NCBI GenBank assembly: GCA_007693965.1 | Contig: RECQ01000065.1 | Coordinates: 1 to 64,000 of the forward strand | DNA length: 64,000 nucleotides | Direction: 5' to 3' | From: Phycisphaeraceae bacterium | GTDB taxonomy: Bacteria; Planctomycetota; Phycisphaerae; Phycisphaerales; UBA1924 | Part shown: one piece after another, positions 1-64,000 of the stretch | Layout of the letters: the number at the start of each line of letters is the position of its first letter | Numbering within the stretch: the first letter of the stretch is position 1 | The notes under the pieces: model-generated | Told to the model about the DNA's origin: nothing | Seen by the model: the letters and a program-made list of their open reading frames with translations, nothing else | Database searches by the model: none | Position numbers and translations under genes: made by a program

Positions 1-304
1 CGGACTCGGCGTCTCGAAGCAACACGCGGCCCATGCGCTGCGAATCGCCATCCAGAATCGGATCACGCTCGATCTGGAACAGATCGGCGATCGATTCGTG
101 CTGCACCCGAGGCACGGGGCTCGCCGCTGCGGCGTCCGGCGGTTGACTGCCGGAAGCATTCGCGGCGTTGTCGCCGCCGGATGACACGTGCGACAGGGAC
201 TGGCCCGTGATCAGACAGATGACGACGGCGCAGAGCAGCGCCAGGGATCCGAGGGTGATCCTCCCGGTCCGGGCCGCCTCACAACGCAGATGCGCATGCT
301 TCAT
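1..304 (-). CDS. Membrane-anchored or secreted protein of unknown function, truncated by the window edge
   Basis: The frame is open on the reverse strand from an ATG at 304 to the window edge, giving 101 codons without a stop. A GGAGG ribosome binding site lies about 8 bases before the ATG. Residues about 16-35 form a hydrophobic stretch (ITLGSLALLCAVVICLITG) after a basic N-terminus, so it is a signal peptide or a single N-terminal membrane anchor. It is followed by a low-complexity linker rich in Ala, Ser and Pro. The visible part after the linker (VQHESIADLFQIERDP) matches no family I recognise. The C-terminal part lies outside the window. The upstream region (305-538) is relatively AT-rich and probably holds its promoter. 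Confidence 0.6.
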   Translation of the reverse strand, partial: MKHAHLRCEAARTGRITLGSLALLCAVVICLITGQSLSHVSSGGDNAANASGSQPPDAAAASPVPRVQHESIADLFQIERDPILDGDSQRMGRVLLRDAES

Positions 305-538
305 TGTCGAGACCTCCACGAAGGCGCGCCCCCATGCGCGCTCATCTCACATCATAGAGTATGTATTCGCAGGTGGAGGACAACAAAATAATCGGGAGAA
401 TCATAAAATGATGGTATACGAAATCCGGATCGTTTCACTGGCGTCTCCGCAGCCGCATTCCGGTTTGGAATTTGGACCAAATCGCCAATTCACCAAAGCT
501 CGATAGTTTGGCGCTTAGGCCCTTTGGCTCTTTCTCCC

Positions 539-1657
539 TCACCACTTCAACCCGCTCGGCCCCGTGTATTCGCTCAGCGGGCGGATCAGCTTGTTGTTCT
601 CGTGCTGCTCGATGATGTGGGCGGCCCAGCCGGTGATGCGGGAGGCGACGAAGATGGGGGTGTACTGGGGCACGGGGATGCCCATGACGAAGTACGTCAT
701 GCCGCAGGGGAAATCGACATTGGCGTAGATCTTTTTCTCGTCCGCCATGATCTTCTGCACCTTCTCGCCGATCTCGAACCACTTGACAGCTTCCTTGCCC
801 TTCTTGTCGGCGTAGGCGCGGCCGAGGTTGTGGAGGATGGCGGCGCGGTGGTCGCCCTCTTTGTAGACGCGGTGGCCGAAGCCCATGATCTTGCGCTTGG
901 TGGCGAAGGCGTTCTTCATGAACGGCTCGACGTTGTCGACCGAGCCGACCTCCTGGATCATCTCCATGGCGGCCTCGTTGGCGCCGCCGTGGAGCGGGCC
1001 CTTGAGGGCGGCGATGGCGCCGGTGACGGCGCCGTGCATGTCGCTCAGCGTGCCGGCGATCACGCGTCCGGTGAAGGTCGAGGCGTTGAAATCGTGCTCG
1101 GCGTAGAGGATGAGGGAGACATCGATGATGTGGGCTTCTTCCTCGGTGGGTTTGGCGCCGCGCATCATGTAGAGCAGGTTGGCGGCGTGTCCGAGCGCCG
1201 GGTCGGGCTTCACGATGTCGCGCCCGTCGATCACGTTCTGCATGTGGCCGATGATGGTGGCGATCTGGGCGGTGAGGCGGATCGACTTGCGCAGCTCGGC
1301 CTCCTTCGAGTTGTCCTGGCAGTCGGGGTCGAAGTGGGCGAGGTAGCTGACGACGGTGCGCAGGGCGTCCATGGGGTGGACGGCGGGGGCCTTGGCGACC
1401 TTCTTCACCAGCTCGACGGCGTGGTCGGGCAGGGCGCGGGCCTCGATCATCTGCTTCTTGAACTTCTCGAGCTCGGCCCCGGAGGGCTTGTCGCCAATCA
1501 GCAGCAGGTAGGCGACCTCCTCGAAGGTGGCGTTTTCGGCGAGATCGTGGATCTCGTAGCCGCGGTAGTAGAGGCCGCCCTGTTCGACGGAGCAGACGGC
1601 GCTCTGGCCGGCGATGATTCCGGCGAGTCCTTCAGATTTCGTTGCCTGGGCGCTCAC
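539..1657 (-). CDS. gltA: Citrate synthase (short, type II form)
   Basis: Condenses oxaloacetate and acetyl-CoA to citrate, the first step of the TCA cycle, in the cytoplasm. The 372-residue product has the length of the short dimeric citrate synthases. The catalytic triad is visible: His223 in PLHGGANEAA, His262 in GFGHRVYK and Asp315 in ANVDFPCGM. The motif HDFNASTFTGRV near residues 188-199 is also typical. The start chosen is a GTG preceded by AAAGGAACGACCT. The reading frame extends much further upstream, but that extension is Arg/Pro-rich and not citrate synthase-like. 2-methylcitrate synthase belongs to the same family and cannot be excluded by motifs alone; no prp genes are nearby. 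It is transcribed divergently from the gene at 1999. Confidence 0.93.
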   Translation of the reverse strand: MSAQATKSEGLAGIIAGQSAVCSVEQGGLYYRGYEIHDLAENATFEEVAYLLLIGDKPSGAELEKFKKQMIEARALPDHAVELVKKVAKAPAVHPMDALRTVVSYLAHFDPDCQDNSKEAELRKSIRLTAQIATIIGHMQNVIDGRDIVKPDPALGHAANLLYMMRGAKPTEEEAHIIDVSLILYAEHDFNASTFTGRVIAGTLSDMHGAVTGAIAALKGPLHGGANEAAMEMIQEVGSVDNVEPFMKNAFATKRKIMGFGHRVYKEGDHRAAILHNLGRAYADKKGKEAVKWFEIGEKVQKIMADEKKIYANVDFPCGMTYFVMGIPVPQYTPIFVASRITGWAAHIIEQHENNKLIRPLSEYTGPSGLKW

Positions 1658-1998
1658 AGGTCGTTCCTTTCGCGATGCGTGGCTCGTTGCGGGGGCGTCC
1701 GGACCGGTGGGGTCCGGAGCGCCGGCGGCGCCGGGAGGGCCCGGCCGCGGTTTTCCTACTGTACCGGCGTCGGGGGCGGTCGGAAAGATGGCTCCGGCGC
1801 GCGGACGACGCCGGCGCCAGTAGAATCGATCGTGTCGCGTGCGGATCGCGCGGCGAGACGGCGGGCGTGGAATCCCTCGCCGGCGATTCGGGCTCCGTGG
1901 AGGCGTGACGATCACGGCCGCCACGGGGCGTCGAAAGCCCGGAAGAAGCGGCTGGATTCGGCGTCCGTGTACAAGTTCGTTTGCAAGGAGACGCGGCC
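1658..1998. other. Divergent intergenic region between citrate synthase and the gene at 1999
   Basis: A GC-rich 341-bp stretch between two divergently transcribed genes. It must hold promoters for both. I see no convincing sigma-70 type hexamers, RNA gene or repeat in it. Long open frames crossing it are artefacts of the high GC content. Confidence 0.5.
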
Positions 1999-2730
1999 AT
2001 GGCGACAGGTGATCAGCACACACAGACCAGCGACGATGTCAGGCTCTACGACGACGAGGGCGAGCTGCTGATGTCCTCCGACCAGGCCGCGGACCGCGTC
2101 ACGCTGCTGCCTCCCGCCTATTCACGCACCGACCCCAAGGAGCGCATCCGCATCCTCTGGGGACAGGACATGCTCAGCGACCTGCTCAGCGGGCGATACC
2201 GCGTGATGGTCTGCGGCGTGAACGACGAGGACAACAGCCACGGCATCATCGCGCAGATCGTGGATATGACGACGACCAGCCAATGGACGGCCAAGTCTGC
2301 GACCTCGTACGCGAAGATGTTCCACGAGGCGATCTCGATCCACGCCGCGGAGGACCGCGAGCCCTACATCCTGAAATACGACCTGGACAGCATGCTAATC
2401 CTGGCGATCCTGCGCCCCAAGGGGCGCGACCATTTCACGATTGAAGATCTGAAGCGAGGGTTCCAGACGGTGACGAAGATGCTGCGAAACCGCGAGGAGC
2501 GCCAGCCGGTGGCGAGCGTCTCGTTTCTGGGGGCGCGGTCGAACCGGTTGATCGATCCGGCGACGGGACAGGAGCCGAGCTTCGAGACGGTCCTGCGGAC
2601 GATGTACGAGGCAGGGTACCGAGGCGACATCTATCCCAGCCCGCCCATGTGGCGCTACGGGCATGTGGGCGTCTTCCCAAGCTTCCCGTTCCCCGAGGGG
2701 TTGGACACGATGCGGGCGGGCGGGTTTTAG
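1999..2730 (+). CDS. Conserved-looking soluble protein of unknown function
   Basis: A 243-residue protein without signal peptide or membrane segments. AAGGAG lies 9 bases before the chosen ATG, which favours this start over an in-frame ATG 18 bases upstream. The composition is that of a normal globular protein: charged helices such as FTIEDLKRGFQTVTKMLRN near the middle and an aromatic, proline-rich C-terminus (YPSPPMWRYGHVGVFPSFPF). I do not recognise the family. It is divergent from citrate synthase and followed 110 bases later by the DinB-like gene, so it may be a single-gene unit. No function is assigned. Confidence 0.75.
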   Translation: MATGDQHTQTSDDVRLYDDEGELLMSSDQAADRVTLLPPAYSRTDPKERIRILWGQDMLSDLLSGRYRVMVCGVNDEDNSHGIIAQIVDMTTTSQWTAKSATSYAKMFHEAISIHAAEDREPYILKYDLDSMLILAILRPKGRDHFTIEDLKRGFQTVTKMLRNREERQPVASVSFLGARSNRLIDPATGQEPSFETVLRTMYEAGYRGDIYPSPPMWRYGHVGVFPSFPFPEGLDTMRAGGF

Positions 2731-2839
2731 AGCGGCGCTGGAGAATTGAATACGGGATTCAGGAAGCGGGTGTCGTCCGGGCGGGAGCGTTGCGCCTCGC
2801 CGCGCTCGAAGCCGCGGATCCGACGCGAAGGTGGCCGGG

Positions 2840-3361
2840 ATGAACGCTGAGGGGCTGATCGGACGGTTGGAGCGGTTTCCCGAGGCGATGTGCGCCGCCG
2901 CCGCCGTTGTTTCGGCTGAGGATGCGAAGTGGAAGCCCGATGACGGCGCCTGGTCGATCCTCGAGATCGTCCGCCATCTCGGCGATGAGGAGGTCGAGGA
3001 CTTCCGGGCCCGGCTGCAATCGACGCTGCGCGATCCGGCGGCGCCGTGGACGCCCATCGACCCCGAGGGGGCCGCGAGGGAACGGCGGTACAACGACGGG
3101 GACCTGGGCGAGGCGCTGTCGCGTTTCGAACGCGAGCGCGCCGACTCGGTCGCGTGGCTGCGCTCACTTGGAGATGGTGTGGACTGGAGCGTCGCGCACG
3201 AGCACCCGAAGCTCGGCCCGATCACGGCGGCGTCGCTGCTGGCGTCGTGGGCGGCGCACGATGCGCTGCACCTGCGCCAGATCGCCAGGAGGATGTTCGA
3301 GCTGGCGCAGCGCGACGGGGGCGGGGCTTCGACGCTGTACGCGGGGAAGTGGGGGGCGTAG
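2840..3361 (+). CDS. DinB/YfiT-like four-helix-bundle protein
   Basis: A 173-residue protein resembling the DinB superfamily, metal-binding four-helix bundles that include thiol-dependent transferases and damage-inducible proteins. The typical family pattern is visible: WSILEIVRHLGDEEVEDF in the second helix, with the first metal-ligand histidine, and HDALHLRQIARRM in the last helix, with two further histidines. Substrate and thiol are unknown. AAGGTGG precedes the chosen ATG; an in-frame GTG 9 bases upstream is an alternative start. The gene appears monocistronic. The 200 bases downstream carry no feature I can name. Confidence 0.75.
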   Translation: MNAEGLIGRLERFPEAMCAAAAVVSAEDAKWKPDDGAWSILEIVRHLGDEEVEDFRARLQSTLRDPAAPWTPIDPEGAARERRYNDGDLGEALSRFERERADSVAWLRSLGDGVDWSVAHEHPKLGPITAASLLASWAAHDALHLRQIARRMFELAQRDGGGASTLYAGKWGA

Positions 3362-3563
3362 GGCGAGAGGCGCAGGAAATGAAGAATCAGTGAAGAACCA
3401 GGGCTGCGGCTCCGCCGCGATGCGAATCCGGCTTCAGGCGGCGGGAAAATGGTGGTATCGCAGTCGATGTCTTGTTAGTCTTCTAGATGTTATATCCGCT
3501 GGCCAGGTCCGCCCTGTCGGACTTTCGGTCAGTTTTACTGATACAACATAAGGAACAACTGAT

Positions 3564-5996
3564 ATGAATTCGACGCATGCGCCGGTTGGGCAGATGGGAG
3601 TCCAGGCAGGTCGTCGACTCGGCGCCCTCAGGTCGGGAGTCGCCGTGTCTGCCGCGGCGATCATCGGACTGTGCGCATCGGCGCAGGGCGCTCCGACGAT
3701 CGAAGACCTCGGCATCCTGCCGAGCGGGACGTTCTCCGCCGCCCTGGACGCCAGCGCCGACGGCTCGATTGCCGTGGGGGTTGCAGACATGGACAATATC
3801 GGGGGATTTATACAGCGGGCCGTCCGGTGGTCCGGGGGCATACAGAACCTTGGAATCATCTCCGGGTCGGACTTTTCCGGCTTTTCCAACGCACGCTCGA
3901 TCAGCAGCGACGGCGGAGTCATCGTCGGCGAGAGCAGCGTGCTGGGCGGCGGACTCTTCGCCTTCCGCTGGACGCCGGGAGGCGGCATGCAGAGCCTGGG
4001 CGCAATGCCGGGCGGGGTGGGTTCCTTTGCGACATCCGTCAGTTTCAACGCCGGATGGATTGTGGGATACGACTGGATGCTGGATCCGGACGACGGGTCC
4101 CAACTGGCTCGGGCATTCCTCTGGACGGAGACAAACGGCATGGAAGCGCTGGACCCCCTTCCTGGGACCACGAACACGTTGGCCCAGGGTGTGAGCGACT
4201 TCGGCACGCGCGTCGTGGGCTTCGGTTTCAACTCGGATCCCGCTGTGGATAGCCGGGCTTTCGTCTGGTCCAGCGCCACGGCGATGCAGGACATCGGCGA
4301 CGGTCGGGCGATCGCGACGAACAGCAACGGGTTCCTTGTTGCGGGGCGATCCCAGGACGGGCGCATGTTCCTCTGGAATTCGCTCGCGGGCAGGGAGGAC
4401 ATCGGTCTGGTCCCCGGATCGGTTCAGACAACCCCGGCGCGGATGAGTCGGGACGGCGCACAGGTGGTCGGGTTCGCGTCATTTCTCGACGGAGATCCAC
4501 ACGCTTTTCTCTGGTCGCGCTGCCGCGGCCTTCTGGACCTCAACACCTATCTGCCCACGCTCGGGCTCGACCTGACCGGCTGGCATCTTTCGCGCGCCGG
4601 CTCGGTGAGCGACGACGGCTCGACGATCACCGGCTGGGGCCTTCTGAACGGCCAGGCGCGCGCGTGGAGGGTGACCGGTATACCGCCCCTGGAGTCGCCG
4701 ATCTCTCTGCTGCCTCCTCCGGGCGCTCCGGAATCGTCGGCTTTCGCCGTCAGCGCCGATGGTGATGTCGTCGTCGGCTCGGCGGGGACCGGGATCAACT
4801 TCACTTCACAGTCCGGGATCGGAACCTCAACCGCGATGCTCTGGTCGGCGTCCGATGGGTCGGCGCAGGAGCTTGGCGCGCTCCCGAGCGGTTTCTTCCC
4901 GCCCAATGCGACCGCCTTCGATCTGAACATCGATGGGAGTGCGGTTGTCGGAAGGAGCAGGGCCGCGGCCGATCTTCGCGCGTTCCTGTGGGAAGATGGA
5001 ACTATGATAGACTTGGGACTTCTCCCGGGAGTTACAACCGGCTTCTCCACAGCGCAAGGCATCGACGACAATGCGACGGTGGTGGCGGGCTTCGGCACGG
5101 GGCCGCTGGGAGGTCGGCGCGCGTTCCGGTGGACCAGCGCAGGGGGGATGGAGGATCTCGGTCTGCTCCCCGGCGCCACGACGCAATGGTCTCAGGCGTG
5201 GGGCATCAGCGGCGACGGATCGGTCATCGTCGGCGACAGCCACTCCGCCGACGGCTTCCGCGCCTTCCGCTGGACGAGCGCCGGAGGCATGCAGAGCCTG
5301 GGCGTTCTGCCCGGCGGCGCCTGGTCCGAGGCGTGGGCGGCCAGCGGCGACGGCTCGGTCATCGTCGGCGTGAGCGACTCCGCCGACGGCTTCCGCACCT
5401 TCCGCTGGACGAGCGACGTAGGCATGCAGAGCCTGGGAGCGTCAGGGTTCGTGCCTTTCGATGTGAATGGAGATGGAACGGTGATCGTGGGGGGCGGCGC
5501 CCGCCTCTGGTCCGCGGCGACGGGCGTCGTCAACCTCGACGACTGGCTGCCGCTTCTGGGCGTCGATCTGTCCTGCTGGCGGCTTATAAACGCCTATGGC
5601 GTCAGCGCCGACGGCTCGACGATCGTGGGGACCGGGCGCTTCGACGGCAGAGAACAGGCATGGCGCGTCAGCGGCCTGCCGGCGCTTTCCTCGGCATCGG
5701 ATCTGAACGGAGACGGAGCGGTCGGGAGCGCGGATCTTGCAATTCTGCTCGGCTCATGGGGGCCGTGCCCACCGACGCCGCAGCCCTGTCCGGCCGACCT
5801 CTCCGGGAGCGGATCGGTGGGCAGCGCCGATCTGGCAATCCTGCTGGGCGAGTGGGGGCCGGTGTTCCAGTTGCCGCGGTCGATGTCGGGATCATCGGCG
5901 AGCATGAGCGCTCCGGTCTTCGAAGTGTATGGAGAGCTGGAAGGCATGTCGGCGCGGAGATTGTTCGAGATCGACGAGCGCGATCCTGTTCGGTGA
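3564..5996 (+). CDS. Secreted HAF-repeat protein with C-terminal dockerin-like calcium repeats
   Basis: An 810-residue extracellular protein. The N-terminus carries a basic region and a hydrophobic core ending near ASAQGAP (about residue 43), a likely signal peptide. The body is two sets of HAF repeats, each unit running like AFRWTSAGGMQSLG followed by SxDGSVIVGxS; this family is often annotated 'extracellular repeat protein, HAF family'. Each set ends in a similar module containing DLNTYLPTLGLDL or NLDDWLPLLGVDL, so the protein is internally duplicated. Residues about 710-765 hold two dockerin-like loops, [20 protein letters not shown] and a second degenerate copy ([16 protein letters not shown]). 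These are probably a calcium-dependent cell-surface or complex-docking module. AAGGAAC precedes the ATG. Function beyond a surface-exposed repeat protein is not known. Confidence 0.85.
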   Translation: MNSTHAPVGQMGVQAGRRLGALRSGVAVSAAAIIGLCASAQGAPTIEDLGILPSGTFSAALDASADGSIAVGVADMDNIGGFIQRAVRWSGGIQNLGIISGSDFSGFSNARSISSDGGVIVGESSVLGGGLFAFRWTPGGGMQSLGAMPGGVGSFATSVSFNAGWIVGYDWMLDPDDGSQLARAFLWTETNGMEALDPLPGTTNTLAQGVSDFGTRVVGFGFNSDPAVDSRAFVWSSATAMQDIGDGRAIATNSNGFLVAGRSQDGRMFLWNSLAGREDIGLVPGSVQTTPARMSRDGAQVVGFASFLDGDPHAFLWSRCRGLLDLNTYLPTLGLDLTGWHLSRAGSVSDDGSTITGWGLLNGQARAWRVTGIPPLESPISLLPPPGAPESSAFAVSADGDVVVGSAGTGINFTSQSGIGTSTAMLWSASDGSAQELGALPSGFFPPNATAFDLNIDGSAVVGRSRAAADLRAFLWEDGTMIDLGLLPGVTTGFSTAQGIDDNATVVAGFGTGPLGGRRAFRWTSAGGMEDLGLLPGATTQWSQAWGISGDGSVIVGDSHSADGFRAFRWTSAGGMQSLGVLPGGAWSEAWAASGDGSVIVGVSDSADGFRTFRWTSDVGMQSLGASGFVPFDVNGDGTVIVGGGARLWSAATGVVNLDDWLPLLGVDLSCWRLINAYGVSADGSTIVGTGRFDGREQAWRVSGLPALSSASDLNGDGAVGSADLAILLGSWGPCPPTPQPCPADLSGSGSVGSADLAILLGEWGPVFQLPRSMSGSSASMSAPVFEVYGELEGMSARRLFEIDERDPVR

Positions 5997-6258
5997 TGAG
6001 AGTCGGACGTCGGCGCTGATTCCGGCCGGGAGAGCGAATCCGAATCGCGGCGTTCCGTGCTCCTGGGTCGCAGATGTGTCTGCCCGATGTGCGGCGAGGG
6101 CCGGTACCATGCTGTTGTTGCGCGCCGGGCGGCCGCAGGAGGTCCGATCGGATGAACACCGACGCGATGATTGACCGCATGGCGCGCACGCCTGTTGCGC
6201 TCACTGCGCCGCCGGCTGTATGGGCGCCGACATGGTGCGCCGGGGAGTGGGGGGCGTG

Positions 6259-7149
6259 ATGACGGAGCGGCAGGCGACGTTCGGATACTACTCGAGTCTC
6301 GTGATGCTGGGCGTCGGCGCTGCGTTGCTTATTGTCGGCGCAATTGTTGGTATTGATGTGGGATGGGTCGGACTGGATTCGCTGGGGTGGAGCCTAATGT
6401 ATGGCGGGCTTTGCATCGCAATCTCAGCGTGGCTGCTCATGTCAGTGCGGTTGCGAGTGGTGGGGTGGTGTGTATTTGCGGCCGGCGTCGCGCCATTGGC
6501 GATCATGTCGTTGAGCGCTGCGGCCGATCTCGCCCCGACGACTTTCGTTGTTTCAGAGACTGTTGAGATGATAGTGAGGTTGGTCAGCTCGGCGGTGGCT
6601 CTCGGCGGAATCATCCTGCTTCTACCCGTGATTGGGACGAGAGACCGGATGATCGCGTGGATCGCGGCGCTGCTCCTGATCTTTGCGACCGTTCTCAATT
6701 TTTATGGCTGGGCGAATATTGGGGATCTGCGCCTGTACAGCTTGAGCGTGAGCGCTGCTCTTGACTGCGTTGTGGGCCTCTGCCTGCTCTGGCTCGCCGG
6801 AACGATGTTCAAGCTGGCGAAGCACCGGACGCACGACGGGGAGAGTTCGCTGCCGCAGCGACTGCATATCGACATCGCCTGCCCGCGCTGCGGCGAGCGG
6901 CACGGTCTGACGCCCGGTGAGACCGCGTGCCCAGGATGCAAGCTGCGATTCCGACTCGAACTCGAGGAGCAGCGGTGCGCCTGCGGCTACCTGCTGATCG
7001 GGCTGGCCGCCGAAACGTGCCCTGAGTGCGGCAAGGAGATTCCGGAATCGCTGCGCTGGCGCCGCGGTGAGGGAGAGAGCGAGAGCGCCGGGGCGAGCCC
7101 GGAATCATCGCGTGTCAGTCCGCATACGACGCGAGACGACCACGCGTAA
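6259..7149 (+). CDS. Integral membrane protein with C-terminal double zinc ribbon
   Basis: A 296-residue protein with about six hydrophobic segments in the first 200 residues, followed by a cytosolic tail with two cysteine-pair sites: CPRCGERH...CPGCKLRF and CACGYLLIGL...CPECGKEI. The second resembles the CGYxLxGL/CPECG zinc ribbon common in planctomycete membrane proteins. Function is unknown. The chosen ATG follows GGGGAGTGGGGGGCGTG; an in-frame ATG 39 bases upstream would add a short non-hydrophobic extension. Its last 35 bases overlap the 3' end of the convergent methyltransferase gene. Confidence 0.7.
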   Translation: MTERQATFGYYSSLVMLGVGAALLIVGAIVGIDVGWVGLDSLGWSLMYGGLCIAISAWLLMSVRLRVVGWCVFAAGVAPLAIMSLSAAADLAPTTFVVSETVEMIVRLVSSAVALGGIILLLPVIGTRDRMIAWIAALLLIFATVLNFYGWANIGDLRLYSLSVSAALDCVVGLCLLWLAGTMFKLAKHRTHDGESSLPQRLHIDIACPRCGERHGLTPGETACPGCKLRFRLELEEQRCACGYLLIGLAAETCPECGKEIPESLRWRRGEGESESAGASPESSRVSPHTTRDDHA

Positions 7150-7900
7150 TCTCCACCGCCTCCCGCGACACATCGGCGCCGATCGCCCCGCGCCCAAGCT
7201 TCGCCGCGGCGACGAGCGTCGTGCCGGAGCCGCAGCACGGATCGAAGACGACGCCGCCCGGCGGGCAGCAGGCGCCGACGAGGAGTTCGAGCAGGGCCAG
7301 CGGCTTCTGCGTGGGCCAGCCGACGCGCTCGGTCGCCATGTTGTTGATCGAGGGGATGTCGAGGACATCCGTCGCCTTCTTCATCTCGCCCGCCATGCGC
7401 CGGCTGGTGGCGGGGACCATCGGGGGCTCGAACCAGTAGCGCTCAGGGTCGAGGCAGTAGAAGAGGATGTCGTCGTGTTTGCGTGCGAATCGCCGCGGCG
7501 AGGAGCCGCCGAGGCCGTACGCCCAGATCAGGTGGTTGACGAAGCGCTCGGCGCCGAGCAGGTCATCGAGCAGGAGGCGGACGTGGTGGCTGGTGCGCCA
7601 GTCGACGTGCAGGAGGAGGGCGCCGGTGGGTTTAAGAAGGAGGGGGATGGTCGCTTCAAGGCGCTCGCGGAGCCACGCGATGTAGCCGGCGGCGTCGGGC
7701 CAGCGGTCGGCGAAGGCGCCGGCGCGGTCGGTCTTCGACGCCCCCGTGTTGAAGGGCGGATCGGCGTAGACCAGGTCGATGGAGGCGGGCTCGAGGGCGC
7801 GGGCGGCGTCGAGCCAGTCGGCGCAGGCGAGGCGGATCGCGGGGGCGTCGGGGATGGGGCTCGTCCACTCAACTGCGTGATGCGTCTGAGCGATGGTCAC
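7115..7900 (-). CDS. Site-specific DNA methyltransferase (beta-class N4/N6 type)
   Basis: Transfers a methyl group from S-adenosylmethionine to an exocyclic amino group of adenine or cytosine in DNA. The catalytic motif DPPFNTG is at residues 47-53 and the SAM-binding motif FDPCCGSGTT at 219-228. This catalytic-first order is that of beta-class enzymes. The product is about 261 residues, compact, with a short target-recognition region. It resembles the enzyme encoded at 8958 (shared patterns such as ERFxNxxIWAYxxGG and GxPTQKPLxxL), so the two are probably paralogues. The start is a GTG; no strong ribosome binding site is seen, and a longer Arg/Pro-rich N-terminus is formally possible. No restriction endonuclease is adjacent, so it is probably an orphan or housekeeping methylase. 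The 3' end overlaps the convergent gene. Confidence 0.85.
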   Translation of the reverse strand: MTIAQTHHAVEWTSPIPDAPAIRLACADWLDAARALEPASIDLVYADPPFNTGASKTDRAGAFADRWPDAAGYIAWLRERLEATIPLLLKPTGALLLHVDWRTSHHVRLLLDDLLGAERFVNHLIWAYGLGGSSPRRFARKHDDILFYCLDPERYWFEPPMVPATSRRMAGEMKKATDVLDIPSINNMATERVGWPTQKPLALLELLVGACCPPGGVVFDPCCGSGTTLVAAAKLGRGAIGADVSREAVEITRGRLASYAD

Positions 7901-7961
7901 AGGGGCAGGATACGGCGGGCGGGAGTCGGCCGACAGCGGCGGGCGATCATTCCACGATCTT

Positions 7962-8001
7962 CTCACCCGCTCACCCACTCACCCACTCACCCACTCACCC
8001 C
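7962..8001. repeat. Octamer tandem repeat, about five units of CTCACCCR
   Basis: Five consecutive 8-bp units (one CTCACCCG, three CTCACCCA, one CTCACCCC) upstream of the methyltransferase start codon, between divergently oriented genes. The same octamer family recurs as seven units at 43778. There are no spacers, so this is not a CRISPR array. Confidence 0.8.
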
Positions 8002-8041
8002 CCCCGGCGCCGCCGGCCGGGATCTTCTACACTCCGCCCCC

Positions 8042-8923
8042 ATGTCAACAGCCACCAAGAACAAGAAAAAGAAGGGCAAGAAGAAGCCCTCGGACAAGAA
8101 GCCCGGCGCCAAGCGCAAGGGCGGCAAGCTGGCGCCTATGGCGGAGCGTGCCGATCGGCACAAGCTCTACCAGGAGGCCGTCCAGAACGTCGAGGAAGAG
8201 ATCGACTTCGTGGATGAGCGCTTCGAGGCGATGCGAGGCCGCAAGGCCGAGTCGCTCCGCGAGGATTTCTGCGGCACGGCCAACACGGCGTGCGAGTGGG
8301 TCCGGCGGCGCACGACCAACCGAGCCATCGGCGTCGATCTTGACAACGATGTGCTCCAGTGGGGGCGCGAGAACAACATCGGCAAGCTCGACGAGGAAGC
8401 GAAGAGCCGGGTCAACCTGCTGAATGAAGACGTCCTCACCGTGCGCACCGAGCCCGTCGATGTGCTGCTGGCGATGAACTTCAGCTACTGGCTCTTCCAG
8501 GAGCGCACCACGCTGCTCAACTATTTCAAGTCCGTCCGGGCCGCGTTGAAGGACGACGGCGTCTTCTTCTGCGACGCCTACGGCGGCTGGGACGCCCACC
8601 GCACCATCACCGAGGCCCGCGACTGCGAGCGCTTCGAGTATGTATGGGATCAGGACGAGTTCGACCCCATCACGCACCGCATGAAGTGCTTCATCCACTT
8701 CAAGTTCCCCGACGGCTCGAAGATGAAGAAGGCCTTCAGCTACGAGTGGCGCCTGTGGAGTCTGCCCGAGCTGCGCGAGCTGCTCGCCGAGGCCGGCTTC
8801 AGCAAGGTGACGATCTACTGGGAAGGCGCCGATGAGGACGGCGACGGCAACGGCGAGTTCGAGCCCGTCACCGAGGCCGAGAGCGATCCGGGCTGGATCT
8901 GCTACCTCGTCGCCGAGAAGTGA
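8042..8923 (+). CDS. Class I SAM-dependent methyltransferase
   Basis: A 293-residue protein with a very lysine-rich N-terminal tail (about 30 residues, NKKKKGKKKPSDKK), then a Rossmann-type methyltransferase domain. The SAM region reads LREDFCGTANTACEWVRR, followed by AIGVDLDNDVLQWG (acidic residue binding the ribose) and VDVLLAMNFSYWLF. The product after the domain has a conserved-looking YEWRLWSLPELRELLAEAGF segment typical of small-molecule methyltransferases. The substrate is not known. The basic tail suggests nucleic acid or membrane contact, by inference only. It lies between two DNA methyltransferase genes, divergent from the first and co-directional with the second (34-base gap). Confidence 0.8.
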   Translation: MSTATKNKKKKGKKKPSDKKPGAKRKGGKLAPMAERADRHKLYQEAVQNVEEEIDFVDERFEAMRGRKAESLREDFCGTANTACEWVRRRTTNRAIGVDLDNDVLQWGRENNIGKLDEEAKSRVNLLNEDVLTVRTEPVDVLLAMNFSYWLFQERTTLLNYFKSVRAALKDDGVFFCDAYGGWDAHRTITEARDCERFEYVWDQDEFDPITHRMKCFIHFKFPDGSKMKKAFSYEWRLWSLPELRELLAEAGFSKVTIYWEGADEDGDGNGEFEPVTEAESDPGWICYLVAEK

Positions 8924-8957
8924 TCGCGCCGGGTCATTCAAGTGAGGGAGTCGCGCC

Positions 8958-9890
8958 GTGCGCCGCATCCAGCTCGCCGACAACCTCGAGGCGCTGCGGA
9001 CGCTCGATGACGGCCTCGCGGATCTGATCTACATCGACCCGCCCTTCAACACCGGGCGGGAGCGTCGGCATGAGCAGATCCGGGTCGTGCAGAGCGACAC
9101 GGGCGCCCGGACCGGCTTCGCGGGTCGGCGCTACGACGCCGCGACCATCGGCAGTCATTCATTCGCCGACTGCTTCGACGACTACCTCGCCTTCCTCGAG
9201 CCGCGGCTGGCGGAGGGCTGGCGCGTTCTCGCCGACGACGGCACGCTGTATGTCCACCTCGACTGGCGCGAGTCGCACTATGTCAAGGTGCTGCTGGACG
9301 CGATGGTGGGGCGTGAGCGCTTCCTGAACGAGATCATCTGGGCCTACGACTACGGCGGCCGCACGAAGAAGCGCTGGCCTCCCAAGCACGATGTGATTCT
9401 CGTCTATGTGAAGGACCCCAAGCGCTACACCTTCAACGCCGATGCGGTGGACCGAATTCCCTACATGGCGCCGGGTCTGGTCGGCGCCGAGAAGGCGGCG
9501 CTGGGCAAGCTGCCCACCGACACCTGGTGGCACACCATCGTCCCCACCAACAGCCGCGAGAAGACGGGCTATCCCACGCAGAAGCCGCTGGGGATCCTGC
9601 GCCGCATCGTGGCGGCGTCGAGCGATCCCGGCGACCTGGTGCTCGATTTCTTCGCCGGCAGCGGCACGACCGGCGCCGCCTGTCTGGAGCTGGGGCGGGA
9701 GTTCATCCTGATTGATGAGAGCCCCGGCGCCATGGAGGTGATGGCGAAGCGCTTCGAAGGGGTTCCGGGGGCGTCAGAGATCGAGTGGGTCGGACGCAGC
9801 CCGGCGGGCGCAACAGCGCCCTCCGACGCTATGCTTCCGGAGGTCGTCGTCCGCAGTGACAGCGATCGAGAAAGACACCGATCCCCATGA
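8958..9890 (+). CDS. Site-specific DNA methyltransferase (beta-class N4/N6 type), second copy
   Basis: A 310-residue DNA methylase with DPPFNTGRE at residues 27-33 and the SAM-binding motif LDFFAGSGTTG at 229-239. The segment WHTIVPTNSREKTGYPTQKP is typical of this family. It is clearly related to the reverse-strand enzyme ending at 7115 but has a longer loop after the DPPF motif (about 40 extra residues) and a polar C-terminal tail. GAGGGAG sits 8 bases before the GTG start. The 3' end overlaps the polyprenyl synthase start by the tetramer ATGA, so the two are likely translationally coupled. The target sequence cannot be inferred. Confidence 0.87.
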   Translation: MRRIQLADNLEALRTLDDGLADLIYIDPPFNTGRERRHEQIRVVQSDTGARTGFAGRRYDAATIGSHSFADCFDDYLAFLEPRLAEGWRVLADDGTLYVHLDWRESHYVKVLLDAMVGRERFLNEIIWAYDYGGRTKKRWPPKHDVILVYVKDPKRYTFNADAVDRIPYMAPGLVGAEKAALGKLPTDTWWHTIVPTNSREKTGYPTQKPLGILRRIVAASSDPGDLVLDFFAGSGTTGAACLELGREFILIDESPGAMEVMAKRFEGVPGASEIEWVGRSPAGATAPSDAMLPEVVVRSDSDRERHRSP

Positions 9891-10903
9891 CGAGCATTCT
9901 CGATGTCGCCCCTGAGCACGCCCCCGTCGCCGCCGCACTGGCGGAGTCGCTGCTGCATGTGGAGGAGGCCTTCGAGCTTCAGCTTCGTTCCGATCTGCCC
10001 CCAGTCGAGGATCTGTGCCGCCATGTCGAGCGGTACCGCGGCAAGATGCTCCGGCCCACCATGGTTCTGCTCTCGGGCATGGCGGCGGGCGCGCCGCGGG
10101 AAGGTGTGATCGGCGATGACCACATCACCATCGCCGCGGTGACGGAGATGGTGCACCTGGCGACGCTCGTCCACGATGATGTTCTCGACGAGGCCGAGAC
10201 CCGCCGCCGCGGCGACACGGTGAACCGCCTCCGCGGCAACGAGGTGGCGGTGATCCTCGGTGATTACCTGATCTCCAAGGCGTTCCACTTGTGCTCGCAG
10301 CTCGATTCGCAGGACGCCGCCCTGCGCATCGGCGAGGTGACCAATCGCGTCTGCGAGGGCGAGCTGCTCCAGCTCCACCACCGCGACAATCACTCGCTGG
10401 ACGAGGACACCTACTTCGAAATCATCCGGCGCAAGACGGCGTCCTTGATCGGTGTGGCCTGCGAACTTGGGGCGAGCCGTTCGGGCGCTTCGTCGGATGT
10501 GCAGTACCGCTTCCGCGACTATGGCGAGAAGCTGGGCATGGCCTTCCAGATCCGCGACGACCTGCTGGACATCACCGGCGACGAGATGGTGGTCGGCAAG
10601 TCGCTGGGCAAGGACCTGGAGAAGGGCAAGCTCACGCTCCCCATGATCCACCACCTCCAGACCGCCGACCCCATGACCCGTGGGCGCACGCTGGTCCTGC
10701 TGGATGACTTCCGGGCCGATTCGCCCGAGCACCAAGGCGCCGCCCTGGAGGCGATCCGCTCCACCGGCTCGATCGAATACGCCCTGAGCGAGGCCCGGCG
10801 TCTGGTCAGCGAGGCGAAGGCCTCGCTGGATGCGGTCGTGGATTCCCCCGCCCGGGCCCTGATGCTCGACCTGGCCGAGGCGGTGCTGGCGCGGGAGCAT
10901 TGA
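9887..10903 (+). CDS. Polyprenyl (isoprenyl) diphosphate synthase
   Basis: Head-to-tail condensation of isopentenyl diphosphate with an allylic diphosphate, giving all-trans polyprenyl diphosphates for quinone side chains. Both aspartate-rich motifs are present: DDVLD at residues 97-101 (in VHDDVLDEAETRRRG) and DDLLD at 224-228 (in FQIRDDLLDITGD), followed by the lysine-rich GKSLGKDLEKGKLTLP. The length of 338 residues fits the long-chain class (octaprenyl or heptaprenyl synthases). Residues before the first motif (MVHLATLVH) lack bulky aromatics near the -5 position, consistent with a medium or long chain, but product length is not proven. It overlaps the upstream methyltransferase gene by 4 bases. 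Confidence 0.9.
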   Translation: MTSILDVAPEHAPVAAALAESLLHVEEAFELQLRSDLPPVEDLCRHVERYRGKMLRPTMVLLSGMAAGAPREGVIGDDHITIAAVTEMVHLATLVHDDVLDEAETRRRGDTVNRLRGNEVAVILGDYLISKAFHLCSQLDSQDAALRIGEVTNRVCEGELLQLHHRDNHSLDEDTYFEIIRRKTASLIGVACELGASRSGASSDVQYRFRDYGEKLGMAFQIRDDLLDITGDEMVVGKSLGKDLEKGKLTLPMIHHLQTADPMTRGRTLVLLDDFRADSPEHQGAALEAIRSTGSIEYALSEARRLVSEAKASLDAVVDSPARALMLDLAEAVLAREH

Positions 10904-10913
10904 AGGCCGTGCG

Positions 10914-10952
10914 CCCGCCCGGGCGCCGGTTGTCGAGGCGCCGCCGGGCGGG
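10914..10952 (+). terminator. GC-rich hairpin after the polyprenyl synthase gene, possible terminator
   Basis: CCCGCCCGGGCGCC pairs with downstream GGCGCCGCCGGGCGGG around a 9-base loop, 10 bases after the stop codon. There is no following T-run, so factor-independent termination is uncertain. Confidence 0.35.
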
Positions 10953-11036
10953 TACAGTGGTCGGTTCGTCAGAGTTCCACCCGTCGCCCGGCCCCACTGG
11001 TCCGGGCCAACAAGTCCACGACGGAGATTTTCGCAG

Positions 11037-11279
11037 ATGAGCAGGTTTTCCCGATTCGGTCCCGGTCCCAGCGTCAAGGTCGTCAAGAAGAGCGGCAAGG
11101 ACGTTGAGTATGTGGACTACAAGGACGTCGAGTCGCTTCGCCGCATGATGAGCCCCAACGGCAAGATCTACGGCCGCAAGCGCATCGGCGTGAACGCCAA
11201 GAACCAGCGCAAGATCGCCCAGGCGATCAAGCGGGCCCGTTTCATGGGTCTGTTGCCGTACACCTCGGCCACGCTTTGA
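11037..11279 (+). CDS. rpsR: Small ribosomal subunit protein bS18
   Basis: An 80-residue protein with the bS18 signature: VDYKDVESLRRMMSPNGKI, then GRKRIGVNAKNQRKIAQAI and the C-terminal KRARFMGLLPYT. It binds the small-subunit platform next to bS6. In most bacteria rpsR sits between rpsF/ssb and rplI; here it stands alone, followed 31 bases later by an LptF/LptG-like permease gene. Some genomes of this group carry more than one S18 copy, which I cannot check here. Confidence 0.95.
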   Translation: MSRFSRFGPGPSVKVVKKSGKDVEYVDYKDVESLRRMMSPNGKIYGRKRIGVNAKNQRKIAQAIKRARFMGLLPYTSATL

Positions 11280-11310
11280 GCCGGGGGCCTCGCGGCCCTG
11301 AACCAGATTG

Positions 11311-12957
11311 ATGCTCCGAGCGCCCACAATGCTCTGGCGACTTCTGCTGTCGGAGCTGTGGCGTATTCTCATCCTGAGCGCCGCGGCGGTTGTGACGGTG
11401 ATCGCCTTCGCCGCCACTGTGCTGCCGCTCGCATCGGGGGAGCTCGGCCCGCTCACCGCGATCAAGTTCATGCTGCTGGCGATCCCGCCGATGCTGCAGT
11501 TCGCGCTGCCCTTCGCAGCAGGGTTCGCGGCGACGCTGGCCTACCACCGCTTCGCGACGGACAACGAGGCCCTCGCCGCCAGCGCCGGAGGCGTGAGCCA
11601 CCGGGCGAAGCTGTTGCCCGCCGCGGCGACGGGGCTCGTCCTCGCCATCGCGCTGGCGGCGCTCACCAACCTGGTGATTCCCCGCTTCTTCCGCGCCATG
11701 GAGATGCTCATCAGCCGCGATGCGGCCAGCCTGATCGCCGGCGCTATCCAGCGGGGTGAGTCGGTTGACATCGCGGGCATGCTGGTGCGCGCTGACGAGG
11801 CGCTGCGCCTGGGGCCGGACCCTGCTTCCGGCGCCATCGACCGACTTGTCCTCAAAGGCGTCCTCGCAATCACGACTGATTCTGAGGGCGACATCACGAC
11901 CGACGTCATCGCCGAGCGCGCCGACGTCTGGCTCTTCTCGCGGCGCGACGGCGCCGAGGACACGACCATCGTCTCGATGCGCCTCCGCGGCGCCTCGTGG
12001 TGGCACGAGGATGAATACGGCGATCACGGTGAACTGGATCCCCGGCCCATCGCGTTCCGTCACGGCGTGTCGAGCCGTGTGAAATATCTGACGTTCTTCG
12101 AGCTGCGCGAACTTCTGCGTAATCCGGATGAGCATCCCCACGTCGATGGCGCCCGCCGCAGGCTCGCTGCCCAGGTCAGCTCGTGGCTGGCGCTGAATGA
12201 AATCCATGCGGCGCTCGGGGTTGAGGCCAGATTGAGCCTGACGCGGGGCGAGACCGACTCGCTCACGCTCCGCGCATCGGGGATCGAACCTGATGGCGAA
12301 CGCTGGCGCCTGGCGCCGGACGAATCGACCGGCAAGATCGAGCTGCATGTACGGCAGGAGGATGGCGTGCGCCGGCGCCACGTCGCCGATGGTGGCTGGT
12401 TGACGTTGCAGGTCGATGAGACGGAGGGCGTGACGCGCCTCGGCGTCAATCTGCAGAACGTGGTCACGCCGGAGGCGGCTGAATCGCGGCGCGCTTCACT
12501 CGAGTACAGCGGTCTGCGGCTGAACAACGATCCGTCCCCGTCTGTTTTTCAGCGTTCGTCGCAGGAGCTGGTGGATTCGATCGAGCCGGTCGAGCGAGCC
12601 GGGGCGGGCGAGGACTCGATCGGTCGCATGCGGGACGCGGCACATCAGATCCAGCGTCAGAATGATCGCCTGTACAGGCAGGTCATCGCGCGCCACCACG
12701 AGCGATTCGGGCTGTCCGTGGCGTGTCTTGTCATGACGCTCACCGGGGCTGTGATGGCGCTTCGCCTGCGCGAGGGGGCGCCGCTGGTGGTCTACCTGTG
12801 GAGCTTCTTCCCGGCGCTGGCGTCGGTCATCACGATCAGCGGCGGCAAGAGCCTCGCGACGGGCAGCCTTGCGCTCGGCCTTTTCATCGTGTGGGCGGGC
12901 GTGGCCGGGCTGGCGCTGTACACGCTGATCGTCTATCTCGACAAGCGCCGTCACTGA
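11311..12957 (+). CDS. LptF/LptG family permease (lipopolysaccharide export, YjgP/YjgQ)
   Basis: A 548-residue inner-membrane protein. About three hydrophobic segments occupy the first 130 residues (LLSELWRILILSAAAVV; FMLLAIPPMLQFALPFAAG; a third near LVLAIALAALTNLVIP), then a large periplasmic region of about 300 residues, and three more membrane segments at the end. This six-helix, split-by-beta-domain layout and the start sequence fit the LptF/LptG permeases, which with the LptB ATPase extract lipopolysaccharide and pass it to LptC. The periplasmic part is longer than usual. No second permease or LptB is nearby. Start sites ATG 11311 and ATG 11329 are both possible; neither has a strong ribosome binding site. 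Confidence 0.75.
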   Translation: MLRAPTMLWRLLLSELWRILILSAAAVVTVIAFAATVLPLASGELGPLTAIKFMLLAIPPMLQFALPFAAGFAATLAYHRFATDNEALAASAGGVSHRAKLLPAAATGLVLAIALAALTNLVIPRFFRAMEMLISRDAASLIAGAIQRGESVDIAGMLVRADEALRLGPDPASGAIDRLVLKGVLAITTDSEGDITTDVIAERADVWLFSRRDGAEDTTIVSMRLRGASWWHEDEYGDHGELDPRPIAFRHGVSSRVKYLTFFELRELLRNPDEHPHVDGARRRLAAQVSSWLALNEIHAALGVEARLSLTRGETDSLTLRASGIEPDGERWRLAPDESTGKIELHVRQEDGVRRRHVADGGWLTLQVDETEGVTRLGVNLQNVVTPEAAESRRASLEYSGLRLNNDPSPSVFQRSSQELVDSIEPVERAGAGEDSIGRMRDAAHQIQRQNDRLYRQVIARHHERFGLSVACLVMTLTGAVMALRLREGAPLVVYLWSFFPALASVITISGGKSLATGSLALGLFIVWAGVAGLALYTLIVYLDKRRH

Positions 12958-12973
12958 AGCGGCGGCCCGGGCG

Positions 12974-14725
12974 TCAGCCGCCCGAGGCCCGCCACCGCCA
13001 CGTCTCGCCAGCCGACAGGTGGACGCGATGGTTCTCGACGACTCCATCATGCGTTCGGATGCGCACGCGCACGGTCTCGGTGTTCTCCAGCTCGTTGGCG
13101 ATGGTGAGCGAAGCGTCGGGCGAGAGTGATTCGAAGATCTTCACGCCCGATCGGGCGCCCTTCAGACGCACGTCCTCCATGCGCACACGCAACGCGCCCA
13201 TGAGCATCGCGACCGGGCCGGACTGGTCGATCGTCGGACGGTTGCCCAGGATCAGCAGGTCGGCGACGCCCTCCGCGGGAACACGCATCACCTCGTAAAC
13301 GCCTTCGGGATCCGACAGGTGCGTCGCGAGCTCATCATCGAAGCGCACGGCGATGTAGGCGGCGTCCTCCGACTCGAGCAGCGCCGCCGCCCTTTCGTAC
13401 GAGGGTTTGCGCCACATCGTGTTGAGGTGGTGCTGGAGGGCGAAGGTGTGGTGGAGGTGGGTCACCGGGGGCGAGCCGTCGCTGGCCTGATTCAACTGAT
13501 CGGCCAGATCGACCATCCATGCCGAGCGCTCCAGATCGAACTTGTTGGTGGGGCGCAAGTGGTGGTAGCCGACGTAGAAGCCGATGAGGGCGATGGCGCA
13601 CGCCGCGGTCAGCAGTGCTTGGCGCGTGCGGGGCTTGAACGCCGCGGCGAGGTCGGCCAGTTCACGGCCCGCGAGGAGCGAGCCAGCGGCCATGAGGGGA
13701 AGGATGTGGTCGGGACGCTGGCGCGACGCGAACGAGAAGAGCACGATCCCGCCGACCATCCAACAGAAACAGAACCGCTCAAGGCGACGACGCCGGTCGT
13801 CGGTCTCGGGGCGCTTCAGAACCCGCCACAGACCGATGAACGCGAAGACGCTCCAGGGCGCGAGCCGCGACAGGTAGTAGAGCGTCGGTTTGTAGAAGCC
13901 CGAGCCGGGCATGCGCTCGGATTCGCCCCCGACTGCGTGGCGCACCAGTTCGCGGCCCATCATCTTGTCGATGAGCGGCTGGCCCATCTGGAGGTAGGCC
14001 GCGGCGAACCAGCCCCCGGTGATGAGAAGGAAGAGGCAGACGCCGAGGAGGTGCGAACCGCGCAGCGGCGCCGGCCTGCCGGATCGTTTCTCCCACACGA
14101 CGGCGAGGAGGCCGAAGAGCGCGAGCAGAACGCCGAGCGGCCCCTTGGTCAGCGTCGCTGCTGCAGCCGCCAGCCAGAAGCAGGTCCAGCCGCCGCCCCG
14201 GGACCAGGCGCGATACGCCAGCAGCGCGGCGAGCGTCACGGTGAAGGCGAAGAGGGCGTCGGTCCGGGCCAGGGCGACGTGCTTGGCGGTGGCCATCGTC
14301 AGCAGGCACGCGAGGGCGCCGAGGAAACCGGCGGCCGGGCTGAACCACTTTCGTCCGGCCCAGTTGACCAGGAGCGCGACGCCGAGCATCGCCAGACCGG
14401 TGGGCAGGTACAGCGTGAGCTGGGTGACGCGGTCGCCGGGCAGCGAGAGGATCGACACCAGCCAGGTGTAGAGCGGCGGCTTCGAGGTGATGTCGTCGCG
14501 CCAGTCCGTCTGCACCAGCCAGTTCCCGTTGCGCAGGATGTCGAGCGCGTAAGCGACGGGGCGCTGCTGATCGCGGTCGGCGATGTCATCGGGTGAGGCG
14601 AGTCGGATCGCGAAGATCGCCAGCCATATGAGGAAAAGAATCCACACCGCGCGCCAGGGGCGGCTTCGATCCGCCGGGTTGTCTTCGGTTCGCACTTGCA
14701 CTGCATCGGATCCTGGCGCCGACAT
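12974..14725 (-). CDS. Glycosyltransferase family 39 membrane protein (ArnT/PMT-like)
   Basis: A 583-residue polytopic membrane protein with about 10-12 hydrophobic segments. After the first segment comes a periplasmic loop with DDIADRDQQRPVAYALDILR and DDITSKPPLYTWL, the acidic motif and the KPPLYTW signature typical of GT39/ArnT-like transferases that use polyprenyl-phosphate sugars as donors. The last 150 residues form a soluble C-terminal domain. Its ATG overlaps the stop of the LAB_N gene (TGATG), indicating translational coupling in a three-gene operon with a GT2 enzyme that would make the lipid-linked sugar. The acceptor, probably lipid A or another envelope glycolipid, is inferred. 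Confidence 0.85.
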   Translation of the reverse strand: MSAPGSDAVQVRTEDNPADRSRPWRAVWILFLIWLAIFAIRLASPDDIADRDQQRPVAYALDILRNGNWLVQTDWRDDITSKPPLYTWLVSILSLPGDRVTQLTLYLPTGLAMLGVALLVNWAGRKWFSPAAGFLGALACLLTMATAKHVALARTDALFAFTVTLAALLAYRAWSRGGGWTCFWLAAAAATLTKGPLGVLLALFGLLAVVWEKRSGRPAPLRGSHLLGVCLFLLITGGWFAAAYLQMGQPLIDKMMGRELVRHAVGGESERMPGSGFYKPTLYYLSRLAPWSVFAFIGLWRVLKRPETDDRRRRLERFCFCWMVGGIVLFSFASRQRPDHILPLMAAGSLLAGRELADLAAAFKPRTRQALLTAACAIALIGFYVGYHHLRPTNKFDLERSAWMVDLADQLNQASDGSPPVTHLHHTFALQHHLNTMWRKPSYERAAALLESEDAAYIAVRFDDELATHLSDPEGVYEVMRVPAEGVADLLILGNRPTIDQSGPVAMLMGALRVRMEDVRLKGARSGVKIFESLSPDASLTIANELENTETVRVRIRTHDGVVENHRVHLSAGETWRWRASGG

Positions 14726-15078
14726 CAGTTCGGCGGCTGACTTCTCTTCGAAACGAAGTGTATGAACCACAGATTGCGAGCGTACACGAGCACGCCCGTC
14801 GATTGTCCCACGACGCCGACGATGTCCTTCCGCCAGACGAAGTAGATCATGAGCATCACCCCGCCACAAATACTGAACCACCAGAAGATGGGCGGCACGG
14901 TGCTGACGCGCCGCTTCTCGGTGACGATCCACTGCACCGCCATGCGCAGAAAGAAGGCGACCTGTCCCATCACGCCGAGGAGCAGCCAGTGCATGCCGGA
15001 ATAGCTCGACATGTTGAGCAGACGGAGCAGCCAGTCGCGTTCATCGGGGATTTGGGCGAGCGTCAGAAATTCAAGCAT
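14725..15078 (-). CDS. LAB_N domain membrane protein (lipid A biosynthesis N-terminal domain)
   Basis: A 117-residue protein with three hydrophobic segments (HWLLLGVMGQVAFFLRMAVQ; FWWFSICGGVMLMIYFVW; GQSTGVLVYARNLWFI). It matches the LAB_N domain, found fused to LpxB in some bacteria and stand-alone beside glycosyltransferases in others; stand-alone members often sit with ArnC/ArnT-like genes. A role as a small subunit or translocator for lipid-linked sugar is inference. It overlaps the GT2 gene by 8 bases and the GT39 gene by 1 base. Confidence 0.82.
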   Translation of the reverse strand: MLEFLTLAQIPDERDWLLRLLNMSSYSGMHWLLLGVMGQVAFFLRMAVQWIVTEKRRVSTVPPIFWWFSICGGVMLMIYFVWRKDIVGVVGQSTGVLVYARNLWFIHFVSKRSQPPN

Positions 15079-15850
15079 TGGCCTTCTCCGATCCAGTATC
15101 GATGAGGCGCTGCGGCGCCAGAGTCTCGGTGTATTCGACAGGGCGCAGTCGGCTGAACATCCATCGGGCCGCGAAGAGGTCGCGAAGTCCCGGCAGGGCC
15201 CGGTTCCACATGCCGTACTTCGCCTCGCCGCTGTGTCGGGGCCTGTGCCCCACATCGCGCTCGATCACCGTGTAGCCGAGCCGGTGCGCATAGATGGGCA
15301 TGAATCGGTGCATCCCCCGGTACTGGAGCGGGAGCTGGAGGCCGACCTCGCGACGGAAGACGCGGCATGAGCAGCCGGTGTCGCGGATGGTGTCGCCGAG
15401 AAAGGCCGAGCGAAACCACCGGCCGACCCCGCTGCTGAACCGCCGCACGAGCGTATTCCGGTCATTGCGGCGGGCGCGATGGCCCTGGACCCAGTCGGCC
15501 CCGGTTTCGTGCAGGGCCTCCACCAGGCGTGGAATGTCCGCCGGATCGTTCTGCAGGTCGGCGTCCAGCATGGCGATCAGCGACCCGCGGGAGGCCCTGA
15601 TGCCGGCATGAAACGCCGCGCTCTGGCCCGCGTTCCGCTGCAGCCGCACCAGTCGAAGCCAGGGGCGACCGTCCATGAGCCCGATGCATCGCTCTACGGT
15701 CTGGTCCGTCGAGCCGTCGTCGACGATCAACAGCTCCCCCGGCGACTGCATGGTGGCGAAGACCGCCTCGACCTCACGCACGAGGGGCTCGATGTTGTCC
15801 TCTTCGTTGTACGCCGGCGCGATCACCGACAGCTCTGGGCTCGCGTGCAT
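15071..15850 (-). CDS. Glycosyltransferase family 2, polyprenyl-phosphate glycosyltransferase type
   Basis: A 259-residue GT-A fold enzyme without membrane helices. Motifs: SVIAPAYNEEDNIEPLV at the N-terminus, IVDDGSTDQT, and the metal-binding MLDADLQNDPADIP. GHRARRNDRN and FRREVGLQLP follow in the acceptor part. It resembles DPM1/ArnC-like enzymes that transfer a sugar from a nucleotide donor to polyprenyl phosphate. It is the first gene of the operon with the LAB_N and GT39 genes, so the likely pathway is: this enzyme loads undecaprenyl phosphate, LAB_N assists, GT39 transfers the sugar outside. GAGG lies 6-10 bases before the ATG. The sugar is unknown. Confidence 0.88.
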   Translation of the reverse strand: MHASPELSVIAPAYNEEDNIEPLVREVEAVFATMQSPGELLIVDDGSTDQTVERCIGLMDGRPWLRLVRLQRNAGQSAAFHAGIRASRGSLIAMLDADLQNDPADIPRLVEALHETGADWVQGHRARRNDRNTLVRRFSSGVGRWFRSAFLGDTIRDTGCSCRVFRREVGLQLPLQYRGMHRFMPIYAHRLGYTVIERDVGHRPRHSGEAKYGMWNRALPGLRDLFAARWMFSRLRPVEYTETLAPQRLIDTGSEKANA

Positions 15851-16260
15851 CGGTCCTCGCTCGCAGGAGTGGTCGCCACCTGTGAGAACAGGATACGGAT
15901 TCTCAGACCCTGGGTGTCTCCGGGCCGCCTGTTGCAGGGTTTGAGGGGGGTGATTGTCCCGATAAAGGAGTGTCTGTCCGTCTGGCCGAGGCGGGCAGGA
16001 CGGCGCTTTTGCGGATATGGGGAATCCAACTGGGGGTTGGTCCAGAAACCCACTCATGTGTCGTCGGTCGTCCATGCTGCACCAAGGGCCGATTCGTGGG
16101 TTCTTCGGACCACCGAGAATCCCCACAGTGTCCCAAGATCGGGTTTAAGGGTGGAAAAGAGCCTGCAGGGCATTAGACTCATAGGATTGAACCACGCGTG
16201 GCTGCCGCAGCCTTGGCGCTGTGTCTGCACGCTCGCCCACACATCTTGAGGGAGCCAAGA
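15851..16260. other. Divergent intergenic region between the GT2 operon and the subtilase gene
   Basis: About 410 bp separating divergently transcribed genes; promoters for both must lie here. I cannot identify convincing promoter hexamers, a riboswitch or an RNA gene. A few long frames cross it but none has coding character or a ribosome binding site. Confidence 0.45.
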
Positions 16261-18537
16261 GTGAGAACTGGACGCATGATATCAAAGAAAACAATGATTG
16301 TTGTGAAATCCGTGCCGGCGTTGCTCGCCGCGGCAGCTTTTTTCGCCACCGTGGGAACGGTTCAAGGCGAGCTCCCTGAAGCCACGGTTACTGCGATGGA
16401 CCCACTGCGTCCAGACGCCATCTACCTTCGCACCGGGAACTTCGTGGCGGACACCCCCTCCGTCTCGCTCTCGGATCGGGTTCGATCTCTGCGGGCCGCT
16501 CAGGAGCTGCGAATCGCCGGTCCCGCCGGCGACGGCGCAGAGGCGATTGCGGTCGACCGGAAGCGACACGTGATACAGCTCGACGGCCCCATGACTCGGG
16601 AGCGCCGCGCGGCTCTTGTTCAGGCCGGCGTCGTCATTCAGGACTATGTGCCCGCCAACGCCTTTGTCGTCAGCCTCGATGCCGCAGACTCTGACGCGGT
16701 GGATGGTCTGGATTTCGTTCGCTGGCACACCGACTTCAAGGCCGACTGGAAGATCGAGCCCGGCATCGGTCAGCGCGAGCTGTTCACCGAAGAGCGGCAG
16801 CAACTGGCGCAGCAGGGCCTCATGGCCATCACGATCACGCTGTTTCAGGATGCGACCGATGACGAAGTGCAGCAGGTGGCGCGCTGGCTCAACGACCGCC
16901 CCGGCGCTACGCTGAGCGAAGTCGGTGATCTGGGCGGCAACCCGATGGTCACCGGCGTGGTTCGCCCCGCCGATGTGAATGAGCTCGCCGGCCTCGGGGC
17001 GGTGCAGTTCATCGAGCAGTCGCCCGAAATCACCATGCGGAACAGCAGCGTCCGCTCCGTCGTGCAGGACAACACCACCGGCTCGACACCTCTCTGGGAC
17101 AACGGTCTCCGCGGCGCGGGTCAGATCATCGGCATCATGGACGGTCGCGTGAATCCCAATCACTGCTCTTTCTCCGACACAGGCCCGTTCGGCGACGGCC
17201 ACCGGAAGATCCAGGCGTACAACACCAACACCGGCAACGATTTTCACGGCAACCATGTGACGGCGACCGCCGTGGGCGACGCCTTCGACACTTCGTCGCG
17301 TCGCGGCGTGGCCTATGAAGGCAGGTTCGTCTTCCACATCCCTCCGTCGCTCAATCAGACCGCCGCCTACAACCGTTTACAATTGCACCACAGTCAGGGC
17401 GCCCGGATTCATTCGAACAGTTGGGGCAACGACGGCACCACGGCCTATGACAGTCTTGCCCGTGGCTTCGATCTCTTCGCGTATGACCACGAAGAGAGTC
17501 TGGTGCTGCTGGCGGTCTCCAACCTCTCGACGCTTCGGAACCCAGAAAACTCGAAGAATCTGCTTGCCGTCGGCGCCACCCGGGCCGTTCCCCAGCAGAA
17601 TCTGCATTGCACCGGAGGCATCGGGCCGACGAGTGACGGTCGACGCAAGCCCGAGATCTATGCTCCGGGATGCAACACCGTTTCAGCTTCTACCGGGAGC
17701 TGCACGCTCGGCAGCCAGTCCGGCACATCGATGGCTTGCCCGGCCGTCGCCGGAACTGGCATGCTCGTGCGTCAGTACTACATGGAAGGCTTTTATCCCA
17801 CCGGCGCCGCCAACATAGACGACGCCTTCACCCCCAGCGCCGCGCTGGTGAAGGCCACACTGCTCAACTCCGCCCAGCGGATGACCGGCGTCTCGGGTCC
17901 CTATCCCGGCAACCTGCAGGGTTGGGGCCGTCTGCAGGCGGATACGTCGCTGCACTTCCCCGGCGACAGCCGCACGCTCATTGTGCATGATGTCTTCAAC
18001 GCCAATGGACTCGACACCGCCGAAACCGATGAGTATGAGTTCGAAGTGCTTGGCGGCGCCGAGCAACTCCGCGTCACCATGGTCTTCACCGACTACCCCG
18101 GCGCGGCGTTCACGTCCTTCGCCGCCGTGAATGATCTTGACCTCGAGGTCGTCTCTCCCTCCGGCGATGTCTACCGGGGCAATGTCTTCAGCGGCAATGT
18201 CTCCGTCACCGGCGGCAGCAAGGACGATCGCAACAATGTCGAGCAGGTCCATGTCTCGACGCCCGAGACGGGCGTCTGGACCGCCCGCATCGTGGGCGCC
18301 TCGGTTAGCCAGGGCCGGCAGGGATACGGGCTGGTCATCACCGGCGAAGTCTCCGAGGCTCTGGTGATCCCGTGCCCCGCCGATTTTATTGGCGACGGCG
18401 CCGTCGGCTCGGCCGACCTGGCCATCCTGCTCGGCGAGTGGGGCAACTCCGGCTCGATCGCCGATCTCACCGGCGACAACAACGTCGGCTCTGGCGACTT
18501 GGGAATCCTGCTCGGAAGCTGGGGTCCCTGCGAGTAA
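16261..18537 (+). CDS. Secreted subtilisin-like serine protease (S8) with dockerin-like C-terminus
   Basis: A 758-residue secreted endopeptidase. The first 36 residues form a signal peptide (core ALLAAAAFFATVGTVQG). A propeptide-like region of about 240 residues follows. The catalytic triad is visible: Asp294 in IIGIMDGRVN, His329 in DFHGNHVTATAV, and Ser490 in SGTSMACPAVAGTG. A beta-sandwich domain follows (NDLDLEVVSPSGDVYRGN), as in Kp43-type subtilases. The last 60 residues carry two dockerin-like loops, [19 protein letters not shown] and TGDNNVGSGDLGILLGSWG. GAGGGAG precedes the GTG start by 6 bases; ATG 16276 is the alternative. A strong terminator lies 50 bases downstream, so it is a single-gene transcript. 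Confidence 0.9.
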   Translation: MRTGRMISKKTMIVVKSVPALLAAAAFFATVGTVQGELPEATVTAMDPLRPDAIYLRTGNFVADTPSVSLSDRVRSLRAAQELRIAGPAGDGAEAIAVDRKRHVIQLDGPMTRERRAALVQAGVVIQDYVPANAFVVSLDAADSDAVDGLDFVRWHTDFKADWKIEPGIGQRELFTEERQQLAQQGLMAITITLFQDATDDEVQQVARWLNDRPGATLSEVGDLGGNPMVTGVVRPADVNELAGLGAVQFIEQSPEITMRNSSVRSVVQDNTTGSTPLWDNGLRGAGQIIGIMDGRVNPNHCSFSDTGPFGDGHRKIQAYNTNTGNDFHGNHVTATAVGDAFDTSSRRGVAYEGRFVFHIPPSLNQTAAYNRLQLHHSQGARIHSNSWGNDGTTAYDSLARGFDLFAYDHEESLVLLAVSNLSTLRNPENSKNLLAVGATRAVPQQNLHCTGGIGPTSDGRRKPEIYAPGCNTVSASTGSCTLGSQSGTSMACPAVAGTGMLVRQYYMEGFYPTGAANIDDAFTPSAALVKATLLNSAQRMTGVSGPYPGNLQGWGRLQADTSLHFPGDSRTLIVHDVFNANGLDTAETDEYEFEVLGGAEQLRVTMVFTDYPGAAFTSFAAVNDLDLEVVSPSGDVYRGNVFSGNVSVTGGSKDDRNNVEQVHVSTPETGVWTARIVGASVSQGRQGYGLVITGEVSEALVIPCPADFIGDGAVGSADLAILLGEWGNSGSIADLTGDNNVGSGDLGILLGSWGPCE

Positions 18538-18587
18538 TTTCACTTCCGAAGACGCCTGGCGTCTCATCGTACAACTCACCCACTTCA

Positions 18588-18622
18588 GGGCGTTCACCGC
18601 ACAATCGGTGAACGCCCTTTTT
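18588..18622 (+). terminator. Intrinsic terminator after the subtilase gene
   Basis: A perfect 12-bp stem (GGGCGTTCACCG / CGGTGAACGCCC) with a 6-base loop, followed by TTTTT. It ends the subtilase transcript just upstream of the Fur-family gene. Confidence 0.92.
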
Positions 18623-18692
18623 CGTGCGCACATCCACAGGGGGTGGACGCGCGACATCGGGGCGCCAAGAATACACCCTAGGAGAACGGCCT

Positions 18693-19175
18693 TTGTGCGA
18701 CGCCAGAACGCTTTTTGCCCGACACGGCCTTCGCTGCACCAAGCAGCGCATGGAGGTGTACAACGCTCTGGCGGAGACCACCTCGCATCCGACCGCGGAA
18801 GAGCTCTACTGCGTCGTCCGTGAACGCGAGCCCGGCGTCAGCCTCGCCACCGTCTACAACACGCTGGAAGTTCTGAATCGGCATGGATTGTGCCGGCGCC
18901 TGCCATCCGCAGGATCGCGGGGTTGCCGCTTCGATGCGGACCTCGGCAACCATGTGCACATCACGGCGGACTGCGGCCAGGTCCAGGATATTCCGGAAGA
19001 TCTCGGCGCCCGCCTGCTCGACAGCCTCCCCAAGGAACTCCTCCGCGAGGTGGAGGAGCGGATGGGGATCCGGATCAGCCGGGTCGCCATCGAGCTGGCT
19101 GCGGACGGGCAGACTCCCGCAAACGGGGTGGCGCCTCGCGGCGAGAATGGCTGCTGCGGCGAGGAAACTGCCTGA
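18693..19175 (+). CDS. Fur-family transcriptional regulator
   Basis: A 160-residue metal-responsive repressor of the Fur/PerR/Zur group. The winged helix is visible at residues 8-70 (HGLRCTKQRMEVYNAL; SHPTAEELYCVV; VSLATVYNTLEVLNRHGL). The dimerisation domain starts with GNHVHITADCGQVQDI, where His87 and His89 sit at the usual metal site. The first CxxC structural zinc pair is not intact (only Cys94 remains), and instead of a second CxxC there is Cys-Cys at 154-155. The start is TTG, supported by AGGAG 8 bases upstream. Which metal or peroxide signal it senses cannot be told. Confidence 0.87.
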   Translation: MCDARTLFARHGLRCTKQRMEVYNALAETTSHPTAEELYCVVREREPGVSLATVYNTLEVLNRHGLCRRLPSAGSRGCRFDADLGNHVHITADCGQVQDIPEDLGARLLDSLPKELLREVEERMGIRISRVAIELAADGQTPANGVAPRGENGCCGEETA

Positions 19176-19278
19176 AATTGCTGGTGAAGTCCGGAATCCG
19201 AAGGGTCGATAAGTCATCGGCGTTGCGCCGGCTCCGTCGCCGGATCGCGACTGCCGCGACTCTGACCGGGAGGCCGCC

Positions 19279-19671
19279 ATGCGGATCCACTCGGAACGGC
19301 GAAGATCCATCCGTTTCTCCATGACCCCTGAACGCGCCCGTGTTGTCGTGCGGCCATTGCGCACGATCGAGCACGATCGTGAGATCGAAGGGGGGGCCTT
19401 CGACATCAGTGAACACGGCGCCCAGTTCGAGCTTGATCAACCGCTCGATCCCGGCACGTCCATCGCGATGCGCATCGATTTGCCGCACACCGGACCGGAG
19501 CGCAGCACCGAGCGGCGCGTCTTCTTCGTCTTCGCCGAGGTGGTCTGGACCAGGATGACCGCCGACGGCGTCGCCCGCATCGGCGCGACCTTCACGCGGT
19601 TCGAGCGCGAGGCCGAACGATCGATGCTGCGCCGCCGCCTGTTCAGCGGCCGGTACACGCTGGCCGCCTGA
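19279..19671 (+). CDS. PilZ domain protein
   Basis: A 130-residue single-domain protein. The c-di-GMP-binding elements of PilZ are present: an arginine cluster ERRRSIRF (RxxxR at residues 8-12) and DISEHGAQFE (DxSxxG at 42-47). It would bind cyclic di-GMP and transmit the signal to an unknown partner. It lies between the Fur-family gene and cardiolipin synthase with gaps of about 100 bases on each side. No diguanylate cyclase or phosphodiesterase is in the window. Confidence 0.85.
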   Translation: MRIHSERRRSIRFSMTPERARVVVRPLRTIEHDREIEGGAFDISEHGAQFELDQPLDPGTSIAMRIDLPHTGPERSTERRVFFVFAEVVWTRMTADGVARIGATFTRFEREAERSMLRRRLFSGRYTLAA

Positions 19672-19786
19672 TTCTGCGCAGTCGCATCCCCCCGACATCT
19701 GATACCCTCCCCGCGGTCCGGCGTGACCGGCGCCGGCTTCACCGTTGATCCGCCCATGCCGCGGGCGGGGGGGGACGCTTCCGCCC

Positions 19787-21247
19787 ATGACGGAAATCGG
19801 CTGGATCGGCATCGCACTGCTCGCGCTCGACTGGTTGATCCGCATCGCGCTGACGGCGCGGATCGTGATGCGGCGCAGTCCGCTTTCTGCGTCGCTTGCG
19901 TGGCTCGTCATCATCATGTTCATCCCGCTGCTCGGGCTGTTTCTCTACCTGCTTGTGGGAGAAAACCGTCTGGGCGAACGCCGGCGCCGGCGTCACGCCG
20001 CGGTGACCGACATCCTGCTGCAGCAGGCCGCCCACCTCTGGCGCCACCGGCACTACCAGTGGGAGGGCGGGAGCGAAACGCTTCAGCAGATCGCGCGGTT
20101 CGGGACGGCGGTGGGGGGCTCGCCGCCGCTGCGGGGCAATGAGCTTGAGCTCATCAGCGATTCCGACAAGCTCATCACCCGTATCGCCGAGGACATCGAC
20201 GGCGCCAGGAATCACTGCCATCTGGTCTTCTACATCTGGCAGGACAGCAAGGGCACGCGCCCGGTCGCCGACGCCCTGATCCGCGCCGCCAGCCGTGGCG
20301 TCTCCTGCCGCGTATTGGTCGACTCCGTCGGCTCCAAGCCGTTCCTGCGTGGGCGCACAGTTCGGGAAATGCGGGAGGCGGGGGTGGACGTCATCGCGGC
20401 GCTGCCCGCCAATCCGCTGCGCATGCTCTTTTCACGCCTCGATCTGCGCAACCATCGCAAGATCGTCGCCATCGACGGACACACCGGCTACGTCGGCAGC
20501 CAGAACCTGAACGACTCGACCTTCAAGCAGCATCCGCGCAAACCCATCGGCCAGTGGGTCGACGCCATGGCCCGCGTCACCGGCCCAGCGGCGATGGCGC
20601 TCGATGTCGTCTTCCTGCTCGACTGGCAACTCGATTCGAAGGAGAACATCCAGAACCTCGCCGACTATCTGCCGGAGATGGAGCTCCCCGAAGACGACGG
20701 CTCGGTCGTGCAGATCATCCCCTCCGGCCCCGGCCCAATCCCCGAGGCGATCCACCAGGCCCAGCTCACGATCATCTATTCCGCGCAGGAAGAGCTGATC
20801 ATGACCACGCCGTATTTCGTGCCCGACGAATCCACCCGCACCGCACTGCAGGCCGCGGCCAAGCGGGGCGTCTCGGTCACCCTCGTCTGCCCCGAACGAG
20901 GCGACTCGCGACTGGTGCAGGCCGCGGGCCGCTCGTACTACCTCGACCTGCTCGAGGCGGGCGTGAAGATCATGCACTTCCGCGACGGCCTGCTGCACGC
21001 CAAGACGCTCACCGTCGACCGGCGCATCGCCCTGATCGGCTCGGCGAACCTGGACATGCGCAGCTTCTGGCTGAACTTCGAGGTGACGATGGTGGTCTAC
21101 GACACGGATTTCGCGAGCATACTGCGCTTCCTGCAGCGGCACTACATCTCGCGCTCGAACGCAGTCACGCTGGAGCAGTGGCGGCGGCGCCCGATGTACA
21201 GGTTCGCGGTGGAGAATACGGCGCAGCTTGTGGCGCCGCTGTTGTGA
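19787..21247 (+). CDS. cls: Cardiolipin synthase (phospholipase D family)
   Basis: Makes cardiolipin from two phosphatidylglycerol molecules at the membrane. The 486-residue protein has two N-terminal membrane helices (IGWIGIALLALDWLIRIALT; LAWLVIIMFIPLLGLFLYLL) followed by two HKD catalytic motifs: LRNHRKIVAIDGHTGYVGSQ near residue 222 and HAKTLTVDRRIALIGSANLD near 404. The length and layout match bacterial Cls. The ATG chosen begins directly before the first helix; a longer TTG-started form would add an unlikely Arg/Gly-rich stretch. Confidence 0.93.
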   Translation: MTEIGWIGIALLALDWLIRIALTARIVMRRSPLSASLAWLVIIMFIPLLGLFLYLLVGENRLGERRRRRHAAVTDILLQQAAHLWRHRHYQWEGGSETLQQIARFGTAVGGSPPLRGNELELISDSDKLITRIAEDIDGARNHCHLVFYIWQDSKGTRPVADALIRAASRGVSCRVLVDSVGSKPFLRGRTVREMREAGVDVIAALPANPLRMLFSRLDLRNHRKIVAIDGHTGYVGSQNLNDSTFKQHPRKPIGQWVDAMARVTGPAAMALDVVFLLDWQLDSKENIQNLADYLPEMELPEDDGSVVQIIPSGPGPIPEAIHQAQLTIIYSAQEELIMTTPYFVPDESTRTALQAAAKRGVSVTLVCPERGDSRLVQAAGRSYYLDLLEAGVKIMHFRDGLLHAKTLTVDRRIALIGSANLDMRSFWLNFEVTMVVYDTDFASILRFLQRHYISRSNAVTLEQWRRRPMYRFAVENTAQLVAPLL

Positions 21248-21257
21248 GGGGAATGAT

Positions 21258-22199
21258 TCACCCTTCCGCCGACCACACCCCACCGACAGCCGGACAGATG
21301 ATCCGCTTCGCACCGCTCGGCCCCGCGGCTTCGAGGAGGCGCAGCAGGGGTTCGTCGGCGCTGGTTTCGCCAAGGTCGAACGTCGCGTGGTGCATGGGCA
21401 GAATCCGTGCGGCCTTCATGCGCCGAGCCATGGACCACGCTTCTTCTGGTGTCGCGTGGCGGTGGTCCCACCCTTCGTAGGCGCCGATGCCGAGGATGGC
21501 CAGGTCGACCGGGCGCAGCTCGTCGAAGGCGCGTGTGCTGGCGGTGTCGCCGCCGAAGATGATGCGCACGCCGGCGCCCTCGATGAGATAGGCGTTGTAG
21601 CCGCGGTTGATGTCGAACGCGGAGCGCGCTCCCCAGTGGGCGGGGCGGATGGCGGTGATGCGCAGGCTCTGGAAGCGCAGGCGCAGGCGCCAGTCGAGTT
21701 CGATGATGCGCCGATAGCCGCGGGGGATGAGGCCGGCGGTGCGCCGCGCGGTGACGACGGTGGTGCGCGGCGAGGCGAGGCGCTGGAGCGTGGGGCGGTC
21801 GAGGTGATCAAAATGCGCGTGGGAGAGGAGCAGCAGGTCGATGGGGGGGAGCAGCTCGGGCGGCAGCGGCGCCGGGGCGAGGCGGGCGATGCCGAAGGTG
21901 CGGGCGCCGAAGCGCGGGCCGATGCGCTCGGAGAAGACGGGGTCGGTGAGGATGGTGACGCCCCCGACGCGGATGAGGACGCCGGCGTGGCCCAGCCAGG
22001 CGGCGCCGTCGACGCCATCCATGCCGAGCCAGGTTGTGAGTGGATCGGCGTCGGCCCCGTTGCTCCGCTCGATGGCCTGCGTGGCTGCGTCGTCATTGCG
22101 GAGCGACGCCAGCAGCTCGCGCGGATAGCGGCGCAGGCCGGAGCGTGTGGCCGCGATCGCTTTGTTGATGCCGGTTGGATCGCGGAAGGGTCTTTCCAT
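21258..22199 (-). CDS. Metallo-beta-lactamase-fold hydrolase, NAPE-PLD/UlaG-like
   Basis: A 313-residue cytosolic hydrolase. The zinc-binding motif is HAHFDHLD at residues 127-134, with further ligands in RPAHWG, FGGDTA and PMHHATFDLGE. The motif WLGHAGVLIRVGGVTILTDP before it is typical of the family related to N-acyl-phosphatidylethanolamine phospholipase D and to UlaG lactonases. The substrate is unknown. It is convergent with cardiolipin synthase (10-base gap) and divergent from the kinase gene, so a lipid role is only suggested by position. Confidence 0.85.
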   Translation of the reverse strand: MERPFRDPTGINKAIAATRSGLRRYPRELLASLRNDDAATQAIERSNGADADPLTTWLGMDGVDGAAWLGHAGVLIRVGGVTILTDPVFSERIGPRFGARTFGIARLAPAPLPPELLPPIDLLLLSHAHFDHLDRPTLQRLASPRTTVVTARRTAGLIPRGYRRIIELDWRLRLRFQSLRITAIRPAHWGARSAFDINRGYNAYLIEGAGVRIIFGGDTASTRAFDELRPVDLAILGIGAYEGWDHRHATPEEAWSMARRMKAARILPMHHATFDLGETSADEPLLRLLEAAGPSGAKRIICPAVGGVWSAEG

Positions 22200-22300
22200 G
22201 GCCGCGTCGGATTCTCCTGTGACGAGGCCCCGCGAGGGCCGGTGTGGACCCGCGCCGGAGCGCTGTAGGATAGGCGCGGTGCAGGAAGGAACCGGCGAGC

Positions 22301-23890
22301 ATGGATCTTGACGACATCACCGACGGGCTGCGGCGGCCGGGGGCGATTCCTGATCACTCCGGCCCTGTGGAGACGCTGCAGACCCACATTTCGGTGGTCT
22401 TTCTCGCGGGGGAGATCGTCTACAAGCTGAAGAAGCCGGTGGACATGGGGTTCCTGGACTTTTCCACCCCCGAGCGCAGGAAGCATTTCTGTGAAGAGGA
22501 AGTTCGCCTGAACCGGCGGCTGGCGCCGCATGTGTATCACGGCGTCTCGCGTATTGTGCGCACGGAATCGGGCGAGCTGCGCGTGGACGGCGCGGGAGAG
22601 ACGATCGACCATGTTGTGCGCATGCGACGGCTTCCCGCGGCGGGCATGCTGGATGAACTGCTGGATGGTCCGGGCGTCGCCGAATCGACGATCGAGGAAT
22701 TGGTGCAGATTCTCGCCCGCTTCCACGCCAAGGCGCCGGCGGGGCCGGGCGTGGATGAGCACGGGGCGCCGGAGGCGGTGCGTGAGGCGGTGGTCGGCAA
22801 TCTGGATGGATGCCGCTCCTTCGCCGCGGCGCCGGGGGAGGAAGCGGAGCGGGGCGTTCGCACAATCTCGACGCAGGCGCTCGATCATCTGCGGGCGTGG
22901 ATTGAGGATGCGATTGCGGAGCGGTCGGAACTGCTTCGCCGGCGCGTGGAGGCAGGACGGGTCCGCGAGGGGCACGGCGACCTGCACGCGGGGAACATCT
23001 GCATCACGGACGATGGGATTGTCGTCTTCGACTGCATCGAGTTCTCCAAGCCGCTGCGCTGCGGCGATGTGGCGCGGGAGCTTGCATATCTGGCGATGGA
23101 TCTGCGGGCGCGGGGCTGGCTCGATCTTGCTGATGATCTTGTGCGCATGTACGGCGAGCGCACGGGCGATCCGGAGCTGTCGGAATTGCAGCCATTGTTT
23201 CAGGCGCACTACGCCGCGGTGCGCGGGCATGTGACGTCGCTGCGCGCGGTGGATTCGTCGATCGGGGAGCGCGAGCGGGAGAAGTCTGCGACCAGCGCGC
23301 GCCGGAGCCTGTTGCAGGCGGTCGGGCTGACGCTGGCCCCGTCGCTGGTGCTGATGTGCGGCCTGCCGGCGACGGGGAAGAGCTGGCTGTCGGAGCGGAT
23401 CGCGCTGGCGCTGGGGGCTGAGCGGATCAGGAGCGATGTGGTGCGCAAGGAGATGGCGGGTCCGGAGTCTGCGGCCGCCGGGCGAGGCGGTGTGGACCAG
23501 GGGATGTATACGCCGGAGCGGATCCGACGCGTGTACGACGCGATGCTGGAGCGGGCGGGCGAGACACTCGAGCGGGGGCGGGCGGTTGTGATCGATGCGA
23601 CCTTCTCGAGCGCGCGGGAGCGGGCGCGGTTTCTCCGGCAGGCGGAGCGTCTCGGCAGGCGCGGGCTGGTCGTCCATGTGCAGTGCCCGGAAGCGGTCGT
23701 GCGCGAACGGCTGGCGCAACGCGAAGGGGATGCGGCCGAGCCGTCGGACGCGGACCTGCGCGTCTACCAGAGCGCCCGGGAGCGCTTCGAGCCGCCGGCC
23801 GAGGTCGCGGCGGAACATCTGATCGAGGTGGATGGCCGGTCGCCGGCGGAAGATGGCGCCGAGGCGACGCTGCTTCGGCTGCTCGGGTGA
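22301..23890 (+). CDS. Two-domain kinase: aminoglycoside-phosphotransferase-like plus P-loop kinase
   Basis: A 529-residue fusion. Residues about 1-330 resemble the aminoglycoside phosphotransferase fold (COG2187 type), with YKLKKPVDMGFLDFST near the N-terminus and the catalytic GHGDLHAGNICI near residue 224, then VVFDCIEFSK. From about residue 345 a separate P-loop kinase follows (Walker A CGLPATGKSW; RIRSDVVRKEM; VVIDATFSSARER), like gluconate- or zeta-toxin-type kinases. This pairing is common in bacteria but the substrates are not established. GGAAGGAA precedes the ATG. It ends 100 bases before GlgE and is read in the same direction; a role in sugar phosphorylation there is possible but unproven. 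Confidence 0.85.
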   Translation: MDLDDITDGLRRPGAIPDHSGPVETLQTHISVVFLAGEIVYKLKKPVDMGFLDFSTPERRKHFCEEEVRLNRRLAPHVYHGVSRIVRTESGELRVDGAGETIDHVVRMRRLPAAGMLDELLDGPGVAESTIEELVQILARFHAKAPAGPGVDEHGAPEAVREAVVGNLDGCRSFAAAPGEEAERGVRTISTQALDHLRAWIEDAIAERSELLRRRVEAGRVREGHGDLHAGNICITDDGIVVFDCIEFSKPLRCGDVARELAYLAMDLRARGWLDLADDLVRMYGERTGDPELSELQPLFQAHYAAVRGHVTSLRAVDSSIGEREREKSATSARRSLLQAVGLTLAPSLVLMCGLPATGKSWLSERIALALGAERIRSDVVRKEMAGPESAAAGRGGVDQGMYTPERIRRVYDAMLERAGETLERGRAVVIDATFSSARERARFLRQAERLGRRGLVVHVQCPEAVVRERLAQREGDAAEPSDADLRVYQSARERFEPPAEVAAEHLIEVDGRSPAEDGAEATLLRLLG

Positions 23891-23990
23891 GGCGGAATGG
23901 GCGTGGATGACAAGTGAAAAAACACAGGCGCCGTGTCGGCGCGTCCCGCGCGCCGCTTGACCTGTCTATCTCCTTGTCGGTACTGTGCAT

Positions 23991-26024
<2,034 letters not shown>

Positions 26025-26044
26025 ATCCCGGAGCCGCGACACCG

Positions 26045-29000
26045 ATGCCAAGATCCAAAGACACAGCGCTCCTTCCTGACGATCCGGCCTGGTACAAGGA
26101 CGCGATCATCTACCAGTTGCACATCCGCGCCTTCTGCGACAGCGACGGCGATGGCATCGGCGACTTCCGCGGCCTCACCAGCAAGCTCGACTACCTGCAG
26201 GATCTCGGCGTCACCGCGCTGTGGCTGCTGCCTTTCTACCCCTCGCCGCTGCGCGACGACGGCTATGACATCGCCGACTACATGGGCGTCAATCCCGCCT
26301 ACGGCACGATGCGCGATGTGAAGACCTTCGTGCGCGAGGCGCATCGGCGAGGCCTGCGCGTCATCACGGAGCTGGTCCTCAACCACACCTCGGACCAGCA
26401 CGCGTGGTTCCAGAAGTCGCGCAGGGCCAAACCGGGCACGAAATGGCGTGATTTCTACGTCTGGAGCGATACCACCGAGAAGTATGATGACGCCCGCATC
26501 ATCTTCAAGGACTTTGAGACCTCCAACTGGGCGTGGGATCCGGTGGCGAAGTCCTACTACTGGCACCGTTTCTACTCACATCAGCCCGACCTGAACTTCG
26601 ACAACCCCGAGGTGCAGGAGGCGATGATCAAGGTGCTGGATTACTGGCTGGACATCGGCGTCGACGGCCTGCGCCTGGACGCCGTGCCCTACCTCTACCA
26701 GCGCGAGGGCACATCCTGCGAGAATCTGCCTGAGACGCATCAGTTTCTGAAACGCCTGCGCAAGCACGTGGACGACAACTACTCCAACCGCATGCTGCTC
26801 GCGGAGGCCAATCAGTGGCCCGAGGATGTGATCGCGTATTTCGGCGAGGGCAAGGGGGATGAATGCCATATGGGCTTTCACTTCCCGCTCATGCCGCGGC
26901 TGTTCATGTCGATCCAGATGGAGGACCGTTACCCCATCATCGACATCATGCAGCAGACGCCGCCTTTGCCGGAGACGGCGCAATGGGCGATCTTTCTGCG
27001 CAATCACGATGAGCTGACGCTGGAGATGGTGACGGACGAGGAGCGGGACTACATGTACCGCGCCTATGCGCACGATCAACGGGCCCGCATCAATCTCGGC
27101 ATCCGCAGGCGCCTGGCGCCGCTGCTGGGCAACAACCGGCGCAAGATCGAGCTGATGAACGGACTGCTGCTCTCGATGCGCGGCACGCCGGTGGTTTATT
27201 ACGGCGACGAGATCGGCATGGGGGACAACATCTACCTGCGCGACCGGGACGCAGTCCGTACGCCGATGCAGTGGAGCGCCGATCGCAACGCCGGATTCTC
27301 CCGCGCCAACCCGCAGAAGCTCTTCCTGCCCGCGATCATCGATCCGGAATACCACTTTGAGACGGTGAACGTCGAGGCCCAGGAAAACAACTCGCAGTCG
27401 CTGCTGTGGTGGATGAAGCGGCTGATCCGATTGCGTCAGCGACGCAAGGTTTTCGGCCGCGGCGAGCTCGAGTTCCTTCAGCCTGAGAATCCCAAGGTGC
27501 TCTCCTTCATCCGCAAGGACACGGATGAGCACGTGCTGGTGGTGGCGAACCTGTCGCGTTTCGTGCAGTGTGTCGAGCTGGACCTGAGCGACTACAAGGG
27601 CGCCGAGCCGGTTGAGATGTTCGGGCACACCCGTTTTCCACCTATAGGCGATCTGCCCTACTTCCTCACCCTCGGCCCTCACGCGTTCTACTGGTTCGCC
27701 ATCGCGCCTGCGGGAACTCGCGCGGGCGCCGACCCCTCCGCGCCGGGCGCCGAGGACGATGAACCGCCCACCGTCACCGTCAGCGGCCAGTGGGACAACG
27801 CCCTGCGCGGCCAGGGACGTGCGGCCCTCGAAGCCGCGCTTCCGACCATGCTGCATCGCAGGCGCTGGTTCGGGGGCAAGGCGCGAACGATCCAGACGGT
27901 GGACCTGATCGACGCCGTGCCATTCTCGCTCGGCGACAGCAGCTCCTCGCCGACAACGCATCTTGTCCTGATCACTGTGATGTATGTCGAGGGCGAGCCC
28001 GAAACCTATGTCGTGCCGATCGCCTTCGCCACCGCTGAGCGCGCGGTGCAGGTGCTCAACGACATTCCGCACGCCGTCATCGCGCACATCCAGGTGAAGG
28101 GCGAGGGTGATTCGGGCGTGTTGTACGATGCGGTGTACGAGCGATCGTTCAACGAGGCGATGCTGGATGCGGTGGCCCGGCGCCGGCGTTTCAAGGGATC
28201 CTCCGGCGAAATCTCAGCGACGCCGACACGAGCCTTCTCGAAGCTCCGCGGCGGGGCGGGCGCACGGCTGGAGCCGGCCCTCCTGCGCGCCGAGCAGAGC
28301 AACACCAGCGTCATCTTCGGCGACAAGCTCATTCTCAAGCTCTTCCGCCGCGTCGCTGAGGGTGTCAACCCGGATCTTGACATCGGGCGATTTCTCACCG
28401 AGCGGACATCATTCCCGCACATGCCGCAGGTCGCGGGGTTCCTTGAGTATCAGCGCCCCCGCGAGTCTGCACGAACGCTGGCGATCATGCACGGCTACGT
28501 TCCCAACGAGGGGGACGCGTGGCGTCACGCACTGAGCGATTTGAGCCAGTATTTCGAGCGCGCGATCACGGAGGAGTCCGAGACCCCCGAGCCCCCGGAC
28601 GCATCTTCGGCGGCGGCGCTGCTCGAACTGGCTTCGAAACCGCCCTCGAAGGAGGCGTACGAGCGCATCGGCTCCTACCTGGACTCCGCGGAGCTGCTGG
28701 GCCGGCGCACGGCCAACATGCACGCAGCTCTGTGCTCGGACGACGACGACCCCGCCTTCTCCCCCGAGCGATTCACGCCGCACTACCAGCGCGGGCTGTA
28801 CCAGTCGATCCGCAACCAGACCACGCAGGCGCTCCAGCTTCTGCGGAAGCGCCAGCAGAGCATTCCCGATGACGCGGCGGAAGATGCGGGGAAGGCGCTC
28901 GGCGCCGAGAAGGCATTGCTCAAACGCATCGCAGATCTACCCAAGAATCCTATTGATGCAGTGCGCATCCGCACGCACGGGGACTACCACCTCGGGCAGG

Positions 29001-29446
29001 TGCTCTTCACGGGGCGCGACTTCGTGATCATCGACTTCGAAGGTGAGCCGGCCCGCTCGCTTTCAGAGCGACGCCTGAAGCGCCCCGCGGTGCAGGATGT
29101 CGCGGGCATGATCCGCTCATTCCATTACGCCGCACACTCGGCTCTGCACGAGCAGGAGGTGCGTGGAGAGGTGAGTCCGAGGGCGGCGCATGAGCACCGA
29201 CTCGAGAAGGACGCCCGATACTGGCATACGTGGGTCTGCGCTGCGTTCCTGCGCGGGTACCGGGAGGAATCCGGAGAAAGCGTTCACATGCCTGCAAATG
29301 AGGCGGAGTTCGCCATGCTTCTCGATGCCTACTTGCTGGAGAAAGCCGCGTATGAGCTCATGTACGAGCTCAACAACAGGCCCGCATGGGCGAGCATTCC
29401 GCTGCGGGGTCTCGTTGAGCTGGCCTCAGGCGGAGATGGAGACTGA
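26045..29446 (+). CDS. treS: Trehalose synthase-maltokinase fusion (TreS-Mak/Pep2)
   Basis: A 1133-residue bifunctional enzyme. Residues 1 to about 560 are TreS (GH13_16), interconverting trehalose and maltose: YQLHIRAFCDSDGDGIGDF, nucleophile Asp212 in GLRLDAVPYLY, LLAEANQWPED, and FLRNHDELTLEM. After an Ala/Gly/Pro linker, residues about 590-1133 are maltokinase, which phosphorylates maltose to maltose-1-phosphate: RRRWFGGKARTIQ, SNTSVIFGDKLILKLFRR, and the phosphotransfer motif RTHGDYHLGQVLF near 975-987 with IIDFEGEPARSLSERR. Such fusions are known and supply GlgE. ATG 26045 follows GGAG by 11 bases; GTG 26021, overlapping the GlgE stop, is an alternative. Confidence 0.95.
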   Translation: MPRSKDTALLPDDPAWYKDAIIYQLHIRAFCDSDGDGIGDFRGLTSKLDYLQDLGVTALWLLPFYPSPLRDDGYDIADYMGVNPAYGTMRDVKTFVREAHRRGLRVITELVLNHTSDQHAWFQKSRRAKPGTKWRDFYVWSDTTEKYDDARIIFKDFETSNWAWDPVAKSYYWHRFYSHQPDLNFDNPEVQEAMIKVLDYWLDIGVDGLRLDAVPYLYQREGTSCENLPETHQFLKRLRKHVDDNYSNRMLLAEANQWPEDVIAYFGEGKGDECHMGFHFPLMPRLFMSIQMEDRYPIIDIMQQTPPLPETAQWAIFLRNHDELTLEMVTDEERDYMYRAYAHDQRARINLGIRRRLAPLLGNNRRKIELMNGLLLSMRGTPVVYYGDEIGMGDNIYLRDRDAVRTPMQWSADRNAGFSRANPQKLFLPAIIDPEYHFETVNVEAQENNSQSLLWWMKRLIRLRQRRKVFGRGELEFLQPENPKVLSFIRKDTDEHVLVVANLSRFVQCVELDLSDYKGAEPVEMFGHTRFPPIGDLPYFLTLGPHAFYWFAIAPAGTRAGADPSAPGAEDDEPPTVTVSGQWDNALRGQGRAALEAALPTMLHRRRWFGGKARTIQTVDLIDAVPFSLGDSSSSPTTHLVLITVMYVEGEPETYVVPIAFATAERAVQVLNDIPHAVIAHIQVKGEGDSGVLYDAVYERSFNEAMLDAVARRRRFKGSSGEISATPTRAFSKLRGGAGARLEPALLRAEQSNTSVIFGDKLILKLFRRVAEGVNPDLDIGRFLTERTSFPHMPQVAGFLEYQRPRESARTLAIMHGYVPNEGDAWRHALSDLSQYFERAITEESETPEPPDASSAAALLELASKPPSKEAYERIGSYLDSAELLGRRTANMHAALCSDDDDPAFSPERFTPHYQRGLYQSIRNQTTQALQLLRKRQQSIPDDAAEDAGKALGAEKALLKRIADLPKNPIDAVRIRTHGDYHLGQVLFTGRDFVIIDFEGEPARSLSERRLKRPAVQDVAGMIRSFHYAAHSALHEQEVRGEVSPRAAHEHRLEKDARYWHTWVCAAFLRGYREESGESVHMPANEAEFAMLLDAYLLEKAAYELMYELNNRPAWASIPLRGLVELASGGDGD

Positions 29447-29448
29447 CC

Positions 29449-31590
29449 ATGTCTTCCTCCCCCATGCAGGAGCTCAATCGGCTCGCTCGGCTCTGCGGCG
29501 TGCTGACCTCCTATCACGATGCAGATGGGAATCTGCAGAGCGCTTCGCCCGAGGCGCTGCTGGCGACTTTGCGTGCGCTCGGCGAATCGCTGGAGCGCAT
29601 CGAGGATGCGGGCGATGCGCTGCACAAACACATCGAGGCGGACTGGTCCCGCACTGCGCCGCCGGTCGTGGTGGCATGGGACGGCGATGCGGCCAACATC
29701 GACCTGCGGCTGGCGGAGCGCGAGAGCGACGGCCAGGTTCGGTTCGAATTGACGATGGAGTCCGGGCAGGTGGAGCGGTGGGTGTGTGATCTTTCGCATT
29801 TTCCGGTGACAGAGGTGTTCCCGCACGGCTCGACGCCGCGGGTGACCAAGCGCGTTGTCCTGCCGGGTGGACATGAGCCGGGGCGGCATCAGCTCCGAAT
29901 CGAACTTGGCTCGGGTGAGGCGAAATCGACGCTCCTCGCCGCCCCGATGCGCATGTATGGCCCGGAGGATGATGGCGAGGAAATGACTTGGGGGCTCTTC
30001 GCGCCGCTGTACGCGCTGCGCACCACACGAGACTGGGGCGTCGGCGATCTGTCCGACTTTGAGTCCCTGGCCCGCTGGGGCGCCGGACTGGGGGCTCGTC
30101 TGTTCTCGACCTTGCCCATGCTCGCGACATTCCTGGACGAGCCCTTTGATCCAAGCCCATATGCGCCGGTGAGCAGGCTCTTCTGGAACGAGCTGTATCT
30201 CGATCTGACCCGCGCTCCTGAACTGGCGGGCAGCCCGGCGGCGCGGGCGCTGCTGGATGCGTCGGAGACCAGGGCCGAGATCGAACGGCTGCGCTCATCC
30301 ACGATGGTGGAGTATCGCGCCGTCATGCAGTTGAAGCGCCGTGTGTTGGACGAGCTGGCCTCGACCTTCTTCTCTACTGATTCCGAGAGGCGCCGCGCCC
30401 TTGAGCAGAGGCTGCGCGACCATCCGGATTGGGAGGCGTATGCCCGTTTTCGAGCGACGGTGGAGCGCCGCGGCGAGCCCTGGCGCCGCTGGCCGGAGCG
30501 GCTTCGCGACGGCGATCTGCGCCCGGGCGATTATGAGGAGAGCGCCCGCAGGCGTCATCTCTACGCGCAGTGGCTCCTGCGTGAGCAGTTGAAGCACCTC
30601 GACACATGCATCCGCGATGTGGGCGCCGAGACGTATCTCGATCTCTCCGTGGGCACGCACCCGGACGGCTTCGACGTGTGGCGCGAGCGCAGCTCCTTCT
30701 CGATGGACGCCTCCGTCGGGGCGCCCCCTGATGCGCTCTTCAGCGGCGGGCAGGACTGGGGGCTGCAGCCACTGCATCCGGAGCACAGTCGTGAGAGCGG
30801 CCATCGGCACTTCACCGACTCCATCCGGAATCACATGGCGCATGCAGGCAGGCTCAGGATTGATCATGTCATGGGGCTGCACCGCCTGTACTGGATCCCA
30901 CGCGGCATGAAGGCGACCGAAGGTGTGTACGTCCAGTATCCGGCGGAAGAGCTGTACGCAGCGCTGAGCATTGAATCGCATCGGCACAAGTGCAGCGTCG
31001 TGGGGGAGAATCTCGGGACAGTTCCGGAGTATGTGCCGGAGGCGATGTCGAAGCATCGGTTGTCGCGGCTCTACGTTGCGTTCTACGAGTCGGAGCCGTA
31101 CGGAGACACCGTGCTGAAGCCATCGTCCGCCCGGTCCGTCGCCAGCCTGAATACACATGACATGCCTACATTCGCAGGCTTCTGGCGCGGCCTCGACATC
31201 GATGACCGTCTCGAACTGGGCCTGATCGACCAGGAGGAACGCAGTTCGGAGCACGCCTCCCGTGAACACCTGCGGCATCGGCTCACGGTGTTTCTCGAGC
31301 GCGAGGGGCTGCTGCGGACTGGAGATCGCGATGAGCGTGCTATCATGTCGGCGTTGCTGACTTACCTGGGGCGTGGACGCGCCGAGGCGACACTGGTCAG
31401 CCTTGAGGACCTCTGGCTGGAGGATCAGCCGCAGAACGTGCCCGGAACGCATACGGAGCGCCCCAACTGGCGCCGCCGTTTCGCCCGCACGCTCGAGGAG
31501 GCCGGCGCCGACGGGGAGTTGGTGGAGACGCTCCGCAGGCTCGACAGCGCCCGGAGAGAGACTTTCGCAGGAAGGAGCCGCGCGACGTGA
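29449..31590 (+). CDS. malQ: 4-alpha-glucanotransferase (amylomaltase, GH77)
   Basis: Transfers segments of alpha-1,4-glucan between chains (disproportionation). The 713-residue protein has the GH77 catalytic residues: nucleophile Asp472 in LRIDHVMGL, acid/base Glu520 in [10 protein letters not shown], and the third acidic residue in [13 protein letters not shown]. The N-terminal 150 residues are a separate region, as in the longer MalQ proteins. It begins 3 bases after the TreS-maltokinase stop and overlaps GlgB by GTGA. In this cluster it can lengthen or recycle short maltodextrins, including those left by TreZ or GlgE activity. Confidence 0.93.
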
Positions 31591-33584
31591 CGCGAAAACA
31601 GATCAGGGAGAAGTCGTCACCCAGGAGGAAAGCCTCGGCCCCCACCCCGGGACCGAAGCCCGCTCAGCCCCGCGCCGTCGGCAGCCTGCTGACGGATGAC
31701 GACATCTATCTCTTTAATGAAGGCACGCACCACAAGCTCTACGACAAGCTGGGTTGCCGCCTGACGACCCAAGAGGGTGTGAAGGGCGCTCATTTCGCCG
31801 TGTGGGCGCCCAACGCCGAGCGCGTCACGGTCTTCGGCGATTTCAACGGTTGGGACAAGGGAAGTCATCGACTGCATCCGCGCGGCTCTTCCGGAATCTG
31901 GGAAGGGTTCATCGAGGGCGTGGAGCGCGGGTCGCACTACAAGTTTCACATCTCGCCGCGTGGCGGCGGGCGCTCCGTCGACAAGGCCGATCCCTTCGCC
32001 CTTTACGCCGAGAAACCGCCGCGCACCGCTTCGATCGCCTGGGATCTCGACTACGAGTGGAATGACGAAAAGTGGATGCAGGAGCGCAAGAATCGCAACG
32101 CGCTGCACACGCCGATGTCGATCTACGAGATGCATCTCGGATCATGGCGCCGTGTGGTTGAAGAGGGCGCCCGCGAGCGATCGCTCACCTACCTCGAGAT
32201 GGCGGAGAAGCTGGCCGACTATGTCGAGCGCATGGGGTTCACGCATGTGCAGTTGCTTCCCATCATGGAGCATCCCTTCTACGGGTCATGGGGATACCAG
32301 ACCACGGGATACTTCGCGCCGACCAGCCGCTACGGTCCGCCGCAGGATTTCATGACGCTGATCGATCGTTTGCATCAGCGAGGCATCGGCGTGATCCTGG
32401 ACTGGGTTCCATCGCATTTCCCGACCGATGAGCATGGCCTCGGCTGGTTCGACGGGACGCATCTCTTTGAACATGCCGATCCGCGCCAGGGATTTCACCC
32501 GGACTGGAAGAGTTACATCTTCAATTACAGCCGCAACGAGGTGCGCGGCTTCCTGCTCAGCAGCGCCATGTTCTGGATCGAGAAATACCACATCGATGCG
32601 ATCCGCGTCGATGCGGTCGCCTCGATGCTCTACCTCGACTATTCCCGCAAAGAGGGCGAGTGGATTCCCAACGAGTTCGGCGGACGAGAGAACCTCGGCG
32701 CCATCTCGTTCCTGAGACGTCTGAATGAGGACATCTACAAGAACCATCCCGGCGTGCAGACGATCGCCGAAGAGTCGACGGCGTGGCCGATGGTGTCGCG
32801 CCCGACCTATGTCGGCGGCCTCGGCTTCGGATTCAAGTGGGACATGGGCTGGATGCACGACACGTTGCTCTACATGAGCCGCGATCCCATCCACCGTCGT
32901 CATCATCACGGCGAACTCACCTTTCGGTCGGTCTACGCCTTTTCTGAAAACTTCGTCATGCCCCTCTCGCATGACGAGGTGGTGCATGGCAAGGGCTCGC
33001 TCCTCGGACGCATGCCGGGCGACGAGTGGCGCCGTTTCGCGAATCTGCGCCTGCTCCTGAGCTACATGTATACCCAGCCGGGGAAGAAGCTCATCTTCAT
33101 GGGCGGCGAGTTCGGGCAATCGCGCGAATGGCGCCATGACCACAGCCTCGACTGGGACCTGCTCGATCACCCGCCGCACGCAGGAGTGCAGCGCATGGTT
33201 GAGGAGCTGAACAGGATCTACCGCGATGAGCCGGGGCTGCACAAGCTCGATTGCGATCCCCGCGGATTCGAATGGATCGATTGTTCAGACGCCGACAACA
33301 GCGTTCTGGCATGGATTCGCAAGAGCGATCGCGAGGGAGATGAGGTCGCCATCGTCGTCAACTTCACACCGGTGCCGCGGCTGAACTACCGCGTCGGCGC
33401 CCCGCGCGACGGCGTCTGGCGCGAGATCTTCAACAGCGATTCGGAGCGCTACGGCGGTTCCGGGCAGGGCAATCACGGGGGCGTGGAAGCCTCGCCCATT
33501 GCATGCCACGGACGCAAGCACTCGCTCTGCCTCACACTGCCCCCACTCGCCGCTGTGATCCTGAAGCGGGGGGCGCCGGCCTGA
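31587..33584 (+). CDS. glgB: 1,4-alpha-glucan branching enzyme
   Basis: Introduces alpha-1,6 branches into glucan. The 665-residue protein has an N-terminal CBM48-like domain ([20 protein letters not shown] near residues 68-88), then the GH13_9 catalytic domain with [13 protein letters not shown], nucleophile Asp342 in [14 protein letters not shown], acid/base Glu395 in AEESTAWPM, and [13 protein letters not shown]. The C-terminal beta domain is complete. The start is GTG within the GTGA overlap with MalQ, and the stop overlaps the TreZ ATG (TGATG), indicating coupled translation. Confidence 0.95.
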
Positions 33585-35449
33585 TGTCGTCTCCCGATGC
33601 GCACAGCCTGGGCGCTTCGCTGCGGGATGAGAGCGTGTGCGATTTTCTTCTCTGGGCGCCGCACGGTCGGCGCGTCGAGTTGCGCCTGCACGGCGGCGCC
33701 GGTCGCGGAGTCACGATGGACCGCGATGCGGAGGGCTACCACTTCGCGCGTGTCGAAGGAGTGCAGGCCGGCGACCGCTACAGCTACGTAATCGACGGCG
33801 GCGCCCAGCGCCCTGATCCGGCCTCCCGCCTGCAGCCAGATGGCGTGCACGGACCTTCAGCGGTGATGAATCCGGACTTTCCATGGAAAGAGCAGCACTG
33901 GATCGGACTGCCTCTGGCCGAGTACGTCATCTACGAGCTGCATGTCGGCGCATTCACGGAGGATGGCACGTTCGACGCCGTGATTCCTCGCCTCGATGCG
34001 CTGCAAGACCTCGGCGTCACCGCGATCGAGCTGATGCCGATCGCCCAGTTTCCCGGCGATCGCAACTGGGGATACGACGGAGTGCAGCTTTTCGCTGCTC
34101 ACAGCGACTACGGAGGCCCCGACGGGCTGCGCCGACTGATCGACGCCTGCCACGCCCGCGGCCTCGCGGTCGTGCTCGATGTGGTCTACAACCATCTCGG
34201 GCCCGAGGGCAATTACCTGCGCGAGTTCGGCCCATACTTCACCGGCTCATACGCCACGCCCTGGGGCGAGGCGATCAACTTCGACAACGCCGGCAGCGAT
34301 GAGGTCAGGCGCTTCTTCATTGAAAATGCGCTCTTCTGGATCGACGATATGCGCATCGACGCCCTCCGCCTGGATGCGGTGCACGCGATCCGCGACCACA
34401 CCGCGCGAACCTTCCTGGAAGATCTGTCGGAGGCCGTGCATGAGCGCGCCGCCCGGCTCGGCCGGCGCATCCATCTCATCGCCGAGAGCTGCGACAACGA
34501 TCCACGGCTCATCATCCCGCAGGCCGACGGCGGCGTCGGGATGGACGCTGTCTGGAACGACGATTTTCACCACGCTCTCCACGCCCTGCTCACCGGCGAG
34601 CGCCAGGGCTACTACGCAGACTTCGGCCCGATCGACCATTTCGCCCGCGCCATGCGAGAAGGCTTCGTCTACACCGGACAGCGCTCGGCGTACCGGGGGC
34701 GTCGCCACGGCGCCTCGTCCAAGGGGCTCCCCGGCGAGCGGTTCGTCGTCTTCGCCCAGAATCACGACCAGGCCGGCAACCGGATGCAGGGGGAGCGGCT
34801 GAGCGGTCTGGTCTCATTCGAAGCGCAGAAGCTCGCGGCGGGCGCGACGCTGCTCGCGCCCTTCGTGCCGCTGCTCTTCATGGGTGAGGAATATGGCGAG
34901 ACGGCGCCGTTTCTCTTCTTCGTGAGCCACGGCGATGAGAGCCTGATCGAGGCGGTGCGCAAGGGGCGGCGCGAGGAATTCGCATCCTTCGGCTGGGAGG
35001 GCGCGCCGCCGGACCCGCAGGATCCGAGCACATTCCAGCGATCCCGCCTGAATCGAGCGCTGCTGGAGCATCCCCGGCACAGGATGCTGCTCGATCTGCA
35101 CCGGGAGCTGCTGCGGCTGCGCCGCGAGGTTCCGGCCCTTCGCGAGCTTCGCACCGATCGAACCGAAGTCAGCGAGCCGGAGGGCGCCCGGGCGCTGCTG
35201 GTGCGCCGGTGGGCCGATCAATGCGAGACCGTCCATATGCTCAACTTCTCCGATGAGCCCTTGGAGGCAGCGCTTCCGGGTGGATCGGATGCCGGGGGAT
35301 GGCGCCTTCTGCTCGACACTGCCGATGCGGAGTGGGGCGGACCCGGCGACGAGACCGATACAAAGATCGCAGCGTCCGCATCGGGGGACCCGTCCGTCGT
35401 ACGATCACGGCCCTGGTCCTGCACGCTGTTCATCAGGGAGGATGGATAG
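33584..35449 (+). CDS. treZ: Malto-oligosyltrehalose trehalohydrolase
   Basis: Releases trehalose from malto-oligosyltrehalose ends made by TreY. The 621-residue GH13_10 enzyme has an N-terminal CBM48-like domain (FLLWAPHGRRVELRLHGG), nucleophile Asp264 in LRLDAVHAIRDH, acid/base Glu301 in LIAESCDNDPRL, and FAQNHDQAGNRMQGERL, a TreZ-type region. The ATG overlaps the GlgB stop by one base. The order TreZ, GH57, TreY in one operon supports co-expression of the two TreYZ-pathway enzymes. Confidence 0.95.
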   Translation: MSSPDAHSLGASLRDESVCDFLLWAPHGRRVELRLHGGAGRGVTMDRDAEGYHFARVEGVQAGDRYSYVIDGGAQRPDPASRLQPDGVHGPSAVMNPDFPWKEQHWIGLPLAEYVIYELHVGAFTEDGTFDAVIPRLDALQDLGVTAIELMPIAQFPGDRNWGYDGVQLFAAHSDYGGPDGLRRLIDACHARGLAVVLDVVYNHLGPEGNYLREFGPYFTGSYATPWGEAINFDNAGSDEVRRFFIENALFWIDDMRIDALRLDAVHAIRDHTARTFLEDLSEAVHERAARLGRRIHLIAESCDNDPRLIIPQADGGVGMDAVWNDDFHHALHALLTGERQGYYADFGPIDHFARAMREGFVYTGQRSAYRGRRHGASSKGLPGERFVVFAQNHDQAGNRMQGERLSGLVSFEAQKLAAGATLLAPFVPLLFMGEEYGETAPFLFFVSHGDESLIEAVRKGRREEFASFGWEGAPPDPQDPSTFQRSRLNRALLEHPRHRMLLDLHRELLRLRREVPALRELRTDRTEVSEPEGARALLVRRWADQCETVHMLNFSDEPLEAALPGGSDAGGWRLLLDTADAEWGGPGDETDTKIAASASGDPSVVRSRPWSCTLFIREDG

Positions 35450-37876
35450 GTGAAACGCTTCGTCTGCATTCATTGTCACTTTTATCAACCGCCACGGGAG
35501 AACCCGTGGCTCGAGGCGATCGAGCTCCAGGACTCCGCGTACCCGTTCCATGACTGGAATGAGCGCATCACGGACGAGAGTTACGCCCCGAACGCGTCAT
35601 CGCGGATCCTCGGCAGCGAAGGCCGCATCGTCAAGATCACCAACAACTACTCGCGCATCAGCTTCAACTTCGGCCCCACCCTGCTCTCCTGGATGGAGCA
35701 CAAGGCGCCGGAGGTGTACCAGGCGATCATCCGCGCTGACAAGGAGAGCCAGGAGCGATTCTCCGGCCACGGCTCCGCGCTGGCCCAGGTCTACAACCAC
35801 ATGATCATGCCCCTGGCGAACATGCGAGACCGTGTGACGCAGGTCCGCTGGGGGGTCCGCGACTTCGAGTCCCGATTCGGTCGTTTCCCCGAAGGCATGT
35901 GGCTGCCCGAGACAGCCGCCGACACCAAGACGCTTGAGGTGATGGCCGAACTCGGCATTCATTACACGATTCTGGCGCCGCACCAGGCGAAGCGCATCCG
36001 GCGCATCGGAAGCGAGCACTGGGAGGATGTCTCCAATGCCAATGTCGATCCTTCGCGGGCCTACGTGGCGAATCTGCCCTCCGGCCGAAAGATACACCTG
36101 TTCTTCTATGACGGCCCAATCTCGCGGGCGGTGGCGTTCGAGCGCCTGCTCAGCAGCGGCGAATTCTTCGCCAGCCGCATCGCCGAGGCCTCCTCGCACG
36201 AGCGTGACTGGCCCCAGCTCCTGCACATCGCCACCGACGGTGAGACGTATGGCCACCACCATCGCCACGGCGATATGGCCCTGGCGTACGCGCTTGAGCA
36301 GCTTGAAACCAACGGACACGGCACGCTGACAAACTACGGGGAATACCTCGAGAAGCACCCGCCCACCCACGAGGCCGAAATCATTGACAACACTTCGTGG
36401 AGCTGCATCCACGGCGTGGAGCGATGGAAGAGCGACTGCGGTTGTCATTCCGGGATGCATCCTGAATGGAGCCAGGCATGGCGCGCCCCGCTGCGCGAAT
36501 CGCTCGACTGGCTGCGAGACAGCATCGCATCGAAGTTTGAGCACGTGGGCTCCGAGATCTTCAAGGATCCGTGGGCCGCCCGCGACGCCTATATCGGCGT
36601 GATTCTCGATCGCTCGCGTGATTCGATCGCGAGCTTCCTCGAACAGCACGCCGCGCGACATCTGGATGAAGCCGAGCGATCGCGGGCGCTCAAGCTCATG
36701 GAGCTGCAGCGCCACGCCATGCTCATGTACACGAGCTGCGGCTGGTTCTTCGACGATCTTTCCGGCATCGAGACGGTGCAGGTCATCCAGTACGCGGGAC
36801 GGGTGATCCAGCTGGCGCAGTCACTCTTCGGCGAGGATTATGAAAGTGGCTTCCTGGAGCGATTGCAGCGTGCGAGCAGCAATGTGCACGAGCAGGGGGA
36901 TGGTCGGCGCATCTATGAGCGGGCGGTGCGCCCCGCCATGGTCGATCTCACCAAGGTCGCGGCGCACTACGCCGTCAGTTCTCTCTTCGAGGAAAATACC
37001 GAAGACACGCCCACGTACTGCTATGACATCGAGCGCGAGGATTACCGCGTGGTCGAGGCCGGGCGCACGCGTCTGGCGCTGGGGCGGGTGCGCATCACAT
37101 CCAAGATCACGCTCGAATCCGAAACACTCAGTTTCGGCCTGCTCCATTTCGGAGATCACAATCTCAACGGAGGCGTCCGCAGTTTTCGCGGCGAGGAGGA
37201 GTATCAGCGGATGGTCAAGCGGGCGGAGCAGGCATTCTCCCGCGCGGATTTCCCTGAGCTGCTGCGGGTCTTCGACGCTGAATTCGGCGCCTCGACCTAC
37301 TCCCTCAAATCGCTCTTCCGTGATGAGCAGCGCAAAGTCGTCAGCAGCGTTCTTGAGTCGACACTCGAAGGCACGGAGATGATCTACCGCCAGATCTACG
37401 ACGCCCACGCCCCACTGATGCGCTTTCTCGCCGACATCGGCATGCCGCTGCCCGATGCGCTGCAGAAGCCCGCGGAGTTCGTCCTGAACACCAGCCTGAA
37501 GCGAACCATCAGCGAAGATGAATTCGATCTGGACCGCATCGCGGGGCTCCTCGACGACGCCCGAGCCCGCAACATCGCGCTCGATTCCGCAGGTCTGGCC
37601 TTCGCACTGGAAGATGCGCTGGAGCGCATGACCGACCGCCTGCTCAAGGAGCCTGACGAGATCGACCTGCTCCGAAAGCTCGACGGCGCATCCGCCCTCG
37701 CCGAGGATCTTCCCTTCGAAGTCGATCTGTGGCGCGCACAGAACGTCTGTTACGAGCTGTATCAATCTGTATACAGCCAGTATCGCAAACGCGCTGACAA
37801 CGGAGATGAACTGGCGCGGGAGTGGGTGGAGCGCTTCCGCAGTTTCGGCGCCAATCTCTCCGTCAAGGTGAAGTGA
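35450..37876 (+). CDS. Glycoside hydrolase family 57 protein with DUF3536 domain
   Basis: An 808-residue cytosolic enzyme. The GH57 N-terminal domain starts with VCIHCHFYQPPRENPWLE; the catalytic region shows GMWLPETAADTKTLE (nucleophile Glu near residue 154) and LHIATDGETYGHHHRHGDMA; the C-terminal half matches the DUF3536 extension. GH57 enzymes act on alpha-glucans (amylase, branching or pullulanase-type), but the activity of the DUF3536 branch is not established as far as I know. The GTG start follows GGGAGGATGGATAG directly at the TreZ stop. Its place between TreZ and TreY suggests action on the same glucan chains, possibly the debranching step, because no TreX/GlgX is in the operon. Confidence 0.9.
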   Translation: MKRFVCIHCHFYQPPRENPWLEAIELQDSAYPFHDWNERITDESYAPNASSRILGSEGRIVKITNNYSRISFNFGPTLLSWMEHKAPEVYQAIIRADKESQERFSGHGSALAQVYNHMIMPLANMRDRVTQVRWGVRDFESRFGRFPEGMWLPETAADTKTLEVMAELGIHYTILAPHQAKRIRRIGSEHWEDVSNANVDPSRAYVANLPSGRKIHLFFYDGPISRAVAFERLLSSGEFFASRIAEASSHERDWPQLLHIATDGETYGHHHRHGDMALAYALEQLETNGHGTLTNYGEYLEKHPPTHEAEIIDNTSWSCIHGVERWKSDCGCHSGMHPEWSQAWRAPLRESLDWLRDSIASKFEHVGSEIFKDPWAARDAYIGVILDRSRDSIASFLEQHAARHLDEAERSRALKLMELQRHAMLMYTSCGWFFDDLSGIETVQVIQYAGRVIQLAQSLFGEDYESGFLERLQRASSNVHEQGDGRRIYERAVRPAMVDLTKVAAHYAVSSLFEENTEDTPTYCYDIEREDYRVVEAGRTRLALGRVRITSKITLESETLSFGLLHFGDHNLNGGVRSFRGEEEYQRMVKRAEQAFSRADFPELLRVFDAEFGASTYSLKSLFRDEQRKVVSSVLESTLEGTEMIYRQIYDAHAPLMRFLADIGMPLPDALQKPAEFVLNTSLKRTISEDEFDLDRIAGLLDDARARNIALDSAGLAFALEDALERMTDRLLKEPDEIDLLRKLDGASALAEDLPFEVDLWRAQNVCYELYQSVYSQYRKRADNGDELAREWVERFRSFGANLSVKVK

Positions 37877-40699
37877 ATGGCGGACCGGCGATCCATCGCC
37901 TCGACCTGCCGACTGCAGCTCAACGCCGACTTCGGCTTCGAGCGGTCGCAGCGGATTGCGCCATACCTGCACGCCCTCGGCGTGAGCGCCATATACACAT
38001 CACCCATCTTCGCCGCCCGCGCCGGCAGCGGCCACGGCTACGATGTCACCGACCCGACTCGGCTCAACCCCGAACTCGGCGATGAAGAGCAGTTCCGCAC
38101 GCTTGTCAATGAGTTGCGCAGGCTCGACATGGGGCTGCTCATCGACCTGGTGCCGAATCACATGGCGGCCCATACCGAAAATCCCTGGTGGCGATCCATG
38201 CTCGAAGATGGTGAAGCCTCGGAGCATGCAATCGCCTTCGATGTCGACTGGACCGGAAGCGACAGCGATGCCGACGTCGAGCCGGGGCGCATCGTGCTGC
38301 CCATGCTCGGCGCGCCCCTGCAGGAGGTGATTGCATCAGGAGATCTGCGGCCAAAGGTCGATGAACGAGGGTTCTCGATCATGCTGCATGACCAGGACCT
38401 CCCGCTCGATATTTCGACCTGGCCGGCGATCCTGCTCGATCCGGATGGCGGCGACGTCGAAACACCAGCGCAGATCGACGAGTTGATCGAGGCCGCGAGG
38501 CTCGCGCCGGATCGCTCGCGAGAGCGCGCTTCCGAACGGGCGACGGTCAAGGAGCGGGCTCTCGCGATTCTCGGGCGCATCCTGAATGAGCGTGGCCCTG
38601 CCCGGGCGTTCATTGAGGCGCGGCTTGACGCCCTCGCCGGCGACGCCGTGCGACTCGGCGAGCTGCTTGATCGCCAGGCCTACCGCCTTGAATTCTGGCG
38701 CGATGGGCTGAAGATCATGAACTACCGGCGGTTCTTCGATGTCAGCGAGCTGGCCGGCGTGCGGGCCGAGGATGCGGAAGTCTTCGAACGGATGCACCGG
38801 CTCGCGCTCCGGCTCGTGCGCGAAGGAATAGTCGACGGTGTGCGTCTGGACCACATCGATGGCCTGCGCGACCCGTGGACCTACCTGCATCGCTTGCGTG
38901 AGCGTCTCGACTCCGACTCGCCGCGGGGTGAAGATGGCCATCGACCACCCATCTACGTCGAGAAGATTCTCTGCGGCGACGAGACGCTGCCGCAGGACTG
39001 GCCCGTCGAGGGCGCCACGGGTTATGAGTTTCTGCGCGATGTCGGAGCCGTGCTGGTCGATCCGCAGGGCATCGTCGAAATGACGGATGTCTACGCGGAG
39101 TTCACCGGCGAGGTGCGCCCGTTCGAGCCCATCGAGCATGCGAAGAAGCGGCTGGTGCTGAAGTCGCTCTTTTCGCGCGAGACGGAGGCTCTGGCGAAGG
39201 CGCTGCGCGCCATCGCCGCGGAGCCGCCAGACGCCGGAAACCTCACCGCCTCTCAGCTCGAGATCGCCATCATCGAACTCACCGCCCACCTGCCCGTCTA
39301 CCGCACCTACATCCGCGGCGCCGCCGTGACCGAACTGGACCGGTCCCGCATTCATGAGGCCGCCGCGTTGGCCCGTGAGGGCGACACGGCGCCGGATGAC
39401 GCCGCGCTCGACTTCCTCCTCGGCGCCATCCTCAATGACGACGCCAACTCGGATCGACCCCACCGTGAGGCCCGGCGAGATTTTGTGCTCCGCTGGCAGC
39501 AGCTCACCGGGCCTGCAATGGCGAAGGGACACGAAGACACGGCCCTCTACATCTACAACCCGCACCTGTGTGTGAACGATGTCGGGTGCGATCCATCCAC
39601 ACCCGACATCAGTGTGGACGAATGGCATCGCCGCATCGGCGCCCGCGCGCGGCGCTGGCCGCTGGCCATGACCACCACCTCCACCCACGACACCAAGCGG
39701 GGTGAGGATGCGCGGGCCCGCCTCGGCGCCCTCTCGGAGTTCGCCGACGAATGGTCGGAGATTCTGAAGACATGGCGAGCCATCAACGAGAAGAAGCTGA
39801 GCACGGTCAACGAACTACCAGCGCCCGGATCCAACCAGCAGATCCTGATCTACCAGACTTTGCTGGGCGTCTGGCCGATGGATGAAGCCGTCGATGAGAA
39901 CTTCATCCGGCGCGTGCAGAGGTCGATGACCAAGGCCGCCCGCGAGGCGAAGGTCTACACAAGCTGGCATAATCCGGACGAGGAGCACGAAGAGGCCCTG
40001 CGCGGTTTTCTCCACGATCTGATCACGGACACTGGCCCCGGCGGCTTCGTCGAGGCATTTCTTCCCTTCCAGCGCCGCGTCGCCTTCCGCGGCGCTGTGA
40101 ACAGTCTGTCGCAGACGCTGCTGCGCATTGCCGCCCCCGGCGTGCCAGATCTCTACCAGGGCTCAGAGCTGTGGAACCTGAGCATGGTCGATCCCGACAA
40201 CCGTCGCCCGGTGGATTACGAGCTGCGCCGTCGTCTGCTCGATTCGATCACGACTGATGCGGAGTCCGACCCCGTCGCGCTGCTGCGCAGCGTTCAGAAG
40301 AACTGGCGCGATGGCCGAATCAAGCTGCTCACGACGGTTCGAGCCCTGCATGCGCGCCGAGACCACGCCGCCCTCTTCACCGGCGGCGCCTACAGGCCGC
40401 TGCAGGTTCAGGGAGAGCGGTCCGCTCATGTCGTTTCCTTCGCGCGCAGTCTTGATACGGCCTGGGCCGTCGCCGTGGCGCCGCGACTGACGCGTCCGCT
40501 GTCGCCCGAGGGCGCCTTCCCGCTGGGGGCGGATGCCTGGGGCGACACTACGATCGAGCTGCCGGAGGGCGCCCCGACCGCATGGTTGAACGCGGTCACG
40601 GGAGAGCGGTGCGCCATCGAGACCGCCGGTGCGCCGTCAGCGTTGAAACTCGCGGACATCCTCGCGAATTTCCCCGTAGCGCTGCTCATCTCCGCATGA
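37877..40699 (+). CDS. treY: Malto-oligosyltrehalose synthase
   Basis: Converts the reducing-end alpha-1,4 bond of maltodextrin to the alpha,alpha-1,1 bond of trehalose. The 940-residue GH13_26 protein has the TreY signature STCRLQLNADFGFERSQRI at the N-terminus, then TSPIFAARAGSGHGYDVTDP, nucleophile in DGVRLDHIDGLRDPWTYL, acid/base in YVEKILCGDETLP, and TSTHDTKRGEDARAR. It starts directly after the GH57 stop and is the last gene of the seven-gene operon. No clear terminator is seen downstream before the reverse-strand tRNA. Confidence 0.95.
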   Translation: MADRRSIASTCRLQLNADFGFERSQRIAPYLHALGVSAIYTSPIFAARAGSGHGYDVTDPTRLNPELGDEEQFRTLVNELRRLDMGLLIDLVPNHMAAHTENPWWRSMLEDGEASEHAIAFDVDWTGSDSDADVEPGRIVLPMLGAPLQEVIASGDLRPKVDERGFSIMLHDQDLPLDISTWPAILLDPDGGDVETPAQIDELIEAARLAPDRSRERASERATVKERALAILGRILNERGPARAFIEARLDALAGDAVRLGELLDRQAYRLEFWRDGLKIMNYRRFFDVSELAGVRAEDAEVFERMHRLALRLVREGIVDGVRLDHIDGLRDPWTYLHRLRERLDSDSPRGEDGHRPPIYVEKILCGDETLPQDWPVEGATGYEFLRDVGAVLVDPQGIVEMTDVYAEFTGEVRPFEPIEHAKKRLVLKSLFSRETEALAKALRAIAAEPPDAGNLTASQLEIAIIELTAHLPVYRTYIRGAAVTELDRSRIHEAAALAREGDTAPDDAALDFLLGAILNDDANSDRPHREARRDFVLRWQQLTGPAMAKGHEDTALYIYNPHLCVNDVGCDPSTPDISVDEWHRRIGARARRWPLAMTTTSTHDTKRGEDARARLGALSEFADEWSEILKTWRAINEKKLSTVNELPAPGSNQQILIYQTLLGVWPMDEAVDENFIRRVQRSMTKAAREAKVYTSWHNPDEEHEEALRGFLHDLITDTGPGGFVEAFLPFQRRVAFRGAVNSLSQTLLRIAAPGVPDLYQGSELWNLSMVDPDNRRPVDYELRRRLLDSITTDAESDPVALLRSVQKNWRDGRIKLLTTVRALHARRDHAALFTGGAYRPLQVQGERSAHVVSFARSLDTAWAVAVAPRLTRPLSPEGAFPLGADAWGDTTIELPEGAPTAWLNAVTGERCAIETAGAPSALKLADILANFPVALLISA

Positions 40700-40776
40700 C
40701 GAGCCGCCCCCGCCGCCGCAGCCCGGCGCCACCGTATGCAGCGCGGCCGCATCGCATTCGCCCTGCGCATGAAAAA

Positions 40777-40868
<92 letters not shown>

Positions 40869-41183
40869 GGCATTCGTTCCCGGTTGTCCGGGCCAGTGTA
40901 CGCGCCGGGACGACGGCCGACAACGCCCTGCTGACCGCAGCCCCGGGCGGCGTTCAGCGCCCCCCGAGGCCCTCCGGAGCCGCCCGCCCGGGAGCTGTCG
41001 CAGAAGGCGCAAAGAGACAGACCGGTCAACCCCGCGCGCGCTGCGTGGCGACCGGTCTGTCAGATGTCGCGGGCCGGCGGTGTCGGGCGTGCGCCCTCCG
41101 ACCGGCCCTGCGCTCGCCGAGAGCCCCGGAGCTCTCAGCGACCCTCTCTCCTCCCATGGTCCGGGCGGGGCGGGTATGCGAAT
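40869..41183. other. Intergenic region without a recognised feature
   Basis: GC-rich sequence between the tRNA-Ser gene and the small coiled-coil protein gene. It should hold the tRNA promoter on the reverse strand. No further RNA gene, repeat or credible coding region is seen. Confidence 0.45.
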
Positions 41184-41468
41184 TCAGTCGGCGCCTTCGC
41201 TCTGGCCGTTGTCGCCGCCGTCCTTGATCATGCGGCGGAGGTACTGGTTCTCGCGCCGCGTGGCCTCGAGATCGAAGACCAGGTACTTGATGCTCAGCCG
41301 CAGATAGTCGAGCGACTCCTGGAGCTGTCCGACGGTGCGGCGCATCTTGTCGTGGCGATCGCGGGTCTCGTGGGCCAGCTTCTCCAGCTTCTCCCGCTCA
41401 TCGGGGGGGAGCTGATCGATCTGGCTGATGAGTTCACCGAGCTTCTGCTGAAATTCCTGCTCTTTCAC
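41184..41468 (-). CDS. Small coiled-coil protein of unknown function
   Basis: A 94-residue, highly charged protein predicted to be nearly all helical: heptad-like segments such as FQQKLGELISQIDQLPPDER and LQESLDYLRLSIKYLVFDLE. There is no signal peptide or membrane segment. The GTG start is preceded by AGGAAGGGG with a 6-base gap, a good ribosome binding site; a longer TTG-started form would overlap that site. I recognise no named family. It is a single gene with no operon partner. Confidence 0.7.
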   Translation of the reverse strand: MKEQEFQQKLGELISQIDQLPPDEREKLEKLAHETRDRHDKMRRTVGQLQESLDYLRLSIKYLVFDLEATRRENQYLRRMIKDGGDNGQSEGAD

Positions 41469-41718
41469 AATGGACCCCTTCCTGTGCAAGTCTGTGATTG
41501 TCGCCCCTGCGCCGTGGCGAGGGCATGAAGAAGGGGTACAACCGCCGCACCAGCCTGGGCGCCAATCGTGGCATGGGCCCGGTAAAACCGCGATGCGCCG
41601 ATAACAACCGGCGTCAGGGCCGAAAGACAGGTAACAGGAAAATTCATTGTCCGATCACCAGTGCCCATCGACGCCCTCTGCGCCGCACGACTGGGAGGGA
41701 TGTTGCGTCAGCGCATCA

Positions 41719-42333
41719 TCAGCCGTCGGCCCGGCGCAACACCTGTTGAGCCTCGGGAGGGGCGCCCGCGGCCATCCGGCGCAGGATCTCCGGCTCCTTC
41801 CGCCTGGCCTCGGCGGCGAGCTTCTTCAGGTGGTTGTTCCGCTCGACCGTGAACTGCTGGAAATAGCTCTCCAGCTCCTGGCGGGTGAAGTGGGAGAGCG
41901 GGTCCGAGAGCCCGGTCTGCACCGCCGCCCAGTCGGTCAGCGACCCGCCCGATCCGGTGAAACGGAAGAGGTCGAGCGTGGCCCGGATCCGCGATTCGAG
42001 CGTGCTGAAGGGGTCCGAGGCGGCCTCGGGGAGCTGACGCATAATGGTCGCCGTGTCGCCCCGTTCCAGCTCCTGGAGCCAGCCCGCGTCCGACCCTCCG
42101 CCCTGCCCGGAGCGGCCCGCGAATGCGGGGACCGAGTCGGCCGGCCGGATGTCCGCCAATGCGGTCGAGACCGTCCGCAGCCCGCCCCGCTCGAAGCGGA
42201 CGGTGAGCCGCTGGGTCGGCTGGCCGTTCTGCATCACGCTCTGGGCGCCGACGACCTGCCCAACGCCCCACTCGGGCTGCCCGGCGTGTACGACGCGATC
42301 CCCTGACCGAAAGCGGGCTTGAGACATAAGCAT
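41719..42333 (-). CDS. DUF3553-type protein with CarD/Tudor-like N-terminus
   Basis: A 204-residue protein. Residues about 9-65 (FRSGDRVVHAGQPEWGVGQV, then RLTVRFERGGLRTVSTALAD) resemble DUF3553, a small beta-barrel similar to the RNA polymerase-binding domains of CarD and Mfd. The remaining part is helical and rich in Gln/Glu (FTRQELESYFQQFTVERNNH). A transcription-related role is suggested by the domain and by the divergent neighbour rpoZ, but is not shown. GAGG sits about 7 bases before the ATG. Confidence 0.72.
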   Translation of the reverse strand: MLMSQARFRSGDRVVHAGQPEWGVGQVVGAQSVMQNGQPTQRLTVRFERGGLRTVSTALADIRPADSVPAFAGRSGQGGGSDAGWLQELERGDTATIMRQLPEAASDPFSTLESRIRATLDLFRFTGSGGSLTDWAAVQTGLSDPLSHFTRQELESYFQQFTVERNNHLKKLAAEARRKEPEILRRMAAGAPPEAQQVLRRADG

Positions 42334-42549
42334 TGTGATCCTCGTGTTTCAGACGGCCCCGAAGGGCCGAATCGGAGCTGCGTCGCCCGGGTCCCGGATA
42401 TGGCGGCGCCGCCGCGGCGAAGTTGCCGGGCTCCGGGGGCCATGATACAGTGCTTGGCTCGACACCGCCGGAGCAGACGCGGGGTGGATTCCCTGATTCC
42501 GGGACTCGCCCGACCATTATCTGCCCGGCCCCACGGAGATCTGACCAGG

Positions 42550-42771
42550 ATGATTGAAGCTCTCAAGGGCGATGAGATCGTCAACAAGACCGGCGGCCGC
42601 TTCCGCCTCTGCGCGCTGATCCAGCGCCGCCTCGTCGAACTGATGGAGGGCGCCCGCCCCCTCGTCGAACGCGACGGCCGCACCGATCTCGAACTGGTGA
42701 TCGAAGAGATCCTCCAGGACAAGATCGCCATCGAAGACAGCGGGGAACACGCCGCATCCACCGCGCTCTGA
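42550..42771 (+). CDS. rpoZ: DNA-directed RNA polymerase subunit omega
   Basis: A 73-residue omega subunit, which helps assembly of the polymerase around beta-prime. The pattern KTGGRFRLCALIQRRLVELM followed by GARPLV is that of RpoZ. The start ATG follows GGAGATCTGACCAGG. It sits immediately upstream of the CoaC gene, as rpoZ does in many bacteria (gmk-rpoZ-coaBC order); gmk itself is not next to it here. Confidence 0.87.
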   Translation: MIEALKGDEIVNKTGGRFRLCALIQRRLVELMEGARPLVERDGRTDLELVIEEILQDKIAIEDSGEHAASTAL

Positions 42772-42790
42772 GCCCGGCCGGTCCCCCACG

Positions 42791-42911
42791 ACGAGCCCGC
42801 TACGAGCCCGGAATACGAGCCCGAAGCGCAAGCGAGGGAATCCGTAACGAGCCCGAAGCGCCAGCGAGGGAAACACTCCCTCATCACGAGCCCGAAGCGC
42901 AAGCGAGGGAA
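42791..42911. repeat. Three near-identical 26-bp direct repeats plus two partial copies
   Basis: A 26-bp unit starting ACGAGCCCGAAGCG and ending AGCGAGGGAA occurs at 42815, 42847 and 42886; the middle copy differs by one base. Two truncated copies of its first nine bases stand at 42791 and 42802. The array fills the gap between rpoZ and coaC and ends six bases before the coaC start codon, so it probably lies within the transcript. Spacings (32 and 39 bases) are irregular, so it is a dispersed-repeat cluster rather than a CRISPR. Confidence 0.85.
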
Positions 42912-42917
42912 TTCCCC

Positions 42918-43499
42918 ATGCCCGCCGCACCTTCACCGGACACGCTCCGCGACGCCCGCATCATCGTCGGCGTCTGCGGCGGGATCGCCGCGTACAAGAC
43001 AGCGACGCTTGTCAGCCGCCTCGCGCAGGCGGGGGCCGAGGTGACTGTCTGCATGACCGACTCGGCCACGCGCTTCGTCACGCCGCTGACGTTCCAGGCC
43101 CTCTCGGGGCGCCCGGTGTACTCGAGCCAGTGGGATCACATCGAATCAAAGGACCCCCAGCACATCGCGCTGGCGCGCTCGGCGCACCTCGCGGTGGTGG
43201 CGCCCTGCACAATGGACTGCATGGCGCGCCTGGCGACTGGCCTGACCGACGACATCGTCACACTGGTCCTGAGCGCCGTCGATCGCGCCAAGACGCCCGT
43301 ACTGCTGGCGCCGTCGATGAACGAAACAATGTGGCGCCAGAAGAGCACGCAGCGGAATCTTGAAACGCTGCAGCAGGACGGCTTCCAGTTCATCGGCCCC
43401 GATGAAGGCTGGCAGGCCTGCCGCACGGTGGGGGCGGGACGGATGAGCGAGGCGGAGGCGATCTTCGAGGCGGTGGAAAGGGCGATCGCACGGCGGTAG
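42918..43499 (+). CDS. coaC: Phosphopantothenoylcysteine decarboxylase (stand-alone CoaC flavoprotein)
   Basis: Decarboxylates 4'-phosphopantothenoylcysteine in coenzyme A synthesis, using FMN. The 193-residue protein has the flavoprotein start [20 protein letters not shown], the PxMNxxMW signature as PSMNETMW near residue 132, and the cysteine-containing loop [14 protein letters not shown]. The histidine in [21 protein letters not shown] lies in the region expected for catalysis. The CoaB synthetase half, usually fused, is absent, and the gene ends at a normal CoaC boundary, so CoaB must be encoded elsewhere. A related flavin prenyltransferase role is less likely given the MNxxMW motif. Confidence 0.85.
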
Positions 43500-43536
43500 G
43501 GGCTACGGCGCGACATGCCCATGCACGGTCACACAC

Positions 43537-43713
43537 CTCTCCCCTTGGGAGAGGCCGGGAGAGGGCTCCTTCTCCTCCCCCCTTCTCCATCGCTCGATCT
43601 TCACAGAGCCCGTTCTCCAACACAACCACCCGAACGTGAACACCAGACGATCGAGCGTAGAAGAAGAAAGAGAAGAAGGAGCCCTCACCCTGCCCTCAGA
43701 GGGAGAGGGTTGG
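43537..43713. repeat. MITE-like element: long imperfect inverted repeat
   Basis: Two arms of about 65 bp in inverted orientation flank a core of about 45 bp. The left arm begins CTCTCCCCTTGGGAGAGG and contains GGGCTCCTTCTCC and CGCTCGATC; the right arm holds the complements GATCGAGCG, AAGGAGCCC and GGGAGAGGG. The outer part resembles the CTCTCCC...GGGAGAG palindromic repeats scattered in many GC-rich genomes. No coding capacity is seen. The transcribed form would fold into a long hairpin. It sits between coaC and the convergent M48 protease gene. Confidence 0.75.
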
Positions 43714-43777
43714 AAGGGGCGTTGTTCAACGACCTTCCACATCATCGATTCGCCACCGCCCATGCACCACGAATAAA

Positions 43778-43841
43778 CTCACCCGCTCACCCGCTCACCC
43801 GCTCACCCGCTCACCCGCTCACCCGCTCACCCGCTCACCGC
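43778..43841. repeat. Octamer tandem repeat, seven full units of CTCACCCG
   Basis: Seven identical 8-bp units and one partial unit. The last copies run into the 3' end of the M48 protease gene, whose TGA stop at 43837-43835 lies inside the array. The same octamer family occurs at 7962. Confidence 0.9.
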
Positions 43842-44878
43842 ATCAACGCCTCCAGCCGATCGATCCGCTCCTGAATCGGCGGGTGTGTGCTGAAGACGTT
43901 GCTCTTGCGGTGGTGCTCCATCGCGGCCTTCTTCATCGGGTTCACGATGTAGAGGTGGGCCGTCGCACGGTTGGCCTTGTCGATGGGCTTCTCGCAGTCG
44001 GCGAGTTTGCGCAGGGCGGACGCCAGGCCCTCGGGATACCGCGTCAGCTCGACCGCGCCGGCGTCGGCGAGGTATTCGCGTTTGCGGCTGATGGAGAGCT
44101 GGATCAGCTTCGCCAGCAGGGGGGCGAGGACGGCGAGCAGCAGGGCGAGGAGCATCAGGATCGCCGCCGCGGCGCCGCCGCCTCCTTTTCCGCCGCCGCC
44201 GCCGCGGGGCGCCGACCGTCCGCCGCCGCGCATCGAGCTGTAGAACGCCATGCGCAGGAACGCGTCGCACGCGAAGGCGATGAGCCCCACCAGCGTGGCC
44301 ATCAGCATGGCGAAGCGGATGTCGAAGTGGCGGACGTGGGCCATCTCGTGGGCCATGACGCCGGCGAGCTCGTCGCGGTTGAGCTGCGTGCGCAGGCCGG
44401 TGGTGATGGCGACGGCCGCGTTCTGGGGGTCGCGCCCGGTGGCGAAGGCGTTGAGGGCCGGCGAGTCGATCCGCCACACCTCGGGCATGGGCAGCCCCGC
44501 GGCGATGCGCAGCTCATCCACCACATTGAAAAGCTGCGGGTCGTGCTCTTTTTCGATCTTCCGGGCGCCGGACATGCGGAGGATGGCCTTGCCGCCGCCG
44601 TACCAGCTCCACAGACAGGCGATGAGGGCGAAGATTGCAGCGACGGAGGCGCCGACGATGAGGGAGGGCAGGAAATCGCGCAGCTCGCCCCCGCCCCGTG
44701 TGTAGACAGCCAGCGAAAACGCGATCGCAGCGCCGACCAGCACGACCAGCAGCCCCATCCCCCACATGAGGAGCTGGCTCTCGATCTTGTTCTTGCGGAT
44801 CAGATCGTGGAAGGTGAGGGAGGGGGGATAGGCCTTGAGGCTGTCGCGCTCTGTGTGGACGGCGCCGGCCGTTGTCAT
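43835..44878 (-). CDS. M48 family zinc metalloprotease, HtpX-like
   Basis: A 347-residue membrane protease for quality control of envelope proteins. Two N-terminal membrane segments (WGMGLLVVLVGAAIAFSLAV; SLIVGASVAAIFALIACLW) precede the zinc motif HEMAH at residues 177-181. A third hydrophobic pair surrounds a Gly-rich linker (GGGGGKGGGG), and the third ligand lies in KREYLADAGAVELT. The C-terminus (STHPPIQERIDRLEALM) is typical of HtpX. Its ATG overlaps the LemA stop (ATGA), so it is translationally coupled to LemA, a pairing seen in many bacteria. The stop codon lies within an octamer repeat array. Confidence 0.9.
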   Translation of the reverse strand: MTTAGAVHTERDSLKAYPPSLTFHDLIRKNKIESQLLMWGMGLLVVLVGAAIAFSLAVYTRGGGELRDFLPSLIVGASVAAIFALIACLWSWYGGGKAILRMSGARKIEKEHDPQLFNVVDELRIAAGLPMPEVWRIDSPALNAFATGRDPQNAAVAITTGLRTQLNRDELAGVMAHEMAHVRHFDIRFAMLMATLVGLIAFACDAFLRMAFYSSMRGGGRSAPRGGGGGKGGGGAAAAILMLLALLLAVLAPLLAKLIQLSISRKREYLADAGAVELTRYPEGLASALRKLADCEKPIDKANRATAHLYIVNPMKKAAMEHHRKSNVFSTHPPIQERIDRLEALMR

Positions 44879-45438
44879 GAGAAGGAGACCTTCGGCGCCT
44901 CACGGGCCGCTTCGACATCCAGCTCGAAGTAATCACGGGGCTCGAAGTTGAACGCATTCGCCACGAGGTTCGTCGGGAACGACTCACGGGCCGTGCGATA
45001 CCGGGCCACGCAGTCGTTGTAATGCTGGCGGGCGAAGCCGATCTTGTTCTCGGTGCTGGTCAGCTCTTCCTGCAGCGCCAGGAAGTTGGTGTTGGCCTTC
45101 AGATCCGGATACGCCTCGGACAGCGCAAAGAGGCGCCCCAGCGAAGCGCTCAGGAAGCTCTCCGCCTCCGCCTGCTCCTTGACGCTGCCGGCGTCGATCG
45201 CCTGGGAGCGCGCCTTGATGACGGCGTCGAGCGTCTCGCGCTCGTGCGAGGCATAGCCCTTGACCGTCTCCACCAGGTTCGGCACCAGGTCGTAGCGGCG
45301 TTTGAGCTGGACATCGATCTGCGACCAGCCGTTGTCGCAGTCGATCCGCTTGCGCACCAGCTTGTTGTACATGCCGATGACGAACACAAGCAGCACGACG
45401 AAGAGCACGATGAGTGCGATCAGCAGTGGAAGTCCCAT
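44875..45438 (-). CDS. lemA: LemA family protein
   Basis: A 187-residue protein with one N-terminal membrane helix (LLIALIVLFVVLLVFVIGMY) and a helical cytosolic domain. The family signature YNKLVRKRIDCDNGWSQIDV followed by LKRRYDLVPNLVETVKGYA is present, as is FNFEPRDYFELD near the C-terminus. Its biochemical role is unknown; it is commonly paired with HtpX-type proteases, as here. It is the first gene of this two-gene unit and is divergent from the membrane protein gene at 45678. Confidence 0.92.
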   Translation of the reverse strand: MGLPLLIALIVLFVVLLVFVIGMYNKLVRKRIDCDNGWSQIDVQLKRRYDLVPNLVETVKGYASHERETLDAVIKARSQAIDAGSVKEQAEAESFLSASLGRLFALSEAYPDLKANTNFLALQEELTSTENKIGFARQHYNDCVARYRTARESFPTNLVANAFNFEPRDYFELDVEAAREAPKVSFS

Positions 45439-45677
45439 GGGTGTCTCCTGCGGCGGTTCCGCGTGCGGCCGGCTCGACGCCGGGCGGTGGGTGTGTGTGG
45501 ACGATCCTCGAAGCGGCGCGGCGCGTCAAGGCGGGCGCGCGGGCGTGGTCTGTGATATTCTTCGGATTCGAGGGCCGCCTCTCTTGTCCCGTTGCGACCC
45601 GCATCGGACATGACAGGCCGGTTGGCCGGGCGCCTGCATCGGTCCCTCGACCGCCGGCGCCGCGACGGAGTGGCGCC

Positions 45678-46946
45678 ATGCACCATGAAGCACGCGGACC
45701 TGTGACGCTCGCCGAACTCACCTCGGGCCTGATCTGGCCCCGCCTCTTCCGCGCCGTCGGGCTCTCGATCCAGCCCTCGCGCGTGCTGGTCGGCTTCGTC
45801 ATGGTCGCGGTGATGATGGGCTTCGGCGCCCTGTTCGATGGCGTCGTCGGGCGCATCGTCTCGCTTGAGACGCTGTGGATGGCCGCCCCGATGGACATGG
45901 CCTCGCTCGCCGCCGGCGCCCAGGGCGAGGATGAGATGCGTTTCGGCCTCTTCCAGTCGCTCGTCACCGTGATGGTGAGCGGGCTGCAGCTCTTTGTGCT
46001 CGGCGTGCTCACGCTCGATCTCGGGCAGATCGGCGCCGCGCTGGCGATCTTCTTCATCGGCCTGCCTTCGATCCTGGCAGAGCACTGGTTCGGCGGCGCC
46101 ATCCTCACGCTGGTCTGGATTTTCATCGCCACGCTCGGCGGCGGGGCGATCTCGCGGATGGCGGCGTGCGAGTTCTCGCGTGAGGTGCATATGACGGCCG
46201 GGCAGGGCCTGGGCTATGCCCTCGCACGCTGGAAGGATCTGCTGCTGGCCGTGCTGGCGCCGGCGATCTTCATCGCGGTGCTGGCGCTCGGCTTGATGCT
46301 CTACGGCGGGCTGCTGCTGCGGTTCCCGGTTGTGAACATCGTCGGCGCCCTGCTCTACGGGCTTGCCCTGATTGTGGGCTTCATACTTGTGCTGCTCACC
46401 CTCGCCTTCGCGCTCGGCAAGGCGATGCTGCTGCCCGGCGTGGTGGTCGAATCAACCGACTGGCTGGACGCCATCCAGCGCGCCTACTCCTACGTGCTCG
46501 GACGCACAATCCGCTTTCTGATTTATGTCGTGGTGCTGCTCGCACTGGGATCGGTGGTCTATGCCATCGCCGCGACGCTCACAACGGCCACGATCAACGG
46601 CGCCGCGTGGCTTGCCCTGCACTGGGCGGGGGAGTCGGCCCGGGAGATCGCCGGCGGCCACACCTTCTTCGCGATGGCGATGGAGCGACCTGACGCCGAG
46701 GGGACCTTCGGCGTCGCCGCGGGAATCATCGGCGTGTGGGAGCGGCTGGTCATCGCCGTGCTGGCCGGCTTCTTCGTCAGCTTCTACTTCTGCGCCTCGA
46801 CGCTCCTCTACCTCGCGGCCCGGCGCGTCAACGACGAGCAGGACATGGACGAGATCTGGATGCCCGGACGCATCGGCGGAACCGCAGCGCCCGAGGAATC
46901 GCCCGAAGCCCCGAACTCGGAGGGGAACGACGCGGATGACGACTGA
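45678..46946 (+). CDS. Polytopic membrane protein of unknown function
   Basis: A 422-residue protein with about six to eight hydrophobic segments spread over its length (for example VLVGFVMVAVMMGFGALFDG; LLAVLAPAIFIAVLALGLML; ALIVGFILVLLTLAFALGK) and an acidic tail rich in Glu and Asp. I recognise no named family. GGAG lies 7 bases before the ATG. It overlaps the next gene by 11 bases, so the two are probably one transcript. The gene is divergent from lemA. Confidence 0.75.
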   Translation: MHHEARGPVTLAELTSGLIWPRLFRAVGLSIQPSRVLVGFVMVAVMMGFGALFDGVVGRIVSLETLWMAAPMDMASLAAGAQGEDEMRFGLFQSLVTVMVSGLQLFVLGVLTLDLGQIGAALAIFFIGLPSILAEHWFGGAILTLVWIFIATLGGGAISRMAACEFSREVHMTAGQGLGYALARWKDLLLAVLAPAIFIAVLALGLMLYGGLLLRFPVVNIVGALLYGLALIVGFILVLLTLAFALGKAMLLPGVVVESTDWLDAIQRAYSYVLGRTIRFLIYVVVLLALGSVVYAIAATLTTATINGAAWLALHWAGESAREIAGGHTFFAMAMERPDAEGTFGVAAGIIGVWERLVIAVLAGFFVSFYFCASTLLYLAARRVNDEQDMDEIWMPGRIGGTAAPEESPEAPNSEGNDADDD

Positions 46947-47256
46947 GCGCCGCATCGAAATGCACGATGATGACGCCCGCGCCCGCGCCGCCGCGCTGGC
47001 CGGACGTCTGGCTGAACTCGGCGTCACGACGCTCGCCATCATGCCCGGCGCCATCGGCTCGGACGGATGGCGCCATCTGAGCGCGCGCAGCGCCGACCTG
47101 CCCGGCGAGATCCTCGCGGCCCTGGACATCGCGCCCGGCGGCGCCCCCGTCGAACTGATCTGCCCCGACCTGCCCCTGCGCTTCGAGATCGACCGTGAGA
47201 AGACGGTGGCAATCACGTCCGACGCCGCGCTGGCGCGCGCCTTCGCGAACCATTGA
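46936..47256 (+). CDS. Small soluble protein of unknown function
   Basis: A 106-residue protein with no membrane segment. The sequence ARARAAALAGRLAELGVTTL followed by PVELICPDLPLRFEIDREKT is globular in character. GGAGGGG lies 10 bases before the ATG, inside the preceding gene, with which it overlaps. It ends 5 bases before the convergent mfd stop codon. No family recognised. Confidence 0.65.
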   Translation: MTTERRIEMHDDDARARAAALAGRLAELGVTTLAIMPGAIGSDGWRHLSARSADLPGEILAALDIAPGGAPVELICPDLPLRFEIDREKTVAITSDAALARAFANH

Positions 47257-47261
47257 AAAAT

Positions 47262-50200
47262 TCAGCCCGCGACCGCCTCCGGCGTCGATTCTGCGCAGAA
47301 GCGTCGCCGAAGGATCAGGAGCAGCGAGTCCGGCTCCATGAAGCTGTCGGGTGGTCGGAAATAAACCTCGTGCAGCGCCCCCGGCATCCGCGGCGCCAGC
47401 GCCCGCACCGTCCCCTGAACGCCTTCGAGAGCCGCAACCACCGGCCCCGGCGCCTCGCAGCGGATGATCACATCGCGCTCCTGCACCACAACCGCGCGCA
47501 CGCCCAGCGCCATGGCGCCGATCCGCAGCGCCGACAGGCCGAGCAGCCGCTGCGCCGCCTTCGGCGGCTCGCCGTAGGCCTGCTTCAGGTCGCGCTCCAC
47601 CGCCTCGAGCTCCGCAGGCGTCGTCGCCAGCGTCAGGCGTCGGTACGCCTCCATGCGCCGCCCGTCCGAGGGGATGTACGGCTTGGGAAGCGAGCCCGCG
47701 ACTCCGATGTCGATCGTTGTCTCGGTCGGCGTCGTCACCGGCTCGCTCTTCAGCTCCTTCACCGCCCGTTCGAGAAGCTGGCAGTACATCTCGTACCCCA
47801 CCGCGGCGATGTGGCCCGACTGCTCGGCGCCGAGGAGGTTTCCGGCGCCGCGGATCTCCAGGTCGCGCATCGCGATCTTGAATCCCGCGCCGAGCATGCT
47901 GAATTCCTCAATCGCCTTCAGCCGGCGCTTGGCGTTCGGCGTCACGGTGCGGTCGTCGGGGAGCAGCAGATAGCAGTACGCCCGGTGCTTGTAGCGTCCC
48001 ACCCGTCCGCGGAGCTGGTGCAGATCGGCGAGGCCGAAGCGGTCGGCGTCGTTGATGATCATCGTGTTGGCGGTGGGGATGTCGATGCCGGATTCGATGA
48101 TGGTGGTGCAGACGAAGATGTCCGCCTCGCGGCGCACGAAGCGGAGCATCACGTCCTCGAGCTCGCCCGTGGGCATCTGCCCGTGCCCGATCAGGATCTT
48201 CGCCCCCGGCGCCAGCTTCTGCACCTCGTCCGCCACCGTGCGGATGTTGTGCACGCGGTTGTGGACGAAGAAGATCTGCCCCTCACGGTTCAGCTCCCGC
48301 GCGATCACCTGCGACAGACGCCGCTCGTTGTAGGGGATCACCTCGGTCACGATCGCCCGCCGGTCCATCGGCGGCGTCGCCAGCGAGCTGATGTCGCGGA
48401 TGCCCAGCAGCGACATGTGCAGCGTGCGCGGGATCGGCGTGGCCGAGAGCGTCAGCACATCCACCGTCATGCGCAGCGAAAGCAGCCGCTGCTTGTGCTC
48501 GACGCCGAATCGCTGCTCCTCGTCCACGATCACCAGCCCGAGGTCGGCGAAGCGCACATCCTGTGAAAGCAGGCGGTGCGTGCCGATCACCAGGTCCACC
48601 TGCCCCTTGCCCACCGCCTTGATGACGGCGTTCTGCTCCTGTTTCGTCTTGAAGCGCGACAGCGACTCCACGCGGAATGGATAATCCGCGAAGCGCGATC
48701 GAAACGTTCGCTCGTGCTGCTCGGCCAGCACCGTGGTGGGCACCAGCACCGCGACCTGCTTGCCGTACTCGGCGCACTTGAAGGCGGCCCGGATGGCCAG
48801 CTCCGTCTTGCCGTATCCCACATCGCCGCAGACCAGTCGGTCCATCGGCCGCGCCGACTGCATGTCGCGCTTGATCTCGGCGAGAGCGGCGAGCTGGTCC
48901 TCGGTCTCCTCATACGGAAACTCGGCTTCGAACTCGCGCTGCCAGGTCGTGTCCGCCGGGTAGCGCACGCCGGGCATGTGCTCGCGGGCCGCCTGCACGC
49001 GCAGCATCTCCGCCGCCAGGTCGCGCACGGCCTCGCTCACCTGGTCCTTCTGCTTCTGCCACCGCTTGCCGCCCAGCGCGCTCAGCGGCGGATGACCTCG
49101 GAACCCGCCGACATATTTCTGCACCTTGTCGATCTGGGCCGCGGGCACGTGCAGCCGGGCGCTCTGCGCGAATTCGAGCGTGAGATATTCCTCGCTCTGC
49201 GACTCGACATCGCGCTTGCGCTCCACGGAAGCGCCCGGCGGCGCCTTGCGCTTCATCGTGCGCAGGCCGAGGAACTTCGCCACGCCGTGGTCGACGTGCA
49301 CGACGTAGTCGCCCTCCTGCAGCTCCAGGAAGGCATCCATCGCCCGCCCCGCCTTAAGGCGCCGGATGCGCCGGCGAGTCTGCGTGCGGTTGAGCAGCTC
49401 GTGGTAGGGGACCAGCGCCGCGCCCTCGGCGCCGCCCGCGTCCGGGGCGTCCCAGATGAAGCCGCGATGCAGGTACGTCGTCAGCGAATCGACCGGTTTC
49501 CCCGACGCGAACTCGGCGAGCAGCTCGCCCAGGCGCGAGCGCTCACCCTCGTTCTGGCACAGCACGAGCACAGCGCGCTCCGCCGTCAGCTTGCCCAGCT
49601 CCGCCACAGCTTCCGACACATCCGTCGAGAAGTGCGGCAGCGCGCGCACGGGAAGGTCGATCCGTGTGTCCGCACGCGCCGCCGCGGCGGAGAACTGGTT
49701 GATCTCGGCGAACCCCGTGAACCGCTCCTGCAGTCTCTTGAAAATCGCCGGCGGCCCGATGATGGACGACGCATCGGTGACGCGCTCGTAATAGCCGCGC
49801 CCCTGCTCGGTCGTCTCCATCGTCTCGTGCACGACCGGCAGCATCTCGCGCGGCAGGATGTCGAGGAAGCAGGCCGACTCATCCTCCTGGCGCATCGCCT
49901 CCAGGCTGGCGCCGACCAGCTCGATCCGGTCGATGCGCCGATCCGAGCCCATCGTCTCCAGGTCGATCTCGGAGATCGATTCAAGCTCGTCGCCGAAGAA
50001 GTCCAGCCGCACCGGGACGGCGGCCGATCCAGCGGCGTCGGCGCGGGCCGAGCCGGGGGGGAAGATGTCCACGATCCCGCCGCGAAGCGCAAAGTCCCCC
50101 GGCTCCTCGATGGCGTCCACGCGCGAGTACCCCGCGCCGTCGAGCCAGCGCACGATCCGCTGCGGCCCGCGGGCGTCGCCCGGCGCCAGCGCCAGCACCA

Positions 50201-50624
50201 GCGACTCCAGCCTTCCGACCGCGGGAATGGTCTGCATCAGCGCCTGGATCGGGCACACCAGCACCGAGCCCGGCGCCGGCCCATGCTCGACGATGGAGCG
50301 CACCAGCCCCAGCCGCTCCGCGAAGAGCTCGAGGCTGACGGCGCTCTCGCCCGGGAGCATCTCCAGCGCGCACAAGCGCCTCGCATCAACGCCCAGGCCG
50401 GTGAGTTCGTCGACGGCTTCGTCGGCGTCGTCGAGGTGGGCAACCACGAGCAGGACGGGCCGACTGGCGATGTCGCCGACCGCGGCGCAGACCAGCGCGG
50501 TGGATGAGCCGCTGGAGCCGGAAGCGGCGCAGCGCTTCCCCGCCGCCATCGCCTCGGCCAGTGCGCGCACGGCAGGCGCTCGTCGAATCACGTCCAGGGG
50601 TGAGTCGCGGCGTCGCGTGCGCAT
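47262..50624 (-). CDS. mfd: Transcription-repair coupling factor
   Basis: Removes RNA polymerase stalled at DNA lesions and recruits UvrA. The 1120-residue protein has the full Mfd layout: an N-terminal UvrB-like region (IVDIFPPGSARADAAG), the CarD-like polymerase-interacting domain (LQEGDYVVHVDHGVAKFLGL near residue 430), the superfamily 2 translocase with Walker A GDVGYGKTELAIRAA near 600 and IVDEEQRFGVEHKQRL near 700, SATPIPRTLHMSLLGIRDIS, and the C-terminal TRCF domain. ATG 50624 is chosen; TTG 50630 is possible. It converges on the small gene ending at 47256. Confidence 0.96.
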   Translation of the reverse strand: MRTRRRDSPLDVIRRAPAVRALAEAMAAGKRCAASGSSGSSTALVCAAVGDIASRPVLLVVAHLDDADEAVDELTGLGVDARRLCALEMLPGESAVSLELFAERLGLVRSIVEHGPAPGSVLVCPIQALMQTIPAVGRLESLVLALAPGDARGPQRIVRWLDGAGYSRVDAIEEPGDFALRGGIVDIFPPGSARADAAGSAAVPVRLDFFGDELESISEIDLETMGSDRRIDRIELVGASLEAMRQEDESACFLDILPREMLPVVHETMETTEQGRGYYERVTDASSIIGPPAIFKRLQERFTGFAEINQFSAAAARADTRIDLPVRALPHFSTDVSEAVAELGKLTAERAVLVLCQNEGERSRLGELLAEFASGKPVDSLTTYLHRGFIWDAPDAGGAEGAALVPYHELLNRTQTRRRIRRLKAGRAMDAFLELQEGDYVVHVDHGVAKFLGLRTMKRKAPPGASVERKRDVESQSEEYLTLEFAQSARLHVPAAQIDKVQKYVGGFRGHPPLSALGGKRWQKQKDQVSEAVRDLAAEMLRVQAAREHMPGVRYPADTTWQREFEAEFPYEETEDQLAALAEIKRDMQSARPMDRLVCGDVGYGKTELAIRAAFKCAEYGKQVAVLVPTTVLAEQHERTFRSRFADYPFRVESLSRFKTKQEQNAVIKAVGKGQVDLVIGTHRLLSQDVRFADLGLVIVDEEQRFGVEHKQRLLSLRMTVDVLTLSATPIPRTLHMSLLGIRDISSLATPPMDRRAIVTEVIPYNERRLSQVIARELNREGQIFFVHNRVHNIRTVADEVQKLAPGAKILIGHGQMPTGELEDVMLRFVRREADIFVCTTIIESGIDIPTANTMIINDADRFGLADLHQLRGRVGRYKHRAYCYLLLPDDRTVTPNAKRRLKAIEEFSMLGAGFKIAMRDLEIRGAGNLLGAEQSGHIAAVGYEMYCQLLERAVKELKSEPVTTPTETTIDIGVAGSLPKPYIPSDGRRMEAYRRLTLATTPAELEAVERDLKQAYGEPPKAAQRLLGLSALRIGAMALGVRAVVVQERDVIIRCEAPGPVVAALEGVQGTVRALAPRMPGALHEVYFRPPDSFMEPDSLLLILRRRFCAESTPEAVAG

Positions 50625-50719
50625 GGTCAAACGCCCGTCGGACGGCGCATGCCGCCCGCGGAGCCGTCGGTGTGGCGACAGTGTAGCGCTTCCCCGAAGG
50701 GATGCGGCGCATAAGAATC

Positions 50720-50747
50720 GCCGCCCCGGCTTGTGGGCCGGGGCGGC
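50720..50747 (-). terminator. GC-rich hairpin between mfd and the PEP-CTERM gene, likely terminator
   Basis: An 11-bp perfect stem (GCCGCCCCGGC / GCCGGGGCGGC) with a 6-base loop, about 75 bases after the PEP-CTERM gene stop on the reverse strand. The sequence after the stem in that direction (GATTCTTAT) is only partly T-rich, so efficiency is uncertain. Confidence 0.55.
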
Positions 50748-50820
50748 GTCTCTCGAGCGTGTTGCTCATTGCAGATCCGAAGCCTCATCAAGGAGACTCA
50801 GAGCTGAATGGTGTCGCGAT

Positions 50821-51507
50821 TCAGCGGCGACGGCGCAGGCCGGCGAGGCCGGCGAGGCCGAAGATCACCACAGCGCCGGGGGTCGGAACGAGGTTGGCGT
50901 TCAGCGTCCAGCCGGTGAGGGCGCCAGCGTCGCCAACGGCCCAGTCGTAGATGACCAGTGTCCAATCACCACCGCCGCCGGAGATCGAGCCCATGGGGGT
51001 GTTGAAGATGCTGAATCCTCCGTCCGGCCACATGCCGGCGCCGACGCCGAAGGCCTGGTTATACGTGCCGGCGGGCGGGTTGACAGCAGTAGTGGTTGAC
51101 GTGGGCAGGTCGCTGCCGCCGGATTCGACGAAGGTGTAATCGCCGCCCAGGAAATCACCCGAGTTGCCGAAGGTGCCCGGGTTGAACAGGCCGGGACGAA
51201 CGAAGATGTTGTGGCCGATGTTGTCGGGGCTGACGAGGACGGCCTGCACATCGCCGATCCAGGTGTGGGTCAGCCCTGAGATCTCGATCGACTTGACGCT
51301 CTTGATGTCGTCAGGAACCGAGATGGTGGAGACGAACGGATCGTTGGGCAGGACTGTCGGGCCGCCTGTTGAGGTCCAGGATCCGCCGCCGCCGGTGCCG
51401 ACCGCGGGGATGTTTCCGCCGGGGCCGGAGCCGGAGAAGGGGACAGTCGCGAAGGCCATCCCGGAGGCAGCCAGAAGGGCCGCGGAAGCAGTTGCAATAC
51501 GAATCAT
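50821..51507 (-). CDS. Secreted PEP-CTERM-like protein with proprotein-convertase-P-like fold
   Basis: A 228-residue secreted protein. Residues 1-21 form a signal peptide (IRIATASAALLAASGMAFA). The middle contains segments that resemble the P-domain of proprotein convertases (SIEISGLTHTWIGDVQAVLV; GDWTLVIYDWAVGDAGALTG). The C-terminus, PTPGAVVIFGLAGLAGLRRR, is a PEP-CTERM-type sorting tail: a Pro motif, a short hydrophobic helix and basic residues, recognised by an exosortase-like enzyme encoded elsewhere. GAGGAAA precedes the ATG. Function is unknown; a surface-attached protein is expected. Confidence 0.8.
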   Translation of the reverse strand: MIRIATASAALLAASGMAFATVPFSGSGPGGNIPAVGTGGGGSWTSTGGPTVLPNDPFVSTISVPDDIKSVKSIEISGLTHTWIGDVQAVLVSPDNIGHNIFVRPGLFNPGTFGNSGDFLGGDYTFVESGGSDLPTSTTTAVNPPAGTYNQAFGVGAGMWPDGGFSIFNTPMGSISGGGGDWTLVIYDWAVGDAGALTGWTLNANLVPTPGAVVIFGLAGLAGLRRRR

Positions 51508-51915
51508 GGTGTTTCCTCTTCCTGTGTGGGAAGTTCGCATGAAGGTATTGGCGCGACGACAACATGTCGGCGACACCTGTGCGAAACAGTCACCTCTGGA
51601 ATGAAACGCCATGGACATACCCATCACTTCCGGAGGAAGCATGGGAATGCGGTCAATCAGTACAGATTGTCATGAAGCGCGTATGCAGTTCCCGTGACGT
51701 GTTCCTCGACCTCCAGATCCGCAATGCCTTCCCACAGCGCATCACGGAACAGCGACCCTAACCGATTTGAAACAGTTTGTCAAGAAGAAACCAACAATTC
51801 CGCTGATGAATCGTGACCGATACCGATAAGGAACACGACGTCAGTGGTTGTCGCACATCGCCGGCCCTGTACTGCATGAGTTGCGGTCTTGCTTCGCCCT
51901 GGACAGGCCAGGTTG
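51508..51915. other. Intergenic region upstream of the PEP-CTERM gene
   Basis: A 408-bp non-coding stretch that is less GC-rich than its surroundings. It carries the candidate promoter described separately; otherwise I see no gene or repeat. On the other side lies the 3' end of the co-directional helix-hairpin-helix gene. Confidence 0.45.
51755..51783 (-). promoter_or_regulatory. Candidate sigma-70-type promoter for the PEP-CTERM gene
   Basis: On the reverse strand TTGACA (51783-51778) is followed after exactly 17 bases by TAGGGT (51760-51755). The -35 hexamer is perfect, the -10 weak (3 of 6). It would give a leader of about 240 bases before the ATG at 51507. Confidence 0.35.
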
Positions 51916-52335
51916 TCAACGATCACGATGCACATCTGAATCTGGGGCCTGCTCCGTGCCATCCGCGATCGTGAACCGGGTGATATTGATGACGGTGCGC
52001 GGGCCAACGCCCCTGACTCGGGTGAGCGACTCGACATCGGGAAATCGGCCTCGTGCTGCACGGTCCTCGATGATCCTGGCGGCGATCGCAGGTCCGATTC
52101 CGGGAAGCAGTTGAAGCTCATCAACGTCGGCGCTGTTGAGATCGATTTTCCGCTCGGGGATTGTCGCCAGGCGCGTGGGCGCATCGGCGGGGGCTCGACC
52201 TGCAATGGAGAGCGCCAGGGCCGCCGCGATAAGTCCGGTGATGACGAGTCCGGTCATGATGCGGACGGGTGAGGTCGTCCAGTCCTGGGGCTCAGGCGCT
52301 GCGTCAGCCATGCCAAGCGTGTCGTTTCCCGCCAT
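51916..52335 (-). CDS. ComEA-like membrane-anchored helix-hairpin-helix protein
   Basis: A 139-residue protein with one membrane helix (IMTGLVITGLIAAALALSIA, residues about 26-45) and a helix-hairpin-helix DNA-binding domain: IDLNSADVDELQLLPGIGPA, then FPDVESLTRVRGVGPRTVIN. ComEA proteins bind incoming DNA during natural transformation; many small HhH proteins of this type have no proven competence role. The gene starts 16 bases after the GH10-like gene ends, in the same direction, so it is probably the second gene of a pair. No comEC is in the window. Confidence 0.85.
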   Translation of the reverse strand: MAGNDTLGMADAAPEPQDWTTSPVRIMTGLVITGLIAAALALSIAGRAPADAPTRLATIPERKIDLNSADVDELQLLPGIGPAIAARIIEDRAARGRFPDVESLTRVRGVGPRTVINITRFTIADGTEQAPDSDVHRDR

Positions 52336-52351
52336 GCCGCCGCTCCCGGAC

Positions 52352-53923
52352 TCATGCGGTCTGTCGCGCAGCGCCGTTCTCGATGGGGTCGAGATCGCTG
52401 AGCGTGCGCCGCTCGCGCAAGCGTCGATGCAGTTCGCCCATGCGTTTCAGGGCGAGCTTGCCACGGCCGGCGTCGGTGACGAGGCCGCCGGAGGGGATGT
52501 CGGCGTGCGACGCCTTGTCGCACAACTCGTGCCAGCAGACGCTCGTGACGGCGGGATTCGAGTACGCGATGCGGACGACGTTGGTGAGCCATTCGGCCTG
52601 TGTGGCCTCGGACCACTCGCCGCGCCAGTAACCGGGGTCGAAGGCGCGATCGAGGCCGAGCGATTCCTCGTCGGGCGGCTCCGTCGGCGCGCCGAAGGAG
52701 CTGATGGTGAGTGGTTTCTCAAAGCAGGCGAAGCGATCGAGCAGGTCGGCGATCTGCATGATGTCGCGCGTGGCCCGGCCGGGCTCGGGATCGCCCATCT
52801 GCAGGCGCAGTCCCAGCGAATCGAACTCGATGCCCGCCTGGAACATCAGCTCGGTGTAGAGCAGCGGCGGAATGGAGCCGGTGTCGGCGCCGGAGTGCTC
52901 GCCGAATGGCTGGGAAATCTCCACCTGGATGCGGGCGGAGGGGTGCAGCTTGCGAACCATGAGCACGCACAGGCGCGTCAGGTCGATGATCTGCTCGAGA
53001 CTGAGCGAGAAGTTGCTGCCCAGATGCAGACCGCTGGCGACCGTCCACTTGGAGACGACGCGCCGGTAGCGCGTCACCACGCGGCGCACATGCTCGTAAA
53101 TGAGCTCGCGGAGGGTGTCGTAGTCATTTTCCCAGATGTACAGCCAGTCGGGAACGCAGCGCGGGCGGAACTCGACGAGCGGGCCCCCAACGACGGGAAT
53201 TCGGGCCTGACGCACCGCCCACTCGATCCACTTGTCCGTGCGCGCGAAGTTGTAGTCGCCTTCCTCCGGCTCCAGCTCGCTCCAGCGCATCGGCAGTGTG
53301 ATGAAGTCGAAGGACTCCTTGACGACGTTCCGCAGCGGCTCCGTGAAGCGGTCGGTGTGGATGGTGCAGCCGAGAATCAGCGGCGCGGTCTGGCCACACT
53401 CGGCGCCCGTGCGCCGGGAGGCGTTGCGATCGGCGCGGCGCAGCGAAAGCTGTTCGCTGGCGTCGATCGACATCCACAGGGCCTTTCGCGCCAGGCGATC
53501 CTGCTCAATGGTGTGACGCCCGTTCGTGTCGCGCGCCACCACCAGCGCCTTCGTGAATCCCTGGCGCGCCTGCTCGAAGGCGGTCATGACCGGATCGGTC
53601 GGGGGCAGGTCGAAAAGTCCCCACTCCTCCAGCTTGACCAGGAAGAGCATGATGCGCCGCCGGGCCAGCTCCAGACTGAGCAGGTACGGCTCCTCCCGGT
53701 CGGGAAGCAGACAGGTTTCGAGGATGTACACCCCCGGTCCGTCGGCCGTGTACTGCAATCCGAGCGCGGCGGAGGCGCGGTTGCGCTTCTCACAATGGAT
53801 CACGCCGTTTTCAAATGCGATCTCCCCCGCGACCACCACGCCCTCCGGCCCGAGCAGGTGCGCGTGGCGCAGGGGCCACTCACTGGCGGGGCCGTCGTCG
53901 TCATAGACCGCGAAACTGATCAT
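52352..53923 (-). CDS. GH10-like (endo-beta-1,4-xylanase fold) protein, probably non-catalytic
   Basis: A 523-residue protein without a signal peptide. Residues about 1-160 form an N-terminal domain (PLRHAHLLGPEGVVVAGEI); residues about 190-490 resemble a GH10 barrel (GCTIHTDRFTEPLRNVVKES; LPMRWSELEPEEGDYNFART; SGLRLQMGD-like segments). Where GH10 enzymes have WDVVNE with the acid/base glutamate, this protein has WTVASGL, and where they have TELD with the nucleophile, it has TISSFG. Both catalytic glutamates thus appear missing, so hydrolytic activity is doubtful. Similar proteins are, to my knowledge, found in other planctomycetes and annotated as xylanases. It is divergent from purC. Confidence 0.65.
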   Translation of the reverse strand: MISFAVYDDDGPASEWPLRHAHLLGPEGVVVAGEIAFENGVIHCEKRNRASAALGLQYTADGPGVYILETCLLPDREEPYLLSLELARRRIMLFLVKLEEWGLFDLPPTDPVMTAFEQARQGFTKALVVARDTNGRHTIEQDRLARKALWMSIDASEQLSLRRADRNASRRTGAECGQTAPLILGCTIHTDRFTEPLRNVVKESFDFITLPMRWSELEPEEGDYNFARTDKWIEWAVRQARIPVVGGPLVEFRPRCVPDWLYIWENDYDTLRELIYEHVRRVVTRYRRVVSKWTVASGLHLGSNFSLSLEQIIDLTRLCVLMVRKLHPSARIQVEISQPFGEHSGADTGSIPPLLYTELMFQAGIEFDSLGLRLQMGDPEPGRATRDIMQIADLLDRFACFEKPLTISSFGAPTEPPDEESLGLDRAFDPGYWRGEWSEATQAEWLTNVVRIAYSNPAVTSVCWHELCDKASHADIPSGGLVTDAGRGKLALKRMGELHRRLRERRTLSDLDPIENGAARQTA

Positions 53924-54140
53924 TGCCTCGAACTGGCCCTCTCCGGAAGAAGTGCGCGGGCTCGCCTGTCCTGGAGAGCGGCGATCGCGCCGCCCCGCCG
54001 ATCGCATTGTCTCCGCGCCGGCGATTCTGACAAGCCGCCGCCTCGTACGGCGCCTCAGCCGACGGGACCATTCTGTCCGATTCAACCCCATTCTCTTGCA
54101 CATCAGGCGGCGGAGGCGAGCAAGGGTACGATGTCGCACA

Positions 54141-55076
54141 ATGGACGCGATGGAGCGCACCAATCTGCCGCTGCAGGACCGCCGCGAGGGCAAGGTCAGG
54201 GATGTGTACGGTCTTCCTCCCGCCAATTCAGGCGAATCGCCACGGATTCTGCTCGTCGCCACCGATCGCCTCTCGGCCTTCGATGTCGTCCTGCCCACGC
54301 CCATTCCCGGCAAGGGACGCCTGCTCACGGACATTTCCACACGATGGTTTCAATTCATCGAGCAGCGGGGTCTGGCGTACACCTTCCTGCTCTCGACCGA
54401 GGTCTCTGACATTCCCGGACTGGCGGAGGCCGATCGGGCGGCCCTGCAGGGGCGGGTGGTGATCGGGACCCGCTGCGAGGTGGTTCCCGTCGAGTGCGTG
54501 GCACGGGGCTACCTGGCGGGATCCGGGTGGGTCGAATACCAGCAGTCCGGCAGGGTCTGCGGCGTGGAGCTGCCTCCGGGGCTGCGCCAGGGCGATCGGC
54601 TGCCCCAGCCGATCTTCACACCCGCCACCAAGGCCGAGCAGGGGGCGCACGACGAGAACATCAGTTTCGAGCAGGCGTGCGAGATCGCCGGCGAAGAGAC
54701 GATGCGCCGCCTGCGCGACATGACGATGCGGATTTACACCGAGGCGTCGGCGTATGCGCTTGAGCGGGGTGTGATCATTGCGGACACCAAATTCGAGTTT
54801 GGGCGGCCTGTGGAGTCGGCCGGCGATCCGGGATCGCCGCTGCTTCTGATCGATGAGGCGCTCACGCCCGATTCCTCGCGGTTCTGGCCCGCGGACGAGT
54901 GGAGGCCGGGCGAGGAACAGCCCAGTTTCGACAAGCAGTATGTGCGCGAGCATCTGCTGCAGCTGGTGGAGCAGGGCGCCTGGAACAAGCGGGCGCCGGG
55001 GCCGGAATTGCCCGCGGATGTGGTGCGAAACACGCTGGGCCGCTACCAGGAGGCGAGTCGGCGGCTGTTCGGTTGA
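54141..55076 (+). CDS. purC: Phosphoribosylaminoimidazole-succinocarboxamide synthase
   Basis: ATP-dependent ligation of aspartate to CAIR in purine synthesis. The 311-residue protein has the PurC signature: REGKVRDVYGLP at the nucleotide-binding start, VATDRLSAFDVVLPTPIPGK, VECVARGYLAGSGW, and the C-terminal IADTKFEFGR and LIDEALTPDSSRFWP. The length is that of the longer, yeast-like group. Two in-frame ATGs (54141 and 54150) are possible starts; neither has a clear ribosome binding site. The gene is followed 78 bases later by the TSCPD-domain gene. Confidence 0.95.
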   Translation: MDAMERTNLPLQDRREGKVRDVYGLPPANSGESPRILLVATDRLSAFDVVLPTPIPGKGRLLTDISTRWFQFIEQRGLAYTFLLSTEVSDIPGLAEADRAALQGRVVIGTRCEVVPVECVARGYLAGSGWVEYQQSGRVCGVELPPGLRQGDRLPQPIFTPATKAEQGAHDENISFEQACEIAGEETMRRLRDMTMRIYTEASAYALERGVIIADTKFEFGRPVESAGDPGSPLLLIDEALTPDSSRFWPADEWRPGEEQPSFDKQYVREHLLQLVEQGAWNKRAPGPELPADVVRNTLGRYQEASRRLFG

Positions 55077-55154
55077 GCCGCGGTCGACCAGAATGGTGAA
55101 GGCGGGATTTTGACCGCCTGGAGGTCGGTTCGTCGATGACATGGAGGATCAGCA

Positions 55155-55595
55155 TTGAGCGACACACCCAACCAACCCGGCCATGAAGAGGCGAACGACG
55201 ACATGATGGAGAACACACATCACTCGCCGCGGGTCTTCGGATGCCGCGACATCCTTCCCCCGACGCGCGACTCGCTGACGCACAAGTTCTGCATCGCCGG
55301 GCACGAGGGGTACCTCACCATCGGGTTCCACCCCGACGGGGCGCCGGGGGAGATCTTCATCAAGATGGCGAAGGAGGGCTCGACGATCAGCGGCATGTGC
55401 CAGGCCTTCTGCCGCGCCTTCAGCCTTGCGATCCAGTACGGGTTGAGCCTTGAAGACTCGGTCACACGCTTCAAGGGGATGCGGTTCGATCCGCAGGGCC
55501 CCACGACCAACCCGGACATCCCCGAGGCCAACAGCATCGTGGACTACGTCGTCCGCTTCATCGAGCTGCACTATTGCTCGAAATCCTCGGCCTGA
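55155..55595 (+). CDS. Stand-alone TSCPD domain protein (C-terminal part of B12-dependent ribonucleotide reductase)
   Basis: A 146-residue protein that matches only the C-terminal TSCPD domain of NrdJ-type adenosylcobalamin-dependent ribonucleotide reductases: LPPTRDSLTHKFCIAGHEGY, FIKMAKEGSTISGMCQAFCR and TRFKGMRFDPQGPTTNPDIP. There is no catalytic barrel and no redox CxxC tail (only one Cys near the end). The start is TTG with GGAGG 7 bases upstream. The role of isolated TSCPD domains is not known to me. It may regulate or assist a reductase encoded elsewhere, or be a remnant; the clean ribosome binding site and open frame argue for a real gene. Confidence 0.8.
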   Translation: MSDTPNQPGHEEANDDMMENTHHSPRVFGCRDILPPTRDSLTHKFCIAGHEGYLTIGFHPDGAPGEIFIKMAKEGSTISGMCQAFCRAFSLAIQYGLSLEDSVTRFKGMRFDPQGPTTNPDIPEANSIVDYVVRFIELHYCSKSSA

Positions 55596-55915
55596 CGTCT
55601 TCCGGCGCCAGAGTTTCCGCTGCGGCAGGTTTCCGGTGTGAACGCTGGGATCACCGGCGTCGTAGCACCACGGAGAACGTGGGATCCCCCAACTAGGGCG
55701 GATTCTCGAGGAGACTCCTGAGGGCCATGGATGGCGGGACGGCCAGATCGCGTGCGTCGTGTGGATCAACGGCGGCCATGATCCGATGAAATGATCGGTC
55801 CACCTTTTTCGACGCACCACTTGTTTGGGGCTTCCGTTCCGATGCGCCGACAGCCACAGAGACAGACTCGACCCGGCCCGGCGATGCTCCGGGCGCCTGA
55901 GGGGAGTGTGCGCGT
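55596..55915. other. Intergenic region before the NusG-like gene
   Basis: About 320 bp without recognised coding or RNA features; marks the boundary between housekeeping genes and the polysaccharide locus. A promoter for the NusG-like gene is expected here but I cannot point to one. Confidence 0.4.
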
Positions 55916-56455
55916 GTGAGTGGGGCGGTGCTCACAGGTCGAACGCCCCTGCACGTGGCCGCCCCCACCGGCGAGCGCTGGCATGTGCTGCACACCAGGA
56001 GCCGCCAAGAGAAGGTGGTGGCCCAGATGCTGGGGGCGGCGGGGATCTACCACTACCTGCCGCTGATCCAGAAGGTCGCGTACCACGGCGGGCGACGGCG
56101 TCGGGTTGAACTGCCCCTCTTTTCTTCCTACGTGTTTTTATTCGGACCTCTGGAGGCTGTGTACTTTGCGATCGAGAGTCGTCGCGTGGTGCGGTCGATC
56201 GCCGCCCCGGACCAGGGGCGCCTCGAAAACGAGCTGCAGCAGATCAGGACGGCGCTCTCCGGGGGCGCCGTGCTGGACCCATATCCGTTCCTGACGCGTG
56301 GGCGTCATGTGCGTGTGTCTTCGGGCCCTTTCCGGGGCCTGGAGGGATTGGTTGAGGAGCGTCTCAAGCAGGACCGGTTGATCCTTCAGGTGAACACGCT
56401 CGGCCAGGCGGCCAGCCTGGAGATCGATGCGAGCCTGCTTGAGCCCGTGGACTGA
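55916..56455 (+). CDS. Specialised NusG paralogue (RfaH/LoaP/UpxY-type transcription factor)
   Basis: A 179-residue protein with an NGN domain (residues about 20-115: WHVLHTRSRQEKVVAQML, LPLFSSYVFLFGP) and a C-terminal KOW motif (RGRHVRVSSGPFRGLEGLVE). Specialised NusG paralogues ride on RNA polymerase and suppress pausing or termination in long operons, usually polysaccharide clusters. This one heads such a cluster, which fits RfaH, LoaP or UpxY-type roles. Core NusG would be expected beside rplK/secE, which are absent here. GAGGGGAG lies just before the GTG start. A likely terminator follows at once, and two repeated leader elements lie downstream. Confidence 0.88.
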   Translation: MSGAVLTGRTPLHVAAPTGERWHVLHTRSRQEKVVAQMLGAAGIYHYLPLIQKVAYHGGRRRRVELPLFSSYVFLFGPLEAVYFAIESRRVVRSIAAPDQGRLENELQQIRTALSGGAVLDPYPFLTRGRHVRVSSGPFRGLEGLVEERLKQDRLILQVNTLGQAASLEIDASLLEPVD

Positions 56456-56459
56456 ATCG

Positions 56460-56486
56460 CAGCGTCCTGCGAGGGCGCTGATTTTC
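56460..56486 (+). terminator. Hairpin with short T-run directly after the NusG-like gene
   Basis: CAGCGTCC pairs with GGGCGCTG (8 bp, one G-T) around loop TGCGA, followed by ATTTTC. It begins 5 bases after the stop codon. It could end the transcript or act as an attenuator that the NusG-like protein overrides. Confidence 0.55.
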
Positions 56487-56646
56487 GGTCCATGCGAATC
56501 CGTTGTACGGGCGAGGTCCGCCTCCCGATCGGCGGGGGTGCGCGACGGGGGCGAAGCCCGCCCTGAGTCCGGCGGCGGGGCGAGCGTCCCAGCCGGTTCG
56601 AGCGAGAGCGAGTCGAGTGCTGGCAACGGGCATCCACCGGTGGAAC

Positions 56647-56747
56647 CGACTGCGGTAAGCGTGACGAACGTACACAGCCCAACACGACTCTTTTCCTCAC
56701 ATTCGCGCTGCGGAGCGATCGGACGCGTCTGGCTATCCGATGCTGCG
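56647..56747 (+). repeat. 101-bp direct repeat, copy 1 (leader of the small membrane protein)
   Basis: Differs from copy 2 by only three substitutions, at a fixed offset of 609 bases. It begins CGACTGCGGTAAGCGTGAC and ends in CCGATGCTGCG. Inside are two possible hairpins: CGCT-GCGG-AGCG and ATCGGA...TCCGAT. It lies 56 bases upstream of a small membrane protein start. The surrounding intergenic stretch (56456-56802) holds nothing else I recognise beyond the hairpin after the NusG-like gene. Confidence 0.93.
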
Positions 56748-56802
56748 AGTAGGTCCCATATCAACTCATGTGAGGAGATTGGCGGCCGTGAGGAGAGATC
56801 GA

Positions 56803-57042
56803 ATGAACTGGAGACTCGTACAGGACCCGAAAATTCAAAGATCCAGTGCTTTTTGGTTGCTTCTGGTGTCAGGGTGCCTTGGGCCTTTGATTCTTCTGGT
56901 GACAGGATGCATTGGGCTGTTTACTGCTCAGCCGCACATGTGTCTGGCGCCCATGGGGATTGCGTTCGCCTGGTGGAGTCTTCTGTTCACCAAGTGTGTA
57001 GCGATCCTAAGAGAATACATAAAAGGTGACTGGAGCCTCTGA
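56803..57042 (+). CDS. Small two-helix membrane protein of unknown function
   Basis: A 79-residue protein with two hydrophobic segments (FWLLLVSGCLGPLILLVTGC and MGIAFAWWSLLFTKCVAIL) and a short basic/aromatic C-terminus. AGGAGAG lies 6 bases before the ATG, which supports it as a real gene. No family recognised. It lies between the two copies of the 101-bp repeat inside a polysaccharide locus, so an accessory role there is possible but unproven. Confidence 0.6.
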   Translation: MNWRLVQDPKIQRSSAFWLLLVSGCLGPLILLVTGCIGLFTAQPHMCLAPMGIAFAWWSLLFTKCVAILREYIKGDWSL

Positions 57043-57197
57043 ACAATCCGGAAGGTGAACTCAGACGTCCCACCGGCTCCGGGTCTTGAACAGTACGGCT
57101 CAAAGAGCCATACAGACGCTTATTCAGAGGTCCCGACTGTGGACCAATAATGCGCAAGATGATTTGTATAGCACGATGGGTTGTTGCAGTTGTCAAG

Positions 57198-57223
57198 CAG
57201 ATCTTGATGAACAATGAGATCTG
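57198..57223. repeat. Short inverted repeat upstream of the second leader repeat
   Basis: CAGATCT and AGATCTG separated by 12 bases, in the AT-richer part of the intergenic region before the beta-helix gene. It could be an operator for a dimeric regulator; no regulator is identified. Confidence 0.4.
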
Positions 57224-57255
57224 TCCACAGCGCAATTCGGTCACGCAGGCATTAT

Positions 57256-57356
57256 CGACTGCGGAAAGCGTGACGAACGTACACAGCCCAACACGACTCT
57301 TTTCCTCACATTCGCGCTGCGGAGCGATCGGATGCGTCTCGCTATCCGATGCTGCG
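57256..57356 (+). repeat. 101-bp direct repeat, copy 2 (leader of the beta-helix protein)
   Basis: Same 101-bp element as at 56647 with three base differences; the start reads GCGGAAAGCGTGAC instead of GCGGTAAGCGTGAC. Both internal hairpins are kept. It ends 54 bases before the ATG of the beta-helix protein gene, about the same distance as copy 1 from its gene (55 bases). Confidence 0.93.
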
Positions 57357-57410
57357 GACGTGTCCTTCGCCTGCCAAGGTCCGCAGGCGTTGAGCGCAGA
57401 GGAGAGAACT

Positions 57411-60317
57411 ATGAGCATCACGCCCTGCCTTGGAATTCCACAGTCGCTTTTCCGATTGCGTTCGGCGCCGCTGGTTCGCGGCGTCGGGCTGCGGTTCCCG
57501 GTCCTTGCCTTCGCAATGCTGGCGGCCGCCCTGATGGGCGCGTTCGCTTCGCCAGCGGCTTCCGGCGCTGTGCACCAGGCCATCGAAGCCCCGGAGCGCA
57601 TCGAGGCGACGCTGAAGAGCGATCTGCCCGCCTTCGACATCGCATGGTCCCGTCATACGGACCAGGCGCGTCAGGCGCTGGCGGACATGATCGCCGATCG
57701 CATCCGGGACAACGCCCCGATGGTGTTGAGTTTCCCGGACATCAGCTCGAACTGGCGTCCGGTGAGCGTGCAGGCGCTGCGCGACATGAATGGTCAACTG
57801 ATTGACCGCCGCGTGCTGTCGTTCTCTCGGGCGAACTACGAGGGTCGCCTCGAAGCGGCTCTGATGGATGTGCTCGATCGCGTCCGCGCGAAGCGTCCCG
57901 ACGCCGTGCTCGGCCTCGATGGCTTCGAGCCCGTCTCCGGTCGGCGCACGGATGATCAGTACGTGAAGCTCAACCGGGCGCTCGATTTCATTTATCTGGA
58001 CAAGGATCTGGGCGAGTGGGTCGGTCCGGGCGGCCGGCGTCAGAGCCTGGAGGAGCAGATCCGTCGCGCTGACCGCAACCTGCGGGCCGCGGGCCTTGAT
58101 GAGAACAACTGGCTCGTCATGCGTCACACCGATCAGTGGATCGCGATCGCACTGAGCGAGCTTCCTGAGAATCTCGGCGTCGACGGCTCGTCCGAGTCTT
58201 CCGCATCTGATTCGACCACCGAGGGCGAGGCCGAAGCCGAGCCGGCGCACGCGGAGAGCCGCAGCGAGCCCGAGCCGCAGCGGGCCCGCGCTCCGGCCAG
58301 CCCCGATATCAACGGCGACGGTGTGGTCAACAGCCAGGACAAGGCGATTCTGCTCAGCAATTGGGGAACGACCGAGGCGTCCTGCGATTTGAACGGCGAT
58401 GGGAAGGTCGGCTCGGCGGATCTTGCGATTCTGCTGGCCAGCTATACGCACCAGCCGCCGCCGCCTGTGAACGTCAACGGCGAGTTCTCGCCGACGATCA
58501 CCCAGTACGATCGCAGCTCCGGCGACAGCATCACGCTTAACATCACCTCCGGCGCTCCCAGCGGCGGCAGCGTGGTCTTCAAGCTATGGTCGACCCAGAA
58601 CAGCTCCTCCCACTGTGTGCACGTCGATTCCTCGGCGCCCTACATCTACCCCGCCAGCGTTCTGCAGAGCGCCCCGCTGGGCGAGGTGCAGTTGCAGGCG
58701 ATGGTTCGCAATTCGAGCAATGAAGTTCTGGCGACTATCGCCCGCAACATCGTGGTGATCGACTCGTCGAACTCGAACCCTGATCAGGGGCAGTCCGGCG
58801 AGGGTGAAGAGCCGGGTGATGGCGTGGATGACCCCGATGCCGGCTGGACCGAATTCACCCCCGGGCCGCAGACGCGCATCGTCTATGTCAGTTCATCTGA
58901 GGGCAGTGACTCAAACACCGGTCTGTCCTGGAACGCTCCCGTCAAGTCACTCAGCAAGGGTTACGACTTGCTCCGCGACGGCAAGCCCGACTGGATGCTG
59001 CTGAAGCGCGGCGATGTGTGGACGAATGAAAACTTTCCGTGGTGGAACAAGTCCGGCCTGAGCGTTGAGGAGCCGATGGTCATCGGAGCCTACGGCGAGA
59101 ACGATGCGCCACGCCCGAAGATCATCGCCGAAGAAGGCACGGCGTGGCGAACCGCCCTGAGCAGCAACCCTCTGAACTACATCGCCATCACTAGCCTGCA
59201 CCTTCAGACTCGTGAGCGGAATGAGCAGGACACCTACACCGCGGGCATCTGGGTTCAGCGCACTGGCGAGTTCTTCCTGATCGAAGACTGCCTCATCGAA
59301 GGGTTCGGCAACAACGTGATGGTTCAGGGCACTCAGCCATTTGGACGGCTGGACTTCCGAATGAGACGATCAATTCTGATTGATCCGTACCGTCCCGACA
59401 CGGGCAACACAAACATCTACATTGCAGATGTGGACGGCCTGCTCATCGAGGAGAATGCCCTCATCAACACGATGGAGAACGAGGCTGGTGGTGTAAAACA
59501 CTCGCACGGTATGTATTTTACGCAATCCAACAGGCCCGGATCTGCGGTCGTGCGGGAGAACATCATTTATAACGCTCGCACGAACATCACCTTGAGAGGC
59601 GGTGGGGTCATCGAGAACAATCTGTCTATCCGAGGCGGCCAGTCAATTGCAGCAGTTCCTTCGGATCGAGGCGAGGCGAATGTCTACGTTTCCAAGAACG
59701 TGGTTGTCGAAAGCCGCGATCATTGGAATGGGCAAAGGCTTGGAGTAGGCATCTATGTAGGGGGTATTCACGCAGACATCAAGGACAACATCGTATTCGG
59801 TGGTACCGATGGAGGGTCGCACACCGGTATCGCTCTCGAAAACACAGGCGGATCGGTGCGGCAGAACACTGTGTACGGTTGGAGCCGCGAGGATGAGGCT
59901 CTTCTCAGACCGGCACTAATAATCCGGGCGCCCCACGACTCACCGATCGCCATCGAGAAAAATAAGCTTATCCAAACGCGAGATCAGTATGTGGTGTGGG
60001 ACCGGAGCGATGATCTGGAGATGGTGAGTTATTCAAACAACGCTTACTTCACGCCCATGAGTCAGCGGTTCTGGATTGCTGAGGATCGGCACACACGTTG
60101 GTTCAACGATTGGCGTCAGGATCGTGAGCCGAACGCGGAGTGGTACGAGGTCGACGTGTCTGCATACCCGGCATCGCTCCAGGACGTGATCAACATGACG
60201 GCTGAGGAGCTTGCCGAAGCGTTGCGAGGCCAGCGCAGGGGCAACTGGACCGCCGACATCACTGCCAAATCGGTCAACGAGATGTGTCGCGCGGCTTTTG
60301 ATGAAGCCGGGAATTGA
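57411..60317 (+). CDS. Secreted right-handed beta-helix protein with internal dockerin-like repeats
   Basis: A 968-residue secreted protein. The first 52 residues hold a basic region and a hydrophobic core ([20 protein letters not shown]), a signal peptide. A helical N-terminal domain follows (to about residue 250), then an acidic linker, two dockerin-like loops near residues 300-345 ([40 protein letters not shown]), an Ig-like beta domain, and from about 480 a beta-helix region with repeated short strands ([10 protein letters not shown]-like; [20 protein letters not shown]), as in polysaccharide lyases and epimerases. The dockerin loops are internal, not C-terminal as usual. The ATG follows GAGGAGAGAACT. 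A role in processing the locus polysaccharide is inference. A strong terminator follows. Confidence 0.82.
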
Positions 60318-60357
60318 GTCGGAGCGACTCCGGATTGTGAGAGAACTGATAGGACCA

Positions 60358-60391
60358 CCGGCCCCGGCGCTACTGCGCCGGGGCCGGTTTT
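60358..60391 (+). terminator. Intrinsic terminator after the beta-helix protein gene
   Basis: A perfect 13-bp GC-rich stem (CCGGCCCCGGCGC / GCGCCGGGGCCGG) with a TACT loop followed by TTTT, 40 bases after the stop codon. Confidence 0.92.
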
Positions 60392-60435
60392 CGCACCGAG
60401 GCCCGATGCGGGACCTTCACAATGACAACGAAGAT

Positions 60436-61757
60436 ATGAACGATCGACGCCTGAAAGCACTGATCATCGCGGAGGCCGCCAACCCGGAGTGGGTGAGCGT
60501 GCCGCAGGTGGGATGGTCGCACGCATGTGCCCTGCTCGATGTGAGCGATGGCCACTTGGTCACACAAGCGCGCAACCGCACTCGTCGAGGGGAAGGATTT
60601 CACCGCCATCGACTCCGAGGTGGTGGCGCGGCCGATGTGGCACCTCAACAACATAACTCCGCGGCGGCGCGGGGCTTGGCTGGACCACGGGCACGGCTCT
60701 CTCGATCGTCTCGTATACATACTTCGAGCGACTGCTTTGGAGGCGGTTCGGCGATCGCATCCGCGCCGGCGAGTTTGATGTGGTGCATCGCATCACGCCG
60801 CTGAGCCCGACCATTCCGAGTCGACTGGCCCGAAGATGCGCTCGCGCCGGCGTTCCATTCGTGCTGGGTCCGCTGAACGGGGGCGCCCCATGGCCGAAAG
60901 GTTTCGGCGGCGCCCGGCACCGGGAGTGGGAGTGGCTTTCGTATGTGCGGGGGATCCACAAGCTGGCTCCGGGCTACCGATCCACTCGCCGCCATGCAAA
61001 GGCGATTCACATCGGCTCACGGCACACATGGTCGCAGATGCCGGAGCGATACCACGACAAGTGCATTTACAAGCCCGAGAACGGCATCGACCCACTGCGA
61101 TTCTCAGCCCGGCGGCGCAGGCGCGCGGAGCGGCCCATCAGGCTCATCTTCGCCGGGCGGCTGGTGCCTTACAAGGGGGCCGACATGTTTCTCGAGGCCG
61201 CGGCGCCGCTGGTGCGGGAGGGGGTGTGCATCGTCGAGATCGTCGGTGACGGACCGATGCGCAGTCAGCTGGAGACAATGGTCACGAGCGAGAAAATCGA
61301 GAGCGGTGTGCGATTCACCGGCTGGATCAAGCACCACGAAGTGCAGCAGCGCCTGGCCGATTCAGACGTCTTCTGCTTTCCCAGCATCCGTGAGTTCGGC
61401 GGCGCGGTGGCGCTGGAGGCTATGGCCGTCGGCCTGCCGCCGATGGTGGTCGATTACGCCGGCCCCGCGGAGCTGGTGAGCGATGAGACGGGCTGGCTTG
61501 TGCCGCTGGGGTCACGCGCAGAGATCGTTGAAGGGTTTCGGCGCTCGATGGAGGAGATTGTTCACGATCCCTCACAGATTGAGCGTAAATCGACTGCGGG
61601 GGCCGAGTGTGTGCGCCGTCGATTCACGTGGGACGTGAAGGCGCGGATGACACTGGAGATTCTTCGCTGGGCCGCTGGTCTTCAAGAGGACAAACCGGAT
61701 TTCGACGATGACACGATGCCGACGAAGACGCTCGAGGCATCTTCATCGAATGTGTGA
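60436..61757 (+). pseudogene. GT4 glycosyltransferase gene broken by two frameshifts
   Basis: Coding sense runs through three frames in order. Frame one from ATG 60436: [20 protein letters not shown] to HLVTQARNR. Frame two: [20 protein letters not shown] to HLNNI. Frame three: [20 protein letters not shown] onward, then an intact reading frame of about 325 codons from GTG 60780 with GGAPWPKGFG, the GT-B donor part RLIFAGRLVPYKGADMFLEA, and FCFPSIREFGGAVALEAMA (the E-x7-E element). The second shift is explained by one extra A near 60656; the first involves the region near 60580 and may include lost bases. This is either a decayed gene or a sequencing error. An intact enzyme would be a retaining glycosyltransferase of the locus. 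Confidence 0.75.
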
Positions 61758-61989
61758 TGGATGCAGGCCATATCAGTGCCGGGGGAGGAAGATGATAATG
61801 TCGAAGGGGGCGGTAGGCTGGTATGAAAATAGGACATGTCTTTGGATTGATCATTTCACAGTCAATGCCAATTGCCTTCTGTTGTATTCAATGGCAAGCG
61901 AGAGGGATAATATTTATTTTGTTGCGATAGTCAACACTATCCACTGTTCGTGATTTACGAAGTAGATGCTTTTCCGGTAACGTGGCGTT

Positions 61990-63378
61990 ATGAGTAGTAT
62001 CGAGACACAGCTTGGTAGCGAGTCGGAGGCCAAGTTGCCTAAGCCGGATCTAACATGTAAACACACACTTAAACATCGGGCAATTCGGGGATCGGTATGG
62101 ACGATCAGCGGATACGGCATTTCGCAGCTTTTACGCCTAGGAAGCAATCTTGTGCTAACAAGGTTGCTGTTCCCGGAAGCCTTTGGACTGATGGCCATCG
62201 TCATGGTGGTCATAACTGGACTGGCCATGTTCTCGGATGTTGGCACTGGGCCGGCAATTGTACGAGATAAGCGAGGAGACGACCCGGCATTTCTCAATAC
62301 CGCATGGACAATTCAGACCATCCGTGGATTCGTACTGTTTCTGACAGCCTGCGCGCTGGCTGCGCCTGTGTCGCATATCTACGGCGAGGATGCACTACTG
62401 TCGCTGATTCCCGTAGTCGCAATCACTGCATTGATTGCGGGGTTCAACTCGACCGCAATCAAAACAGCCCACAGACACATGTGGGTAGGCCGGGTTACGT
62501 TCATGGAGTTGATAGGGCAGATTGCCGGGACCACAGTGATGATTGCTTGGGCCGTGATGCACCCGTCAATCTGGGCGTTGGTCGCAGGCGGAATCGTCGG
62601 ATGCGCAACGAACCTGGTGCTCAGTCACGTCATGCTGCCGGGTGTACGAAATAAATTTGCGTGGGAGCGATCGGCAGCGAAAACTCTCTTCAACTTTGGG
62701 AAGTGGATATTCTTCAGTAGTGTGCTGTTCTTCATCGCCAAGCAGGGCGATCGGATGTTGTTGGGAAATTTTGTGGATATGGCGATGCTGGGTATTTATG
62801 CTATTGCCCTAAGCCTCAGTGAGCCGTTCATAGCTCTTAATATGCAATTGGCAAGAAAGATCGTATATCCGGCACTCAGCAAGATATATCGCGAAGATTC
62901 ATCTCGAATTCGCGGAGTCTATTACAGATCGCGCATAGCGATGGACGCTATCTTCCTCCCCACACTTGGGGCGCTCGCTGCCATAGGGCCACTTGTGGTT
63001 GGAATACTGTACGACGAGAGGTACATTGCAGCTGGTGTGATGCTCCAGGTGCTGGCTCTGCGCGCCGCTGTAAACTGTCTTGCTGAGCCCGCTGAACAAT
63101 GCATCGTCGCTATGGGGCGCCCGCGGTGGGTCACACTGAGTCACGTCTTGCGGACCAGCGCGGTGCTGATTGGAATCCCTATCGGGTGGTCAATCGGGGA
63201 GATACAAGGAGTGCTGTGGGGACTTGTCATCACTGAGCTGCTCGTACTTATATACTTCTGGCTCAGGCTCGCTCAACTTGTTATTCTCGATCTAAAGCGC
63301 GAGGCACTAGCGATCACTTTGATCGCTGTTGGATACATGTTCGTTGAGATTATTATTACATTTGTGAGAATTACATGA
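61990..63378 (+). CDS. Oligosaccharide flippase, Wzx/MOP type
   Basis: A 462-residue polytopic membrane protein with about 12 hydrophobic segments. The start RAIRGSVWTISGYGISQLLR and LVLTRLLFPEAFGLMAIVMV are the usual opening of the polysaccharide biosynthesis flippases, which move undecaprenyl-linked repeat units across the inner membrane. Base composition is clearly lower in GC and codon use more relaxed than in the rest of the window. Its stop overlaps the following glycosyltransferase start (ATGA). The 230 bases upstream are AT-rich and probably contain a promoter. Confidence 0.9.
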   Translation: MSSIETQLGSESEAKLPKPDLTCKHTLKHRAIRGSVWTISGYGISQLLRLGSNLVLTRLLFPEAFGLMAIVMVVITGLAMFSDVGTGPAIVRDKRGDDPAFLNTAWTIQTIRGFVLFLTACALAAPVSHIYGEDALLSLIPVVAITALIAGFNSTAIKTAHRHMWVGRVTFMELIGQIAGTTVMIAWAVMHPSIWALVAGGIVGCATNLVLSHVMLPGVRNKFAWERSAAKTLFNFGKWIFFSSVLFFIAKQGDRMLLGNFVDMAMLGIYAIALSLSEPFIALNMQLARKIVYPALSKIYREDSSRIRGVYYRSRIAMDAIFLPTLGALAAIGPLVVGILYDERYIAAGVMLQVLALRAAVNCLAEPAEQCIVAMGRPRWVTLSHVLRTSAVLIGIPIGWSIGEIQGVLWGLVITELLVLIYFWLRLAQLVILDLKREALAITLIAVGYMFVEIIITFVRIT

Positions 63379-64000
63379 ACAGGCTTTGTAGAGGAATCCA
63401 AGTCGCATATATGGCGCCTGGCTGGCCTCCAGACAAACAACCTAGCGGTATTAATACACACATCCTTCAGATGCATCCGGCACTGATGGAGCTAGGTGCT
63501 AATGTGCATATTCTTGCCCAACGCACAGAAGAATCCGCTGTGGCATACAATGTGACCAGGATTAGCGACTATCGACGTAAGCATGGCATATTTGATGCTG
63601 CTCGGACGCGAGTAACAGGCCAAGTGACACGCGTTCGCGATGAGGCGATTGCTATGAGTGAAGCTGCCCGCCATGTGCAAGAACTGTATGGACTTGATGT
63701 TATTGAGATGGAGGAATCATTTGGGTGGGCTGGTCAGTTGAAGCATCGCTTAGAGGCACCTGTTGTTGTGCGCCTCCACGGCCCTTGGTTTTTAAGTGGG
63801 GAAGCGCTTGGTGTTAGGAAAAACAAGACTTGGCGCAAGCGGGTGTGGATGGAAGGTGTGGGGATACGCCTTGCTGACGGCATTACGGCGCCTTCCGCTG
63901 ATGTGCTGGAGCGTACTCGTCGATATTACGGAATCGCGCTAGAGAATGCAGTTGTCATTCCAGATCCCGCGCCACTACATTCCTACAAATCACGATGGAG
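63375..64000 (+). CDS. Glycosyltransferase family 4, N-terminal part, cut by the window edge
   Basis: The frame is open from ATG 63375 to the window end, 208 codons. The N-terminal GT-B acceptor domain is recognisable: VAYMAPGWPPDKQPSGINTH, HPALMELGANVHILAQRT, and APVVVRLHGPWFLSGEALG followed by ADGITAPSADVLERTRRYYG. The catalytic donor domain lies outside. It overlaps the flippase stop by ATGA and shares its lower GC content, so the two are one operon and probably one acquired block. Confidence 0.82.
   Translation, partial: MNRLCRGIQVAYMAPGWPPDKQPSGINTHILQMHPALMELGANVHILAQRTEESAVAYNVTRISDYRRKHGIFDAARTRVTGQVTRVRDEAIAMSEAARHVQELYGLDVIEMEESFGWAGQLKHRLEAPVVVRLHGPWFLSGEALGVRKNKTWRKRVWMEGVGIRLADGITAPSADVLERTRRYYGIALENAVVIPDPAPLHSYKSRW

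Follow-up and report, generated by a model that had tools for sequence, protein, structure and literature searches.

The window, a stretch of 64,000 nucleotides from a Phycisphaeraceae bacterium (contig RECQ01000065.1), carries a gene cluster in the order GlgE, TreS-maltokinase fusion (TreS-Mak), MalQ, GlgB, TreZ, GH57/DUF3536, and TreY (Table 1). The DUF3536 gene lies, as the first-pass annotation had stated, exactly between TreZ and TreY, both identified by their TIGRFAM profiles, and the junctions have no spacers: the GTG start directly follows the end of the TreZ stop (35449/35450) and the TreY ATG directly follows the end of the DUF3536 stop (37876/37877). TreZ itself likely starts at the ATG at 33584, which overlaps the GlgB stop, and not at the longer-ORF start at 33503. 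The DUF3536 protein matches the Glyco_hydro_57 family (PF03065) at residues 70–307 (E 2.5e-20; 73.4 bits vs the curated cut-off of 21.2) and the DUF3536 family (PF12055) at residues 340–623 (E 1.9e-122; 408.5 bits vs the curated cut-off of 25), and its gene is the only one of this family in the genome. A scan for promoters and terminators was uninformative (one promoter-like site vs 2.5 expected).

Table 1. The gene cluster and the features of the GH57/DUF3536 protein.
Feature	Position	Strand	Basis
GlgE, alpha-1,4-glucan:maltose-1-phosphate maltosyltransferase	23985..26024	+	Pfam GlgE_dom_N_S and GLGE_C
TreS-maltokinase fusion, overlapping the GlgE stop	26021..29446	+	TIGR02456, 925 bits, and TIGR02457, 480 bits, both above cut-off
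MalQ-type 4-alpha-glucanotransferase (GH77)	29449..31590	+	Glyco_hydro_77, E 2.8e-93; TIGR00217, 264.7 bits, above cut-off
GlgB branching enzyme (GH13)	31587..33584	+	PRK05402, 992 bits, above cut-off
TreZ, malto-oligosyltrehalose trehalohydrolase	33584..35449	+	TIGR02402, 743 bits, above NCBI cut-off
GH57/DUF3536 enzyme, 808 aa, GTG start	35450..37876	+	ORF and Pfam profiles; predicted model, pLDDT 92.4, pTM 0.90
E154 codon, putative nucleophile, motif WLPE	35909..35911	+	Falls on W-x-x-E of solved GH57 enzymes in the alignment
D263 codon, putative proton donor, motif TDGETYGHH	36236..36238	+	Aligned with the Asp of ALDGENW (7e1y)
MYTSCGWFF, residues 426–434, candidate GH57 conserved region 5	36725..36751	+	F433 and F434 invariant; region assigned from motif
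C-terminal region, residues 498–808, beta-sheet and helical array	36941..37873	+	Predicted model
TreY, malto-oligosyltrehalose synthase	37877..40699	+	TIGR02401, 908 bits, above NCBI cut-off

The cluster lacks GlgX/TreX, which bears out the earlier description of an operon without TreX. In the whole draft genome (97.7% complete), the GlgX/TreX profile TIGR02100 produced no match near its cut-off of 640.9; its matches, of 18–75 bits, fall in four places, all within TreZ, GlgB and TreS of the operon itself. Neither GDE_C nor OtsA had a match in this draft genome. Phosphorylase matches are present and represent possible other suppliers of chains, as possibly does TreS itself; conversion of glycogen by TreS has been reported, as cited in PMC4769503.

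Alignment with solved GH57 enzymes places both catalytic residues of this family, the region 3 Glu and the region 4 Asp, in the window protein, with some of the alignments scoring weakly; D263 also aligned, at weak scores, with the Asp of PYDTELFGH in 3n8t and 5wu7. Both residues are invariant, in 21 of 21 sequences of alignment A1 (the window protein and 20 of 28 other extracted proteins) and in 68 of 68 sequences of alignment A2 (the window protein and 67 of the best 80 loci, leaving out L041, L044, L045, L084, L086, L103, L105, L110, L112, L113, L116, L117, and L118), which rules out a degenerate pseudo-enzyme. A GH57 branching enzyme is ruled out as well: the protein has HCHFY and ETYGHH where the published fingerprints are HxHLP and ELF(Y)GHW (quoted in PMC11206854). 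The candidate region 5, assigned from its motif, ends with FF in all 68 sequences of A2, as it does in the GH57 “non-specified amylases” described by Martinovicova and Janecek in 2018; absent is the WW of amylopullulanases, in which two tryptophans end this region, a feature stated to be not unambiguous (PMC6037648). The lysine that the same paper gives for GH57 4-alpha-glucanotransferases at logo position 23 is also absent: at this position, likewise assigned from motif, the window protein has T266, and the A2 sequences have T (45/68) or S (23/68), residues given there, along with alanine, for three GH57 clades jointly. The predicted model resembles solved GH57 enzymes over the N-terminal ~450–500 residues (Z 26–30), with GH57 amylopullulanases among the closest folds, and the incomplete (beta/alpha)7 barrel and the helical bundle of GH57 are predicted to be present. 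The C-terminal 311 residues alone gave no convincing match in the PDB (best Foldseek E 0.017); in VIA, their best match reached Z 7.6, to helical proteins, and we make no claim from it.

The first-pass annotation knew of no established activity for DUF3536, a statement that has been overtaken: PoGH57 (WP_137759307.1, from Pontibacter sp. SGAir0037), a DUF3536 protein, was purified and assayed in 2024 (PMC11206854). PoGH57, likened to the window protein by motifs and locus, shares the H-x-HFY and ETYGHH motifs, and its locus holds GlgE, TreS, TreZ, TreY, GH77, and a GH13_9 branching enzyme; it differs in being a SusCD locus with the branching enzyme on the other strand. This is the only report of such a locus found in a literature search that covered few subscription journals. 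The enzyme trims alpha-1,4 chains, such that branches longer than DP6 fall and those of DP3–4 rise with the number of branches constant, and is not a branching enzyme; its activity is low, 27.7 mU/mg on amylose and 4.2 on maltooctadecaose (PMC11206854). Combined in one pot with a branching enzyme, it yields more linear chains and fewer branches, with a chain pattern differing little from what the branching enzyme gives by itself, and the glucan proposed by the authors is denser and has shorter branches (PMC11206854). They prefer the designation “4-alpha-glucanotransferase” and a role in glycogen architecture, and also describe the activity as mainly hydrolytic. The former conclusion would fit salvage by disproportionation, whereby DUF3536 would take the short chains that TreY and TreZ leave behind and build them up again into longer ones. 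We regard such a role as very improbable: the operon already has MalQ for 4-alpha-glucanotransfer, the position-23 lysine (position assigned from motif; PMC6037648) is replaced throughout A2, and the reported activity is mainly hydrolytic.

The arrangement seen in the window recurs across phyla. Among the best 80 of 566 confirmed loci, ranked by similarity and not drawn at random, 22 have the order TreZ-DUF3536-TreY, and these come from 12 named phyla and KSB1. Four contigs from two phyla (L063, L065, L160, and L161) encode DUF3536 and TreY in one frame. Because the order recurs and such fusions exist, the position between TreZ and TreY is no accident. The DUF3536 frame is split in one of the 22 loci, L044. 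Candidate fusions of TreZ or GlgB with DUF3536 (L045, L075, and L148) were dropped, the stretch before DUF3536 being unlike those enzymes; these long frames look like out-of-frame read-through. Other long frames (G321, 1549; G200, 1537) were left out of the fusion count, and in G321 (L164) TreY is not next to DUF3536.

In the Chloroflexota sample, DUF3536 and TreY lie at most 5 kb apart in all 13 genomes having both; here, 26 of 65 matching genomes were kept (full-length matches of at least 235 bits, plus G200, with a match split in two), and the other 39, with weak matches, mostly to relatives of about 500 aa, were counted as without DUF3536. In the Planctomycetota sample (199 genomes including the window's own), 24 of the 33 DUF3536 genomes, shorter or divergent matches included, have no TreY at E≤1e-50, and the same-family relatives G002, G034, G095, and G172 have GlgB-MalQ-DUF3536 and no TreY. 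Mapped onto a tree of DUF3536, the TreYZ context requires 17 changes, at least 6 of them forced by starred branches, and has therefore been gained or lost several times. No reference gene lies beside DUF3536 in 25 of the best 80 loci; 18 of these 25 are from Acidobacteriota by title, and several are on short contigs. The gene directly upstream of DUF3536 is GlgB in 19 of the best 80 loci; for Planctomycetota loci, the figure is 8 of 32. Together with the glucan structure proposed by the Pontibacter authors, this is what would be expected of an enzyme of glycogen architecture that, together with GlgB, trims the outer chains while the glucan is being made, the position between TreZ and TreY then reflecting mere co-expression of glucan genes. 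We consider this explanation unlikely, given that it accounts neither for the TreY fusions nor for the uniform closeness in Chloroflexota; nevertheless, architecture and supply of TreY can both be roles of one enzyme.

GlgX was detected beside DUF3536 at none of 132 loci (131 places, L068 and L127 being the same DNA) in a search with two planctomycete GlgX queries; positive controls scored 863–960 bits (5/5), and the best match over 134 loci (132 with DUF3536), of 108 bits, lies inside a TreZ gene. Thus, consistent co-occurrence with treX in the same operons, which the first-pass annotation had held to speak against its proposal, was looked for and not found. Elsewhere in the genome, GlgX (called present or adjacent at E≤1e-50, with some matches, as in G089 and G161, below the curated cut-off) occurs in 14 of the 22 genomes from two phyla that have both TreY and DUF3536 (12 over the curated cut-off); of the 49 genomes from which DUF3536 loci were taken, a set that partly overlaps the 22, 17 have it. 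With most of the planctomycete DUF3536 genomes devoid of TreY and 14 of 22 keeping GlgX, the family is neither confined to TreYZ nor a strict substitute for TreX. Among 62 TreY loci of the two phyla, 20 have DUF3536 beside TreY, 17 have GlgX, 25 have neither, and none has both (Fisher p 5e-4). In this count, the GlgX tally for Planctomycetota covers TreY genomes only, plus G106; G195 and G161, with TreY and DUF3536 on different contigs, are entered as “neither,” and loci near contig ends may be miscounted as such. On the TreY tree, built by a quick method, the DUF3536 cases are confined to one part (20/43, with 5 GlgX there), and the other part has DUF3536 in 0/19 and GlgX in 12/19; the five usable independent pairs, in which trait b never goes the same way, are too few (p 0.25–1). 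Given this clustering and the paucity of pairs, the exclusion is largely a lineage-level one, and none is claimed beyond lineage.

The lack of GlgX and GDE_C matches in the window's own genome would fit a DUF3536 enzyme that cuts alpha-1,6 bonds, alone or along with alpha-1,4 bonds, as a true replacement of TreX, a reading that the mention of pullulanase-type GH57 families in the first-pass annotation suggests. The closeness of the predicted model to amylopullulanases points in the same direction, as do the additional linear chains and fewer branches in the one-pot reaction (PMC11206854). Debranching nonetheless seems quite improbable: as far as assayed (pullulan, glycogen, TreY, and TreZ being outside the assays described), PoGH57 is no TreX-like debrancher, its branch number remaining constant; the presumed region 5 lacks the WW ending, not an unambiguous mark in itself (PMC6037648); and many genomes with TreY and DUF3536 keep GlgX.

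New here are the recurrent TreZ-DUF3536-TreY order, the absence of GlgX at the loci, the TreY fusions, and the invariance of the catalytic residues. The earlier suggestion that the enzyme supplies linear chains to TreY remains plausible in view of the recurrent order and the fusions, but the mode of supply has to be revised: because PoGH57 trims alpha-1,4 chains at constant branch number, supply would proceed by alpha-1,4 cutting and not by TreX-type debranching. We rate as somewhat better than an even chance that DUF3536 cuts alpha-1,4 bonds in the GlgE/GlgB glucan and so provides TreY with linear chains. It would be a retaining GH57 alpha-glucan enzyme, with E154 as the nucleophile and D263 as the acid/base. 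Its targets would be alpha-1,4 bonds within the longer outer chains of the glycogen-like glucan that GlgE and GlgB make; cleavage there, mostly hydrolytic with some chain transfer, would release short linear malto-oligosaccharides. TreY would turn the reducing end of these into a trehalosyl unit, TreZ would then free trehalose, MalQ would re-lengthen the left-over short chains, and TreS-Mak/GlgE could rebuild glucan from trehalose. DUF3536 would thus fill the supply role of TreX by cutting a different bond. For the window protein, we infer the activity itself, the linkage specificity on glycogen, and the delivery to TreY, with alpha-1,4 trimming carried over from the assayed relative; the frequent occurrence of the family with GlgB or MalQ and without TreYZ argues against exclusive supply of TreY. 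More tentatively, and at a little less than an even chance, a TreX-independent route from glycogen to trehalose might extend over a dozen phyla, with DUF3536 handing malto-oligosaccharides straight to TreY, in some cases as a bifunctional DUF3536::TreY protein.

This reading provides a defined candidate for feeding GlgE-type glucan back into trehalose where TreX/GlgX is absent. With its catalytic residues conserved, fusions to TreY occurring in nature, and one relative already assayed, the candidate could be examined in vitro using only a few enzymes. If true, it would give a physiological substrate to the GH57 clade DUF3536 and, by inference, to the “non-specified amylases.” One “non-specified amylase,” from a metagenome, has reportedly been characterised, by Wang et al. 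in 2011.

The latter group, as described in PMC6037648, resembles the window protein in average length (785 aa), the FF end of region 5, and retention of the catalytic Glu and Asp, and the position-23 threonine of the window protein lies within the Thr/Ser/Ala set that the paper gives for three clades together; by these sequence features, the two are probably the same group, the word DUF3536 being absent from that paper. The best Foldseek match to the predicted model is the exo-type maltose-forming amylase of Pyrococcus sp. ST04 (4cmr; E 7e-13; Z 29.0 over 459 aligned residues, 16–17% identity), which has no counterpart of the C-terminal 300 residues; GH57 enzymes with other activities reach an equal Z. 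The TreX-TreY-TreZ pathway, where TreX is GlgX, a GH13 debranching enzyme, likewise leads from glucan to trehalose via TreY and TreZ, with the supply enzyme encoded beside TreY (GlgX within 5 kb in 17 of the 62 TreY loci); it differs in that the supply candidate in the window belongs to GH57/DUF3536 and not to GH13, in a genome without a GlgX match, and in that TreX/GlgX hydrolyses alpha-1,6 branches whereas the assayed DUF3536 relative cuts alpha-1,4 bonds. The GlgE pathway of Pseudomonas aeruginosa has TreS-Mak, GlgE, GlgB, TreY, TreZ, and MalQ and lacks an OtsA route, similar to the window; according to PMC11046441, glgA, glgX, and malQ there form an operon with treYZ apart from treS-pep2, glgE, and glgB, whereas the window has all of these genes but glgA and glgX in one cluster, with the DUF3536 gene inside.

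The DUF3536 gene indeed lies between the TreZ and TreY genes, as the first-pass annotation had it; its start codon comes directly after the TreZ stop, and the TreY start adjoins the preceding stop in the same manner. The GlgE-to-TreY cluster looks like one translationally coupled operon. Just upstream of glgE, a gene on the plus strand (22301-23890) encodes a 529-aa protein that joins an APH-type phosphotransferase portion to an AAA_33 portion.

Genes of the cluster and DUF3536::TreY fused frames (L numbers denote surveyed loci)
Feature	Position	Remarks
GlgE	23985-26024	
TreS-Mak fusion	26021-29446	
MalQ	29449-31590	
GlgB	31587-33584	
TreZ	33584-35449	presumed ATG overlaps the GlgB stop
GH57/DUF3536 gene	35450-37876 (+)	GTG start, 808 aa; Glyco_hydro_57 and DUF3536 matches above Pfam cut-offs
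TreY	37877-40699	start codon directly after the DUF3536 stop
DUF3536::TreY frame	L063:10001-15481	Planctomycetota
DUF3536::TreY frame	L065:10001-15463	Chloroflexota
DUF3536::TreY frame	L160:8275-13809	Chloroflexota; TreZ directly upstream
DUF3536::TreY frame	L161:4870-10341	Chloroflexota

Gene fusions are the best evidence that the product of DUF3536 meets TreY: four contigs, from two phyla, each encode the pair in a single uninterrupted reading frame of 1821-1853 aa, in which the TreY part begins past a short linker. L160 and L161 group as sisters in the TreY tree, so the fusions do not amount to four independent events. The genomes of these two loci (G327, with L160/L191, and G359, with L161/L193) each carry a second, free TreY gene besides the fused one.

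The best 80 of 566 loci, as ranked by similarity, were searched with the window proteins, two GlgX sequences and one phosphorylase. In 22 of these 80, TreZ lies no more than 600 bp upstream of DUF3536 and TreY no more than 600 bp downstream of it; GlgB lies within 600 bp upstream in 19, GlgE or TreS occurs within the locus in 16, and 25 contain no reference gene. By record titles, the 22 come from Chloroflexota, Myxococcota, Thermodesulfobacteriota, Verrucomicrobiota, Nitrospirota, Thermomicrobiota, Gemmatimonadota, Actinomycetota, Omnitrophota, Elusimicrobiota, Bacteroidota, archaeal Thermoplasmatota and candidate division KSB1, although nearly all are metagenome-assembled and single phylum labels may be wrong. 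One locus (L140) has two DUF3536-like genes side by side (2448-4949 and 4985-7330), the second with 22% identity to the window protein (56 bits). GlgX was found in none of the best 80 of 566 loci, nor in a set of 134 loci, 132 of them with DUF3536, where the six best matches (99-108 bits) fall in TreZ genes; the positive control gave 863-960 bits in 5/5 loci known to carry GlgX. Consistent co-occurrence with treX, which the first-pass annotation had regarded as counting against chain supply to TreY, was therefore not seen across the 132 DUF3536 loci.

In phylum samples not chosen by similarity, co-occurrence of DUF3536 and TreY exceeds chance (Fisher p 3e-4 in Planctomycetota and 4e-4 in Chloroflexota, uncorrected for kinship). 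Among 199 Planctomycetota genomes, 33 have DUF3536, 17 TreY and 9 both, the two genes being at most 5 kb apart in 7 of the 9 and on separate contigs in the other two; among 201 Chloroflexota genomes, full-length DUF3536 is present in 26, TreY in 42 and both in 13, always within 5 kb (on opposite strands in G391). The Chloroflexota sample also contains a separate group of shorter GH57-like relatives, mostly ~500-aa proteins matching only about positions 4-153 of the DUF3536 profile. Within 5 kb of the 62 TreY loci of both phyla, DUF3536 occurs at 20, GlgX at 17 and both at none; according to the TreY tree, this separation for the most part follows lineage. Of 22 genomes with TreY and DUF3536, 14 have GlgX (E<=1e-50), vs 30 of 37 TreY genomes without DUF3536; GlgX exceeds the cut-off in 17/49 genomes behind DUF3536 loci. 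Four genomes of the same family as the window organism have GlgB-MalQ-DUF3536, with neither TreY nor GlgX found (G002, G034, G095, G172).

The absence of TreX from the operon was borne out, and none was found in the rest of the draft genome (3.48 Mb in 74 contigs, with a completeness of 97.7%), in which TIGR02100 matched only the operon's own GH13 genes (18-75 bits vs a cut-off of 640.9; 6/14 control genomes pass). The draft has one DUF3536 gene, that of the window, and no match to GDE_C (7/14 controls pass) or OtsA (PF00982; 5/14); in a draft assembly, a missing match is only an indication that the gene is lacking. Since OtsA is without a match, TreYZ may be the main trehalose source among the routes searched, so that TreY would need linear chains from some supplier. 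Phosphorylase matches lie on contig C35 and near the edge of contig C4; GlgB and phosphorylase are thus matched in this genome, yet neither GlgX/TreX nor GDE_C is, for removal of alpha-1,6 branch points.

A tree was built by a quick method from 68 DUF3536 proteins, of which 29 were labelled as having TreY or TreZ at any place in their locus; loci on short contigs may wrongly carry the label 'other'. This context requires 17 changes on the tree, at least 6 of them forced by starred branches; shuffled labels gave a mean of 22 changes, and a number as low as that observed in 7-10 of 500 shuffles. The context is clustered, yet interleaved with others, which probably means that the enzyme serves several settings with a single chemistry.

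Highly conserved in the window protein are H-x-HFYQPP (8-15), WLPE (151-154), TDGETYGHHH (262-271), WSCxHGxERWxxxCGC (317-332) and MYTSCGWFF (426-434), with E154 and D263 invariant (21/21 and 68/68 aligned sequences). In the profile of 68 sequences, E154 aligns with the Glu of WLPE (3n8t, 5wu7) and WTPE (7e1y), and D263 with the Asp of ALDGENW in 7e1y and, with weak scores, that of PYDTELFGH in 3n8t and 5wu7. The AlphaFold2 model (mean pLDDT 92.4, pTM 0.90) has as its top Foldseek match an exo-type maltose-forming amylase (4cmr), and entries for amylopullulanase, branching enzyme and 4-alpha-glucanotransferase rank next; VIA-align Z values against GH57 entries (26-30 over about residues 1-500) lie too near each other, and no activity was therefore chosen from the fold. 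Residues 498-808 (36941-37873), modelled with high confidence (pLDDT 92.5) as a beta-sheet and a helical array, gave no convincing PDB match when searched alone. A GH57 survey (PMC6037648) gives lysine at position 23 as the mark of 4-alpha-glucanotransferases and a WW ending region 5, though not unambiguously, as that of amylopullulanases; at the positions assigned in this analysis, both are absent from the window protein. The same survey describes 170 'non-specified amylases', 785 aa long on average, as a clade whose region 5 ends in two phenylalanines; we infer this to be the DUF3536 clade.

The statement that DUF3536 has no established activity does not hold: Bax and Jurak (2024; PMC11206854) assayed PoGH57, a DUF3536 protein from Pontibacter that trims chains to DP3-4 and whose locus carries GlgE, TreS, TreZ, TreY, GH77 and a GH13_9 branching enzyme as well. 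It was weakly active on amylose (27.7 mU/mg) and maltooctadecaose (4.2 mU/mg); its true activity may be higher, because the reducing-end assays were run at 50 C, whereas the enzyme works best at 30 C and clearly loses activity above 40 C. After a branching enzyme, PoGH57 increased DP3-4 chains and shortened branches above DP6, while branch number, in the authors' words, stayed constant; they term it both 'hydrolytic' and '4-alpha-glucanotransferase'. We found in that paper no assay on glycogen or pullulan, which leaves some room for a debranching enzyme, or with TreY; debranching is nevertheless the less likely reading. A single activity, alpha-1,4 cleavage in long outer glucan chains, would fit all the data. 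Where its gene neighbours GlgB and MalQ, such an enzyme would shorten the chains of glycogen or mobilise it; where the gene sits between TreZ and TreY, the enzyme would release short linear chains, the substrate of TreY.
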